A DNA stretch of 64,000 nt, taken from NCBI GenBank assembly GCA_944989445.1, contig CALYLW010000054.1:1860654-1924653 (forward strand), read 5' to 3'. The notes beneath the pieces are model-generated. The model had not been told where the DNA came from and searched no databases. It worked only from the letters and a program-made list of their open reading frames with translations. This stretch comes from Ampullaceana balthica. Taxonomy: Eukaryota > Mollusca > Gastropoda > Lymnaeidae. Below are positions 1 to 64,000 of this stretch, one piece after another. Made by a program: the position numbers and the translations under genes. How positions within the stretch are numbered: position 1 is the stretch's first letter; every line of letters begins with the position of its first letter.

Positions 1-693
1 TTCCCCATACTTTTGGGGTTCTGAAACTCGAGCTGTACTCGCACGCGACTGGGCGGAGCTTACCGCTACGGCACGCGCCGGTCCCAAAATTGGGTTACCC
101 GCTTTTAAACAAAACTTTACCAATGGAGACTTGAGGGCAACAAGAGACCCGGGGCCCAAACTCATGGGGAAGGGGGGAGAGAGGGGAATTCGACAACAAT
201 GGCGTCGGTAGAGCCCTAAAGTCTGCACCTCCACCAAAGGGACACAACAAAAGCTGGGAATGGGTTAAGGACGACAACTCGCCCGTGGAAATAGGACCAC
301 GGTGTCTATGAGACGTTCGATTATGTCCCCCTCAGATGACAGACCCGAGATAGTTGGACAGTGGGCTCAGTGGGCAGACGTGTCCACACGGTCAGCGACG
401 GTCATCCACAGTTTAGTGATGGTCGCAGGCATGTCGGAGTTTGGTTGTTTTTTTTCTTCATGACCGCCATGCACGCAGACTTTGTTTTGGGGGTTAAAAG
501 ATAATAAAAATGACGTGACCAACGTTAAGTTGATTTTAAAAAAAAATTGTTTCGTCGACAAGTTTAACCTCATAGGTAGAACTGATTTTTACTTATGCTT
601 TCAAGAAGTAAAAGACTAAATTGCAATAACATTTCTCTGCTCGCAGTCATCCCATGCAGCGTATCGGACACTGAGATTATAAATAATATTTAC
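1..693. other. Unassigned sequence before the first satellite
   Basis: I see no conserved coding frame, RNA gene or transposon end here. Open frames are short and low in complexity. The last 30 bases run directly into the 30-bp tandem array. Confidence 0.5.
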
Positions 694-3178
694 TTTGCCA
701 ACCCATGTCATGATAAGTTGAACATTGCCAACTCATGCCATGACAAGTTGAACATTGCCAACCCATGTCATGACAAGTTGAACATTGCCAACCCATGCTA
801 TGAGAAGTTGAACATTGCCAATCCATGCTATGAGAAGTTGAACATTGCCAACCCATGCCATGAGAAGTTGAACATTGCCAACCCATGTCATGAGAAGTTG
901 AACATTGCCAACCCATGTCATGAGAAGTTGAACATTGCCAACCCATGTCATGAGAATTTGAACATTGCCAACCCATGTCATCATGAGAAGTTGACCATTG
1001 CCAACCCATGTCATCATGAGAAGTTGAACATTGCCAACCCATGTCATCATGAGAAGATGAAAATTGCCAACCCATGTCATGACAAGTTGAACATTGCCAA
1101 CCCATGTCATGACAAGTTGAACATTGCTAACCCATGCTATGAGAAGTTGAACATTGCCAACCCATGACATGACAAGTTGAACATTGCCAACCCATGTCAT
1201 GAGAAGTTGAACATTGCCAACCCATGCTATGAGAAGTTGAACATTGCCAACCCATGTCATGAGAAGTTAAACATTGCCAACCCATGTCATGAGAAGTTGA
1301 ACATTGCCAACCCATGCTATGAGAAGTTGAACATTGCCAACCCATGTTATGAGAAGTTGAACATTGCCAACCCATGCTATGAGAAGTTGAACATTGCCAA
1401 CCCATGCTATGAGAAGTTGAACATTGCCAACCAAGGCCATGAGAAGTTGAACATTGCCAACCCATGCTATGAGAAATTGAACATTGCCAACCCATGCTAT
1501 GAGAAGTTGAACATTGCCAACCCATGTCATGAGAAGTTGAACATTGCCAACCCATGTCATGACAAGTTGAACATTGCCAACCCATGCTATGAGAAGTTGA
1601 ACATTGCCAACCCATGTCATGAGAAGTTGAACATTGTCAATCCTGTCATGAGAAGTTGAACATTGCCAACCCATGCTATGAGAAGTTGAACATTGCCAAC
1701 CCATGCTATGAGAAGTTGAACATTGCCAACCCATGCCATGAGAAGTTGAACATTGCCAACCCATGCTATGAGAAGTTGAACATTGCCAACCCATGCTATG
1801 AGAAGTTGAACATTGCCAACCCATGTCATGAGAAGTTGAACATTGCCAACCCATGTCATGACAAGTTGAACATTGCGAACCCATGCTATGAGAAGTTGAA
1901 CATTGCCAACCCATGTCATGAGAAGTTGAACATTGTCAATCCATGTCATGACAAGTTGAACATTGCCAACCCGTGTTATGAGAAGTTGAACATTGCCAAC
2001 CCATGTCATGAGAAGTTGAACATTGCCAACCCATGTCATGACAAGTTGAACATTGCCAACCCATGCTATGACAAGTTGAACATTGCCAACCCATGCTATG
2101 AGAAGTTGAACATTGCCAACCCATATATGAGAAGTTGAACATTGCCAACCCATGCTATGAGAAGTTGAACATTGCCAACCCATGCCATGAGAAGTTGAAC
2201 ATTGCCAACCCATGCTATGAGAAATTGAACATTGCCAACCCATGCTATGAGAAGTTGAACATTGCCAACCCATGTCATGAGAAGTTGAACATTGCCAACC
2301 CATGTCATGACAAGTTGAACATTGCCAACCCATGCTATGAGAAGTTGAACATTGCCAACCCATGTCATGAGAAGTTGAACATTGTCAATCCTGTCATGAG
2401 AAGTTGAACATTGCCAACCCATGCTATGAGAAGTTGAACATTGCCAACCCATGCTATGAGAAGTTGAACATTGCCAACCCATGCCATGAGAAGTTGAACA
2501 TTGCCAACCCATGCTATGAGAAGTTGAACATTGCCAACCCATGCTATGAGAAGTTGAACATTGCCAACCCATGTCATGAGAAGTTGAACATTGCCAACCC
2601 ATGTCATGACAAGTTGAACATTGCCAACCCATGCTATGAGAAGTTGAACATTGCCAACCCATGTCATGAGAAGTTGAACATTGTCAATCCATGTCATGAC
2701 AAGTTGAACATTGCCAACCCGTGTTATGAGAAGTTGAACATTGCCAACCCATGTCATGAGAAGTTGAACATTGCCAACCCATGTCATGACAAGTTGAACA
2801 TTGCCAACCCATGCTATGACAAGTTGAACATTGCCAACCCATGCTATGAGAAGTTGAACATTGCCAACCCATATATGAGAAGTTGAACATTGCCAACCCA
2901 TGCTATGAGAAGTTGAACATTGCCAACCCATGCCATGAGAAGTTGAACATTGCCAACCCATGCTATGAGAAGTTTAACATTGCCAACCCATGCTATGAGA
3001 AGTTGAACATTGCCAACCCATGTCATGAGAAGTTGAACATTGCCAACCCATGTCATGACAAGTTGAACATTGCCAACCCATGCTATGAGAAATTGAACAT
3101 TGCCAACCCATGCTATGAGAAGTTGAACATTGCCAACCAATGTCATGAGAAGTTGGACATTGGCAACCCTATGCCATC
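694..3178. repeat. Minisatellite, 30-bp unit, about 82 copies
   Basis: The unit includes AAGTTGAACATTGCCAACCC followed by ATGYYATGAG. Most variation lies at the TGTCATGAG / TGCTATGAG / TGCCATGAC positions. Three units near 979-1060 are 33 bp because of an extra CAT. Because 30 is a multiple of three, both strands stay open for hundreds of codons (plus: KLNIANPCHE repeats; minus: MGWQCSTSHD repeats). Open frames on both strands with the same period are expected from satellite DNA and are not by themselves evidence of a gene. The right edge decays at 3130-3178 (AAGTTGGACATTGGCAACCC). Confidence 0.95.
1375..3128. repeat. 748-bp higher-order repeat inside the 30-bp array
   Basis: Rare variants recur exactly 748 bp apart: ATTGTCAATCCTGTCATG at 1633 and 2381, and the shortened ATATATGAG unit at 2123 and 2871. 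The order of ordinary variants between them also matches. The super-unit is 25 monomers, two of which have lost one base each or the equivalent. About 2.3 copies are present. Confidence 0.85.
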
Positions 3179-3802
3179 AGGCGCTGAACTTTGTCAAACC
3201 CTCTCCATCAATGACCCCAAAAATATCAGTTCATGAACAAATTTGCTGCCCCACATTTGAAACCACCGTGTAACATCCGATGACGACCCCACGTGACTTT
3301 CTTACACCCACCGGCCCACCGGTTCTTTTCCTTGACATCGCGGGTAGGGTGACCCCACGGGTTGAATATGTGTTGAAATACGATAGGACTTTGAAGGTGG
3401 GATTCGGCGAGCGCGTGGAAGAAAGCAGATCGCGGAGAAAAGGGAATTTCCTAACTAAACAGATTCGACAGAAAGCTTCTTTAGAGCCCCTTCGTCCTTT
3501 ACGTCTAGTTGTAACGGTGGCTGTCTTTTGGCGGCAAAATGGTACTGTGGTGGGTAGGTGGTGGGGTGGGGGTAGGGGGGAGGCGACGCCTACCAGGCAG
3601 TGGCCTAAATCAGGTCAAGTAAGAGAGAGGTGACGTCAGGTCAAACTCCAGTTTCCCACGCCTTGAAAACACTGATCTAGAACGTATCGCGGTGGTGGGG
3701 GGGCAGTTTGCGCCGAGGATGTCGTGTGCCGAATGTTGAGTCAAAGTCGATATCTAGAGTTCGAGGAAAAGTGCATCAGCAGTGTCACTTGCTTTTAACA
3801 GC
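3179..3802. other. Unassigned spacer
   Basis: A 117-codon open frame beginning at an ATG (3280-3633, plus) is the only notable reading frame. Its product is Arg/Gly rich, matches no family I recognise and crosses a G-rich tract (3550-3585), so I do not call it a gene. No RNA gene or transposon end was seen. Confidence 0.4.
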
Positions 3803-3906
3803 ATGAACGACCACCTTGCCCTAAAGACAGGAATGACAACCTCGCCCTAAACAACAGGAACGACCACCTTGCCCTAAACAACAGGAACGACCACCTTGCC
3901 ATAATG
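3803..3906. repeat. Short tandem repeat, about 27-bp unit, 4 copies
   Basis: Four degenerate copies share the core ACGACCACCTTGCCCTAAAC, joined by AACAGG. The first copy has lost a few bases, and the last ends at GCCATAATGC. Confidence 0.8.
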
Positions 3907-4531
3907 CTAGGCTCAGCGGCAATCTGTTCTTCTGTTGGTTTTATATTCAATAAATTTAAAAATTTTAAATTGTTAGAGAAGATTTAATCTATTCTTTAAC
4001 TCAAAGGTCACATTATTTTTTTAAAATATATTTTTTTAAAAACATGATTCTTTATAGACTATAGTTTAAAAAAGGCTCACATAACAATAACACCGAATAT
4101 TAATTATTAATAGGTAAGTACCACGAAAAAAATACACAAAGATATTTCTAATAATTTTTTTTTAATTGAAAAAGGAATGTGGTTTTAGATACAACATTTT
4201 CGTTCCAATTTCAACTAGAATTTTCAGTTTTTATGTTTCAATGACAGTTTCAGCCGACGACTGACAGGGAAGCAATGTGTTTAAACAAGGCGTATACGAG
4301 AGCAATCATAGAGCAACGGACGCCGAGAGTCATCAAGGTGAGTCAGGCGAAATTTCTGCATTGACTCTCAGGTTTGACTCAAGTTGACTATTGTTGACTA
4401 AAGTTGACAACTGTTGACTAAAAGTTGACTAGTGTTTGGTTAAGTTTGGAGTTAGGACGGTGAGCGTTATTTCATCGTCAATAAGTGGTAGAGTACACGC
4501 TCATCTGATAACAAAATTTATGGTTGATATA
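3907..4531. other. Unassigned AT-rich spacer with TTGACT-rich patch
   Basis: No gene is seen. At 4366-4433 the hexamer TTGACT/TTGACA recurs seven or more times at irregular 10-15 bp spacing. This looks like a decayed simple repeat rather than a regulatory array. Confidence 0.4.
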
Positions 4532-4929
4532 AATATCAACATGTCACGTCTGTAATATCTTATATCAACATGTCACGCCTCTAAGATCATATATCAACAT
4601 GTCACGTCTCTAACATCTTATATCAACATGTCACGTCTCTAAGATCTTATATCAACATGTCACGTCTCTAACATCTTATATCAACATGTCACCTCTCTAA
4701 CATCTTATATCAACATTTCACCTCTCTAACATCTTATATCAACATGTCACACCTCTAAGGTCTTATATCAACATGTCACCTCTCTAACATCTTATATCAA
4801 CATGTCACCTCTCTAACATCTTATATCAACATGTCACGCCTCTAATATCTTATTTCAACATGTCACCTCTCTAAGATCTTATATCAACATGTCACGCCTC
4901 TAATATCTTATATCAACATGTCACGCCTC

Positions 4930-7900
4930 TAAGATCTTATATCAACATGTCAAGCCTCTAATATCTTATATCAACATGTCACGTCTCTAATATCTTATAT
5001 CAACATGTCACGTCTCTAATATCTTATATCAACATGTCACGCCTCTAATATCTTATATCAACATGCTACGCCTCTAATATCTTATATCAACATGCTACGC
5101 CTCTAATATCTTATATCAACATGTCACGCCTCTAAGATCTTATATCAACAGGACACGCCTCTAAGATCTTATATCAACATGACACGCCTCTAAGATCTTA
5201 TACCAACATGACACGCCTCTAAGATCTTATATCAACATGACACGCCTCTAAGATCTTATATCAACATGTCACGCCTATAATATCTTATATCAACATGTCA
5301 CGCCTCTAAGATCTTATATCAACATGACACGCCTCTAAGATCTTATATCAACATGTCACGCCTATAATATCTTATATCAACATGTCACGCCTCTAATATA
5401 TCATATCAACATGTCACGCCTCTAATATATCATATCAACATGTCACGCCTCTAATATCTTATATCAACATGTCACGCCTCTAATATCTTATATCAACATG
5501 TCACGCCTCTAAGATCTTATATCAACATGTCACGTCTCTAATATATCATATCAACATGTCACGCCTCTAATATATCATATCAACATGTCAGGCCTCTAAT
5601 ATATCATATCAACATGTCACGCCTCTAAGATCTTATATCAACATGTCACGCCTCTAATATCTTATATCAACATGTCACGCCTCTAAGGTCTTATACCAAC
5701 ATGACACGTCTCTAAGATCTTATATCAACATGTCACGCCTCTTAGATCTTATATCAACATTTCACGCCTCTAAGATCTTATATCAACATGTCACGCCTCT
5801 AAGGTCTTATATCAACATGTCACGCCTCTAATATCTTATATCAACATGTCACGCCTCTAATATCTTATATCAACATGTCACGCCTCTAATATCTTATATC
5901 AACATGTCACGCTTCTAATATATCATATCAACATGTCACGCCTCTAATATCTTATATCAACATGTCACACCTCTAATATCTCATATCAACATGTCACACC
6001 TCTAATATCTTATATCAACATGTCACGCCTCTAAGATCTTATATCAACATGTCACGCCTCTAATATATCATATCAACATGTCACGCCTCTAATATCTTAT
6101 ATCAACATGTCACGCCTATAATATCTTATATCAACATGTCACGCCTCTAATATCTTATATCAACATGTCACCTCTCTAAGATCTCATATCAACATGTCAC
6201 ACCTCTAATATCTTATATCAACATGTCACGCATCTAATATCTTATATCAACATGTCACGCCTCTAATATATCATATCAACATGTCACACCTCTAATATCT
6301 TATATCAACATGTCACGCCTCTAAGATCTTATATCAACATGTCACGCCTCTAATATATCATATCAACATGTCACACCTCTAATATCTTATATCAACATGT
6401 CACGCCTCTAAGATCTTATATCAACATGTCACGCCTCTAATATATCATATCAACATGTCGCGCCTCTAATATCTTATATCAACATGTCACGCATCTAATA
6501 TCTTATATCAACATGTCACGCCTCTAATATATCATATCAACATGTCACGCCTCTAATATCTTATATCAACATGTCACGCCTCTAAGATATTATATCAACA
6601 TGTCACGCCTCTAATATATCATATCAACATGTCACGCCTCTAATATCTTATATCAACATGTCACGCCTATAATATCTTATATCAACATGTCACGCCTCTA
6701 ATATCTTATATCAACATGTCACGCCTCTAATATATCATATCAACATGCCACGCCTCTAATATCTTATATCAACATGTCAAGCCTCTAAGATATTATATCA
6801 ACATGTCACGCCTCTAATATCTTATATCAACATGCTACGCATCTAATACCTTATATCAACATGTCACGTCTCCAATGTCTTATATCAACATGTCACGTCT
6901 CTAAGATCTTATATCAACATGTCACGTCTCTAAGATCTTACATCAACATGTCACGTCTCTAAGATCTTATATCAACATGTCACGTCTCCAATGTCTTATA
7001 TCAACATGTCACGTCTCTAAGATCTTATATCAACATGTCACGTCTCCAATGTCTTATATCAACATGTCACGTCTCTAAGATCTTATATCAACATGTCACG
7101 TCTCTAATATCTTATATCAACATGTCACGTCTCCAATGTCTTATATCAACATGTCACGTCTCTAAGATCTTATATCAACATGTCACGCCTCTAAGATATT
7201 ATATCAACATGTCACGCCTCTAATATCTTATATCAACATGCTACGCCTCTAATATCTTATATCAACATGTCACGCCTCTAAGATCTTATATCAACATGTC
7301 ACGTCTCTAATATCTTATATCAACATGTCACGCCTCTAATATCTTATATCAACATGTCACGTCTCCAATGTCTTATATCAACATGTCAAGTCTCCAATGT
7401 CTTATATCAACATGTCACTTCTCTAAGATCTTATATCAACATGCCACGTCTCCAATGTCTTATATCAACATGTCACGCCTCTAAGATCTTATATCAACAT
7501 GTCACGTCTCTAAGATCTTATATCAACATGTCATGTCTCTAAGATCTTATATCAACATGTCACGCCTCTAATATATCATATCAACATGTCACGCCTCTAA
7601 GATCTTATATCAACATGTCACGCCTCTAATATCTTATATCAACATGTCACCTCTCTAATATCTTATATCAACATGTCACGCCTCTAATATCTTATATCAA
7701 CATGTCACCTCTCTAATATCTTATATCAACATGTCACGCCTCTAATATCTTATATCAACATGTCACGCCTCTAAGATCTTATATCAACATGTCACGCCTC
7801 TAAGATCTTATATCAACATGTCACGCCTCTAAGATCTCATAACAACATGTCACGTCTCTAATGTCTTATATCAACATGTCACGTCTTTAAGATCTTATAT

Positions 7901-8620
7901 CAACATGTCACGCCTCTAAGATCTTATATCAACATGTCACGCCTCTAATATCTTATATCAATATGTCAAGCCTCGGGGAGCTTAAACATATCAACATGTC
8001 ACGCCTCTAATATCTTATATCAACATGTCACGCCTCTAATATCTTATATCAACATGTCACGCCTCTAATAACTTATATCAACATGTCACGCCTCTAAGAT
8101 ATTATATCAACATGTCACCTCTCTAAGATCTTATATCAACATGTCACGCCTATAATATCTTATATCAACATGTCACGCCTCTAAGATATTATATCAACAT
8201 GTCACGTCTCTAAGATCTTATATCAACATGTCACGCCTATAATATCTTATATCAACATGTCATGCCTCTAAGAACTTATATCAATCAAAATGTCACGCCT
8301 CTAATATCTTATATCAACATGTCACGTCTCCAATATCTTATATCAACATGTCACGCCTCTAATATCTTATATCAACATGTCACGCCTCCAATATCTTATA
8401 TCAACATGTCACGCCTCCAATATCTTATATCAACATGCTACGCCTCTAAGATCTTTTATCAACATGTCACGCCTCTAATATCTTATATCAACATGTCACG
8501 CCTCCAATATCTTATATCAACATGTCACCTCTCTAATATCTTATATCAACATGTCACGTCTCCAATATCTTATATCAACATGTCACGCCTCCAATATCTT
8601 ATATCAACATGTCACGCCTC
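4930..8620. repeat. 3,691-bp higher-order block, copy 1
   Basis: Every rare variant checked recurs 3,691 bp later: the GGACACGCCT unit (5151 and 8842), the CAAGCCTCT unit (4951 and 8642), the TCAATCAAAATG insertion (8281 and 11972) and CTCGGGGAGCTTA (7971 and 11662). Alignment with copy 2 breaks upstream of about 4910 and downstream of about 8620. Confidence 0.9.
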
Positions 8621-11600
8621 TAAGATCTTATATCAACATGTCAAGCCTCTAATATCTTATATCAACATGTCACGTCTCTAATATCTTATATCAACATGTC
8701 ACGTCTCTAATATCTTATATCAACATGTCACGCCTCTAATATCTTATATCAACATGCTACGCCTCTAATATCTTATATCAACATGCTACGCCTCTAATAT
8801 CTTATATCAACATGTCACGCCTCTAAGATCTTATATCAACAGGACACGCCTCTAAGATCTTATATCAACATGACACGCCTCTAAGATCTTATACCAACAT
8901 GACACGCCTCTAAGATCTTATATCAACATGACACGCCTCTAAGATCTTATATCAACATGTCACGCCTATAATATCTTATATCAACATGTCACGCCTCTAA
9001 GATCTTATATCAACATGACACGCCTCTAAGATCTTATATCAACATGTCACGCCTATAATATCTTATATCAACATGTCACGCCTCTAATATATCATATCAA
9101 CATGTCACGCCTCTAATATATCATATCAACATGTCACGCCTCTAATATCTTATATCAACATGTCACGCCTCTAATATCTTATATCAACATGTCACGCCTC
9201 TAAGATCTTATATCAACATGTCACGTCTCTAATATATCATATCAACATGTCACGCCTCTAATATATCATATCAACATGTCAGGCCTCTAATATATCATAT
9301 CAACATGTCACGCCTCTAAGATCTTATATCAACATGTCACGCCTCTAATATCTTATATCAACATGTCACGCCTCTAAGGTCTTATACCAACATGACACGT
9401 CTCTAAGATCTTATATCAACATGTCACGCCTCTTAGATCTTATATCAACATTTCACGCCTCTAAGATCTTATATCAACATGTCACGCCTCTAAGGTCTTA
9501 TATCAACATGTCACGCCTCTAATATCTTATATCAACATGTCACGCCTCTAATATCTTATATCAACATGTCACGCCTCTAATATCTTATATCAACATGTCA
9601 CGCTTCTAATATATCATATCAACATGTCACGCCTCTAATATCTTATATCAACATGTCACACCTCTAATATCTCATATCAACATGTCACACCTCTAATATC
9701 TTATATCAACATGTCACGCCTCTAAGATCTTATATCAACATGTCACGCCTCTAATATATCATATCAACATGTCACGCCTCTAATATCTTATATCAACATG
9801 TCACGCCTATAATATCTTATATCAACATGTCACGCCTCTAATATCTTATATCAACATGTCACCTCTCTAAGATCTCATATCAACATGTCACACCTCTAAT
9901 ATCTTATATCAACATGTCACGCATCTAATATCTTATATCAACATGTCACGCCTCTAATATATCATATCAACATGTCACACCTCTAATATCTTATATCAAC
10001 ATGTCACGCCTCTAAGATCTTATATCAACATGTCACGCCTCTAATATATCATATCAACATGTCACACCTCTAATATCTTATATCAACATGTCACGCCTCT
10101 AAGATCTTATATCAACATGTCACGCCTCTAATATATCATATCAACATGTCGCGCCTCTAATATCTTATATCAACATGTCACGCATCTAATATCTTATATC
10201 AACATGTCACGCCTCTAATATATCATATCAACATGTCACGCCTCTAATATCTTATATCAACATGTCACGCCTCTAAGATATTATATCAACATGTCACGCC
10301 TCTAATATATCATATCAACATGTCACGCCTCTAATATCTTATATCAACATGTCACGCCTATAATATCTTATATCAACATGTCACGCCTCTAATATCTTAT
10401 ATCAACATGTCACGCCTCTAATATATCATATCAACATGCCACGCCTCTAATATCTTATATCAACATGTCAAGCCTCTAAGATATTATATCAACATGTCAC
10501 GCCTCTAATATCTTATATCAACATGCTACGCATCTAATACCTTATATCAACATGTCACGTCTCCAATGTCTTATATCAACATGTCACGTCTCTAAGATCT
10601 TATATCAACATGTCACGTCTCTAAGATCTTACATCAACATGTCACGTCTCTAAGATCTTATATCAACATGTCACGTCTCCAATGTCTTATATCAACATGT
10701 CACGTCTCTAAGATCTTATATCAACATGTCACGTCTCCAATGTCTTATATCAACATGTCACGTCTCTAAGATCTTATATCAACATGTCACGTCTCTAATA
10801 TCTTATATCAACATGTCACGTCTCCAATGTCTTATATCAACATGTCACGTCTCTAAGATCTTATATCAACATGTCACGCCTCTAAGATATTATATCAACA
10901 TGTCACGCCTCTAATATCTTATATCAACATGCTACGCCTCTAATATCTTATATCAACATGTCACGCCTCTAAGATCTTATATCAACATGTCACGTCTCTA
11001 ATATCTTATATCAACATGTCACGCCTCTAATATCTTATATCAACATGTCACGTCTCCAATGTCTTATATCAACATGTCAAGTCTCCAATGTCTTATATCA
11101 ACATGTCACTTCTCTAAGATCTTATATCAACATGCCACGTCTCCAATGTCTTATATCAACATGTCACGCCTCTAAGATCTTATATCAACATGTCACGTCT
11201 CTAAGATCTTATATCAACATGTCATGTCTCTAAGATCTTATATCAACATGTCACGCCTCTAATATATCATATCAACATGTCACGCCTCTAAGATCTTATA
11301 TCAACATGTCACGCCTCTAATATCTTATATCAACATGTCACCTCTCTAATATCTTATATCAACATGTCACGCCTCTAATATCTTATATCAACATGTCACC
11401 TCTCTAATATCTTATATCAACATGTCACGCCTCTAATATCTTATATCAACATGTCACGCCTCTAAGATCTTATATCAACATGTCACGCCTCTAAGATCTT
11501 ATATCAACATGTCACGCCTCTAAGATCTCATAACAACATGTCACGTCTCTAATGTCTTATATCAACATGTCACGTCTTTAAGATCTTATATCAACATGTC

Positions 11601-12311
11601 ACGCCTCTAAGATCTTATATCAACATGTCACGCCTCTAATATCTTATATCAATATGTCAAGCCTCGGGGAGCTTAAACATATCAACATGTCACGCCTCTA
11701 ATATCTTATATCAACATGTCACGCCTCTAATATCTTATATCAACATGTCACGCCTCTAATAACTTATATCAACATGTCACGCCTCTAAGATATTATATCA
11801 ACATGTCACCTCTCTAAGATCTTATATCAACATGTCACGCCTATAATATCTTATATCAACATGTCACGCCTCTAAGATATTATATCAACATGTCACGTCT
11901 CTAAGATCTTATATCAACATGTCACGCCTATAATATCTTATATCAACATGTCATGCCTCTAAGAACTTATATCAATCAAAATGTCACGCCTCTAATATCT
12001 TATATCAACATGTCACGTCTCCAATATCTTATATCAACATGTCACGCCTCTAATATCTTATATCAACATGTCACGCCTCCAATATCTTATATCAACATGT
12101 CACGCCTCCAATATCTTATATCAACATGCTACGCCTCTAAGATCTTTTATCAACATGTCACGCCTCTAATATCTTATATCAACATGTCACGCCTCCAATA
12201 TCTTATATCAACATGTCACCTCTCTAATATCTTATATCAACATGTCACGTCTCCAATATCTTATATCAACATGTCACGCCTCCAATATCTTATATCAACA
12301 TGTCACGCCTC
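8621..12311. repeat. 3,691-bp higher-order block, copy 2
   Basis: This is a direct tandem copy of 4930-8620. By eye it is nearly identical, including single-base variants. It could be a recent unequal-crossover duplication or an assembly duplication; the sequence alone cannot separate the two. Confidence 0.9.
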
Positions 12312-13534
12312 AAATATCTTATATCAACATGCTACGCCTCTAAGATCTTATATCAACATGTCACGCCTCTAATATCTTATATCAACATGTCACGCCTCCA
12401 ATATCTTATATCAACATGTCACCTCTCTAATATGTTATATCAACATGTCACGCCTCAAATATCTTATATCAACATGTCACCTCTCTAATATCTTATATCA
12501 ACATGTCACGCCTCAAATATCTTATATCAACATGTCACCTCTCTAATATCTTATATCAACATGTCACCTCTCTAATATCTTATATCAACATGTCACGTCT
12601 CCAATATCTTATATCAACATGTCACGCCTCCAATATCTTATATCAACATGCTACGCCTCTAAGATCTTATATCAACATGTCACGCCTCTAATATCTTATA
12701 TCAACATGTCACGCCTCCAATATCTTATATCAACATGTCACCTCTCTAATATCTTATATCAACATGTCACGCCTCAAATATCTTATATCAACATGTCACG
12801 TCTCCAATATCTTATATCAACATGTCACGCCTCCAATATCTTATATCAACATGTCACGCCTCTAATATCTTATATCAACATGTCACGCCTCTAATATCTT
12901 ATATCAACATGTCACGCCTCCAATATCTTATATCAACATGTCACGCCTCTAATATCTTATATCAACATGTCACGCCTCTAATATCTTATATCAACATGCT
13001 ACGCCTCTAATATCTTATATCAACATGTCACGCCTCTAATATCTTATATCAACATGTCACGCCTCCAATATCTTATATCAACATGTCACGCCTCCAATAT
13101 CTTATATCAACATGCTACGTCTCTAAGATCTTATATCAACATGTCACGCCTCTAATATCTTATATCAACATGTCACGCCTCCAATATCTTATATCAACAT
13201 GTCACCTCTCTAATATATCATATCAACATGTCACGCCTCTAATATCTTATATCAACATGTCACGCCTCGAGGAGCTTAAAAATATCAACATGTCACGCCT
13301 CTAATATCTTATATCAACATGTCACGCCTCTAATATCTTATATCAACATGTCACGCCTCTAATATCTTATATCAACATGTCACGCCTCGAGGAGCTTAAA
13401 AATATCAACATGTCACGCCTCTAATATCTTATATCATCATGTCACCTCTCTAAGATCTTATATCAACATTTCACGCCTCTAATATATCATATCAACATGT
13501 CACGCCTGTAATATATTATATCAACATGTCACGC

Positions 13535-13547
13535 CTCGAGGAGCTTA
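13535..13547. repeat. Array edge motif CTCGAGGAGCTTA
   Basis: The last unit of the 29-bp array reads CTCGAGGAGCTTA before unique DNA. The same motif occurs inside the array at 13266 and 13386, and as CTCGGGGAGCTTA at 7971 and 11662, replacing the usual CTCTAATATCTTATA. Confidence 0.75.
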
Positions 13548-13618
13548 CACATATCAGCATCAGTTCCAGTCATGGTTGACCGAACGATTCAGGTGTTAAC
13601 AAAACATTAATAACATAG

Positions 13619-13620
13619 TC

Positions 13621-13675
<55 letters not shown>
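13619..13675. repeat. (CAA)n microsatellite
   Basis: Roughly 18 uninterrupted CAA triplets, ending in CAACACTATA. Confidence 0.97.
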
Positions 13676-13739
13676 CTATAAAACAAATGTTCTTGGAAAT
13701 ACACCATCCACAAAATAAAGCTTCCGCAAACATCAGCCA

Positions 13740-15345
13740 GTGACTAAACACATCATCAACTGAACACACCGTAAACTAAACTCATAACATAAGCACATCA
13801 TCAACTAAACTCACCATCAACCAAAAACACCATCAACTAAACACACCATCAACTAAACACACCATCAACTAAACACACCATCAACTAAACACACCATCAA
13901 CTAAACACACCATCACCTAAACTCATCATCATCTAAACACACCATCAACTAAACACACCATCACTAAACACAACATCAACTCAACACACCATCAACTTAA
14001 CACACCATCAACTCAACAACCATCAACTCAATTCACCATCAACTCAACACACCATCAACTTAACACACCATCAACTCAACAACCATCAACTCAATTCACC
14101 ATCAACTAAACACACCATAAACTAAACACACAATAAACTAAACACACCATAAACTAAACTCATCATAAACTAAACGCACAATAAACTAAACACACCATCA
14201 ACTGAACACACCATCAACTAAAAACACCATCAACTGAACACACTATCAACTAAACACACCATCAACTAAACACACCATCAACTAAACACACAATCAACTA
14301 AACACACCATCAACTAAACACACAATCAACTAAACAAACCATCAACTAAACACACCATCAACTGAACTCACCAATTCAACGCACCATCAACTCAACACAC
14401 CATCAACTTAACACACCATCAACTCAACAACCATCAACTCAATTCACCATCAACTCAACACACCATCAACTTAACACACCATCAACTCAACAACCATCAA
14501 CTCAATTCACCATCAACTAAACACACCATAAACTAAACACACAATAAACTAAACACACCATAAACTAAACTCATCATAAACTAAACGCACAATAAACTAA
14601 ACACACCATCAACTGAACACACCATCAACTAAAAACACCATCAACTGAACACACTATCAACTAAACACACCATCAACTAAACACACCATCAACTAAACAC
14701 ACAATCAACTAAACACACCATCCACTAAACACACAATCAACTAAACAAACCATCAACTAAACACACCATCAACTGAACTCACCAATTCAACGCACCATCA
14801 ACTCAACACACCATCAACTTAACACACCATCAACTCAACAACCATCAACTCAATTCACCATCAACTCAACACACCATCAACTTAACACACCATCAACTCA
14901 ACAACCATCAACTCAATTCACCATCAACTAAACACACCATAAACTAAACACACAATAAACTAAACACACCATAAACTAAACTCATCATAAACTAAACGCA
15001 CAATAAACTAAACACACCATCAACTGAACACACCATCAACTAAAAACACCATCAACTGAACACACTATCAACTAAACACACCATCAACTAAACACACCAT
15101 CAACTAAACACACAATCAACTAAACACACCATCAACTAAACACACAATCAACTAAACACACCATCAACTAAACACACCATCAACTAAACACACCATCAAC
15201 TAAACACACCATCAACTAAACACACCATCAACTAAACACACCATCAACTAAACACACCATCAACTAAACAAACCATCAACTAAACACACCATCAACTGAA
15301 CTCACCAATTCAACGCACCATCAACTCAACACATCACCTTCCTCC
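13740..15345. repeat. Minisatellite, 16-bp unit, with 411-bp super-repeats
   Basis: The basic unit is CACACCATCAACTAAA with variants CTCAACA, CTTAACA, CTGAACA and ATAAACTAAA. A marker, CCAATTCAACGCACC, lies at 14371, 14782 and 15305, and TCAATTCACC before ATCAACTAAA lies at 14091, 14502 and 14913. The super-repeat is therefore 411 bp. The last copy is 523 bp, which is 411 plus exactly seven 16-bp units. Confidence 0.93.
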
Positions 15346-16009
15346 ACTTACTCTGCTCAATTGAATGACGTCACTCAGTCCCCAAGCACCGGCGCAGAGA
15401 ACACCAGAGTCTCCACAGAACTACCTGAAGTGCCCGAAGCTACCTGTCTGAGCCCAGTCATGCATGCTGAATCTGGAACCAACAGGTCTGCCAGGCGCGC
15501 ACATCTCCTGAGACTCGCCATGGCCTCCATACCTGGATGGAACGGGGAACAACACATGGCTGGGACGGTGGACAGCGAAGGGGAAGGGGGGCGGTGGTCG
15601 GTTCCAGTGATTATGATTATTGATTCCAGTGAGTAAACGATTGGATGTCCTGTGGTCATGAGAGTCGGGTTTGGGGGGGGGGCACGGGGGCTGGGGGTGA
15701 GGATGGGGTGGGGGTAGGAAGATCGATAAGGTCAGAGTTGAGCTGAGCGCGGAGACAAAGATGCGGAGATCAGATCTAGAGGTTGGAGTGATGGGCCCTG
15801 CGTGGAGCTGTCACTGTTTGGTGTTGCAAAAGGCTTCACCGGTGCTGGCTTGCGTGGCGCTGCCACTGTCACGTATTGCAGGGGGGGGGGCTTTGTGGTA
15901 TGTCAATGTCATGAAGTGGATGGGTTTGCTTGTCACTGTAACATTTGTGAAGAGTCAAGCGCCGAGGGCTGGGTTCACTTCAGTGATGTTTGATTGGTTC
16001 AAGTGGCGG
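15346..16009. other. Unassigned GC-richer spacer
   Basis: Open frames exist on both strands (for example 15361-15636 plus, which has no ATG start), but none resembles a known family. Poly-G runs occur at 15671-15685 and 15881-15890. I see nothing I can name. Confidence 0.4.
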
Positions 16010-16478
16010 CGCTAGGACATGGGAATGATGGCCAATAGCGGAAGTGGTGATAGGACATGTCAATGATGGCAAATAGCGGAAGTGGTGATAGGACATGTCA
16101 ATGATGGCCAATAGCGGAAAGAGTGATATGACATGGGAATGATGGCCAATGGTGTCAGTGGAGCAAGGACATGTCAATGATGGACAATATCGTAAAGGGT
16201 GATAGGACATGTCAATGATGGCCAATGGCCGAAGTGGTGATATGACATGTCAATGATGGCCAATAGCGTAAGTGGCGCTACGACATGTCAATGATGAACA
16301 ATAGCGGAAGTGGTGCTAGGACTTGTCAATGATGGCCAATGTCGGATGTGGCGCTAGGACATTTCAATGATCACCAAAGGCGGAAGTGGCGCTAGGACAT
16401 GTCAATGATGTCCAATGGCGGAAGTGGCGCTAGGACATGTCAATGTTGGCCAATAGCGGAAGTGGGGCTAGGACATGG
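16010..16478. repeat. Minisatellite, about 38-bp unit, 12 copies
   Basis: The unit contains GGACATGTCAATGATGGCCA followed by ATAGCGGAAGTGGTGATA. Copies vary by single bases (GTGATA / GCGCTA) and one carries ATGGGAATG. Length is steady at 36-38 bp. Confidence 0.92.
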
Positions 16479-16737
16479 ATTTATTCATGATGATATCAGT
16501 CGTCTTTTGGGTTCGCGAATTCTTTTTATTTTCCTGTAATTTTACAGTTTGATAAGGAGACTAAAGGAGAGCAGAAACGTGGTGGAAGAATTTTTTTTTA
16601 AACAAATGTCTAGCCTGAAATTTAAGGAATACATTTATTACGAAACAAAAATGACCTGACATTTCTTCTTATCTCGAGACTAATTTTGTTAAAATGTGTA
16701 GCAGATGCAGATGAAGGAACATGACAGGAACGCTATA

Positions 16738-17005
16738 CACTGTAAAAAATGCAATGTTTTCTAACACGTTTATACCGTTATTTTACACTAAACTGCTGTA
16801 AATGAAGATTTTTTTACTGTTTTTAAAAAAAAACAGTAAGGTAATGTAATTTAAGTTCATTTACAATAAAATCCGGTATTAATTTATACTGTAAAAAATA
16901 CAATGTTTTTTAACACATTTATACTGTTATTTAACGCTAAATGGTTGTAAATGACTACTTTTCACTGTTTTCCCTTTTTAACAGTAATGGAGTGTTATCT
17001 ATGTT
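16738..17005 (+). mobile_element. Short nonautonomous repeat with CACTGTAAAAAAT end, partly duplicated
   Basis: ACTGTAAAAAAT followed by ACAATGTTTTYTAACAC starts at 16739 and again at 16888, giving two diverged tandem copies 149 bp apart. Each contains TACCGTTATTTTAC or a derivative and a small hairpin arm TTACTGTTTTT/AAAAACAGTAA. The reverse complement of the same end and of the 14-mer lies at 30787-30927. The superfamily is not determined. Confidence 0.6.
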
Positions 17006-17989
17006 CGTCTATAAATATTTTCAATACAGTATATAAATAAATGAATGCAAGACGTTTTATGGGTTACTAAACATTATATTATCCGATAGACATATAATTT
17101 TTGGAGGTTGTTGAGTTTACTGCCATGAAGGACAGTGAAAAATATTTTGGCCGGGTGCCCAAAGTGGCCTTTTTTCTTTTATATGAGCTATTTAAAAATA
17201 TTTTACGGACAGACAAACAGACAAAAAAGAACGAAAGTAAGTTATTAAAAAACGTGGTAAAGAGTGGTCGCTCGATAGTCGTAAGCTCAAGTCCTAGTAT
17301 TAGTATTAGCAGTCTAGTTTTGACTTAAATTTAATTCTATATTATTTTTTTTCTTTGGTCCTTACGAAATAATATGCCTTTATATTTATTAGTAATATAC
17401 TATTACTAATATCATGATTTTAAATATAATTACATCTTTCGTATTAAATAGTATAAATAATTTTTAATAAATAATAGATTTCCTTTAAAGTATGATTAGC
17501 CTTATAACGGTTTTAAATTAAACTTGCACTAATTAGGCCGGTGAACCTTAATACTTAATGTGTTTTCTTCTCTTATGTAAGCTAAAAAAAAATTATTTTA
17601 TTCACCCGATCGCAATGAAATTTTGGAAAGCTGTTGAGTAAGCCTACACTCTCGCAAAGTAAATGTGTATAGTATTTTATTTTAAAATATAAAAATGACT
17701 TCAAGTTTTTTTTGAATATCTTTTTCTTCTGCCATTTCTGCAATGCGTGACAGGTAATCTAGCTCAATTTAAAAATCAGTATTAATTATTTCACATGGGA
17801 ACAGACACATTTTTTTCCACAAATTATCGAGTTCTGACATAATAGTATTATATATAAACATTAGGCATGATTCCGACTAAAATCTATACTGTAGGGGTTT
17901 TAAATTTAAAATGTTGCAACGTTTTTGCCCGGGAACCCATAATGATTAATTAATGAAGTTTTGTTTTTCTTATTTAAGCTATTCAATAT
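17006..17989. other. AT-rich sequence, nothing recognised
   Basis: Runs of A/T with many stops in all frames. I see no transposon ends or RNA genes. Confidence 0.45.
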
Positions 17990-17997
17990 AAATATTT

Positions 17998-18712
17998 TAG
18001 GGCTTCGGATTAGTCGACCCATCACTTAAAAATTATTGGAAATTTAAAAAAAATATTTTTAAAAAATATATAAATTTGTTTTTTTAAAAATAATAAATTT
18101 AAAAAAAAATAGTGGCTGATAAATTACATGAACATTTTGGTTTTAAACTATTGACTGACGGGAATGTTCAAAATGTTGATAAATTTTGCCTACCATGGTT
18201 CTAACACTTCGCCTACTTATCAAACCAAATGAAAAGCCTATTGAGCTAATGGCAGTAATGGAGTCTGACTCAGAGACAGAAAATGACCACAGCTCTTCTG
18301 ATGAATTACTGCGTTACAAAATGGAGATGAAACTTCCCGAATCCATTGACACTCTACAATGGTGAAAACATCGATATCCGATAATGCAATTCCTTGCCAA
18401 GACCGGTTAGTGCATACCAGTTACTACAGTTCCAAGTGAAGGATTGTCCAGATCGGCTGGTTATATTGTCAATTAGACCCGCTCATCACTTGACCCAAAT
18501 AATGCCAACATACTTGTCTTTTTGCGTAGTTGGTGAAAAGATGACATATAAAGTAATAAAGGAGAAATTCCAGTGTTATTTAGATTTTCAACAAGAACGT
18601 TTAATGACATCATACATTTTAATTTTTTGGCTTTAATCGAAATTAACGATTAATTAATTGTTAATTTTTCAAAATATAACGATTAAATTTTAATTAATCG
18701 TTAACAGCCCTA
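17998..18712 (+). mobile_element. Decayed hAT transposon, internally deleted
   Basis: The left end reads TAGGGCTTCGGATTAG and the right end reads TTAACAGCCCTA, so the termini TAGGGCT/AGCCCTA are inverted. Flanking 8-mers are AAATATTT (17990-17997) and AGATATTT (18713-18720), 7 of 8 matching, as expected for an hAT 8-bp target duplication. At 715 bp it is far shorter than an autonomous hAT (typically 2.5-5 kb). The interior keeps only the C-terminal transposase region. Confidence 0.75.
18226..18531 (+). pseudogene. hAT transposase C-terminal dimerisation domain, broken
   Basis: Reading through three in-frame stops (TGA 18363, TAG 18408, TAG 18474), the frame gives an acidic linker (ESDSETENDHSSSDELL), then QW, HRYPIMQFLAK, VPSEGLSRSAGYIVN and SSLDPNNANILVFLRS. 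That order is the hallmark of the hAT family dimerisation domain: Trp, then YP..LA, then PSE(R).S.AG, then R..L.P.N....FL. The acidic linker resembles ZBED-type hAT transposases. The canonical Arg of SER is Gly here, and the stops make it non-functional. No N-terminal or catalytic region remains. Confidence 0.8.
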
Positions 18713-18720
18713 AGATATTT

Positions 18721-19793
18721 TTATCATTATTGTATTCTATCACAATAAAATTTTTGAATTGAAAGTAATTGAACACACTCCAGGTAAGATTTCAAGTTAG
18801 ATAATAATAATAATAAAATTTAATTTTAAATTATCTTTAAAAAATATTTAATTATCATTTATATTTTTAATTTTAAAAGCTTTAATATATATATTTTTTT
18901 ATATTGGAACAGTAAAACTAACAGACAATTTTTTACTCATTATCCATTCCTTATATTAAATTTGTTTTATTTAAACAAAAAATTGCAACATGTTTATAAT
19001 TTAAATGTTTATAAGTAAATATTAAATATTTACTAGAAAATAAATAAGTTTTCTTTAATATTATACTAAATTTGTTTATTATTGTTTTTTCAATTTATTT
19101 GAAGAATTGTTTCGTCGTATACATGTTTTGTTTTTTTTAAAATAGTTGTCTTAATGGGAAACTTCCGGCATCTTCAATCAATGGAATTACTTAAACTTTA
19201 GTTGATATTTCGTCAGTATATTAAGTTTAAATTTCGTCTTTGCGTTTGATTGTATAATTGAATTATTAAGAAACAGGTAATTATTTCATTTGAAATGGTT
19301 ATATATCTATTTTTATAGCTTCAGCCGTTTAAATTTAATTAAATTCGCCCCAATTCACAATTGATAGTATTCTCGGCATGACGGTAAGTGGTAAGCCGCC
19401 ATTCCGCCATTGTGTTAAAAAAAAGTTTGAGTCGAACTTTTTCAGGCTTATTATTCACTGCTTCTATTGTTTATTGCTCATAAGATTGTATGGCCGTATT
19501 TAGGTATTTAAATATGCCATAACATAATACTAATTTTAATCTTACAGTTGTAAGGATTGAAAACATTTTTAATGGTCGACGGCACATGGCATCATATGCT
19601 GCATATGCTATGGTCATGGTCATTTATTGTTTTTAATGATTCATTCTCAGCAGTCACTGAATAGTAAGTGTCAACTAAATGTGTCAATAGTTTTAATTGC
19701 ATTTTATATTTTACCAATAAAAATAGTAATAGTCATTAACTAGCATATTTTGCATTAAATTTTGAATAGCAGATTCAGATATTAAATAATATA
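18721..19793. other. AT-rich sequence, nothing firmly recognised
   Basis: No coding signal is seen. A possible splice-donor-like CATGACGGTAAGTGG lies at 19377-19391 (plus) in a locally GC-richer patch, but there is no supporting frame. Confidence 0.4.
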
Positions 19794-20391
19794 AGCCAGT
19801 GATTCACTCAGTGATGTAGCGGGTGTAAATATTTGGCAAGGCCTAAAGTTCAAGCCTAAAACTATACTATAGGGAAAGTGTAACAAGTACAAGTAATAGT
19901 AAATTAGCATGGATTACATAGCACACTAGGAAATGTAAGATTTTAAATATTTCCAAAGCACATGGCCCATGGCCATGCTTTAGTGAATAGTTAATGTCCA
20001 TTACATTTAAGTTGTCATTAGTATTATTAATGAAAATAATAGAAATTAATGACGGTCTACAGGCAGAATAGAAAAGTGCAAGAAATTTAAATATTAAATT
20101 TGTGTGGTGTGCAATATACCTTAAACTTATAGGCATAGGACTTAAAATATGTCCAAGGTCCAAAGCACATTCACATGGCTTGACACGGTCATGCTTTAGA
20201 CACTTTAGTCAATAGTTTGTATCTGTTACAATTAGATTGTCAATAGCTTCAATAGTATTATAGTGATCATAATATAATAATGGTCAATGTTCATTAATGC
20301 ATAGCAAATGTAAATAGGCATTAATTTTGAAATAGAAAATATAGAATAAGCTGGTGATGGAGTGGGCCTAAATATTTGGCAAGACCTATAG
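19794..20391. repeat. Degenerate interspersed repeat, left part split by the 4.1-kb element
   Basis: TAAATATTTGGCAAGGCCTA at about 19828 recurs as TAAATATTTGGCAAGACCTA at about 20370. AGATTTTAAATATTT plus CAAAGCACATGG at about 19938 recurs after the insertion at 24548-24574. The phrase CATGCTTTAG...AATAG also repeats about 210 bp apart (19975, 20189). The family is unknown. Confidence 0.55.
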
Positions 20392-21458
20392 TAGGTACTT
20401 TGACAAAAAATTCAAAATTGTCTGATCTCAATCAAACCTATACCATTAGAAAGAGCGTGCAAATTGCAATTCAGAACTACCAAGATTTTTTTTCTACATC
20501 AATTGGTTAAAAAGTTATGGCATTTTTAGTGCCTGAGTTTTTCCTTATATAATTGTTCCGAAATCTGTGACCGCGAATCGAAACTTTTGTCACTAAAAAT
20601 GTCATAACTTTGTAACCGTTTGAGATAAACCCGTCAAATTTTCAGCATAGTTGCATGATTCATTTTGCTTTAAGAATAACTAATTGCAAGAGCAAAATAG
20701 CAATGACTCATGCATTAAGGTGACATTGTTTTAGCAGAAGGTAAGTAATTTCTTTTTAAAAAATTGAAACATGCATCAATTTAAAGCAATAAAAGTCAAA
20801 CTTTCTAACATATATCTTTCAGGGATTATTCCCTCATTTATTTAATGATATAATTTAATAATTATAATGATACTGCTTGCTGTTTATTTGTTAGTGAACC
20901 AATTGAAATCTGAAAAGAAAGAAGAAAAAAAAGGTTCATCGACGAGGAAAGCCAATAATAAAAATTTAGAAAATTATTAAATTAATTAAAGTTATATATA
21001 TATATATATATAATTATAAAACTAAATGATCTTTCAGTTATACATATGTTATAAATACTTCAAAATATTGTAATAATTTGTTAAAATTGCTTTGCCGAAG
21101 TTACTGAAGGTTTGCATGGCACTAGTGACACACACACATAAGTATCTCACTCCAAATTTGTATTTGCGAAATTTTTTGTGCTCAAGATGTCCTGAGGATA
21201 AAATTAATATAGAAATAACATTACAATTACAATACAAGATATACAAATATGCTATATTTAAAAAAAAAGATATGTAATAAGTAATATGTTAATGTTTAAA
21301 TAATTAGGGCAACCTAAATGTAAGTAAATTAAATTTGAACCTATCAATAACTAACCGATGCTTATAAATGATCAAATGGTGTATCAAGTAGTCCTCCTCC
21401 AATGTAGAAGTTGTCTTCAGAATGTCGTCCAGTTTTTCTTTGATCCAATAGTGGTGCC

Positions 21459-21565
21459 CTGCGATGGAATCATTTCTAAAGCTGCTATCTTAAATTTAGC
21501 TTTATTTTTGAAAATCATATTTTAATTGAAGAACAAAATGATTCAAAAACAGTTACAGTACTTAC
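21459..21565 (-). other. Candidate 107-bp intron, copy 2
   Basis: On the minus strand the donor is CAACTG|GTAAGT and the acceptor is CATCGCAG|GGCACC. Donor-to-donor and acceptor-to-acceptor distances to copy 1 are both 676 bp. Flanking exon-like sequence is diverged, yet both splice sites are kept. Confidence 0.55.
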
Positions 21566-22134
21566 CAGTTGTTGTCAGTGTAGATGAATTATTCCTCATT
21601 GTAATCCAATATAGAAATAACAATAGTCCTATTTTTAAATACAAGTCCAATGCAGAAAAAAACAGTAATCCAAGGAAGCGTCAAGTTTGATGTAGAAATA
21701 TTTCAACTGATCCAAATGATCCAAATGAGTATAGTCCGATTTAGAAATAACAAGTGTGTATTGTAGATAAGTGAGTTGTCCAAAATAGCCTAGTGAATTG
21801 TGGAAGTATTTTAAAAGTTTTCCAAAGAGCTTTTGTAATGTCCAGTGTGAAGGTTGTCCTTTAGTGTCCAGTTTTGTATTTGCAAAATGATCACTGCTCA
21901 AGATGTCCTGAAAAATAAATTTATATAGAAATAAATTTACACTAAAAATGTTTAAATGTTTTTTTATCTTTAAGGCTTAAGGTTGAATAACTAGCGTTAC
22001 ATAACTTTATGCAAATTAAATTAAAACCTATAAACTGACCAATGTTCATAAATTATCAAATGGTATAGTAATCCTCCCATGTAGAAGTAGTGGTCAGAAA
22101 GTCCTCCTTTTATGTTTCATCCAGTTGTGATACC

Positions 22135-22241
22135 CTGCAATGGATATTGGATATATTTATAAAACGTCTATATACATTTTTTTAACCCAAATTTTTTTAA
22201 TAGAACAAACAAAACTAATCAAGAATTGTGAAAGCACTTAC
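22135..22241 (-). other. Candidate 107-bp intron, copy 1
   Basis: On the minus strand the donor is CCACTG|GTAAGT and the acceptor is CATTGCAG|GGTATC. A second copy with the same length lies exactly 676 bp away at 21459-21565. Confidence 0.55.
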
Positions 22242-22672
22242 CAGTGGTCCTCAGTGTAGATGTAGATAAATTATTCCTCAAAGTAGAAAAATAAGCAATC
22301 CAATTTCGAAATAACAAATCGTCCCTTTTATTTTATAGATACTTCTCCAAATGCAGAAAATAGCTATTTCATCATAAGTAGCGACAAGTCCAATGTAGAG
22401 TTGTCCAAACATGTCTTTTGAATTAATAAAGTGGTTAAGTAGATTTCCGATGTGCAGGCTCCAAGTCCAGGAAGAAAATTGCCTTTCAGGATAAATTTGA
22501 TTTTCTAGAAAAGCAAATGCATCTACATTAGAACTAATTTTTTAATGACTTTTATATTATTATGGCATCTTTTTTTAAAAATTTTCTTTACAAATCATGT
22601 GCTGTCAATATGAAACGTTATTTTTCTAAAATATTTGCTTACATGTGCATGTTCACAGCATTAAATGTATAC

Positions 22673-22710
22673 CTCAGTTTTGCTTCTTTCAGGCAAATAT
22701 TTAAACATTC
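22673..22710 (-). other. Candidate 38-bp micro-exon (minus)
   Basis: Minus strand reads ATTTATTTCAG|GAATG and ends AACTGAG|GTATAC. Both junctions fit consensus, and the piece lies downstream of the exon at 22851-23131 in the same element. Confidence 0.35.
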
Positions 22711-22850
22711 CTGAAATAAATGTAAATAATGTTTAAAATCTACAAATTATTTTTAAAGTTTAATTACAGATTGTTTATAAAAATTATTAATCAATTTACT
22801 GTAGTGTATATAAGAATAAATTTGAAGAAAATATTAATCTATAAACTTAC

Positions 22851-23131
22851 ATTATCATGATGGCTAGGTGAAAATAACTTTTTTATGTAGACAACACATC
22901 ATACGATGTTACGATGTGATGATCAACAAAGCCATTAGTGAATGGTGTTCCTTCATCAGATGTAAAAGTGTTAACATATGACATATAATCTTGAGCAGTA
23001 TTTTCTTTCGGATGCGCTGAGGAATTCACTACACTGGGCCTGGGTTGGGAGGCATCCGAAGAAGTAGTAGAAACAGATGCAGCAACAGAAGTGCCAGGTG
23101 CTTCAATAAGTGGTGGAGACATGGCTGTTAC
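22851..23131 (-). CDS. Spliced exon with 79-codon frame, unknown product
   Basis: On the minus strand the exon is bounded by an acceptor (poly-T then TAG|GTAACAGCC, AG at 23132-23133) and a donor (GATAAT|GTAAGT, GT at 22849-22850). It holds an ATG at 23122-23120 and a 79-residue frame ending at 22883. The product starts MSPPLIEAPGTSVAASVSTT and is rich in Ser, Thr and Pro, with no domain I recognise. The frame stops inside the exon, 31 bases before the donor, so the protein would be short and later exons would be untranslated. It may be the remaining N-terminus of a once longer protein. The splice sites are stronger evidence than the frame itself. Confidence 0.4.
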
Positions 23132-24348
23132 CTAAAAAAAATAATATTACTAAGCAGAAAATTAGTACAAGTATATGCAAAAATTGACAATAAATACAAA
23201 AAGTATGTGTGATAAAAAATAGTTTAAGTCAAATCTCTAGTCAATTATAATGAAATAAATCAATAAAGATAAGTTTAAACTTTGAATAAATAATGAAATT
23301 AATTATATAATATAAATTATTTAAATTGATGGTCTGTAACTGTAGACTAGAGCAAGAAGTAGAATAATCTCTGAAAAGAAAAAAAGAAAGAGAAAAATGA
23401 AATAACGTATTTATAATTATAACTATGATCAATGCTATGTAATTTACCACAATTGAATTGTTCTTTAATTGGTCATTATTACTATATCTAATTTATATTA
23501 ATTTATTAACTAGTTATAATATTTAATAGTAAAGAATTAGTATTAGTAAGTTTAAGAATAATATTAATAAGAGTCAGCTAGTCAGAGTTAGAGAAAGAAT
23601 GGGCATAGGCATAAGTAAAAGTAAATAAATACTTTTGGTGGAGTAAGAATATAGAACAAACAAACTTTACAACAAAAAAAATGGGGGTCAAGGTGAATAT
23701 TAAAACTGTCCATAATAATAACATTATTAAAATAAAATTAAATGTATTCATTTTATTTTTGTAATACACAAACGTAACCAATGACAGTTAATAATGATAA
23801 TGACATTAACCGATATACCGCTTATGAAATGTGTCTGCAAATCTATATTTATAATTTTAAAATGGCGCTGTTTGTGTATTTTCATTTATTAGTTATTGTG
23901 TTCCTAAAATCCCACCCAAAATCGATAGATTGCATTAAAAAACAATCGATTTAAATTGGATTCCTAAAGCATTCTTAAAGCGTTAATAGTAAGCCCCTTT
24001 AAGTCATTAAGAAACAACAACGCAGATCACTTCCGGGTCATGCCTCCCAGCTCGGGAAAAAAACACACAAAGGATACCTTCTTTAGAGGAATGATTTAAA
24101 CAAAATGCCACCATCGGATTGACTTCATTTTTTAAATATAGCTATTTAATTGGATAATAATCGCAAACATTTAATAACATGCGCGAACTTCATTATAGTT
24201 TTTAAGAAAAAAATGTTTTTACTACTTACCAGTGACAAGGTCAAGTTTTTCTGCACCAAGCGCTAAGAATCTGATTATGAAAGCGCGATCAGAATAGGAG
24301 CCGTCCTCGAATTAACAAAAATGGCACTTGAAAACCTATTGTTTCCAT

Positions 24349-24357
24349 CTTATATAG
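24349..24357 (-). promoter_or_regulatory. Candidate TATA box for the minus-strand transcript
   Basis: Minus strand reads CTATATAAG, 120 bp inside the right inverted end and about 110 bp before the first good donor. Upstream on the minus strand is a GC-rich stretch (GGCGCGCGCCGACC type) in an otherwise AT-rich region, as in a compact transposon promoter. Confidence 0.45.
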
Positions 24358-24852
24358 ACAATGGAAACAAGATTACCGATTGACTCTGTGACGTACCGGA
24401 ATTGACCGGGGCGATTGAAAATAGCCGATTTCCGGGCCCCGAAAATGGTCGGCGCGCGCAGGTTGTTGAAGTACCTACCTATAGGTAGAGGGGTCTAGTC
24501 CGAGGCATGTTTAATTTGCACGATGTGCAATGCACCATAGGCCTATAAGATTTTAAATATTTACAAAGCACATGGCGGTACTTAAGAGAAAAATTTCTGC
24601 CATTATAGTTTCAAAAATATTCCCAATAGACTTTTAAAAATAGTTAAGTATTGGCTTTTGAGTTGACAGAGAGGGTGAGAAGTGGCCTAACATATTTTAG
24701 CTATAATAGAACGCACTGTGTTCATAAGCCCATAATTATCTCAGTATTCATTTACAGTTGATAAAAGAAGACCACTAGATAGAATTAATATTGTAGTAAG
24801 GTATTGGTAGACTAAGATATACAAATATTCAAGTTTTTTTTAATGTCCATAG

Positions 24853-25163
24853 CAATTCTTTTTACAAACAATTTGTAAATGGTGTGTTTGAAGATTTAGT
24901 GGATGGCAAATTGTATACATCAAATCCCTTTTTTAATAATGAAAATGTTTTTTGGCTAATTCTTTACCAAGATTCTTGTGAAGTTGTAAATCCGATGAGG
25001 ATCAGGTAAAAAGAAGCATAAGATGCTTTGGAATATTCATGAGATCTTTAATAAATCTGTAAGTCCTAATCACAGTCCAAGCATCCATTTTAATATAGTT
25101 TATGCCTTAACATTTAAACTACTACATATGCCACGAGTTTATTACATTATTTTGCTGCTTTAA
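24853..25163 (+). pseudogene. Decayed exon of an uncharacterised multicopy animal protein family
   Basis: After an acceptor-like TTTAATGTCCATAG, the plus frame reads FYKQFVNGVFEDLVDGKLY, then NPFFNNENVFWLILYQDSCE and VVNPMRI. A shift of one base near 25006 continues it as GKKKHKMLWNIHEIFNKSVS and SIHFNIVYALTFKLLHMP. From memory, the pattern F.DGK.....P.F......L.LYYD..EV.NPLG.....HK.......L.NI.P..RS.....I..L...K typifies a family seen in many copies in fish, cnidarian and mollusc genomes, with no assigned biochemical function and probably spread on transposons. The TAA at 25007 and the frameshift make this copy non-functional unless the shift is a sequencing error. The fold-back element begins just after it. 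Confidence 0.6.
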
Positions 25164-25170
25164 GTTTACG

Positions 25171-26400
25171 AAGTGATTATTCGCACGGTTTTGGCCGTGC
25201 GGATAATGCTGATATTATTTGCACGGTTTTGGCCGTGCGGATAATGCTGGTATTATCCGCACGGGTCGTCTGCGTCTTACTTATAGTGGCTGGTCACAAT
25301 GAAAAAAAAACGCGCCCAGTGTAGACAAAATAATGGCCGATATCACTCGATTTAGGCTAAAATGTGTAATTTATATGCTAACACATATTACAATTTCATG
25401 ATTGGTGAAATTTTAAAGTACCATTGCCATAAAAATTTATTAGTGTGCATTTAATGATAGTTACTTATAAGTTTTAAATAACAAATATTTTCATCAGCTT
25501 CTCCAGTTGAGTGGTTAATCTAGCTTAGTTCAATTTATCATAATGGTGCTGGTAAGCGGATCGAATCCTAGGACAGTCTAACTTTTTTTTTAAAGGGGGG
25601 GGGTGTGTGGGTGGGTTACAACCACAGTGAGGATGTTTGCAAATGCACAAGCAGGCGCTTTCCCGGAAACATTTGATTTTTTCCCCCATCCATGCCTGTC
25701 TTATCTATTCTGTTACTAACAGTCATTGTTACAGACTCTCACTTTAAAATTTTTATGCTATACTGGCTATACCATTGTATCGTCTTTCGTTTTTTCATGC
25801 TTTAAATTAACTTAATGGATTTATGTTGACCACAGGTAAAATGCTAGTTTTGGGGAGAATAATAATTATTCTTTTTCATTACAGAGTCTCCAATTAAATA
25901 TTATGTATGAAAGTTAATAAAAAGTTACTTCAAAATTATACAGAATAAAAATACAAAGTTGATTGCACTGGAACAGTTAATAAAAGTATAGTTTTATATC
26001 AGCTAAATCCGCAGCATTACTAATTAATTAATTAATGATTAATCATTAACAAACGATATGCAGGTCCGCTCAGATTATTGCTAAAATGGATACAAATATA
26101 AGATTCCAGACACTTGAAAGACGGTTAAAATAACAATTGAATTTGTTCGACATTATTCTCACGGTCAAAATTTTAAAATTTAAAGTGAGAGTCAGTAACA
26201 GTGACTGTTAGTATTATTTGTTAATTTTTATTATCATTTTTATATGCATTACCCAAGGCCTTTAGATAACGTTTGGCATCATTCTCACGGTCAAAAACCG
26301 TGCGGCAGTGCGAGTAACGCTAGGCATTATCCGCACGGTTAACCGTGCGGATAAAGTTGGGCATTATTTGCACTGCCAAAACCGTGCGAATAACGCTTAA
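25171..26400. mobile_element. Fold-back-like element with GCACGG hairpin ends
   Basis: The left end contains ATTATTCGCACGGTTTTGGC, then CGTGCGGATAATGC, and repeats the theme three times (25175-25264). The right end is its inverse (CCAAAACCGTGCGAATAACG at 26377-26396), again with several internal repeats. A second inverted pair lies inside: CTCTCACTTTAAAATTTT (about 25736) against AAATTTAAAGTGAGAG (about 26176). CTTTAAGTTTAYG occurs just outside both ends (25159 and 26422) and may be a long target duplication. The left half holds a tRNA-like SINE. Confidence 0.65.
25501..25580 (+). mobile_element. tRNA-like SINE head or tRNA pseudogene
   Basis: An A-box-like AGTTGAGTGGTTAATC is followed about 48 bp later by a B-box-like GGATCGAATCC (25558-25568) and then poly-T. 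The arms do not fold into a full acceptor stem, so it is a pseudogene or SINE promoter rather than a working tRNA. Confidence 0.45.
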
Positions 26401-27391
26401 GTTTAATAAAGCTTAATAATACTTTAAGTTTATGTAAGTTAGGACTCTTCCTGACATCTATGACATATTTTCAAAAAAACTTGGTTTCAGGTAAAGATCA
26501 CATGAAACAGGGAGTCTAGGTTAAACTAACTGAACAATACAAGTCTTGGCAAATTATATGCTTTAACATTACCACTACCGATATGTAAGTATTAATACAT
26601 TTTATATTAAACAGTAATGAAAGTATGAGTCTAGAAAAAGTTACGAGAATGTATCATTTGTCAACTTTAAAGTCAGTGTATGGCATATAAATATTTATAT
26701 GCAGAATATTTTTCATGTCTTTTAATATTATTATACAGAATTAAGTAGATGTAGTCTAATTATATTATAAACTGTTTACATTTTCTTAATTTTTAATAGG
26801 TATGTAGTTATGTTACACATGTATAAATTCTGTAACAAAAGGAAAATTGTTATTTGTAATCATTTAGTTAATTATTTTTACTTGAAATTTCAGGTTCTGT
26901 CTTTTACAATAACAAAAGGGGAGGTCTTTGATTACAGAATGACCATTGCATGCAATAAAAAGATGGATAACCACTTTAAAGTCTGTCATGAAAGGTGTTA
27001 AATTAGGATGTTTTCAAATTGAATGTTTTGTTGATTTTAAGTTATATTATAAATAAGTATCAGTCTTAACAAAATTTATCAGTTTATAAATCATGGTAAT
27101 ATTTTTTGGTTCTAATGCCAGTTGAGATATTTAAACCATGTGTACATTTAAACGTTAGTTAGAGATTTAACATTTATTTTTTATTATTAAGGTGTTGGTT
27201 AAGATTATTGTCACCCTAATTTTGTCAAGACTAGGTAATATATAATTTGTATTTTGGCTAAGACTAAAATCAATCAGAGCATTTAGATCTCTTACTAGCT
27301 GTGCAGTTATCAGATTTGTTTTAATCATAAAGTTCTTTTTTTTTCACTTTCCATTTCAGATAATAGAGAAATAAGGTGGTCTTTGATTACA
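26401..27391 (+). other. Exon-like fragments upstream of the small spliced gene
   Basis: Two places share GGTCTTTGATTACAGA (26923 and 27379), about 456 bp apart. Each can be read as coding (VFDYRMTIACNKK at 26918; VFDYRLVKAYNVTVDIVP at 27374) or as a splice acceptor ending in TTACAG. They look like duplicated exon edges. No longer conserved frame links them. Confidence 0.3.
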
Positions 27392-27467
27392 GATTAGTCA
27401 AGGCGTACAATGTCACTGTGGATATAGTACCAAGATAAAGTGTTCAATATTCGGACTTCATATTGAA

Positions 27468-30050
27468 ATGGTAAGTTGATTTTATTTTGAAAGCTTATTT
27501 TTGTGATTAATAATAATGTCATAATTACACTTATTTAACATGTGAGATTGTATTCTGATTTTACTCAAGAGTGCTACAATATTTTTGTTTTAAATCATAA
27601 GTAAAGTAAGTGGAAATAGCATCTTGTTTGTTAATTTAGATTTTGCTTACATATCGCCACCTTAGAATAACTGAAGGTTCTAATTCTATATGGCCCTACA
27701 TAATATCAAATTTTCAAAGGCCAATATCTTGGTTTGAACAAAAGTTTACATAGAACCTTGTTATTCTAAGGTTAATATGTTTCATAGTTAAATTTTATTT
27801 TTATGTATTATTCTTTGTCCTACATATCAGTAAAATTGAGGTTTGAGTAATTTCTTTATATTAAAATATAAAATATTCTATTATCCCATCTCAATGACTC
27901 TACTTAATTTTATAGGGTTACAAGTTTTATTGAAAGTTAAGTGAATATCTTCAAGTCAAAAAGTTATTTGGGAGTGTATTACAGATACCCTTTGACTTTT
28001 GTTGTACCATGATTTGATTTGTACTATTTCTTATTTTTTTAAAGCCTGCCAGCACTGTGGAGGAAATTGAAGAAAAATCTTTGCCCCCTACACCTCATCT
28101 AATTCTAAGGGGTATGTGAAATATTTAGTGAATTTAAACACTGGTTTCCTTTATTTTTTTAAATATAGCTCACGTTTTCACATTAATTTTTTAAAATAAA
28201 ACGTGAAAAGTTGCTTTCATTTGAATACCCTTGTCTTAGGGTAAGACTTACATGGTTTTAATGTTTTGCACTAGTAAATTGTTATTTTGTTTCTAGGTAA
28301 CAGTCTCATGGGAGTTGAGGACTGGATGCTTTCCATTGATGGCAAAGTAGTCATCCATGCTGATGAGAATGATTTTCTAAAGGCTGTTGGTTGCCTCTGC
28401 GGTGCCTATTACACATTCAACATTAAATATGATACAGAAGCAATCTCAACTTTGGAGTTTTTGCAAAGGTTAGAAATTTATGTTTTCCTATGTGATTAAA
28501 CGTATTTGTAAATTTCATTTCAGAAGTATTTACTCTAATTTTCTTTTTTTCCACAATTAATTTTCCCTCTATGAACAAGTTTTTAACTATCTGGTATGCG
28601 TCCCTCTCCGCCTTATGGTTGCAGATGCTAAGATTAACTAGTAAAGGCTCTTTCCAGATTATATAGATAATTTTAACGTTTAATGCCCAAAAGCGAGGTA
28701 ATGCGCGCCTTGTCTCTAATCCCAAAGCGCGGTAATGCGCGCCTCGATGGCACTCTCTTTAGTAATGAGATCATAAAAAAAAGAAATTCTTCATTTAGTG
28801 AGAGAAGCTTTAGTCGACTTCCGGAAATGGCGACAGTTGCCTTTGCTAGTGTTATCGCTCCATTCGCGAAGTTGTGCATGTTTTTTTTTGTTGTTTTTTT
28901 TTAATTTTTAAAAAATTTTCTTTTTTTTTGAAGATGTGATTTTGCTATGCTTTTTTGTAAATATAATAGTACTAAACTACAGATAAAATTAGTATTAAAC
29001 TCAAGTCGGTCTTTTGGATACATAAAATAACCATTCTTATCCTAAAAGATGAAGTCAGTATGATAATGATAATATAAATTCATTTTCCGTAATTTTTTTA
29101 AATTGCATAACAAGTTGATCACAATTAAAGGGAAATCCTTACGGGACTGAGGCGGAAGTTTACCAAAAACCTTATGGGGCTTTAAACGTTAATAAACTAA
29201 ATTTTGTGTTGTCTTTTTTCTACTTTGTCTTCTGCATCGTTTTCTTCTAGTCATGTTATTATTGTTATACTTCTTTGTTGAAATCTTAGCCAAGGAGGTT
29301 TAGTATTCATTAACCCATCTATGTGTGCCCTTTTATTCAGCCAACAAGAAACTTATAGCAAAGCTGTTTTTTGAGAAGCAGGTTTCTCTTGGAAGCTGAA
29401 ATAACTAACTTTTTTCACCAATTATTGAAAAATATTTTTTAAAATTTTGTTATTACTTTTAATTTATCAAATTTTTATTGCCCATTTTAAGAAAACCTTC
29501 AATTTTTTTTTAATTAAAAAAAATAAATAAAAAATTTAAAAAAAAATAAAAATTTAAAAAAATATATAATAAAAAATTTTAAATTAAAAAAAAATGTAAA
29601 AAAAAATTTAAATTTAAATTAAATTTAAAATTTTTTTAAATTAAAATTTTTTTTTAAAATGAAGTTATATAAAAAAAATTTAAACATTTTTTTAAATTAT
29701 GAAATGGTTTTAATTCTTTTATTTTTTTTATTTACACATTTTTATGACGACTGGTTTTGTATTCAACCTTGGATGCTTTGAAATGCTCTGGTTGAACATG
29801 TAATTTTCAAAAACACTAACTGCTATCAATGTATTGTGTGTTTTTACATTTTAAGCTTTCCTTTAAATGTATTTTCAGTTACAGAATTCAATAAACCTGT
29901 TATTCCTTTCTTTTTCAATTAGGTGGATGCAAGATAAAAGAAAATGGCAGCAGCACACCCAGTAAAGGAAAAGCAACAGAAGAAGGCGTTAGCAGAAAAG
30001 TTGCAAGCGTAATAAGAGATCTCTCAGACTTTGAATGTACAGAAAGATGA
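27468..30050 (+). CDS. Small spliced gene model, 113 codons, uncharacterised family
   Basis: Exons are inferred at 27468-27470 (ATG followed directly by GTAAGT), 28045-28111, 28297-28468 and 29951-30050. All junctions are GT-AG and phase is kept throughout. The product has an acidic start (PASTVEEIEEKSLPPTPHLI), then NSLMGVEDWMLSIDGKVVIH, ADENDFLKAVGCLCGAYYTF, NIKYDTEAISTLEFLQ, and ends VSRKVASVIRDLSDFECTER. The ADxxDF.xAxxxLCGxYYxFNxxY....xxTLEFxQ pattern and the RDL.DFE tail recall uncharacterised, often transposon-linked animal proteins; I cannot name a function. Upstream of the ATG the frame stays open to 27381 (ISQGVQCHCGYSTKIKCSIF), so the true start may lie earlier and this may be the 3' end of a longer gene. 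The last acceptor is a CAGCAG tandem site; using the earlier TTAG at 29921 would instead give an early stop. A TTAA-flanked MITE sits in the last intron. Confidence 0.55.
28673..29192. mobile_element. TTAA-flanked MITE (piggyBac-like), 520 bp
   Basis: The left end is TTAACGTTTAATGCCC; the reverse complement of the right end is TTAACGTTTAAAGCCCC, 15 of 16 matching. TTAA at both edges fits the piggyBac target-site preference. Just inside the left end, AAAGCGNGGTAATGCGCGCC occurs twice in tandem. No transposase is present. It lies inside the last intron of the small gene model. Confidence 0.65.
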
Positions 30051-30081
30051 ATGTTGATACTGTTATGACCTGAATGGACTT

Positions 30082-30087
30082 AATAAA
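30082..30087 (+). terminator. Polyadenylation signal AATAAA
   Basis: AATAAA lies 32 bases after the stop of the 27468-30050 gene model, at a usual distance for cleavage around 30100-30110. Confidence 0.5.
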
Positions 30088-30159
30088 AAATGTATTAATT
30101 TTTAAAATACTTATCTCATTTATTTGCGTCCAGTTTGTATTGCTTATTAGTAGCTAATG

Positions 30160-30660
30160 TTAACTCATTAGCTCCTGAAGGGCTACTTCCGAATCTATTT
30201 CATATTCCGGACAAAAGGGAAGCAACTTCGTTAAGCTTTTAATTCCATTAGAGAAATGCTTTTATTTTCTAAAGATATTCATTTATCTTAAAAAATAAAA
30301 TGTTTAATGCATCAAGAAATGAATTAAGTTTAATAATAATATAACATACACTGCGAAATAATGAGGATTGAAGTCTGATAACGCGATTTTCGGCACCTCG
30401 GGTGAATACATACGCCATATAGACGCGTCAAACTAATTCACACATGGATCGAAAGTGAAAGAAGATAAAAACATCCGGTGATGTTCATTGAAATCTCGAA
30501 GAATCACGCATTAGCCGGAAGTCTCGAGGAAAGCGAGATTTCGTGCTATTTTTAACTAAAAAATACGATAGTGCGGTGCTAGGCGAACAGACGCATTTGG
30601 GCGCATCCGTACGGACCCCTATAAGGACGCATTTAGTCGCATCAGGAGCTAATGAGTTAA
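30160..30660. mobile_element. TTAA-flanked MITE (piggyBac-like), 501 bp
   Basis: A perfect 19-bp inverted end, TTAACTCATTAGCTCCTGA, occurs at 30160-30178 and as its complement at 30642-30660. TTAA bounds both sides. Subterminal GACGCATTT.G.CGCATC repeats sit inside the right end. There is no coding content. Confidence 0.75.
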
Positions 30661-30786
30661 AACAAGGGCTGTATTAATGAGGGTAGGGGGGCTGCCCTAA
30701 AATGGAGGGGGGGTGGTTATCGTTTTTTTTAAAAAATAACGTTAACTTAACGTTAACGGTATCCTAAGAGTTTACGACATTCCGTC

Positions 30787-30927
30787 GTAAAATAACGGTA
30801 AGCCAAAAACGATAAGTTATCGCTGCGGTAAGTTACCGTTAATGCCCCATAAAGACGGTTANNNNNNNNNNNNNNNNNNNNNNNNNNNNNNNNNNNNNNN
30901 NNNNNNNNNNNNNATTTTTTACAGTGT
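30787..30927 (-). mobile_element. Second copy of the CACTGTAAAAAAT repeat, inverted, interrupted by the gap
   Basis: GTAAAATAACGGTA (30787-30800) is the exact complement of TACCGTTATTTTAC at 16773-16786, and ATTTTTTACAGTG directly after the gap complements the end at 16738-16750. The middle is lost in the N run. Confidence 0.6.
30862..30913. other. Assembly gap, 52 N
   Basis: A run of N. The two edges fit one repeat copy, so a repeat probably caused the gap, and the true length may differ from 52. Confidence 0.99.
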
Positions 30928-31428
30928 AGCCGGGAACACGATCCAACTCATCAGCATAAAACCAAGCGGCGTGACCAGGAAATGTAAGAATGGGAAAACT
31001 ATAGACCAGAATGCTGAAACCGTGGTTGGGTGCATTGGCGTGGTTGGTGTGGGTGGGGAGGGGGTTGGGTTGCATGACGCGTGTTAAAGGAGATAGAGGA
31101 GTGCGAGTCCTCTGTCATTGCGTAACTGCGTCATTGCATCATTGAAATTTAAAATGTTCTCACGGGCAGACCGCCCTGGCCTTCATTTGACAGTGTCCGT
31201 GGAGAATAAAAGGTTAGAAAACCATTTTTATGCTCAGGGCAATAGGCCGAAATATAAACGACGGAAAACGTGTGGACAGATGGACAAACGAATCGAATGA
31301 CACGCTGGTGCATAATGCGACACCTTATCACAAATATCAACACCTTGTTACAAATATCAAGACCTTGGTACAAATCATGGCACCTTGTAATATAGTTCGA
31401 CATCACAGCACATATAGCGACTCCTTGG

Positions 31429-32245
31429 TACACAGAATGATATCATGGTACACAGAACGATATCTTGGTACACAGAACGATATCTTGGTACACAGAACGA
31501 TATCTTGGTACACAGAACGATATCTTGGTACACAGAATGATATCTTGGTACACAGAATGATATCATGGTACACAGAACGATATCTTGGTACACAGAACGA
31601 TATCTTGGTACATAGAACGATATCTTGGTACACAGAATGATATCTTGGTACACAGAACGATATCTTGGTACACAGTAGGATATCTTGGTACACAGAACGA
31701 TATCTTGGTACACAGAACGATATCTTGGTATACAGGACGATATCTTGGTACACAGAACGATATCTTGGTACACAGAACGATATCTTGGTACACGGAATGA
31801 TATCTTGGTACACAGAACGATATCTTGGTACACAGAACGATATCTTGGTACACAGAAGGATATCTTGGTACACAGAACGATATCTTGGTACACAGAACGA
31901 TATCTTGGTACACAGAACGATATCTTGGTACACAGGACGATATCTTGGTACACAGAATGATATCTTGGTACACAGGACGATATCTTGGTACACAGAACGA
32001 TACCTTGGTACACAGAATGATATCTTGGTACACAGAATGATATCTTGGTACACAGAAGGATATCTTGGTACACAGAACGATATCTTGGTACACAGAACGA
32101 TATTTTGGTACACAGAAGGATATCTTGGTACACAGAACGATATCTTGGTACACAGAACGATATCTTGGTACACAGAAGGATATCTTGGTACACAGAACGA
32201 TATCTTGGTACACAGGACGATATTTTGGTACACAGAATGATACCC
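31429..32245. repeat. Minisatellite, 20-bp unit, about 40 copies
   Basis: The unit is TATCTTGGTACACAGAACGA, with variants GAATGA, GAAGGA and GGACGA. Unit length is constant at 20 bp. About 120 bp of diverged relatives (CACCTTGTTACAAATATCAA type) lead in from 31310. Long open frames on both strands (60-bp, 20-residue period) are a by-product of the repeat. Confidence 0.97.
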
Positions 32246-32392
32246 TTGTACATAGTCTTCTTATTAATAATATTAGTAGTATTAGTATTCATAGTCATTT
32301 TAGCTCACAATTTCACTACAGGGCGTAATTAATAATAATATTTTGCTAGTAATGCAATCCTGAGTTTCTCTTCTGATCGACCAACAACTTCA
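32246..32392. other. Spacer with TTAGTA/TAAT simple repeats
   Basis: Low-complexity TTATTAATAATATTAGTAG and TAATTAATAATAATA. No gene is seen. Confidence 0.5.
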
Positions 32393-33490
32393 TCTGATGA
32401 CCATCGTATGTTTGTCGCTGTTTTATCATGTGATATTTATCATGACACTTAGCAAACATATAAAACTTAGGCTATTCAACTCTTCCGTAATCCCTGTACT
32501 AACACATGGATGCAAAAGCTGGAAATCCACTCAAGCTATAGAAACGAAATTAACCGCCTTCGAAAACAAATGCTTCCGAAAAACTTTGACTATAAAATGG
32601 AGTAATTTTAAATCAAATGAAACAATAAGAGAAGAAACCAACCAAGAATATTAGTCAACTTTTATAAGCAGAATATGTTGGAATTATATCGGTCATGTTC
32701 TTTGAATGGACGAGAGAAGACCCCCCACGTCAGGCCTTCATATGGACACCAAAGGGGCCATCCATAAAGTACGTCACGCTATTTTTGACCATTTTAACTC
32801 CCTCCCCCCTGTCACAAACTGTCACAAATCTTGGAACCCCCCCCCCTTAAGTACGTCACACTTTGGAACAAAATTTTTGTTTTTTTTATTAACAAAACGA
32901 GCAACCAAGCCCTTCCAAGGACGTTCCGCCACCGTTGGGCGGCATGTTGTAACTCCCCTTCAACAGCCGTCTCGACCGGCATTACATATGCATCACGTCA
33001 AAAATACCACTCATTATAGTTAAAATAAATAACTCGTAAAAACAGAGCTTTTGACTATAAATCCCAACGCACATAACTCAAAATAAAGTCTTGGAAGAAA
33101 TACTGCACCAAAAATAACTCGTTTTGAACGTCCGCGTAAACTTTATATGATTGGCTGTAGGAGTCATGTGTGTTTGAGAGACTAATCGCTATAGATGACG
33201 GGACAGCGTGGCGTCACACATGGCCGGACTGTCATAAACTGTCACACTTTCTTACACCCCCTCCCCCCCCCCTCTGGAGCGTGACGTACTTTATGGACGG
33301 CCCCAAAAGGCAAAAGAAAACAAGGAAGACCAAAGGAAACCCTACGTAGAACAATCAAAAGAGAAAGCTCAACCATGGGTCTAAGAAATAATCAAGACCT
33401 AATACAATTGGCGACGGATCGTTGTAAATGGAAATCCATGACTTCTGCCCTATGTGCCGTCTTCGGCCCGAGAGGAGTAACTAACTAACT
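32393..33490 (+). mobile_element. Non-LTR retrotransposon (RTE-like) C-terminal tail, split by a MITE
   Basis: The frame to 32654 gives KHIKLRLFNSSVIPVLTHGC then KSWKSTQAIETKLTAFENKC and RKTLTIKWSNF, matching the region just after the reverse transcriptase core (…N..VI..L.YG...W......I..L..F.N.C.R.IL.I.W). After a stop it continues as WNYIGHVL and RRPPTSGLHMDT. Coding resumes after the MITE as GKRKQGRPKETLRRTIKRES, then LATDRCKWKSMTSALCAVFG, the usual GKR..GRP..TWRR…A.DR..W tail. A TAAC repeat at 33478-33493 forms the 3' end. Stops and the insertion make it dead. No catalytic residues remain. Confidence 0.8.
32754..33304. mobile_element. MITE with GGGGCC termini, 551 bp
   Basis: The ends match over about 26 bp (25 identical), beginning GGGGCCATCCATAAAGTACG on the left and GGGGCCGTCCATAAAGTACG (complement) on the right. 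Removing it rejoins the LINE frame at ...GACACCAAA/GGCAAAAG, with AAA as the likely short target duplication. Subterminal CTGTCACAAACTGTCACA repeats are present. Its interior includes a fragment (33030-33061) related to the A/B repeat ends. Confidence 0.8.
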
Positions 33491-33493
33491 AAT

Positions 33494-34080
33494 TTCTCAT
33501 GATCCGTTGAACGTTTGTTTGATCGCCAGGTATTATTTTAAAAATAGAATGCGTTGAGGTCAATATAAGCATTCCCTTCATCGATGACCTTTGAACTCTG
33601 ATTTTAAGCGCTTGTTCACGTGATACGGAGGCAGCGTATTATTAGTAATTTTTAAAAAAAAGTATATGTGAAATACTCCACTGAAAGTTGTGGCAAGACT
33701 TAATTTCAGCATTTCTTGAGATGCGCAATGTAAATTTGATAGTGAGAACAGAACAGACTAATAAGGAAATTTTAATCTTCAGGAAATAAGTATGGTGTTT
33801 AAAAAAGGAAAGGTAACGAAAATTATAATATAGTTCAACTGCGTGCAAAAAGTGCGTTTTGGTGTATATGACCTTGGGAGGGGGGGGGCGATAAGAAAAA
33901 AGTATGTTTCTAAAAAAGCTTATTTTGTAATGTAACTTAATTAAATGAGAAGTTATCGAATTGCGACTGCCTGTGTTTTCCGGGTTATTTATGGCAATGC
34001 AATTTTTTAAATAAAAATGAAGAAATAGAAATAGAAGGACGAAGAAATAATAAATAGCATCAACTCTACAAAGAAACAAG
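33494..34080. other. Unassigned AT-rich sequence
   Basis: A 145-codon minus frame (33642-34079) is rich in Phe, Ile, Leu and Tyr, as AT-rich DNA gives by chance, and matches nothing known to me. Confidence 0.4.
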
Positions 34081-34081
34081 A

Positions 34082-34391
34082 GACGAGACAGACGCAGTCC
34101 TGCTTTACTCGAGTTGACGAGACAGACGCAGTCCTGCTTGACTCGAGTTGACGAGACAGACGCAGTCCTGCTTGACTCGAGTTGACGAGACAGACGCAGT
34201 CCTGCTTTACTCGAGTTGATGAGACAGACGCAGTCCTGCTTTACTCGAGTTGACGAGACAGACGCAGTCCTGCTTTACTCGAGTTGATGAGACAGACGCA
34301 GTCCTGCTTTACTCGAGTTGACGAGACAGACGCAGTCCTGCTTTACTCGAGTTGACGAGACAGACGCAGTCCTGCTTTACTCGAGTTGACA
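34082..34391. repeat. Minisatellite, 34-bp unit, 9 copies
   Basis: The unit contains GAGACAGACGCAGTCCTGCT followed by TTACTCGAGTTGAC. Copies differ only at TTTAC/TTGAC and TTGACG/TTGATG, so the array is young. Confidence 0.96.
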
Positions 34392-34850
34392 TCTTCTCAC
34401 ACGGCCAAGTTCAACGTCTGATATTTTAATTTAAACTTGACATTGTCAAGGGAATGGGTTAAAAAAATCAACAACTAAAGCTTATAATTATGTTTACACG
34501 TAATCTGCGAATCGTGACCAGCAAACCAAAACTAACTCGCGGGGAATTCGAAAAGGGGGGGACCTGGGGTGGGATGGGGTGGGATGGAGTGGGGCAGGAG
34601 AAAGGTCACGTGTAAGCAAAATATCAGGTCTGGGTTGTTGTTTTTTAAATATTAACCCGGTGGTTTGCTGATCGGTTTGGTTAAACCGTCACAACGCTAG
34701 GAGGTGGGGACGGGTAGGGGGTATTGAGGGGCGGATCGATCCTGACCAGGCCTTGATCAGTGGCGGTGAGTTGAACAAAACAACCCCCCTCGCCCCACGC
34801 ACACACACACACCGTGGGAAAGTCAATGTTTGCTCACAATCAGCTCACGC
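34392..34850. other. Unassigned spacer with G-rich tract and short (CA)n
   Basis: GGGGTGGGATGGGGTGGGAT-like sequence at 34554-34596 could form a G-quadruplex, and a (CA)n run lies at 34799-34811. No gene is seen. Confidence 0.4.
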
Positions 34851-34854
34851 TTTC

Positions 34855-35829
34855 AGGTCCTAGCGCCCATCCATCAGAGCTCCCAGCACCCAAACAGGTC
34901 CTAGCACTCACACAGGTCCTAGCACCTACACAGGTCTTAGGACCCACACAGGCCCTAGCACCCACACAGGTCTTAGGACCCACAAGGCCTAGCACTGACT
35001 TGTAACACACAGGTCCTAGCACTGTCTTGTAACACACAAGTCCTATAACACCCACACGTACCTTAGCATCTACACAGGTCCTGGCACCAAAGCAGGTCCT
35101 AATACCCACACAGGTCCTTGCAGCTATACAGGTCCTGGTCCTCACACGGGGTCTTGTACCTACACACCCACAGCTCCTAGTATACACACATGTCCTATAG
35201 CACCCACACATGTCCTATAGCCCCCACACATCTCCTATAGCACCCACACATGTCCTATAGCACCAACACATGTCCTATAGCACCAACACATGTCCTATAG
35301 CACCACACATGTCCTATAGCACCCACACATGTCTTATAGCACCCACACATGACCTATAGCACCCACACATGTCCTATAGCACCCACACATGTCCTATAGC
35401 CCCCACACATGTCCTATAGCACCCACACATGTCCTATAGCACCAACACATGTCCTATAGCACCAACACATGTCCTATAGCACCACACATGTCCTATAGCA
35501 CCCACACATGTCTTATAGCACCCACACATGACCTATAGCACCCACACATGTCCTATAGCACCCACCCATGTCCTATAGCACCCACAAATGTCATATAGCA
35601 CCCACACATGTCCTATAGCACCCACACATGTCCTATAGCACCCACACATGTCCTATAGCACCCACAAATGTCTTATAGCACCCACAAATGTGCTATAGCA
35701 CCCACAATGTCCTATAGCACCCACACATGTCCTATAGCACCCACACATGTCCTATAGCACCCACACATGTCATATAGCACCCACACATGTCCTATCGCCT
35801 CCACACATGTCCTATAGCACCCACACATT
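34855..35829. repeat. Minisatellite, 20-bp unit, with a degenerate leading part
   Basis: From 35185 the unit is ACATGTCCTATAGCACCCAC at regular 20-bp spacing. From 34855 to 35184 an older relative (CAGGTCCTAGCACCCACA) is strongly diverged. A 19-bp unit (CACCACACAT) recurs 179 bp apart (35301 and 35480) within a repeated block of variants, so a 179-bp super-unit has duplicated once. Confidence 0.93.
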
Positions 35830-36411
35830 TTTATTTTTTAGCATCTTGTATCATATTTATACCTTAATGACAGCTCACTAAAGTGAGTTGATACATTCGG
35901 GTGCTAATTTAAACTTGTGTCAGAACTCCCTGACATTGTTTTACACGGCATGGTTAAGAGAGATTTATTATCTTAAAAAGGCCTACCTATAAAGTCATTT
36001 AAAAAATCGTAAGAAAACAAACAAAGACAGACACGAAACAAAGAACTAACTGTTTAAAACAAAACAAGTCCAGAGTGCTGAGAAGATCAAAGATAGTTAG
36101 AATTGTAATATTTTACATCAGTCACGTGGGCCTATTTATAGAAACAGAGCGGAAGTAAAATGCCTGCTATCACAAAATCCCGCCAAAAAGGTTCACATCC
36201 TGGATACGTCAAGTCTGCAACCAGTGAACTAAAACCTGTCCAAGGCCATCTTCACATTGACAAACGTTTGTCTTAAAGACTTGATGCGCACTATGGCCCT
36301 CCCTGTGCTTGACGCGCTTGATTGGCGACACTTTTACCAGCAGTCACGGTTGGTTGAATCTCACGGAACAAAAGCCTGGTTATCATTGGCGGTGGCGAGA
36401 AGAGAGAGAGA
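35830..36411. other. Unassigned sequence
   Basis: No RNA gene, transposon end or conserved frame is seen. Confidence 0.4.
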
Positions 36412-36592
36412 CAGTTTGCTTTTGGAAAAGTTAACAGAGGCAGCTTGGTATTGGGAAAGTTAACAGAGACAGTTTGGTATTGGAAAAGTTAACAGAGACA
36501 GTTTGGTATTGGAAAAAGTTAACAGAGACAGTTTGGTATTGGAAACGTTAACAGAGACAGTTTGGTATTGGAAAAAGTTAACAGAGACATAT
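36412..36592. repeat. Minisatellite, about 29-bp unit, 6 copies
   Basis: The unit is built on CAGTTTGGTATTGGAAAAGT followed by TAACAGAGA, with length variation at the A run (GGAAAGTTAAC, GGAAAAAGTTAAC). Confidence 0.9.
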
Positions 36593-36659
36593 TCCATATG
36601 CTTAGTATTAATGGTTACAAATGGAGGATAATAATTTTATTTTTTCTCTCCTTTCTTCA

Positions 36660-36757
36660 TAACTTGTGCGGACCGGCGGCGTATTGCCCCCGGGCCGACA
36701 CCGGTCCGCGGCTCACCACTTTGAGTAGTATACTGCTCTACCCCACACATTGTGTTA
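36660..36757 (+). mobile_element. Possible hAT 3' terminal fragment
   Basis: GCGGACCGG and CCGGTCCGC form a 9-bp inverted pair around a GC-rich loop, followed by GGCTCACCACTTTGAGTAG and ACTGCTC. The order resembles the right end of common hAT elements, whose complement starts CAGTGGTTCTCAAA and runs into a GGACCGG region. No partner end was found. Confidence 0.35.
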
Positions 36758-36829
36758 TGAAAACAATGGCCTGGCCGAGATATGAGAGGCGGGGAGGTAA
36801 CACATTTCTATAGCTACCTTGATAGTCTC

Positions 36830-39050
36830 GCGTTCATTCCTGTTATATTACATCTTCTTCTGTTTAGTTAGGGCCCACGTATACTATTCTGATCCTTCTG
36901 GATTACTTTGTTGCTTTTTCCAGGACTAGTGTCAGGAGCCCATCACAGCTTGGTGGACTCACGGTCACCCTTAAGTGTACACATATCCTGGAGATGAGGG
37001 GAGGGGGGGTACACCAAGATCTCCCCTCTCCGCCAAACAAATATTAAGCTTATGCTCAAATTACGCAACGACCTTGCGACGTTATCAATTATCAATTATC
37101 AACCAATTTCAGGAACGCCCAGCGCATTAATCGAAGAGCATTACAGGAACGACAACCTATTCACCTTTAATTAGACATCCCAAAAGTGAGTTGTGTTCGA
37201 AACTCCAGTTCCGCTTTGTCGCTTCCTGTTTTAATCACACCCTTACTTACGCCCCACCCCACCCTTTAAAAAAAAATACAACCGTTGACAAGAAATCATC
37301 TCTGAAATAGGTTTTGCACACTAGCATCGCCTGGGATCGGGAAAGCAAGTCGGGGGGTCGGGGGAGGGGTCGGGGGTCGAATGTCGTGCAGGAGCAGAAG
37401 TCAACAACAGGTTTCTTGTCCGCGAAGAAGGGTTTGACCTTTGCCGCGCCGACATCCCCGGCGGTCGGGCTGTCAAGGTGGGCCGGACTTTCAACAAGGT
37501 GATGAGAGCGATTACCTGCTACGTGTCATTTAGATTCTGACATTGTCTTTTGCCCGGGCTTACATCCGGGAATCAATCAAACCGATTCGTTGCGGTGGCG
37601 GGGAAAGGTCGTCATTGACCCACTTCGAACGATGCACTCAAAGTTTTGGGGGGATGGGTTGAATGGGGGAGGAGGGGAGGGGGGAGGTCGGGTACACTAA
37701 CTTATACCTATGGATTGGGGCTTTCCTTCCAATTTCATTTCAGGAGCGGAGAGTTTGTATTTTTTTTAAAATATTTTTTTTGAAAGACCAAAATCTGAGA
37801 CCCACATAACTGCAAGTCAAAACTTACTGATTTTGTTACTCTCAGTGTAGTTAATTTTTTGAAACAGTTTGTTTGAATTGCCAACCTGTAAAGCCGCTCG
37901 AAATTGCACTAGATGATAAATTTTTGTTCATTTTGTTAAAAACTGTGGGCCCGTGAACATTTTGTTTCCGTACAGTCATATAATCGGAAGATGAAAGACT
38001 CCACATGCAAAGTTTTACGGCGTACGTGTTAAAATAAATGGGTTAAAACTGACATTGTAAAGCTACCCTAACTCCCACTGAATCCCAGGAGCCCAGTTTG
38101 AGCACCTCTGCCTTTGAAATAACGCTGATAACTTACACTCATGTTAGATTTTCACAATGGAGCTTTCCTACATGGTAGTTGAATGTCCTCGGAAATTTTA
38201 TTACACTATAAACAATTTAGATAATTGATTTTTATTTTATAAAAGCGAAACAAAAACCCGGAAGCTTTCCAGGCCTATTTTGAGTTTAAAAAAAAATTAC
38301 ATGATTTGCCAGGAAGTTACAAATTTTATTTTCTTTCACAGACGAAGAAAAGTTATGAAGACAAACAGAACGATTTCGCTGCTTTCGCAATCGTGCGCGA
38401 GGCACAAAACACACAGATCTACCAGTCACGTTATTTGTGCTGTCATATTCAACGGGAAATTATCGTTTAATTCACTTTCTTGATGTTGCATGAAGACACT
38501 CAATAGATGTTGGTGGACATTGCTGTGTTTACGGTTTCCTTATAGACTAGATCGTGTAGTTTTGGTTTAACAGGGGGCAGGGGCGGGGAGGGTGTCTGTT
38601 TTAATGAGAATGGCAGAAATTAGTTTTAAAATTTAATGATAATAATAGGGAAAATACAAACTGTCAAAGTGTAACAAAATTAAAAGAAATATTGTTCATT
38701 TCATTGTCTTTTAAAATCAGTGGAATATAAAAGTTATTAAAATTGATTTTTTTTAAAAATGTATCTGTAAACGCAAGTAAAATTTCTCAAGTTGTTGAAA
38801 AAACTTATGAATGCCCACGAGCATTCATAAATTAAAAAAAATTATTATTATTATTTATTTTTATTGGGGGGGGGGAGGGGGGGAGGGGGGCATTAGGAGG
38901 GGATTTAAACTATCCCTTAAACTAATTAAATCACGTTTACATGTAGGTCATTGGGTCCATTAGCTCCACGTGGTCTCAGCTTTACAGAGGCTTCAAATTA
39001 AAATCAAAACAGGGCTCTGAAAATGATGCAGTATAGGAAACTGCTTAGTT
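36830..39050. other. Unassigned sequence
   Basis: Poly-G/purine runs occur at 37665-37690 and 38866-38891 (possible quadruplex or polymerase slippage tracts). I see no coding or transposon signature. Confidence 0.4.
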
Positions 39051-39053
39051 AAC

Positions 39054-41712
39054 CGACAAGGATGGGTTAACATCACTAGTAAGGTTTATGGGTTGACATC
39101 ACTAGTGAGGCTTATGGTTTGACATCACTAGTGAGGCTTATGGTTTGACATCATTAGTGAGGCTTATGGTTTGACATCACTATTGAGGCTTATGGTTTGA
39201 CATCACTAGTGAGGCTTATGGTTTGACATCACTAGTGAGGCTTATGGTTTGACATCACTAGTGAGGCTTATGGTTTGACATCACTAGTGAGTCTTATGGT
39301 TTGACATCACTAGTGAGGTTTATGGGTTGACATCACTAGTGAGGCTTATGGTTTGACATCACTAGTGAGGCCTATGGTTTGACATCACTAGTGAGGCTTA
39401 TGGTTTGACATCACTAGTGAGGCTTATGGTTTGACATCACTAGTGAGGCTTATGGTTTGACATCATTAGTGAGGCTTATGGTTTGACATCACTAGTGAGG
39501 CGTATGGTTTGACATCACTAGTGAGGCTTATGGTTTGACATCATTAGTGAGGCTTATGGTTGGACATCATTAGTGAGGCTTATGGTTTGACATCACTAGT
39601 GAGGTTTATGGTTTGACATCACTAGGGAGGTTTATGGTTTGACATCACTAGTGAGGCTTATGGTTTGACATCACTAGTGAGGCTTATGGTTTGACATCAT
39701 TAGTGAGGCTTATGGTTTGACATCATTAGTGAGGCTTATGGTTTGACATCATTAGTGAGGCTTATGGTTTGACATCACTAGTGAGGCTTATGGTTTGACA
39801 TCACTAGGGAGGTTTATGGTTTGACATCACTAGTGAGGCTTATGGTTTGACATCACTAGTGAGGCTTATGGTTTGACATCACTATTGAGGCTTATGGTTT
39901 GACATCACTAGGGAGGTTTATGGTTTGACATCACTAGTGAGGCTTATGGTTGGACATCACTAGTGAGGCTTATGGTTTGACATCATTAGTGAGGCTTATG
40001 GTTTGACATCACTAGTGAGGCTTATGGTTTGACATCATTAGTGAGGCTTATGGTTTGACATCACTAGTGAGGTTTATGGTTTGACATCACTAGTGAGGCT
40101 TATGGTTTGACATCACTAGTGGGGCTTATGGTTTGACATCACTAGTGAGGCCTATGGTTTGACATCACTAGTGAGGCTTATGGTTTGACATCACTAGTGA
40201 GGCTTATGGTTTGACATCACTAGTTAGGCTTATGGTTTGACATCACTAGGGAGGTTTATGGTTTGACATCACTAGTGAGGCTTATGGTTTGACATCACTA
40301 GTGAGGCTTATGGTTTGACATCATTAGTGAGGCTTATGGTTTGACATCACTAGTGAGGCTTATGGTTTGACATCATTAGTGAGGCTTATGGTTTGACATC
40401 ACTAGTGAGGCTTATGGTTTGACATCACTAGTGTGGCTTATGGTTTGACATCACTAGTGAGGCTTATGGTTTGACATCATTAGTGAGGCTTATGGTTTGA
40501 TATCACTAGTGAGGCTTATGGTTTGACATCACTAGTGAGGCTTATGGGTTGACATCACTAGTAAGGTTTATGGGTTGACATCACTAGTGAGGCTTATGGT
40601 TTGACATCACTAGTGAGGCTTATGGTTTGACATCACTAGTGAGGCCTATGGTTTGACATCACTAGTGAGGCTTATGGTTTGACATCACTAGTGAGGCTTA
40701 TGGTTTGACATCATTAGTGAGGCTTATGGTTTGACATCACTAGTTAGGCTTATGGTTTGACATCATTAGTGAGGCTTATGGTTTGACATCACTAGTGAGG
40801 CTTATGGTTTGACATCACTATTGAGGCTTATGGTTTGACATCACTAGTGAGGCTTATGGTTTGACATCACTAGTGAGGCTTATGGTTTGACATCACTAGT
40901 GAGGCTTATGGTTTGACATCACTAGTGAGGCTTATGGTTTGACATCATTAGTGAGGCTTATGGTTTGACATCACTAGTGAGGCTTATGGTTTGACATCAT
41001 TAGTGAGGCTTATGGTTTGACATCACTAGTGAGGCTTATGGTTTGACATCACTAGTGAGGCTTATGGTTTGACATCACTAGTGAGGCTTATGGTTTGACA
41101 TCACTATTGAGGCTTATGGTTTGACATCATTAGTGAGGCTTATGGTTTGACATCACTAGTGAGGCTTATGGTTTGACATCATTAGTGAGGCTTATGGTTT
41201 GACATCACTAGTGAGGCTTATGGTTTGACATCACTAGTGAGGCGTATGGTTTGACATCACTAGTTAGGCTTATGGTTTGACATCACTAGTGAGACGTATG
41301 GTTTGACATCACTAGTGAGGCCTATGGTTTGACATCACTAGTGAGGCTTATGGTTTGACATCACTAGTGAGGCGTATGGTTTGACATCACTAGTGAGGCC
41401 TATGGTTTGACATCACTAGTGAGGCCTATGGTTTGACATCACTAGTGAGGCCTATGGTTTGGCATCACTAGTGAGGCCTATGGTTTGACATCACTAGTGA
41501 GGCGTATGGTTTGACATCACTAGTGAGGCTTATGGTTTGACATCACTAGTGAGGCTTATGGTTTGACATCACTAGTGAGGCTTATGGTTTGACATCACTA
41601 GTGAGGCTTATGGTTTGACATCATTAGTGAGGCTTATGGTTTGACATCACTAGTGAGGCTTATGGTTTGACATCACTAGTGAGGCTTATGGTTTGACATC
41701 ACTAGTGAGGGT
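39054..41712. repeat. Minisatellite, 26-bp unit, about 102 copies
   Basis: The unit contains TTTGACATCACTAGTGAGGC followed by TTATGG. Common variants are CATTAGTGAG, CACTATTGAG, CACTAGGGAGGTTT and AGGCCTATGG. CACTAGTG in the core is an 8-bp palindrome. The GTAAGGTTTATGGG unit at the left edge recurs at 40561, 1,482 bp (57 units) away, hinting at block duplication. Confidence 0.97.
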
Positions 41713-42415
41713 TTACATTCAGACACGAATGACTGCGACTCCGATAAATGACATCGCGATATTTTAAAAAATAGATGCAAGAAATTTCTTCCTGTCGTCA
41801 CCTTTAAGCGGAATATGTTAGTGCTGGAAGGTTTTGGGGAGGGGGGGCGTGGTAGGGGATGACCCCACCCCACCCGTCTTATGTCAACTGGTATGATTAT
41901 TTGTACACAAGATGTAGTGACGTATGTGAGTGTCATGCCGCTCCCTGCATTGAGCACTGTCGAGGTGTGTTTATAGATGTGATCAAGACTTGTCTAAATG
42001 TCACGGTCTAGTGCACCGACAACAGAGATTGTTCCCCCCTTAGACCTTCTCTGTGTTATTTAAATGTGATATTTAAACAAGGGGGTAATTAATTGGTGGG
42101 GCCGGGGGGGGGGAGGGTGATAAGTGCATCTCATCTAGCAGGCGGCGTTGTCATTCTGGCACCAATTTTGTTTACATACCACAGTGTGTCCCAGTGTCAA
42201 TGTGTCCCAGTGATATTCAAGTGTGGCAAAACGTGCGATGCTAATAAAGAGAAATAAAAACTGATGAGTAGCTTTTTTTTACATTTTATTTTTTAATTTA
42301 TTTATTTTTAAAAAAAATTAAATTCATTGCCTACATTGGAGTCTTCCTTTACGATTACGACTCCCATAAGTGGGGTTATTTGTCAAGCAGGCTTAATCAG
42401 TGAGTATACATTTGG
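41713..42415. other. Unassigned sequence
   Basis: Contains poly-G tracts near 41839 and 42106. No gene is seen. Confidence 0.4.
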
Positions 42416-42423
42416 GATTGCCC

Positions 42424-43013
42424 CTATGGCGGATTAAGGGGGGGGGGCTGAACGTGCTAAAGCCAGGGGCCCCCGATGATTTAGGGCCCCCAAACTTAGC
42501 ATATTTTATAATAAATATGGACAAATGTATACATGAATTGCTGAAAATATGATAAATTAATAAAATCTCATCTATTAAAATGATCTCTTTTCCCACACGA
42601 TAGTCTTAGCAGTCAAAAAACCTGATTTGATAGGCTCAATAACAGAAATTATTAAAGAATATTATATATATATTTTTAAATTGACAATCCTAAATGAGCT
42701 CTCGTGGCCGAATGTGAAGTACTAAGGCTTATGGTGCAAGCGGTGGCGGGTTCGATCCCCGGGTGGGGTGTGAATTTTTTTTTCATGTGTTTTTTAATTT
42801 TATAAATTGTCTTTTACACTCAATTTTAGGATACCGGCAAAAAGTTATTTCTTCGAATTCGGTTTTTTCATGAATAATCATTTTGGATGAATATTTACAA
42901 GTTACAGTCTTATATTAGCTGCTAGCAATCATTTTATCTAAAGGTACACTGGCTGGATAGGGCCCCAGTTTGAATTGCAGCCAGGGGCCCCGTGCAGTCT
43001 TAATCCGCCCCTG
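42424..43013. mobile_element. Nonautonomous hAT element, 590 bp, perfect 8-bp target duplication
   Basis: The right end complement is CAGGGGCGGATTAAG; the left end is the decayed CTATGGCGGATTAAG. Both are flanked by GATTGCCC (42416-42423 and 43014-43021). Subterminal CAGGGGCCCC blocks mirror each other. No transposase is present. A tRNA-like SINE lies inside. Confidence 0.85.
42696..42773 (+). mobile_element. tRNA-derived SINE head
   Basis: CTCGTGGCCGAATGTGAAG (A-box side, Ser/Leu tRNA-like) is followed by GGTTCGATCCC (perfect B-box, 42749-42759), then GGGTGGGGTGTG and poly-T. The expected stems are not intact, so a SINE or pseudogene is likelier than a working tRNA. Confidence 0.5.
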
Positions 43014-43151
43014 GATTGCCCCCATGGACAGTGGACAGTGCCACTCCCCTCAAATTATCGCCGCTTACAGCCTACGTCATACGCCTTCTGAAGGTAGGGG
43101 TGGACAAGGGAGACCAGATTTTATGTTGTTTTTGTTTTCACTTAGTTTAAA

Positions 43152-43530
43152 GTCGCAGAGTCCCAACCCATGGGTCGCGACTCCCAAGGGGGTCCCTGTG
43201 GGTTTTCTGAGGGGTCGCCGACTTTTACCGTAAATTATCAAAATATTCCCCGTAATGCAATATTTATTTTTAATCACGTTTTGAGTTGATGTGCGTAGAA
43301 TCGTGTATTTGAATTGGAAGATTAAATAAAATTGTTCCTCAGAGTGCAAGGCAAAAAAATACCTGTGGTATAATCAAACGACAAAGCTTGGTTGAAAAGA
43401 GTAGTATGTTTAGCAGATATACTAGAGCAGCAAAATATCCTTAACATGAAATTTAAGGGAAAGGAAACGGAAATTATCGCATTTTAAGATAATTTCGAGG
43501 CGCTATGATCCTAGCTGCTCAACTGATGAA
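43152..43530 (+). pseudogene. hAT transposase fragment (ZBED5/GTF2IRD2-like), broken
   Basis: A terminal-like block, CCCAACCCATGGGTCGCGAC (43164), typical of one hAT group, precedes a frame giving VCLADILEQQNILNMKFKGK then ETEIIAF, with a stop, then DNFEAL. This fits the LADIF..LN.LN..LQGK......... .F..KL region seen in hAT-derived proteins such as ZBED5 and GTF2IRD2. Two stops follow within 15 codons. The rest of the transposase and the right end were not found. Confidence 0.55.
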
Positions 43531-44380
43531 GTAAAATAAATCTAGGAAACATAGCCATGTTTTAGAAACTTCGAAAAAAAAACGTGAAGTGGAATACAGG
43601 AGTCATTGCAACGTCCAAACAAGCAATGTCGGCCGTTTGTAAAGTGAGACGGGAGTCAGAACAGCTTATCAGCGAATTCAACGCGCTTGTCATCTCCTCA
43701 AATGTCTGCATAATTTACTTTGTTGAAGAGAGTATGTTTGCTGAGCGGAATTATCCCCATTCCTAAATAACCCGTGAGTAGATCGTTTCTGCTTTAGATA
43801 TGCTCTTACCTTTTCATAGATCTAACTTTGCTTGAAATGTCATTTTAAAACACCTAGCAAAACACGGGTATTTAGCTAGTATATATTAAAAATTTATTAT
43901 TGGAGAAAGAGTGGTCAGGAAACAAGAAAGATTGCATTAAAAAAATTAATAACTTGACACGTAATCAGGGTTGTCACTGTTTTATATAAATTAACAAAGA
44001 ACTGGTCCCATTATGAACTCATTGTTCTCCACACATATTTTTGGTCAACAAATAAAATTTAAAAGCTCTAAGGTTATTGACCCCCCCTCCCCCCCCCGCC
44101 CTTCCCCCAGCCCCCACCGCAAAAAGCTCATTTTTTTCCAGGGCCCTCCTCCCACCTCATCGTCTGTTGGAGATGAGTTTCAACCAACAGTTATTAATGA
44201 GTCAGATTAACTGCCACTAGATTGATTCGCTATTTTTTCCCCCTTTAAATTCTTCTTTTTAACTAAATTCACCAAAAACACTAACCGACCAATCAACGTG
44301 GCGGCCAACAATCAGACGACAAGGACCCACAGAAAAAACAATGGTGACCTCAGTCGGGGGGCAACAACTAGGCGCTGTGG
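43531..44380. other. Unassigned sequence
   Basis: AT-rich, with C-runs at 44081-44100. No convincing gene is seen. Confidence 0.4.
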
Positions 44381-44446
44381 CCTCAATTGGGTCACCGGGG
44401 CCCCAACTGCCTGCTCGTTCCTCCAGTTGGGGGCCGTCAATTGAGG
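44381..44446. repeat. GC-rich hairpin, 66 bp
   Basis: The left arm CCTCAATTG...GGCCCCAACTG pairs with CAGTTGGGGGCC..CAATTGAGG around a 14-base loop. The pairing has one internal bulge. Confidence 0.6.
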
Positions 44447-45354
44447 TCACGGGGTAATTTATTCCAGTGAGTCGTCTGGTAGTCCATGGGTGGGGGGGGG
44501 GCGACAAAAGAAACACCGACGGGGCATTGTTGCCTGTGGGTGCCATTGTGACCTATTTAGGACATTCTCATTGTCATCGTCGACGCGGAAGAGCATGGTC
44601 CTTACGGGTGGGCAGGGGCGTGGTGTGGAAGAGGGGAGCTGGGGGGGGGGTAATTATTTTTTTTTAAGTTTGAATTTTGAAGACATACACCTATGATCAC
44701 GGCTGCGAGGTTTTTATTACGACAGCGACAAGGGGCAAATACAGAGCGATATGAATATACATATAATATAGAACTTCAGTTTTATTATTTTACTTATTTT
44801 CAATGCCATTAGAGTCTGGTACAGTTCTTTTACAACTCCGATCTTTCGACTCCGGCCCCACCGCCGCGACTCCGCGCAGACCTGGTTCAAATGTATGTCA
44901 AGCTTCCCTAATGGCTCCGTCAGAAGTGACAAGAGCTGGACAAGAGGCTGCCCGGGTCTGGTCCTGTTTGGGGGTTACAAACACACGCCGGACAATACCT
45001 CAGTGTGAAGTCGCCATTGTCCGGGTGTTCGAGTGTCTAGAAATTGTTGAAACCGAGAACATATTTCCTCCACATTTCGGGGCAGTTGGATTTTGTTTCA
45101 AGAGGGTTTGTCTGTCTGTTGGGGAGGGGGGTTTGAGAGTGGGGAGAGAGGGGGATCTAGGTCAACATTCGGGATCTTCAGTCCAAGGTGTCATCTCCCG
45201 CAGATGATCTTTATGACATGTGAACTGTTCGTACATCTAACGCAAATGATTTTCATCACGTGTGAACTGCTCCTACATCCGTAATGTGATTGCTTTCTCC
45301 ACATAGACTTATCATGTATCATGGTTTGTTTGTTGAACGGTGTACGTGATTACT
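44447..45354. other. Unassigned sequence with a small 43-bp duplication
   Basis: CAxATGATxTTxATxACxTGTGAACTG is present twice (45200 and 45243), diverged. A 134-codon plus frame (44803-45207) ends in G-rich low complexity and has no recognisable domain. Confidence 0.35.
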
Positions 45355-45437
45355 TCGTAGTGAAATTCGTAGTGTACTGGTTATCACGTCCGCCTCATAC
45401 GTCGATGGTCCTGGGTTCAAGCCCCAGCAAAAACATT
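45355..45437 (+). mobile_element. tRNA-like SINE head or tRNA pseudogene (Val-like, CAT anticodon position)
   Basis: TAGTGTACTGGTTATCACG (A-box) and CTGGGTTCAAGCCCCAG (T-arm with B-box GGTTCAAGCCC) are clear. The anticodon loop reads CTCATAC, but the anticodon stem has a mismatch and no acceptor stem pairs, so it is not a functional tRNA. Confidence 0.5.
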
Positions 45438-45604
45438 GTTTTTTTAATTCTTAAAAATGTCTGTTTGTGCCCGTTCTTTTACCCCTTTATTGCCGACACT
45501 AGCTGATTTAGTTACGGGTGAAGACTTCCTGAAAGAAACAGTTGTCAAAATGGGATGGGTTTGGGCAAACGACTGTGATTGAATGAAAAGAAGGAATTCT
45601 GGAG

Positions 45605-46112
45605 AGACCCGCGGCGTAGCATACGCCGCAGACTTGCTCATAATAGACAGTGCAAAGAACGGATTGGGGGGGGGTGTGAGAGTACAGACACAAAAAGCAG
45701 CACAAAGTAAGTAAATAATAGCGAGTAAGCATGGAGACAAGCACACTGAGGTTGTTGTTACCCGCCTCCCATTTAATACGACCATTCCTTAAACATAAAC
45801 TGTGATTGGCCGACCCTAGCGAGGGTTAGTCATGTTTAGGGTTGTTAATTGCGTGTTGTTGTTTTCTATTGTTTTTTAAAACCGATTATCGATTATGTAA
45901 CTCTGATTTAGCTGACTTCATAGAAGTTAGGGGTGTACCGAAGTTCTCCTGCAAAGGTCTAGAAACCAACAATGAGTTGGCAGTCCCCCCCCCCAAACCG
46001 ACGTTCACTCGCATTGTTTTGATTTCTCCGTGCTGTAGTTTGTGTCCGTTATTTCTCCACTTTCTTTTCACTCTCCATGAGCAAGTCTGCGTCGTATGCT
46101 ACGCCGCGGGGC
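45605..46112. repeat. Inverted repeat pair around GCGGCGTAGCATACG
   Basis: CGCGGCGTAGCATACGCCGC continuing AGACTTGCTCAT (45608-45640) is matched in inverse at 46077-46109 with one difference. Both arms encode EQVC.VCYAAG when read outward-in, which explains the mirrored short frames on opposite strands. The roughly 440-bp interior has no inverted similarity beyond a few tens of bases. Confidence 0.7.
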
Positions 46113-47209
46113 GTCTAGTTTCTTATAAGACAACTAACTTGCATAGGGGAGCAAATAAAAATGTCATGCCCAGTGACAAGATGTCTAGCCCGTATGTTTG
46201 GATATAAACTGGACGCTGGGATAAGTCAAGTTGACAACATCACCATTGGTACCTCAGCCCAGAGAGGATTCTGTCCTGCTTCACCGCTAATCGGCATTCA
46301 AGCCAATACGTCATCAGTACACCCAAGCTCTGGTCCAATTGGGAGACGAATTCCGCTTGGCAGAGAAAAAGGATGAAATCCACATTTTAAAAAATGTATT
46401 GATAATTTATTCATTTGACCGGTGTAAATTGTAAATCATTAGAAGATTTCACAAAATGTATTCATTTCTACTCGGGAGTTTTGATGTTGACAATTGAATC
46501 ATGAACGGCTCGTTTAGCCTGTTTGATGAACTACATAGAAACGTGTGCCGTGGATGGTCTTATTTTAGCATAACGAACTCTCTAACCAAAAGGTTTGCAG
46601 TGAGATAATGTTGTTGATTTTATTTTGGATATTCCCTTATACACATACACACATGATGATTTATTCCCCCGTGTTTTTTTTTGTTGTTGTAAATTTATCA
46701 TCAGCACTTCATCAGTCAACAGCAGCATGTTCTATGTTTAAAAACTGTGAAATTGTATATTTTTTTTTATCATTTAAAAAAAAAGTAGTATCGTCTCAGT
46801 CAGATTATTACACGAATCGTTTGATTTCCTTATTATTTCTTGATTTTGCTACATTTCTCGCCATTGGCCTTCATTTGTTTGTACGCCGATTCCCCGTGTC
46901 ATGTGACCTTTGTACACCTACTATAGCAACAAGAGATGCGGTTTGTCCGCGGATAATTGACTTGCGAGAGGGAAATTTTTTTTTAATCCACTTAATGTCC
47001 CCTGTTCATTTAATTTGAGTTGACGTCTCATTATTTAACAGGATGAAATGGCTTTCACGAAGATGGTGTTTTTAAACATGTAGTGGTAGGTAAGACGGAA
47101 ACAGTTATCGATGATTTTTTTTATAAAGATGAATGAACACAAGTTTATTACGCAGAACTGTACAGTTGACATCAGGATCCCATGATAGTTCAGAAATATA
47201 AATAAAAAC
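46113..47209. other. Unassigned sequence
   Basis: No gene, RNA or transposon end is recognised. Confidence 0.4.
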
Positions 47210-47713
47210 AACCCGTAAAAAACCAAGTTTTTGACTATAAATCCTTTATGTATGAGACGTAACTAAAAGAATGTTCATTATAATACGCAGCGCAAGACCA
47301 TCCAAAATTACAAAATTGTAGTTGTGTCGTAAAACATGTTTAATATAATGCGCACCGATCAGGAATATGTTTATAAAAAGTATTGTCAGTAAAATACGCA
47401 CCTTATTGCGCGACAGAAAGGTTGTTCAATTTTAATATAATGCGCACCCTTACACTCTATCTAAAAAAATAACATGATACATAGGAATAAATAAAATAAT
47501 CTAAAAAATCAATAATTTAATTACGGTACATGCGATCGATCTGAAATTTTGATACATTGTTTTTATTATCGGTACGAAACTGCCTGCAAAATTTCAGCTT
47601 GCTAGCTTACGAGCAAGTGGGTTAAAAATCGATCAAAAGTTTTGGCGACAAGCAAGGGCGGGCGGCCGCAAGGGCGGGCGGCCGCAGACACCACGAGTTA
47701 ATATAAAGGATTT
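47210..47713 (-). mobile_element. B-type interspersed repeat (inverted copy)
   Basis: The reverse complement starts AAATCCTTTATATTAACTCG and ends ACATAAAGGATTTATAGTCA, then AAAACTTGGTTTTTTACGGG. Internal landmarks match the B copies at 52939 and 57244: TTTTGCAGGCAGTTTCGTAC, CAAAATTTCAGATCGATCGC and GGTGCGTATTTTA. A 17-bp GGGCGGGCGGCCGCAA unit is duplicated within it. Confidence 0.8.
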
Positions 47714-48228
47714 AAAAAGGGCAGACTGCGCTGGGCGGGACACTCAAAAAGAATGACTAAAGACATATGAGCAAAGATGGTGTACCAGCACCACCAACAC
47801 CGCATAGGCATAGGAAAACGGCTCAAGGGCAGTCATAGGCTTAGATGGATTGGGGCCGTACATAAAGGGCGTCACGCTATTTCGGACCATTTTTTAACTC
47901 TCCCCTCCCCCCTGTCATAAACTGTCACAATAATAAAAATTTAATATAAAACACCGTGACGTCACACATGGCCGGACCCACCCTCCCCCCTGTCACAAAC
48001 TGTCACAATTACTTAACACCCCCTCCCTCTGGGGCGTGACGGACTTTATGGACGGCCCCATAGAAGATGAAGAGAAAGATGTATAGCAACTGAGCCTTCA
48101 ATGTTGGAGAAGAAAGTCGTTGATGAGGACTGAGTGGAAAGACGTGGTGACGCAGGCCCCTGCCCAACACGGGTTGTAGCGCCACAGGGATGGATGGAGT
48201 TTATTAAGCCAAATAATAATAATAATGT
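47714..48228 (+). mobile_element. Non-LTR retrotransposon tail, split by a MITE
   Basis: Fragments RLRWI (before the MITE) and WKDVVTQAPAQHGL (48141-48180) resemble LINE C-terminal tails (RW.D.....A.DR..W..VV..A). The sequence ends in AATAATAATAAT (48211-48225), a typical simple 3' tail. It is heavily decayed, so clade assignment is not possible. Confidence 0.5.
47852..48059. mobile_element. GGGGCC MITE, 208-bp deleted copy
   Basis: Ends GGGGCCGTACATAAAGGGCG and (complement) GGGGCCGTCCATAAAGTCCG match the element at 32754-33304, including the CTGTCACAAACTGTCACAAT subterminal motif and CACACATGGCCGGAC. The middle is deleted. No target duplication could be defined. Confidence 0.75.
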
Positions 48229-49093
48229 TTCTTAAGATATTCTTTGAACAAAAAAAATAGCACGTATTTACGGTATCTTTTGAAGATTATTATAACTATA
48301 AAGATTAAAAATAGATTAAAGATTAAATATTGAAAATAAGGGAGACAATATTTAAACATTGCTATTTCATGCGGCTTTTCAAAATCAGAACCCTTCTTCA
48401 TCTCCACCTCAGATTCAGTAATCGACCACCCCCTCTTCCAATCCCCTTCTTCCAGATGTGGACGCCCCCACCCTCCCTCCCCCACCCCCAGTCATAGAAC
48501 CGTGATCCTGTAATCGGAGACATTTCTGAGACCCGATCTGACCCGGCTTTCTGTAACTCTATGTACTTTGGTCTTGGACCCGGCAGTCGGGACCTCTACT
48601 TTGCCAGATGGTCCTCGCGAATTATCGATTTTTACAACCTGGCAAGTCCTGGGAACAGCAAACGAACTCCGTCTCTTAATTTAATCTCGATTGAAACGAA
48701 AATAGTTTTTGATAAAGTAAAAATAACCGATACATAAAAATACATTATTTGCAAAAGAATAATACATTTTCTGTTTGAGCTTGAACCGAATAGTTTGAAA
48801 TATTTGGCTGCACGGGTCTAGTCTAGCAAGTGGCCAGATGGCGTGGTGCCCTGACACTAAGAAGATAATTAAAACAACAGTCCTAATCGGCAACTGTAGG
48901 CTGGGCCGTTGCTTCCGGAAAGACAAAGACGTGAAATCTTGCGTGGCGTTTGTACCGCCCGTGTCTAAACAGTGAGGCACAATGAATGGGACTGTTTGGT
49001 ACAGGGGTTGAAAACTGAACAGGTTAATGGTGGGGTGCAGACTTTCGTATTTTTTTTTAAAAATGATGTTTAGTGGGCTCTAGGAATTTATGC
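48229..49093. other. Unassigned sequence
   Basis: I see no supported feature. Several short minus frames are AT-rich and unremarkable. Confidence 0.4.
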
Positions 49094-49101
49094 CCCCAGA
49101 C

Positions 49102-49301
49102 CAGTGGCGTCACTGGGGGGGTGCGGGTGGTGCGGATCACATGGGGTGACACGATCACATGGGGTGACACCTCAGTGTAAAAGTCTGTATTTTCTAGTTT
49201 ATTTGGCACTGGCAGACTCGGGGAGCTTTGTGGGGTAAGTCGTGAAGGGGTGACACCATGAGCTACCGCACTGGGTGACACCAACCGTAGTGACGCCTCT
49301 G
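49102..49301. mobile_element. hAT MITE, 200 bp, perfect 8-bp target duplication
   Basis: The left end CAGTGGCGTCACTGGGG and the complement of the right end CAGAGGCGTCACTACGG are inverted. Both are flanked by CCCCAGAC (49094-49101 and 49302-49309). GATCACATGGGGTGACAC is present as a short tandem pair inside. Confidence 0.85.
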
Positions 49302-49545
49302 CCCCAGACTGATCTTCTTTACTTAAAACTACAACAACTAAACATCCTGGTCAACTTTCATCTGATGCCGGTAATATAAGTTTAATATGTTGTTAATTCT
49401 AGTTAAAACTTTACAATAACTTTGGACAAAATGTCTCTATGACGATGCCCACTTCACATGTAGCTTGCCAGTAAAAACCATCATGAATCAGGACCATACA
49501 AGTTTGAATCAACTCGACCCGCGAGTGGGAATGTAACCCAATCAT

Positions 49546-49950
49546 CAGCTACGCTCTTCTGCAGGCGCAACCATTCTCTATGTTCCTGAGACACGCACTA
49601 AAACATTAGGTGAAAGGTCTTTTTCTTTTTGTGTTCTCGAACAATGGAATTCTCTACCGTTGCACACTCGCAGTATTCCAAATACTAAGCCCTTCAAGGC
49701 TGCACTAAAACACACATCTTCAAACTTTAATTTCAAAACTAATTAAACAACAATCAAACATTTCTTTATATGAAATATGTAGCTTATGTGCGCCGTAATT
49801 TCATTATATATTGTAGTTTGATTGTAAATGTCGAACATTGAATGTATTATCCGTTAAATATGTGTGTTACTACTTTTATGTGGAGCAATGTAAAGCGCAG
49901 CTTCTTGCTTGAGTACTGCGGTGTATAAATTGTCAAATTATTATTATTAT
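49546..49950 (+). mobile_element. CR1/L2-like LINE 3' end
   Basis: The frame from 49546 reads LRSSAGATILYVPETRTKTL, then GERSFSFCVLEQWNSLPLHT and RSIPNTKPFKAALK, after which a one-base shift would restore THLFKL. The R.FS.....WNSLP...R....L..FK..LKT.LF motif is the standard C-terminus of CR1/L2-group LINEs. The 3' UTR has TGTAAAGCGCAGC followed by TATAAATTGTC and an ATT simple-repeat tail (49938-49950), also typical. It is 5' truncated and frameshifted. Confidence 0.8.
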
Positions 49951-50613
49951 TTTAATATCTGGCAAACCCTTGAATTTGTCTACGAACATTTTAACGGCCA
50001 GCGTGTCCTAAACCCTGGAGGCCACACACGTTTTATTCAAAGTTAACCATCCGTCACAATTACAGGGACAAAAAAAAAGTTGTTTAAAATTTGACCAAAT
50101 AAATGCCACTCACGTGCCAGCACGCGCATATTTTCAAGAAATTTGAATGGCTGAGTAACACCCCCCCCCCACATCCACACCCGAACCGCGTCAGCTTCAC
50201 ACCGGAGGCCGCACCATCAGCGCCCCTTCTCTCAACCCACCTGTTTAGCCAACTTAAATTTGAAATTTCCAAGATTTTTACTGGTTGGCGAATGTTCAAC
50301 ACTGCCGCAAAAACCCCAGCCCCCCTCACCCCCCGCCCACCTCGCTAGCACACCTCGTTCTCGGTCGTGCGTGAGCAGATGGTCGCACGCGCTGCCCCCA
50401 CCCCAATCCCTCTTCCTTAAGTCACCCCCCCCACACACATAAACCTTTGTCATTGTCAACCTCACTCACCCCTACCCTTATCATTATTTGAGCCGCCCCA
50501 AGTAAAAAGTAGAACAGATGCGCCTCTGCGCTCCCCCTTTACCCCCCCACCCTTATTCCACGCCGGGTCTCTTTTTCTATTTCCTGACCTGGAGATTAAA
50601 CTTGTCTCAACTA
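49951..50613. other. Unassigned sequence, C-rich
   Basis: Poly-C tracts at 50160-50172 and 50425-50434. Short frames on both strands are low complexity. Confidence 0.4.
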
Positions 50614-50990
50614 AATCCATACGTCACAAGTGAAGTAAGCTTTGAATGACACATTACATACGTCACAAGTGAAGTAAGCTTTGAATGACACATTACATAC
50701 GTCACAAGTGAAGTAAGCTTTGAATGACACATTACATACGTCACAAGTGAAGTAAGCTTTGAATGACACATTACATACGTCACAAGTGAAGTAAGCTTTG
50801 AATGACACATTACATACGTCACAAGTGAAGTAAGCTTTGAATGACACATTACATACGTCACAAGTGAAGTAAGCTTTGAATGACACATTACATGCGTCAC
50901 AAGTGAAGTAAGCTTTGAATGACACATTACATGCGTCACAAGTGAAGTAAGCTTTGAATGACACATTACATGCGTCACAATTAAAGTAAT
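50614..50990. repeat. Minisatellite, 39-bp unit, about 9.7 copies, very uniform
   Basis: The unit contains TACGTCACAAGTGAAGTAAG followed by CTTTGAATGACACATTACA. Only one position varies (TACGTC in the first seven, TGCGTC in the last three). Since 39 is a multiple of three, both minus-strand frames stay open as a by-product. Confidence 0.97.
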
Positions 50991-51168
50991 ATATCAGTGA
51001 CAGTGTCACAACACCCGTGTCCCAAAAGTTAATTAAACCATAAAAGACACCTACCTGTCGTCACAAGTGGAGCAAGGTGATAATGTTACAATACTGCTGT
51101 CATGAACTGAGAAATGTTTGGAACGGTCGTATTATATTTTAATGAACACGCGGAATCGTATCGTTTTT

Positions 51169-52772
51169 AAATCCCTTATATTAACTTCACCGCCGTCTCT
51201 CTCTGTCTGTCTGTCTCTCTCTCTGTCTCTCTCTCATCATCTCATGGGCTCGGCGGGCGGAAAAACAAAAGTCGAAAATGACCCACTTCCAATGATCCGA
51301 TCGAACTGAAATTTGGCACACGGACCCGTCTTACCTAACAATGCATCGTATCAAAATTTCAGATCGATCGAACGTACCGTAATTAAATTAATGCATTTTT
51401 AGTTTATCCTTATATGAGGTATGTAATTTTAATTCACGATTTGTTATTGTTTTTTTGCCACGTGAAAGTTTGAGCATTGAGGCGACCCAACGAAACGACG
51501 GTGCGCTTTTGTTTACATTTTACGTGTCACTCTGAGCTCGGTCAAGCGAATCGGTGACCAGACTTTTCCCCTCTCCCCCTCCCCCCCACCCCTCCCCCCC
51601 TAGGGTTATGAAGCAAACTTGTGTTAAGACAGATTCAGTCTGTAAATGTTTGAAAATAATCAATACTGTTAGTTATATCTCATATATAAGGGATTTATAG
51701 TCAAAAACTTTGTTTTTAAATCCCTTATTAAATCCCTTATATTAACTTCGCGGCCGTCTCTCTCTCTCTCTGTCTTGGGCTCGGCGGGCTGGGCGGAAAA
51801 ACAGAAGTCAAAAATGACCCACTTCCCATGATCCGATCGAACTGAAATTTGGCACACGGACCCGTCTGACCTAACAATGCATCGTATCAAAATTTCAGAT
51901 CGATCGAACGTACCGTAATTAAATTAATGCATTTTTAGTTTATCCTTATATGAGGTATGTAATTCAAAATTCACTGTTTGTTATTGTTTTTTTTCTTCCA
52001 GTTTCACGTGAGTTTGAGTTGACGCCGACCGTCGTGTTGACGCCGACAGTCGTGCCGACACCCCCTCACATCCCACCCCCATTTATTAAAGACAAGGGAC
52101 ATCACTCGGTGTCAGTCTGTAAATGTTTGAAAATAATCAATACTGTTAGTTATGTCTCATATATAAGGGATTTATAGTCAAAAACTTTGTTTTTACGGGT
52201 TTGTTTTATTAAATCCCTTATATTAACTTCACGGCCGTCTCTGTCTCTCTCTCTGTCTCTCTCTCATCATCTCATGGGCTCGGCGGGCGGAAAAACAAAA
52301 GTCGAAAATGACCCACTTCCAATGATCCGATCGAACTGAAATTTGGCACACGGACCCGTCTTACCTAACAATGCATCGTATCAAAATTTCAGATCGATCG
52401 AACGTACCGTAATTAAATTAATGCATTTTTAGTTTATCCTTATATGAGGTATGTAATTTAAATTCACGATTTGTTATTGTTTTTTTGCCACGTGAAAGTT
52501 TGAGCATTGAGGCGACCCAACGAAACGACGGTGCGCTTTTGTTTACATTTTACGTGTCACTCTGAGCTCGGTCAAGCGAATCGGTGACCAGACTTTTCCC
52601 CTCTCCCCCTCCCACACACCCCTCCCCCCCCACCCCTCCCCCCTAGGGTTATGAAGCAAACTTGTGTTAAGACAGATTCAGTCTGTAAATGTTTGAAAAT
52701 AATCAATACTGTTAGTTATGTCTCATATATAAGGGATTTATAGTCAAAAACTTTGTTTTTACGGGTTTGTTT
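51169..52772 (+). mobile_element. Three head-to-tail A-type repeats
   Basis: Copies at 51169-51717, 51730-52210 and 52211-52772 each start AAATCCCTTATATTAACTTC and end ATATAAGGGATTTATAGTCA, then AAAACTTTGTTTTTACGGG. Shared interior: a GTCTCT microsatellite, CTCGGCGGGC, GACCCACTTCC, GAAATTTGGCACACGGACCC and CAAAATTTCAGATCGATCGA. The inner copy has a different 3' third (GTTGACGCCGAC repeats). There is no coding content. Confidence 0.85.
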
Positions 52773-53246
52773 TTTACTTACTTTATTTTCAAGGCGATAC
52801 CGATAACCGTTCTTGTCGTATGACGTCAAATGACCTGAAATCTCATTATATTCGTTAAAAAAAAGTTAAAAAACTTTTGTTTAAATAGAAAATTGCATTG
52901 TATATTTAAAAAAAATTATTTTGCGACTGCCTATTTTTAAATCCTTTATATTAACTCGTGGTGTCTGCGGCCGCCCGCCCTTGTCGCCAAAACTTTTGAT
53001 CGATTTTTAACCCACTTGCTCGCAAGCTAGCGAGCTGAAATTTTGCAGGCAGTTTTTGACCGATAACAGTGGCGTAGCTAGGGTCATGTGCGCCCGGGGA
53101 CATGACACAAAATCTGCGCCCCTTGTCAGACCGAACGATTATGGGGGTTACTGAGCCCCAAGAAAAAATTGAAATTTTACGGTTTATATGGTTCATTTTC
53201 GAAGCTTCTGGTATTTTAATGAAATAGAATACAGACTAATAATTCT

Positions 53247-55135
53247 CTATATGATTGTAAACAATTTATTTGAAAAAAAATACTCTACTAATTGTACAAT
53301 TAGACATAGTCTACAAAAAATTATTCTCCTTGATTTGAATGTTGCAAACTCGTCAATCACGTTGTCAAAATTAATATTCTCAAGTGTTTCTCTTTCGATG
53401 TTAAAGAGTGCAAGATCACTCAGACGATCTTGTCCCATTGAAGCACGTAAATAAGACAAAATAAGCTTCAGTTTGCTGAAGGACCGCTCACAGCTTTCAG
53501 TTGAAACAGCAATTGTTATAAGTATTTGAAGTGAAATGCACAGATTCGGAAATACGTCATCTCCATATGAAACAATAAAACCAAGAAGATCCAAAGTAGT
53601 TTCTGATAGAACTTCAGTCCGCGTACTGAGCAGCATTTTTCAGTCTCTGATTTCTGTGCACAATTCGTGACCCTTTACGTCAGTATAAATTAGCAAAATC
53701 TAAGCAATTTTAACGAAGTGTATCGACTTTTGTCTCAGCAAGAAGAGTTTTGACGTCTAGTAAAAATCCAAATTTGTTGTTGAGATATTTTAGACGTAAA
53801 AACCCGTATTGATATCTCAAGTTGGAGTCTATCAATTACGCTGCTCATATCACGTGCAATCTCTTCTTCTGCAGAAAGTCCTGCATCTCTTGTTAATTCT
53901 CCAGGCATCCTCCGATGTCGTCTAATCCTTCTGTTAACCTCGATTCCACAAATTGTGCATCTTCCTTTCCATTGTCTACCGCAACCTGGCTCAAATTATC
54001 ACGAATGTTGACAATTTCTTGCTCAAGCGATTCAAGATTAGATACTGCTTCCTTGAAATTCACAGTAGGATTCTGTAACCGTTTCTGGACACGATCAATT
54101 TTCCCAAGTATGATGTTCCAGAAATTTAACAAAACTAGGAATTTAAAGTTTAATATACCTGCCAGCAAAGTTTCTGCATCACTTCTGGTGTCAGGCGTCA
54201 TATTTGTATGTTCTGATAATTTTTCCAACAGCTCTACCAGTTCATCTAGTCCTTCATAAATTGCTTTAACAGCTTCTGATCGTGCACTCCAGCGTGTTTC
54301 AGACTCGCTCTTCATTGTGATTGGCAGAACTCTTTTTAATTTTTTCCCAACGAGTTATTGAACGAGAGAAACAAAAATTTATACTTTCAACTGTTCCAAA
54401 AACGTGATAACAACTGGATCCTGTTTAGCTGAGTGTACTCCTGCTAAGTTTAAGCTGTGATTGTCAAAATTGAAGAACAATGCTTTGTGATTTCTGGCAC
54501 ATACTCGCTGTTGAAGGCCGGATATATGTCCTGTCATTACAGCAGCATTGTCATAACATTGTGACCGATAGTCGGCTGGAGGCATGTTATTAGATTCCAG
54601 TTTATCTACGATAACTCTTTCAAGGCTTGCTGCGTCTTTGGAATGTATCTGTATAAAACCTAAAAATTATTATTTGATGTTGTTTTTTTTAGTTTAAAAA
54701 TCCACATCCACAAATATGATGGCTTGAGAAAGTTGCTCCCGGTGTACTAGATCGGGTGTTGAGTTAAGTAAGATACTTTAGTACTTGTTTTTTGTGATTT
54801 CACTAAACATCTGATTCCTTACAGTCGATGAAAGTAGGTGGATACATTCATTCTGGATTTCCGGTGATAAATAAGATACTGACCCTTGAATTTCTCGGGC
54901 ATGTTGTAAGTGTTTTTCTAACAGTGGATCACACTGATCAAGTTTGATCACAGAGAGAAAGGAAAGAGAGGCGATGTCTGATGTTTCATGCATATAAAAG
55001 GAATCCAACTTGCTTTGACATACCCACACAATCCCTTTAGAGGAGAGACCTTCCCTCCCTCCCCCCACTTTACTCCCTCCACAGTGGGATGGGGACGTAA
55101 GATTTTTCTTTTTAAAAAGAGTCATAGCATGCAGC
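53247..55135 (-). pseudogene. hAT transposase, TTF/ZMYM1-like, broken into pieces
   Basis: Read on the minus strand from N to C: SKLDSFYMHETSDIASLSFL with CDPLLEKHLQHAREIQG and SYLSPEIQNECIHLLSS (about 55010-54790); SQCYDNAAVMTGHISGLQQR and FNFDNHSLNLAGVHSAK (54567-54440), the YDNA…HSLNL core; a helical region TRWSARSEAVKAIYEGLDEL (54297-53893); then FPNLCISLQILITIAVSTES, CERSFSKLKLILSYLRASMG and QDRLSDLALFNIE (53560-53390), the C-terminal dimerisation domain with its SCERSFSKLK signature. Such proteins in animal genomes are usually annotated as zinc finger MYM-type protein 1-like. Stops and frameshifts separate the segments (54361, 53640), and the N-terminal zinc-finger part is disrupted by the nested element, so no active transposase is made. 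Confidence 0.9.
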
Positions 55136-55165
55136 AAAGGGACGCGAATTAACCATTCTGTAAGC

Positions 55166-56456
55166 CAGTGGTTCTCAACCTTTTGAGATTCAAGGATCAC
55201 TTGAAAAATGTGTGTCTTAGCTACGGACCACTACTAAAAATTGTGCTACTGCCGAGCTGGAAAGTTAAATATAATTATACTGTGTATATCTTATCTGTTG
55301 CACACGCTCCTTCTATGCAGAAGATTATTGTTAGCTATAAGTAGTATACATGTTAGTGAAATTATACTAATATTATACCTTTTGCGTGCTCCAAAAACAA
55401 TATTGTAATGGCTTTCTTTTGTAAAGAACAAATGTCATTTATATTAGTCTCATAGCCTTCTTATTTAATTCTACTTGCAAACTTTAAGTCATAAACAGTA
55501 GTTTGTATTAAAAAGACTGCTATATTATTTTATTTAGTACAAACGATGTTTTGTTTTTATTGTAAGCAATGGAGAAAATCCACTTTCACAATGTTGCAAA
55601 GTGTAAAAGTATTTTAAAAGCTATCTGAGACAATTCGGAGTACTATAAAATTTCATTAAGCCCACTTTCTGATGCAACATATTCAAAGTGGTATCGCTAT
55701 TGGGTTCAATGAGTTGGTTTAATTACGATGTTATTAATTTTATTTGATGAGGCAATGTGGGCGAGATGAAGACTGGAAACCCACGAAAAACCACTGAACG
55801 TTAAAAATCACCAAAGTAGAATTAAAATTGGCCCTGCATTGATTGAATATGACCAGAAATCAAATTTATCAACATTTGTTTATTTATTTCAACATTTTCT
55901 GCTGGTTTCTCTGTGATTTCGTATAATTGAGTAAACATGTCAAAGTTATCTTGAAATAATCCTCTTTTCAAAAGATCAAGCTTTTTCGTAAAAGCGGACA
56001 CTTTGTCACTGAGAGTAATATATTGTGTCTGCTTTCCTTGCCGAGTTGAATTAAGTTTATTGAGTTCTTCAAAAGTTTCAGTCAAGTAAGCCAGAACAAC
56101 AACCCATAAGCTATGGTTCAAATGATCAACAAGCTTTGATTTTTTTTCTGCAAGAAACTCTCTTACGTCATCACGTAATTGAAACAGTCGTATAACCAGC
56201 GAAATTCAGTACACATCTGTAACTGTTAATGGTCAAGATTCATATTCGAACATAAAAAATCAAAGAAACTAGAATTTAAAAGACGAGCCTTGATAAAATT
56301 TAAAAACTATTTAGGTCAGATCAAAAATATATTTTAAGTCTGCGTTAATTCTTTAACTTGTTAGTCTTTCGCGATGAATCATACAGTGCGTCAATTTAAT
56401 GCTTTGCTTGCGGACCACCTGGCACATCTTCGCGGACCACATGTTGAGAACTACTG
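55166..56456 (-). mobile_element. Nested hAT element with CAGTGGTTCTCAACC ends
   Basis: The left end CAGTGGTTCTCAACCTTTTG and the complement of the right end CAGTAGTTCTCAACATGTGG are inverted. Flanks CTGTAAGC (55158-55165) and CTTTAAGC (56457-56464) match 7 of 8. Inside both ends is a shared GGACCAC motif. It entered the outer hAT after that element had inserted. Confidence 0.88.
55822..56121 (-). pseudogene. hAT transposase fragment (ZBED5/GTF2IRD2-like) in the nested element
   Basis: A 99-codon minus frame includes LAYLTETFEELNKLNSTRQG, then YITLSDKVSAFTKKLDLLKR and INKQMLINLISGHIQS. This matches the LAYL.DIF..LN.LN..LQG......D…AF..KL.LW….F..L…......I..HL..L region of ZBED5/GTF2IRD2-type hAT proteins. 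It keeps only the middle third of such a protein; neither the BED finger nor the dimerisation domain is present, so it is a remnant. Confidence 0.75.
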
Positions 56457-57243
56457 CTTTAAGCCACTCCTTTTTCTTGTCTTGGTCATTTTGGTTGCTT
56501 CTAGTGTCGTCTCTGTCTGTTCTATTAATTAATAGAATCACCTTTGTCTCTTACTGCTCCCCTACCCTCACTCCCAGCAACTCACAGTTTTTTTTTAAAT
56601 CGCCATCAGCAATCCTACATTGTGGATATGTCATTTATTTATGAGTAGAATGGTGCCCCTTAACGCTCAATGGGGGCGCCAAAATGATGATTGCCAACTG
56701 ATTTGTATTGAAGATATTTTCGGAGCTCCAAAATTCAATCTTGCAAACGTATTTGGGATACATTAGTTTACATCAAAGCACAATTAAATAATGACTTTTA
56801 ATACTCATTTTGGCGCCCCCTAACGTGGCGCCCGGGGACATATGTCCCCCCCTGCACCCCCCTCGCTACGCCACTGACCGATAATAAAAACAATGTATCA
56901 AAATTTCAGATCGATCGCATGTACCGTAATTAAATTATTGATTTTGTAGATTATTTTATTTATTCCTATGTATCATGCTATTTTTTGAAATAGAGCGTCG
57001 CGGTGCGTATTATATTGAACAACCTTTCTGTCGCGCAATAAGGTGCGTATTTTATTGAAAACTCTTTTTATAAACATATTCCTGATCGGTGCGCATTATA
57101 TTAAACATGTTTTACGACACAACTGCAATTTTGTATTTTTGGATGGTCTTGCGCTGCGTATTATAATGAACATTCTTTTAGGTACTCCTCGTACATAAAG
57201 GATTTATAGTCAAAAACTTGGTTTTTTACGTTTTTTTTAAATT

Positions 57244-57727
57244 AAATCCTTTATATTAACTCGTGGTGTCTGCTTGCTTGATTGCTTGTCGCCAAAACTT
57301 TCGATCGATTTTTAACCCCCTTCCTCGTAAGCTAGCGAGCTGAAATTTTGCAGGCAGTTTCGTACCGATAATAAAAACAATGTATCAAAATTTCAGATCG
57401 ATCGCATGTACGGTAATTAAATTATTGAATTTTTAGATTATTTTATTTATTCCTATGTAACATGTTATTTTTTTAGATAGAGTGTCGCGGTGCGTATTAT
57501 ATTGAACGTCCTTTCTTTCGCGCAATAAGGTGCATATTTTATTGACAACACTTTTTATAAACATATTCCTGGTCGGTCGATGCGCATTATGTTAAACATG
57601 TTTTACGACACAACTGCAATTTTGTATTTTTGGATGGTCTTGCGCTGCATATTATAATGAACATTCTTTTAGTTACGTCTCATACATAAAGGATTTATAG
57701 TGAAAAACTTGGTTTTTTACGGTTTTT
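57244..57727 (+). mobile_element. B-type repeat, head to tail with the preceding copy
   Basis: Starts AAATCCTTTATATTAACTCG, 14 bp after the end of the previous B copy, and ends ACATAAAGGATTTATAGTGA. Internal landmarks match: TTTTGCAGGCAGTTTCGTAC, GGTGCGTATTATATTGAACG and TTTTACGACACAACTGCAAT. Confidence 0.85.
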
Positions 57728-58115
57728 TTATTATATGTTTATATTTTATTTTATTAAGCGCGAAGGGCCCAGCCCCTGGACGGGTAGAGGTGCTTTGACG
57801 TTCAATGGTTATTATTATTATCATCACTTGAACCTTTGAACCAAGAACTTGAGAATCTTCAGACGGAACAGTCTATTTACAAATTCTTGACTGCCTGAGA
57901 CTCGTGTATAAATGTAAGTAAACTTTGGACACGACTGTAAACAAAAAAATCTTCATTGTTTCATTGTTGATGGGATGCATTAGGAACTACTCTCGGGAAC
58001 AATGTTCCCTCTAATTTTCTTTAGTTCCTGTGCAATTTAAAAAATTTAAAAAAATAAATAAATCAAATTTTAAAAAAAAACCCTTGTATGAAAGGTTTCG
58101 CAGCATTCCATATTT
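57728..58115. other. Unassigned spacer
   Basis: Nothing firm is seen. The patch AACAATGTTCCCTCTAATTT (57999) before the A copy and GCGCGGCGTTGGACATATAG (58741) after it may be two halves of one older repeat split by the A insertion. Confidence 0.35.
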
Positions 58116-58668
58116 GAATCCCTTATATTAACTTCACCGCCGTCTCTGTCTCTTTGTCGTTCAATCGTCATCTCTGTCTGTCTCTCTGTCTTGTTCGGGC
58201 GGAAAAACAAAAGTAAAAAATGACCCACTTCCCGTGATCCGATCGAGCTGAAATTTGGCACACGGACCCGTCTCACATAACAATGCATCGTATCAAAATT
58301 TCAGATCGATCGAACGTACCGTAATTAAATTAATGCATTTTTAGTTTATCCTAATATAACGTATGTAATTCAAATTCACTGTTTGTTATTGTTTTTTTTC
58401 CACGTGAGAGTTTGAGTTGACGCGACCCATCGAAGTACCGGCGTGCTTTTGTTTACATTTTACGTGTCACGCCGAGCTCGGTTAAGCGATCGGTGACCAG
58501 CCTTTTCCCCCTCTCCCCCCACCCCCCAAGGGTTATGAAGCAAATTTGAGTTAAGACAGATTCAGTCTTTAAATGTTTGTCGCGTTTGAAAATAATCAAT
58601 ACTGTTAGTTATGTCTCATATATAAGGGATTTATAGTCAAAAACTTTGTTTTTACGGGTTTGTTTTAT
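58116..58668 (+). mobile_element. A-type repeat
   Basis: Starts GAATCCCTTATATTAACTTC and ends ATATAAGGGATTTATAGTCA then AAAACTTTGTTTTTACGGG. Interior matches the 51169-52772 copies. Confidence 0.85.
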
Positions 58669-59076
58669 TTCTGAGCAAAATTATATGTTACACAAATGTT
58701 ACTCTTATTAAAATTTGATGCGCGGTAACTCTAAACTGTTGCGCGGCGTTGGACATATAGCTGCGCGGCTAAGCAGCTCAACAGGAAAAAAAATTCCTTT
58801 AAGAGAAAAAAGTGATGATTTTTTTTTCAAAATTCTTTTTTTTTAATTTTAAATTTGAATATGATGCATTTTCCACAAAGCGAGGAAGTTTGGTTAAAAT
58901 ATCGCAGCGGTTCTCAGGCTATGACAAATGTTGACATGAATATATTTCGCTTAGCAAAGGATAACACCAGAGCCGTCGTTGAAAATGTAAATAGTATATC
59001 GTCGGTGTCAGTATGACCCAAGACAATACAAGCGTAAGCCGCGATAAAATGGATGGGCAAATTTAAATATTTTTTT
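58669..59076. other. Unassigned spacer
   Basis: AT-rich, no recognised gene. Confidence 0.4.
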
Positions 59077-59578
59077 AATCCTTTATATTAACTCGCGGCG
59101 TCTGCTTGATTGATGCCTTGCTTGCTTGAATGCCGAAAAAACTTTGGATCGATTCGATTTTTAACCCACTTCCTCGTAAGCCAGCGAGCTGAAATTTTGC
59201 AGGCAGACTCGTGCCGATGATAAAAATGATGTATCAAAATTTCAGGTCGATCGAATGTACTGTAATTAAAATAATGAATTCGTAGATTATCTCTTTTTAT
59301 CTCTATGTAGCATGTTAATTTTTTGTGCTCGAGTGTCGCGGTGCAAAAAATCTTTCCTGTCTCGCTGTGCGGTGCGTATTATATTGACGATACATTTTAA
59401 AAATATATTCCCGACCGGTGCGCATTATATTAAACAAGTTTTACGAGACATAACTAAATTTTTTGGATTTTTTTAATGTCTTCCGCTACGTATTATAAAC
59501 ATAATGAACATTCTTTTAGTTATGTCTCGTATATAAAGGATTTATAGTCAACAACGTTGTTTTTTAAAAGGTTTTTTT
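59077..59578 (+). mobile_element. B-type repeat, diverged
   Basis: Starts AATCCTTTATATTAACTCGC and ends ATATAAAGGATTTATAGTCA then ACAACGTTGTTTTTT. Internal TTTTGCAGGCAGACTCGTGC and CGGTGCGCATTATATTAAAC match other B copies. Confidence 0.8.
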
Positions 59579-62079
59579 ATGTCACGTCTTCACCTTTTAC
59601 CGTTTGGTGGTTATCTATAAGAGACTTATCGGGTCGATACGATCATACGAGACACTGTCATTAGAAGATGATGGCTTGCTGAAGCATATGTGAAAATTTG
59701 CTATGGTCTTACCCGGGATTCATCTTTCATATATCAAAATATATTTTTTATACACCAACGTGGGAATCTGGGACAATGTGGGGCAAAATATTTTGTCCAC
59801 TGATATCGCGGAAGTAAGAGATGAGTGGAAAGATGAATTTTGAGATCGTTACCCCTTAAAACATAGCAGTCTCAACCACCCCCAGTTTCCGCTGGATTGT
59901 TATAATTCATTTAACTTTCCTCGCATTCATAAATATTACTTGTGTGGCCTTTGAACCGCATGAACACATGTTTTCGTATTATCAGACTATGTTAGTTATA
60001 AGTAATGTTGCTATCGTTATACCGTTGATATTAATTTCAAATATGCAATTGATTCCACCGTTTTAAAGACTAAGACTTTCTGTCGGTACTGTGGCATTTA
60101 ATTTTAGTAAAGCTTTTACCCTAATAAAAGAGCTATATCGCAGTCCTATTCTATAGGATATATTATATTACTAGCGTGTCACCCGAAAAAAATGACGGAA
60201 GTTTTCAAAATAAATACACATCAGATTTTAAAAAATGACGTAATACAGAACTTTCATTTATTTTATTGATTTCTATTTGATTCATTTATTATTATATTGA
60301 ACAATTTTATGCGGATCGTTCGAAAAGAGTTATATTTGGTGCAGTAATTTTTGGTGCGCACTATTGCAAAAATCAGCATTACATCCAAGAAGCATTACAT
60401 CCATTACGGGAATTAAGTATGTTGACCCTAATCATCCTGTACATTAACACTGCGTCGTGCCTTCGTCCTCAAAATTTTGTCATTGTGGGAGCTTCGAGAC
60501 CGTGCGCATTTTTACCCGAAACGTCATTAGAGCGCTGCATAAACGTGTTACTCACATTCAAGCTTAATCTTCGCGCATTATAAATTGAATAGAGGTTTAG
60601 CGAGACATATGAATACACTAGCGTATCACCCGTCAAAAATGACGGAAGTTTTCAGCTGAAATTATATATTTTATAAAAAATGCACTTTTTTTAAGGGCGC
60701 CTACGGCGCTGACCTTTTTCAAAAGCCCAGCTAACTTGTCCTTGTTTGATAAATACGAAATATTAAATTTTCTGAAATGTACACAAAGTATTTTATAATA
60801 GGGGTTTTGATTTTATAATTAACCATCATCAAATCCTCTTTGTACATTGATCCCTTTTCCAAAATTAAAATACATGTATGAGCGAAAACAATGACGTCAT
60901 ATAATATTTTTTTACAGCGCATCTATAATTTGCACACCTTTTGATGCATTGGTGCAGTAAGTTGGTTTTCCCTGCTTTCTAAAATTAGTAGCGCCACGGA
61001 CAGACATTGCAAATTATATTGTTTATAATAATTGCAGAAGACTTTTTGGTGCGGTGACACCTCGAAACTACGCAAATCAGAACAGCGATTTCTTTGCCTA
61101 TGCGCTAATTTGCCCCGGTATATATGGGAATATTGTTTTATTTTAACACAACCTGAACATGCCGGGAAGCACGGGAATGAAATATTTTTAAAATTTCATT
61201 ATTGATAAAGAGGTGCAGGTTAGGTCCCTTGGAAGAACAAAAAAGGGTGGGGAAGAAAATTTATTTAATTCTCTAATGCGCCAAAATGAATCAATTCCTT
61301 GTGTTGATAGGTATCATTCTGAACTCCACTGAAGAAGCGGAACAGATGTAAATGTAATAGTAAGTGTAGATTTATGTGACCTGGCTGAGTTTATAAATAT
61401 TCGTTTGTTTAGTCGATGATTTCGGTATTTTTAAAAAATTCGTAACTATTGCCTATCCAATATATTATAGCAAGACTCACATTTTCTAATTTTATTTTGC
61501 ACATTAAAGAGCGCTGCTTTATCCTGATCCTGTTAAAGTTTGCCTGTAAATCCCAATTTTTGATTCCACTAAGCTTCACTATTGAGTCCATTAATTAATG
61601 CCAAAGATCGATAATCCTCCTCTATTAACAACTCCGTTTTATTTTGCATAATGGCGTCCGCGCACACGCGTAGTGCGCATGCCTGGCCAAAACGTTTAGA
61701 ACTTCCGCTCTAATTTCCTTCTCGTGAGTGGAGAGTTCCAACCACGGTCAACGGATCGTCCTTTGTCTGGCATGTCTTCATTGACTGTTCCTGCCCACCC
61801 TTCCCCAAAACTTGACACCCTCGGAGACACCAATTTTAGTTAATTTTTTTTTACACCCCCAAATTTTAAACCATTCCCTTTCTTAGAATTAGAAGCCCCC
61901 AAATTTTATGAATCATTCTCCTCAACAGATTCCTGGAACAAAGACGCGCCATCCATCAGGCCCGGCGGTGGTGCATCTTTGGCTTTCATCTCTCATCTCG
62001 AGTGTCCTGCCTCCCGCGGGCTTGTGGGTTGTTGATCGCCGATCACTTAGTCACCCGGGAGCTGATGACTACTTATACC
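59579..62079. other. Mostly unassigned; one dispersed repeat pair
   Basis: ACTAGCGTGTCACCCG (60171) and ACTAGCGTATCACCCG (60617) are each followed by AAAAATGACGGAAGTTTTCA after a small offset, so two repeat copies lie 446 bp apart in the same direction. I see nothing else. Confidence 0.5.
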
Positions 62080-62590
62080 TAGACCAGCGATGCCTATCAC
62101 TCACTATACGATGACTACTTATACCTAGACCAGCGATGCCTATCACTATTCGATGACTACTTATACCTAGACCAGCGATGCCTATCACTATACGATGACT
62201 ACTTATACCTATAAGACCAGCGATGCCTATCACTATACGATGACTACTTATACCTATAAGACCAGCGATGCCTATCACTATACGATGACTACTTATACCT
62301 ATAAGACCAGCGATGCCTATCACGATACGATGACTACTTATACCTATAAGACCAGCGATGCCTATCACTATACGATGACTACTTATACCTATAAGACCAG
62401 CGATGCCTATCACTATACGATGACTACTTATGCCTATAAGACCAGCGATGCCTATCACTATTCGATGACTACTTATACCTAGACCAGCGATGCCTATCAC
62501 TATTCGATGACTACTTATACCTAGACCAGCGATGCCTATCACTATACGATGACTAATTATACCTAGACCAGCGATGCCTATCACTTAGTC
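62080..62590. repeat. Minisatellite, 42/45-bp unit, 12 copies
   Basis: The unit contains CGATGACTACTTATACCTA, ending GACCAGCGATGCCTATCACT. Edge copies are about 41-42 bp; the central copies are 45 bp because of an extra TAA (CCTATAAGACC). The long minus and plus frames here come from the repeat. Confidence 0.95.
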
Positions 62591-62854
62591 GATGCTTAGT
62601 CCTATACTGAATTTTTCCACAGGGTTTTAATTTTGGGGCAAACCTTATCAAGATTATAGAAAGTCTGTCTCACATTAGAATGCTAGAAGAATGTATCTCA
62701 TTCATCAACTGATATCTCACACCAGCCATTTTTAACCCCGAGAACATGAATGTACTGCTGTACCCACATGAATGTACTGTTACACCCACATAAATGTACT
62801 GCGGACACTGTCGACAGAACAGATTAGAAAGAACTCGTTTGTTTAAGACAAATC

Positions 62855-63497
62855 ATTTTTTTTATTTATTCATACATGTCTAAAAATGTTCAGCTTTAAC
62901 TTAAACAACAAAAACTTACGAAACAATATTTCATTATCAAAGAAATAAAAATATTTTTGACTGTCAATTATTTAAAAGGGCAGCATCAAAGTTGTTGTTT
63001 TTTAAATATTTAAAAACCCTATCCAGTAAATAACAGTAACATTCATGGAATATTTTTTAATACCAACAAATCTTTTGAGTAAAAGTCAAAGGATGATCAG
63101 AAATAGTGGAGTCAATTAAGTCTATTCATCCTTATTATTATTTTTTGTTATTTCCATTTTAAATTATAAAAAAAAATAACCATAGAATTCTAGCATTCAT
63201 ATGAACCAAATCTTCATAAGGAATTTTGCACATACTCAAATAAAATATCTTCTGGATCTGAAAATAGCTTTGTGGTAAGAAGAACCTAACCAAAACAATG
63301 TCAAGAAATACAGATGAGTACAAAATGAAGTATCAGACAATGTGGTGATGGGGGGATGGTGAGCTGCATGACCAGCGGCGGGGGTCTGGGTGGTGCTGGG
63401 CCCAAGAACCTCCAGCGGGGGCGACCCTCTCTGTCAGGCAACCTCTGCGATGAGTGACCAATGGTGAGGGACTATGTACAAATGAAGTGACTGGGCC
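62855..63497 (-). other. Possible 3' terminal exon (minus), uncertain
   Basis: On the minus strand an acceptor-like CTTGCTAGGCCCAG ends at 63498. It is followed by a GC-rich island (63340-63490) unlike the AT-rich surroundings, and an AATAAA (complement near 62862-62868) about 630 bp on. Two frames are open briefly: one ends after SLHLYIVPHHWSLIAEVA, the other after about 50 residues ending SPHHHIV. No homologous family is recognised. Confidence 0.25.
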
Positions 63498-64000
63498 TAG
63501 CAAGAAACACAAAATGATCAGGTTAAAATTATATGTAGTTGAATAAACATGACTTAGAACATTGTTTATTTTAGAGAATGAATTTTCGTCACACAGATTT
63601 GTGTAAACTTAAACGCTAACATATGAAAAATAATCACCTTCAAACAACGCCAGACAATACACAATAAAACAAGGTATTTAAGGGCTTGAACAAAAAATAT
63701 ATTGTGATGTTTTGAAACTTAGCTTTTTACCACATTTTTAAAAAGTCGTTTCCAAAGAGAGATCAATTTTATCAGAAGCTTTGAAAACGCATTCTTTTAT
63801 TTGTATTTCTACGATGTTCAAGGAATTGTGCTCAGAAAGACAGTTTAAAAAAAAATGTTTTTAAAAGAATATAAAAAATTCAAACTAGAAATGATCTCGT
63901 TTGATACTGTTGTAGCCTGTGTACGGCAGGGCGAAGAGATGAGTTTACAGACCTATATCAGCCCGAGTTTCGAACGTTGAGGATATCTGCCTGGGTACGG
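63498..64000. other. AT-rich sequence to window end
   Basis: No supported feature. The last 90 bases are GC-richer and could hold a minus-strand exon continuing outside the window. Confidence 0.3.

Follow-up and report, generated by a model that had tools for sequence, protein, structure and literature searches.

We identify, in the window (the whole 64,000-nucleotide stretch of DNA analysed), a 4,086-bp transposon with terminal inverted repeats (TIRs), which is very likely a family copy without about 3.4 kb of the transposase gene present in an 8,240-bp member, and whose movement was likely due to such a cut-and-paste transposase acting in trans. The family may be of the DDE type and may constitute an undescribed superfamily.

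A multi-copy family with 7-bp target site duplications

The preliminary description of this locus had claimed inverted ends, a CCTATAG duplication on both sides and an older repeat interrupted by the element, all of which are present in the sequence (Table 1). The ends, TAGGTACTTTGACAA and TTGTTGAAGTACCTA, are 15 bp long and complementary at 13 of 15 positions, the duplications bounding the element (20392-24477) are perfect, and the halves of the older repeat (20354-20391 and 24546-24576) are 84% and 97% identical to 19811-19848 and 19936-19966, respectively. Since 60 Markov-shuffled versions of the surrounding 14.6 kb yielded 10 such pairs of ends with a 7-bp repeat, this pattern on its own is modest evidence; two further pairs, both AT-rich, occur in the real sequence. 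An origin by chance, with inverted words unrelated to each other and a fortuitous 7-bp repeat, would agree with the shuffles and with the 15-mer end alone not being enriched genome-wide (3,738 matches versus 4,315 for the reversed control). It is nevertheless refuted by the other copies in the genome, in which homology stops at the ends and each site has its own duplication, and its probability is negligible. These copies settle that this is a genuine TIR element.

When the same ends were searched for across the genome (1.1 Gb), as had been proposed, the single locus became a multi-copy family, which favours an element. Three of 20 candidate loci (L009, L020 and L021) were full copies; of the 17 others, five yielded a second end flanked by a perfect 7-bp duplication and 12 did not. 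Perfect 7-bp duplications, differing in sequence by site, flank 16 of the 20 testable two-ended copies and also five more distant relatives. The exceptions are C1525 and C76, without duplication, C628, with 6 of 7 bp, and C382, whose duplication is displaced by 5 bp; places with only a left end lie outside this count, as do C562 (right end made of N) and C2479, C3298 and C839 (right end incomplete). A duplication of 8 bp was seen at none of the 11 end pairs examined. The target sites (n = 21) vary in sequence around a weak palindrome, about N-H-T-W-A-D-N, with a central A/T at 20 of 21 (a raw count, without background control).

The window element and seven other copies of the 4,086-bp type are 98.3–99.9% identical over their right-hand 2 kb, and two copies of a 3,717-bp type are identical to each other. 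Matches with a right end only (such as L051-L054) were considered as the autonomous partner and rejected, having only 221–222 bp in common; no second end with matching duplication was found within 8 kb of matches of this type. A scan of viral contigs with the left end found nothing.

Table 1 Features of the 4,086-bp element and its insertion site (positions in the window).
Feature	Position	Strand	Basis and remarks
Target DNA: older repeat, first half	20354..20391	+	Second half 24546-24576, separated by insertion
Target site duplication CCTATAG, left copy	20385..20391		Sequence
Left terminal inverted repeat TAGGTACTTTGACAA	20392..20406	+	Other copies have same end
Subterminal inverted repeat, arm 1	20499..20531	+	88% complementary to 20591-20623
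Subterminal inverted repeat, arm 2	20591..20623	-	Pairs with arm 1
Duplicated exon/intron-like unit, copy 1	21151..21659	-	Predicted donor CTG/GTAAGT at 21565; 67% identical to 21867-22360
Duplicated exon/intron-like unit, copy 2	21867..22360	-	Predicted donor CTG/GTAAGT at 22241
647-bp segment	22277..22923		In 4,086-bp type and 8,240-bp C554; absent from 3,717-bp type
Exon 2 open frame, 79 codons	22886..23122	-	67 codons of transposase N-terminus, then 12 past deletion
Internal deletion junction	22923..22925		CAA common to both partners; L076 and L068 versus window
Intron 1 of transposase gene, predicted	23132..24229	-	Donor 24229, acceptor before 23131; conserved in C554
Exon 1, predicted, untranslated	24230..24330	-	Sequence and inference; 5' end approximate
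TATA-like box TATATAA	24350..24356	-	Sequence; upstream of exon 1
Right terminal inverted repeat	24463..24477	-	Window TTGTTGAAGTACCTA; most other copies TTGTCGAAGTACCTA
Target site duplication CCTATAG, right copy	24478..24484		Sequence

A longer member and the internal deletion

The 8,240-bp member (C554:251057-259296) has both ends, with the duplication TCTAATG on each side. It contains the left arm of the window element, the 647-bp segment (99% identical), the promoter arm (96%) and the exon-2 stub, which together span the window element; from the identity of the promoter arm, it is a close relative, not established as the direct parent. Its predicted product, which we call a transposase from its motifs and setting, is encoded by an open exon of 553 codons plus a downstream exon. 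Exon 3 starts after CTTCAG and reads YKMK, like a Hydra protein (see below) at the matching position, and the C-terminal exon at 255935-256195 matches residues 328-414 of that protein.

Contrary to the earlier statement that a transposase was not visible in the element, codons 1 to 67 of this protein lie at 22922-23122 on the minus strand of the window element. A deletion cuts the gene short after these codons. Its junction, read directly, falls on a 3-bp microhomology (CAA) and marks the loss of about 3.4 kb relative to the longer element; at least ten loci, the window included, have this junction. At ten loci the stub, whose last residue is 66 or 67, adjoins the 647-bp segment, with a gap of 11 bp in C136. 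We rejected the possibility that this segment was foreign and had been swapped in, because C554 has it, which also makes its loss from the 3,717-bp type more likely.

The family has TIRs at its homology borders, a constant 7-bp duplication and a longer, same-ended member with a predicted transposase, as expected of a family of TIR transposons. Such a transposase would bind the TAGGTACTT ends, excise the element and join it to a weakly palindromic target by 7-bp-staggered cuts, whose repair would leave the 7-bp duplication. The internal deletion likely arose by incomplete gap repair following an excision, as the microhomology at the junction suggests.

Minus-strand gene signals

The preliminary description had suggested, as one possibility, a mainly non-coding spliced RNA carried as cargo on the minus strand, a reading that is not supported, exons 1 and 2 being the 5' part of the family's transposase gene. 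The antisense "RNA" is best read as a truncated transposase gene, with promoter, exon 1 and a 67-codon exon-2 stub; these would be the remnant 5' end of the gene, and the stub would code for just 67 transposase residues.

Splicing of a minus-strand transcript is predicted from splice-site scores (cuts of 8 bits for donors and 9 bits for acceptors). Four minus-strand donors exceed 10 bits, a number reached in 2 of 200 shuffles (expectation 0.61), namely 24229, 22241 and 21565, all CTG/GTAAGT, and 24396; those at 22241 and 21565 are not independent, because each sits in one copy of the same duplicated unit. The GT-AG junctions originally predicted fared unequally, with these two donors being strong and those at 22851 and 22673 falling under the cut, and the acceptor before 23131 also scores below its threshold. 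The strength of the donors and the retention of the duplicated exon-like unit in the 4,086-, 3,717- and 8,240-bp forms would fit an element acting as the carrier of a non-coding RNA that is spliced and functional. Against this stand the identity of promoter, exon 1 and exon 2 as transposase gene parts, an originally proposed exon ending at 22851 that crosses the deletion junction, and two units that are only 67% alike and in which a conserved frame was not seen; we regard such a carrier as very unlikely. The exon-like units of the left arm are not accounted for by the deletion-derivative reading.

A predicted transposase below the cut-offs of Pfam and NCBIfam

The predicted transposase has two invariant aspartates (in WDATTK and TDRxxVN) and a CxxH motif after the second one, as in the hAT/P/Kolobok/MuDR/Dada group; C490 and H493 of this motif are invariant in a four-sequence alignment (A2). 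Modelled long helices, which we read as a coiled coil, would precede the motif region. Two AlphaFold models, covering three relatives (pLDDT 43 and 44), are too poor for an RNase H fold to be assessed from them. The sole named relative found, Hydra vulgaris LOC136079999 (P0002), is an uncharacterised protein that aligns to 61% of the C554 exon with 46% identity and has the same motifs, the comparison concerning the protein alone, element ends aside.

The predicted C554 transposase reached no family cut-off in Pfam or NCBIfam. In Pfam, its 550-residue exon gave five sub-cut-off matches (best E 0.056), none of them a transposase, and in NCBIfam five matches far below the cut-offs, the best being SMC (E 2.3e-4) over the coiled-coil stretch; PDB sequence searches found nothing below E 0.16. 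The six frames of the window element (stops as X) gave one chance Pfam match (E 0.09). Protein searches starting from the exon-2 stub, or from the 170-residue exon that the 3,717-bp type carries, gave no useful match, and scans of viral and prokaryote contigs with the transposase alignment gave none that was confirmed. A literature search yielded no described family matchable to that of the window, a statement that does not extend to absence from Repbase.

Superfamily placement

The element had originally been proposed to be undescribed or to belong to a rare superfamily with an RNA cargo; a TIR element with a constant 7-bp duplication, unmatched to any described superfamily, is retained from that proposal, whereas the RNA cargo is not. 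The family might be a very divergent hAT lineage and not a lineage of its own. hAT ends start with YAR and the hAT C..H motif resembles CxxHxLxL; the sequence here resembles both, and the invariant CxxH after the second aspartate is shared with hAT. In addition, hAT entries annotated with 7-bp duplications serve as a search example in a Repbase paper (PMC4455052). On the other hand, the hAT duplication is usually about 8 bp (PMC3706591), against 7 bp here, and no hAT profile in Pfam matched the C554 exon (to E 10) or three relatives (to E 1), although a hAT relic in the same window was detected. Over the sequence read, which stops short of complete C-termini, neither the C554 exon nor the Hydra protein showed a hAT C-terminal dimerisation region. 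On balance, a hAT origin seems unlikely. We consider still less probable a lineage of the P superfamily, similar to Galileo, that has lost its THAP domain. Galileo has 7-bp, at times 8-bp, duplications and palindromic targets (PMC4168063), and the duplications of 7–8 bp with a palindromic target that characterise the P superfamily have their counterpart here in 7 bp and a weak palindrome; the C/DxxH motif and the putative coiled coil ahead of the motif region also agree. However, the target motif is unlike GTANTAC, and no THAP or P-type Pfam family matched the C554 exon (to E 10) or P0001-P0003 (to E 1).

We propose, tentatively and as a reading that may well prove wrong, an undescribed animal DDE superfamily, which would be defined by a coiled-coil N-terminal half, the WDATTK and TDRxxVN aspartates, CxxH, the 7-bp duplication and TAGGTACTT ends; it would occur in Hydra and, in the genome studied here, as several families with many open genes, spawning trans-mobilised deletion derivatives. 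Duplication length is diagnostic of transposon superfamilies (PMC3706591), and 7 bp is reported for few of them in the literature examined. In one genome this family has 83 or more transposase matches, counting fragments, of which 16 are near full length without stop, yet it is unnamed in Pfam and NCBIfam. Other families with near full-length genes include those at C491, C98, C160 and C2156, each of them 91% identical to the relative P0001. Should the family prove to be a separate superfamily, proteins that still lack a name, Hydra LOC136079999 among them, would acquire an identity; 4-kb elements described as "without transposase" would become classifiable from their ends; and the intact copies would provide a transposase of the hAT/P/Dada group open to testing.

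Among known systems, Galileo of Drosophila resembles the window family not only in duplication and target but also in its many non-autonomous copies (PMC4168063). It differs in its TIRs, which are long and internally repeated against 15 bp in the window family, and in its transposase, which has a THAP domain where the window family gives neither a THAP nor a P match. Dada lacks TIRs and targets small RNA genes, unlike the window family with its TIRs and 21 varied target sites. We rejected membership in Dada, given the TIRs and no Rfam RNA gene at the window insertion (the sole Rfam match in the whole window is at 45366-45431). Dada nonetheless shares 6–7-bp duplications and the two aspartates with a C/DxxH motif, and it also has internally deleted derivatives with both ends in common (PMC3706591, PMC8869645).

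A family of elements with 7-bp target duplications

The element occupies 20392-24477, starts with TAGGTACTTTGACAA and ends with TTGTTGAAGTACCTA, and CCTATAG lies immediately outside both ends. An older local repeat (19811-19966) is matched by the left flank up to the final base before the element and by the right flank from 24546, so that these flanks were formerly contiguous. An end pattern of this kind is not rare by itself in such AT-rich DNA, since 60 shuffles produced 10 inverted 15-bp pairs bordered by a 7-bp repeat, and the 15-mer end was not enriched genome-wide (3,738 occurrences versus 4,315 for the reversed control). We therefore sought other copies in the 1.097-Gb host assembly containing the window.

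Of the eight exact 15-mer loci inspected first, one proved to be a copy with 97% identity, and searches gave at least 40 matches to the right end and at least 45 to the left end. Both ends were testable in 20 copies, window included, of non-uniform length (2.4 to 8.2 kb). Sixteen of them had a perfect 7-bp duplication, different in sequence at each (see table); the preliminary description had proposed looking for such copies. The other four lacked a perfect duplication: C628 had one mismatch, in C382 the left-hand CACATGC was shifted by 5 bp, and C1525 and C76 had none. C889 and C76 were more diverged than the other testable copies, and in a further copy outside the 20 (C562) the right end consisted of N. 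Perfect 7-bp duplications were also present in five more distant relatives (1.45-3.2 kb), whose second ends resemble TAGGTACTTCGATAC; these relatives provide weaker support because the duplication itself was part of the criterion by which they were picked from 17 loci.

In raw counts over both strands at 21 perfect sites, the central base was A or T at 20, G never occurred at position 2 nor, symmetrically, C at position 6, and T at position 3 and A at position 5 were somewhat favoured. These counts point to a weak, palindromic target preference, N-H-T-W-A-D-N.

Four loci (L051-L054) and eight further right-end matches shared no more than roughly the terminal 190-280 bp of the right end (78-92%); the four were read, and within 8 kb none showed an opposite end accompanied by a matching duplication. 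Such places could be another element family with a common end, or solo ends. Nested within the copy at L049 (C56) is a 1.25-kb insertion that has CAGGCCTGCCAACC / GGTTGGCAGGCCTG as its ends and CATTAA on either side, by its sequence a further TIR element, whose duplication is 6 bp long. GC content is 27-35% in window 16000-30000 versus 34-48% in the remaining window.

Features of the window and of the longer element on contig C554, and target duplications of the copies
Feature	Location	Strand	Details
TATA-like box	24350-24356	minus	right arm of window element
Predicted exon 1	ends 24230	minus	right arm; strong donor
Predicted exon 2	from 23131	minus	ATG at 23122; acceptor score below cut used
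647-bp segment	22277-22923		C554: 253691-254337, 99%
Longer element	C554: 251057 (left end), 259296 (right end)		8,240 bp
C-terminal transposase exon	C554: 255935-256195		
Exons of host-like gene, downstream	26890-30080	plus	e.g. 28300-28472; GGTCTTTGATTACAGA segment repeated in two upstream exon-like stretches; the one exon searched against Pfam gave no match
tRNA-like Rfam match	45366-45431	plus	33.2 bits; no ARAGORN call there; possibly a SINE head
hAT transposase relic	53247-56205	minus	Pfam Dimer_Tnp_hAT at 53247-53639, E 2.6e-10; additional open frames upstream
Unusually large minisatellites	4533-13537, 695-3177, 39062-41710, 31424-32242, others		units of 29 bp (~310 times), 30 bp (83 times), 26 bp (102 times), 20 bp (41 times)
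Target duplication	window		CCTATAG
Target duplication	C7		GCAAAGG
Target duplications	C23, two copies		CTGTAAG, CTTATAG
Target duplication	C56		TAGTTAT, as read on contig strand
Target duplication	C136		CTAACAC
Target duplication	C1309		ATTACTA
Target duplication	C221		TTGTAGG
Target duplication	C442		GCATAAC
Target duplication	C561		TATATAT
Target duplication	C297		TACTGTA
Target duplication	C375		GCATTGG
Target duplication	C554		TCTAATG
Target duplication	C858		ACTAGAA
Target duplication	C1571		TTTTAGG
Target duplication	C889		CTAACGT
Target duplications	five distant relatives		TATTTAC, GCCTAGC, GATAATT, ATAGTAT, TATTAGT

A longer member carries the predicted transposase gene

A 170-residue exon from the ORF of the 3,717-bp copies, used as protein query, matched 53 places in the host genome. 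At one of these places, in the C554 element, the transposase frame is open over 553 codons. This element also has the left arm (82-96%), the 647-bp segment and the promoter arm (96%); the window element therefore corresponds to its outline minus ~3.4 kb. The total length difference is 4,154 bp (8,240 - 4,086), and the remaining ~740 bp fit an additional stretch of duplicated units in C554, as judged from overlapping matches. The deletion junction reads GATGATCAACAAAGCC in the window, with GATGATCAAAGC as left and ACACAACAAAGCC as right partner in C554, CAA being common to both partners. Because of this deletion, the window exon-2 frame stops 12 codons past the junction. The 3,717-bp type has a different deletion of the same gene.

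The right-arm TATA-like box, predicted exon 1 and predicted exon 2 start are conserved in C554 and form the 5' part of the transposase gene, which argues against the mainly non-coding spliced RNA previously proposed as cargo; the donor proposed at 22851 is on the far side of the deletion junction. In the left arm a 500-bp exon-like unit occurs twice, with predicted donors at 22241 and 21565, and C554 seems to have more of these units. No protein match was found in this arm, which may represent the 3' untranslated part of the transposase gene.

In the protein encoded by the C554 exon, a coiled-coil-like stretch lies between the N-terminal part and a C-terminal part that contains WDATTK, LTDRAAVN and ELNCxVHP. 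The 3' boundary of this exon is CTCAG/GTAAGC, and the next exon starts after CTTTCTTCAG and opens with codons for YKMK, as in a Hydra vulgaris protein (P0002, LOC136079999). The exon end, the YKMK exon and the C-terminal exon all fall within the stretch absent from the window. A single protein search, in which the best 7,988 candidates were scored, identified three relatives: P0001 (unnamed, 52%), P0002 (46% over 61%) and P0003 (23%). Proteins with similar motifs probably also occur in other animals under 'uncharacterized' names. The host genome has at least 83 matches to P0001, 16 of them near full length and without stop, with frames of at least 535 codons; four of these 16 are 91% identical to P0001 over the coding frames compared.

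Probable movement of the deleted form

A stub of exon 2, comprising the first 67 transposase codons in the window and ending at residue 66 or 67 overall, adjoins the 647-bp segment at ten loci, window among them, six of which have their own perfect duplications (window, C221, C442, C56, C1309 and C136). The common junction is most simply explained by descent, and the deleted form would therefore have moved after the deletion. It could not itself make a complete transposase, and we tightly infer from these sequences that it was mobilised in trans. Seven other copies of the window type are 98.3-99.9% identical to the window element over the right-hand 2 kb and two 3,717-bp copies are identical to each other, which suggests recent activity.

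Relationship with known superfamilies

Sequence searches against Pfam, NCBIfam and PDB yielded sub-threshold matches only, with no transposase among them. Two D, C490 and H493 (P0001 numbering) are invariant in the four-sequence alignment. PMC3706591 describes a CxxH or DxxH motif following the second D in hAT, Kolobok, P, MuDR and Dada, groups whose duplications span 4-10 bp. We do not claim membership of P, for which neither a THAP nor a P profile turned up, of hAT, in view of the 7-bp duplication and the lack of a hAT profile, or of Dada, given the presence of TIRs and the varied targets. In operation, this family would appear to work like the cut-and-paste DDE elements of the hAT/Kolobok/P/MuDR/Dada group.
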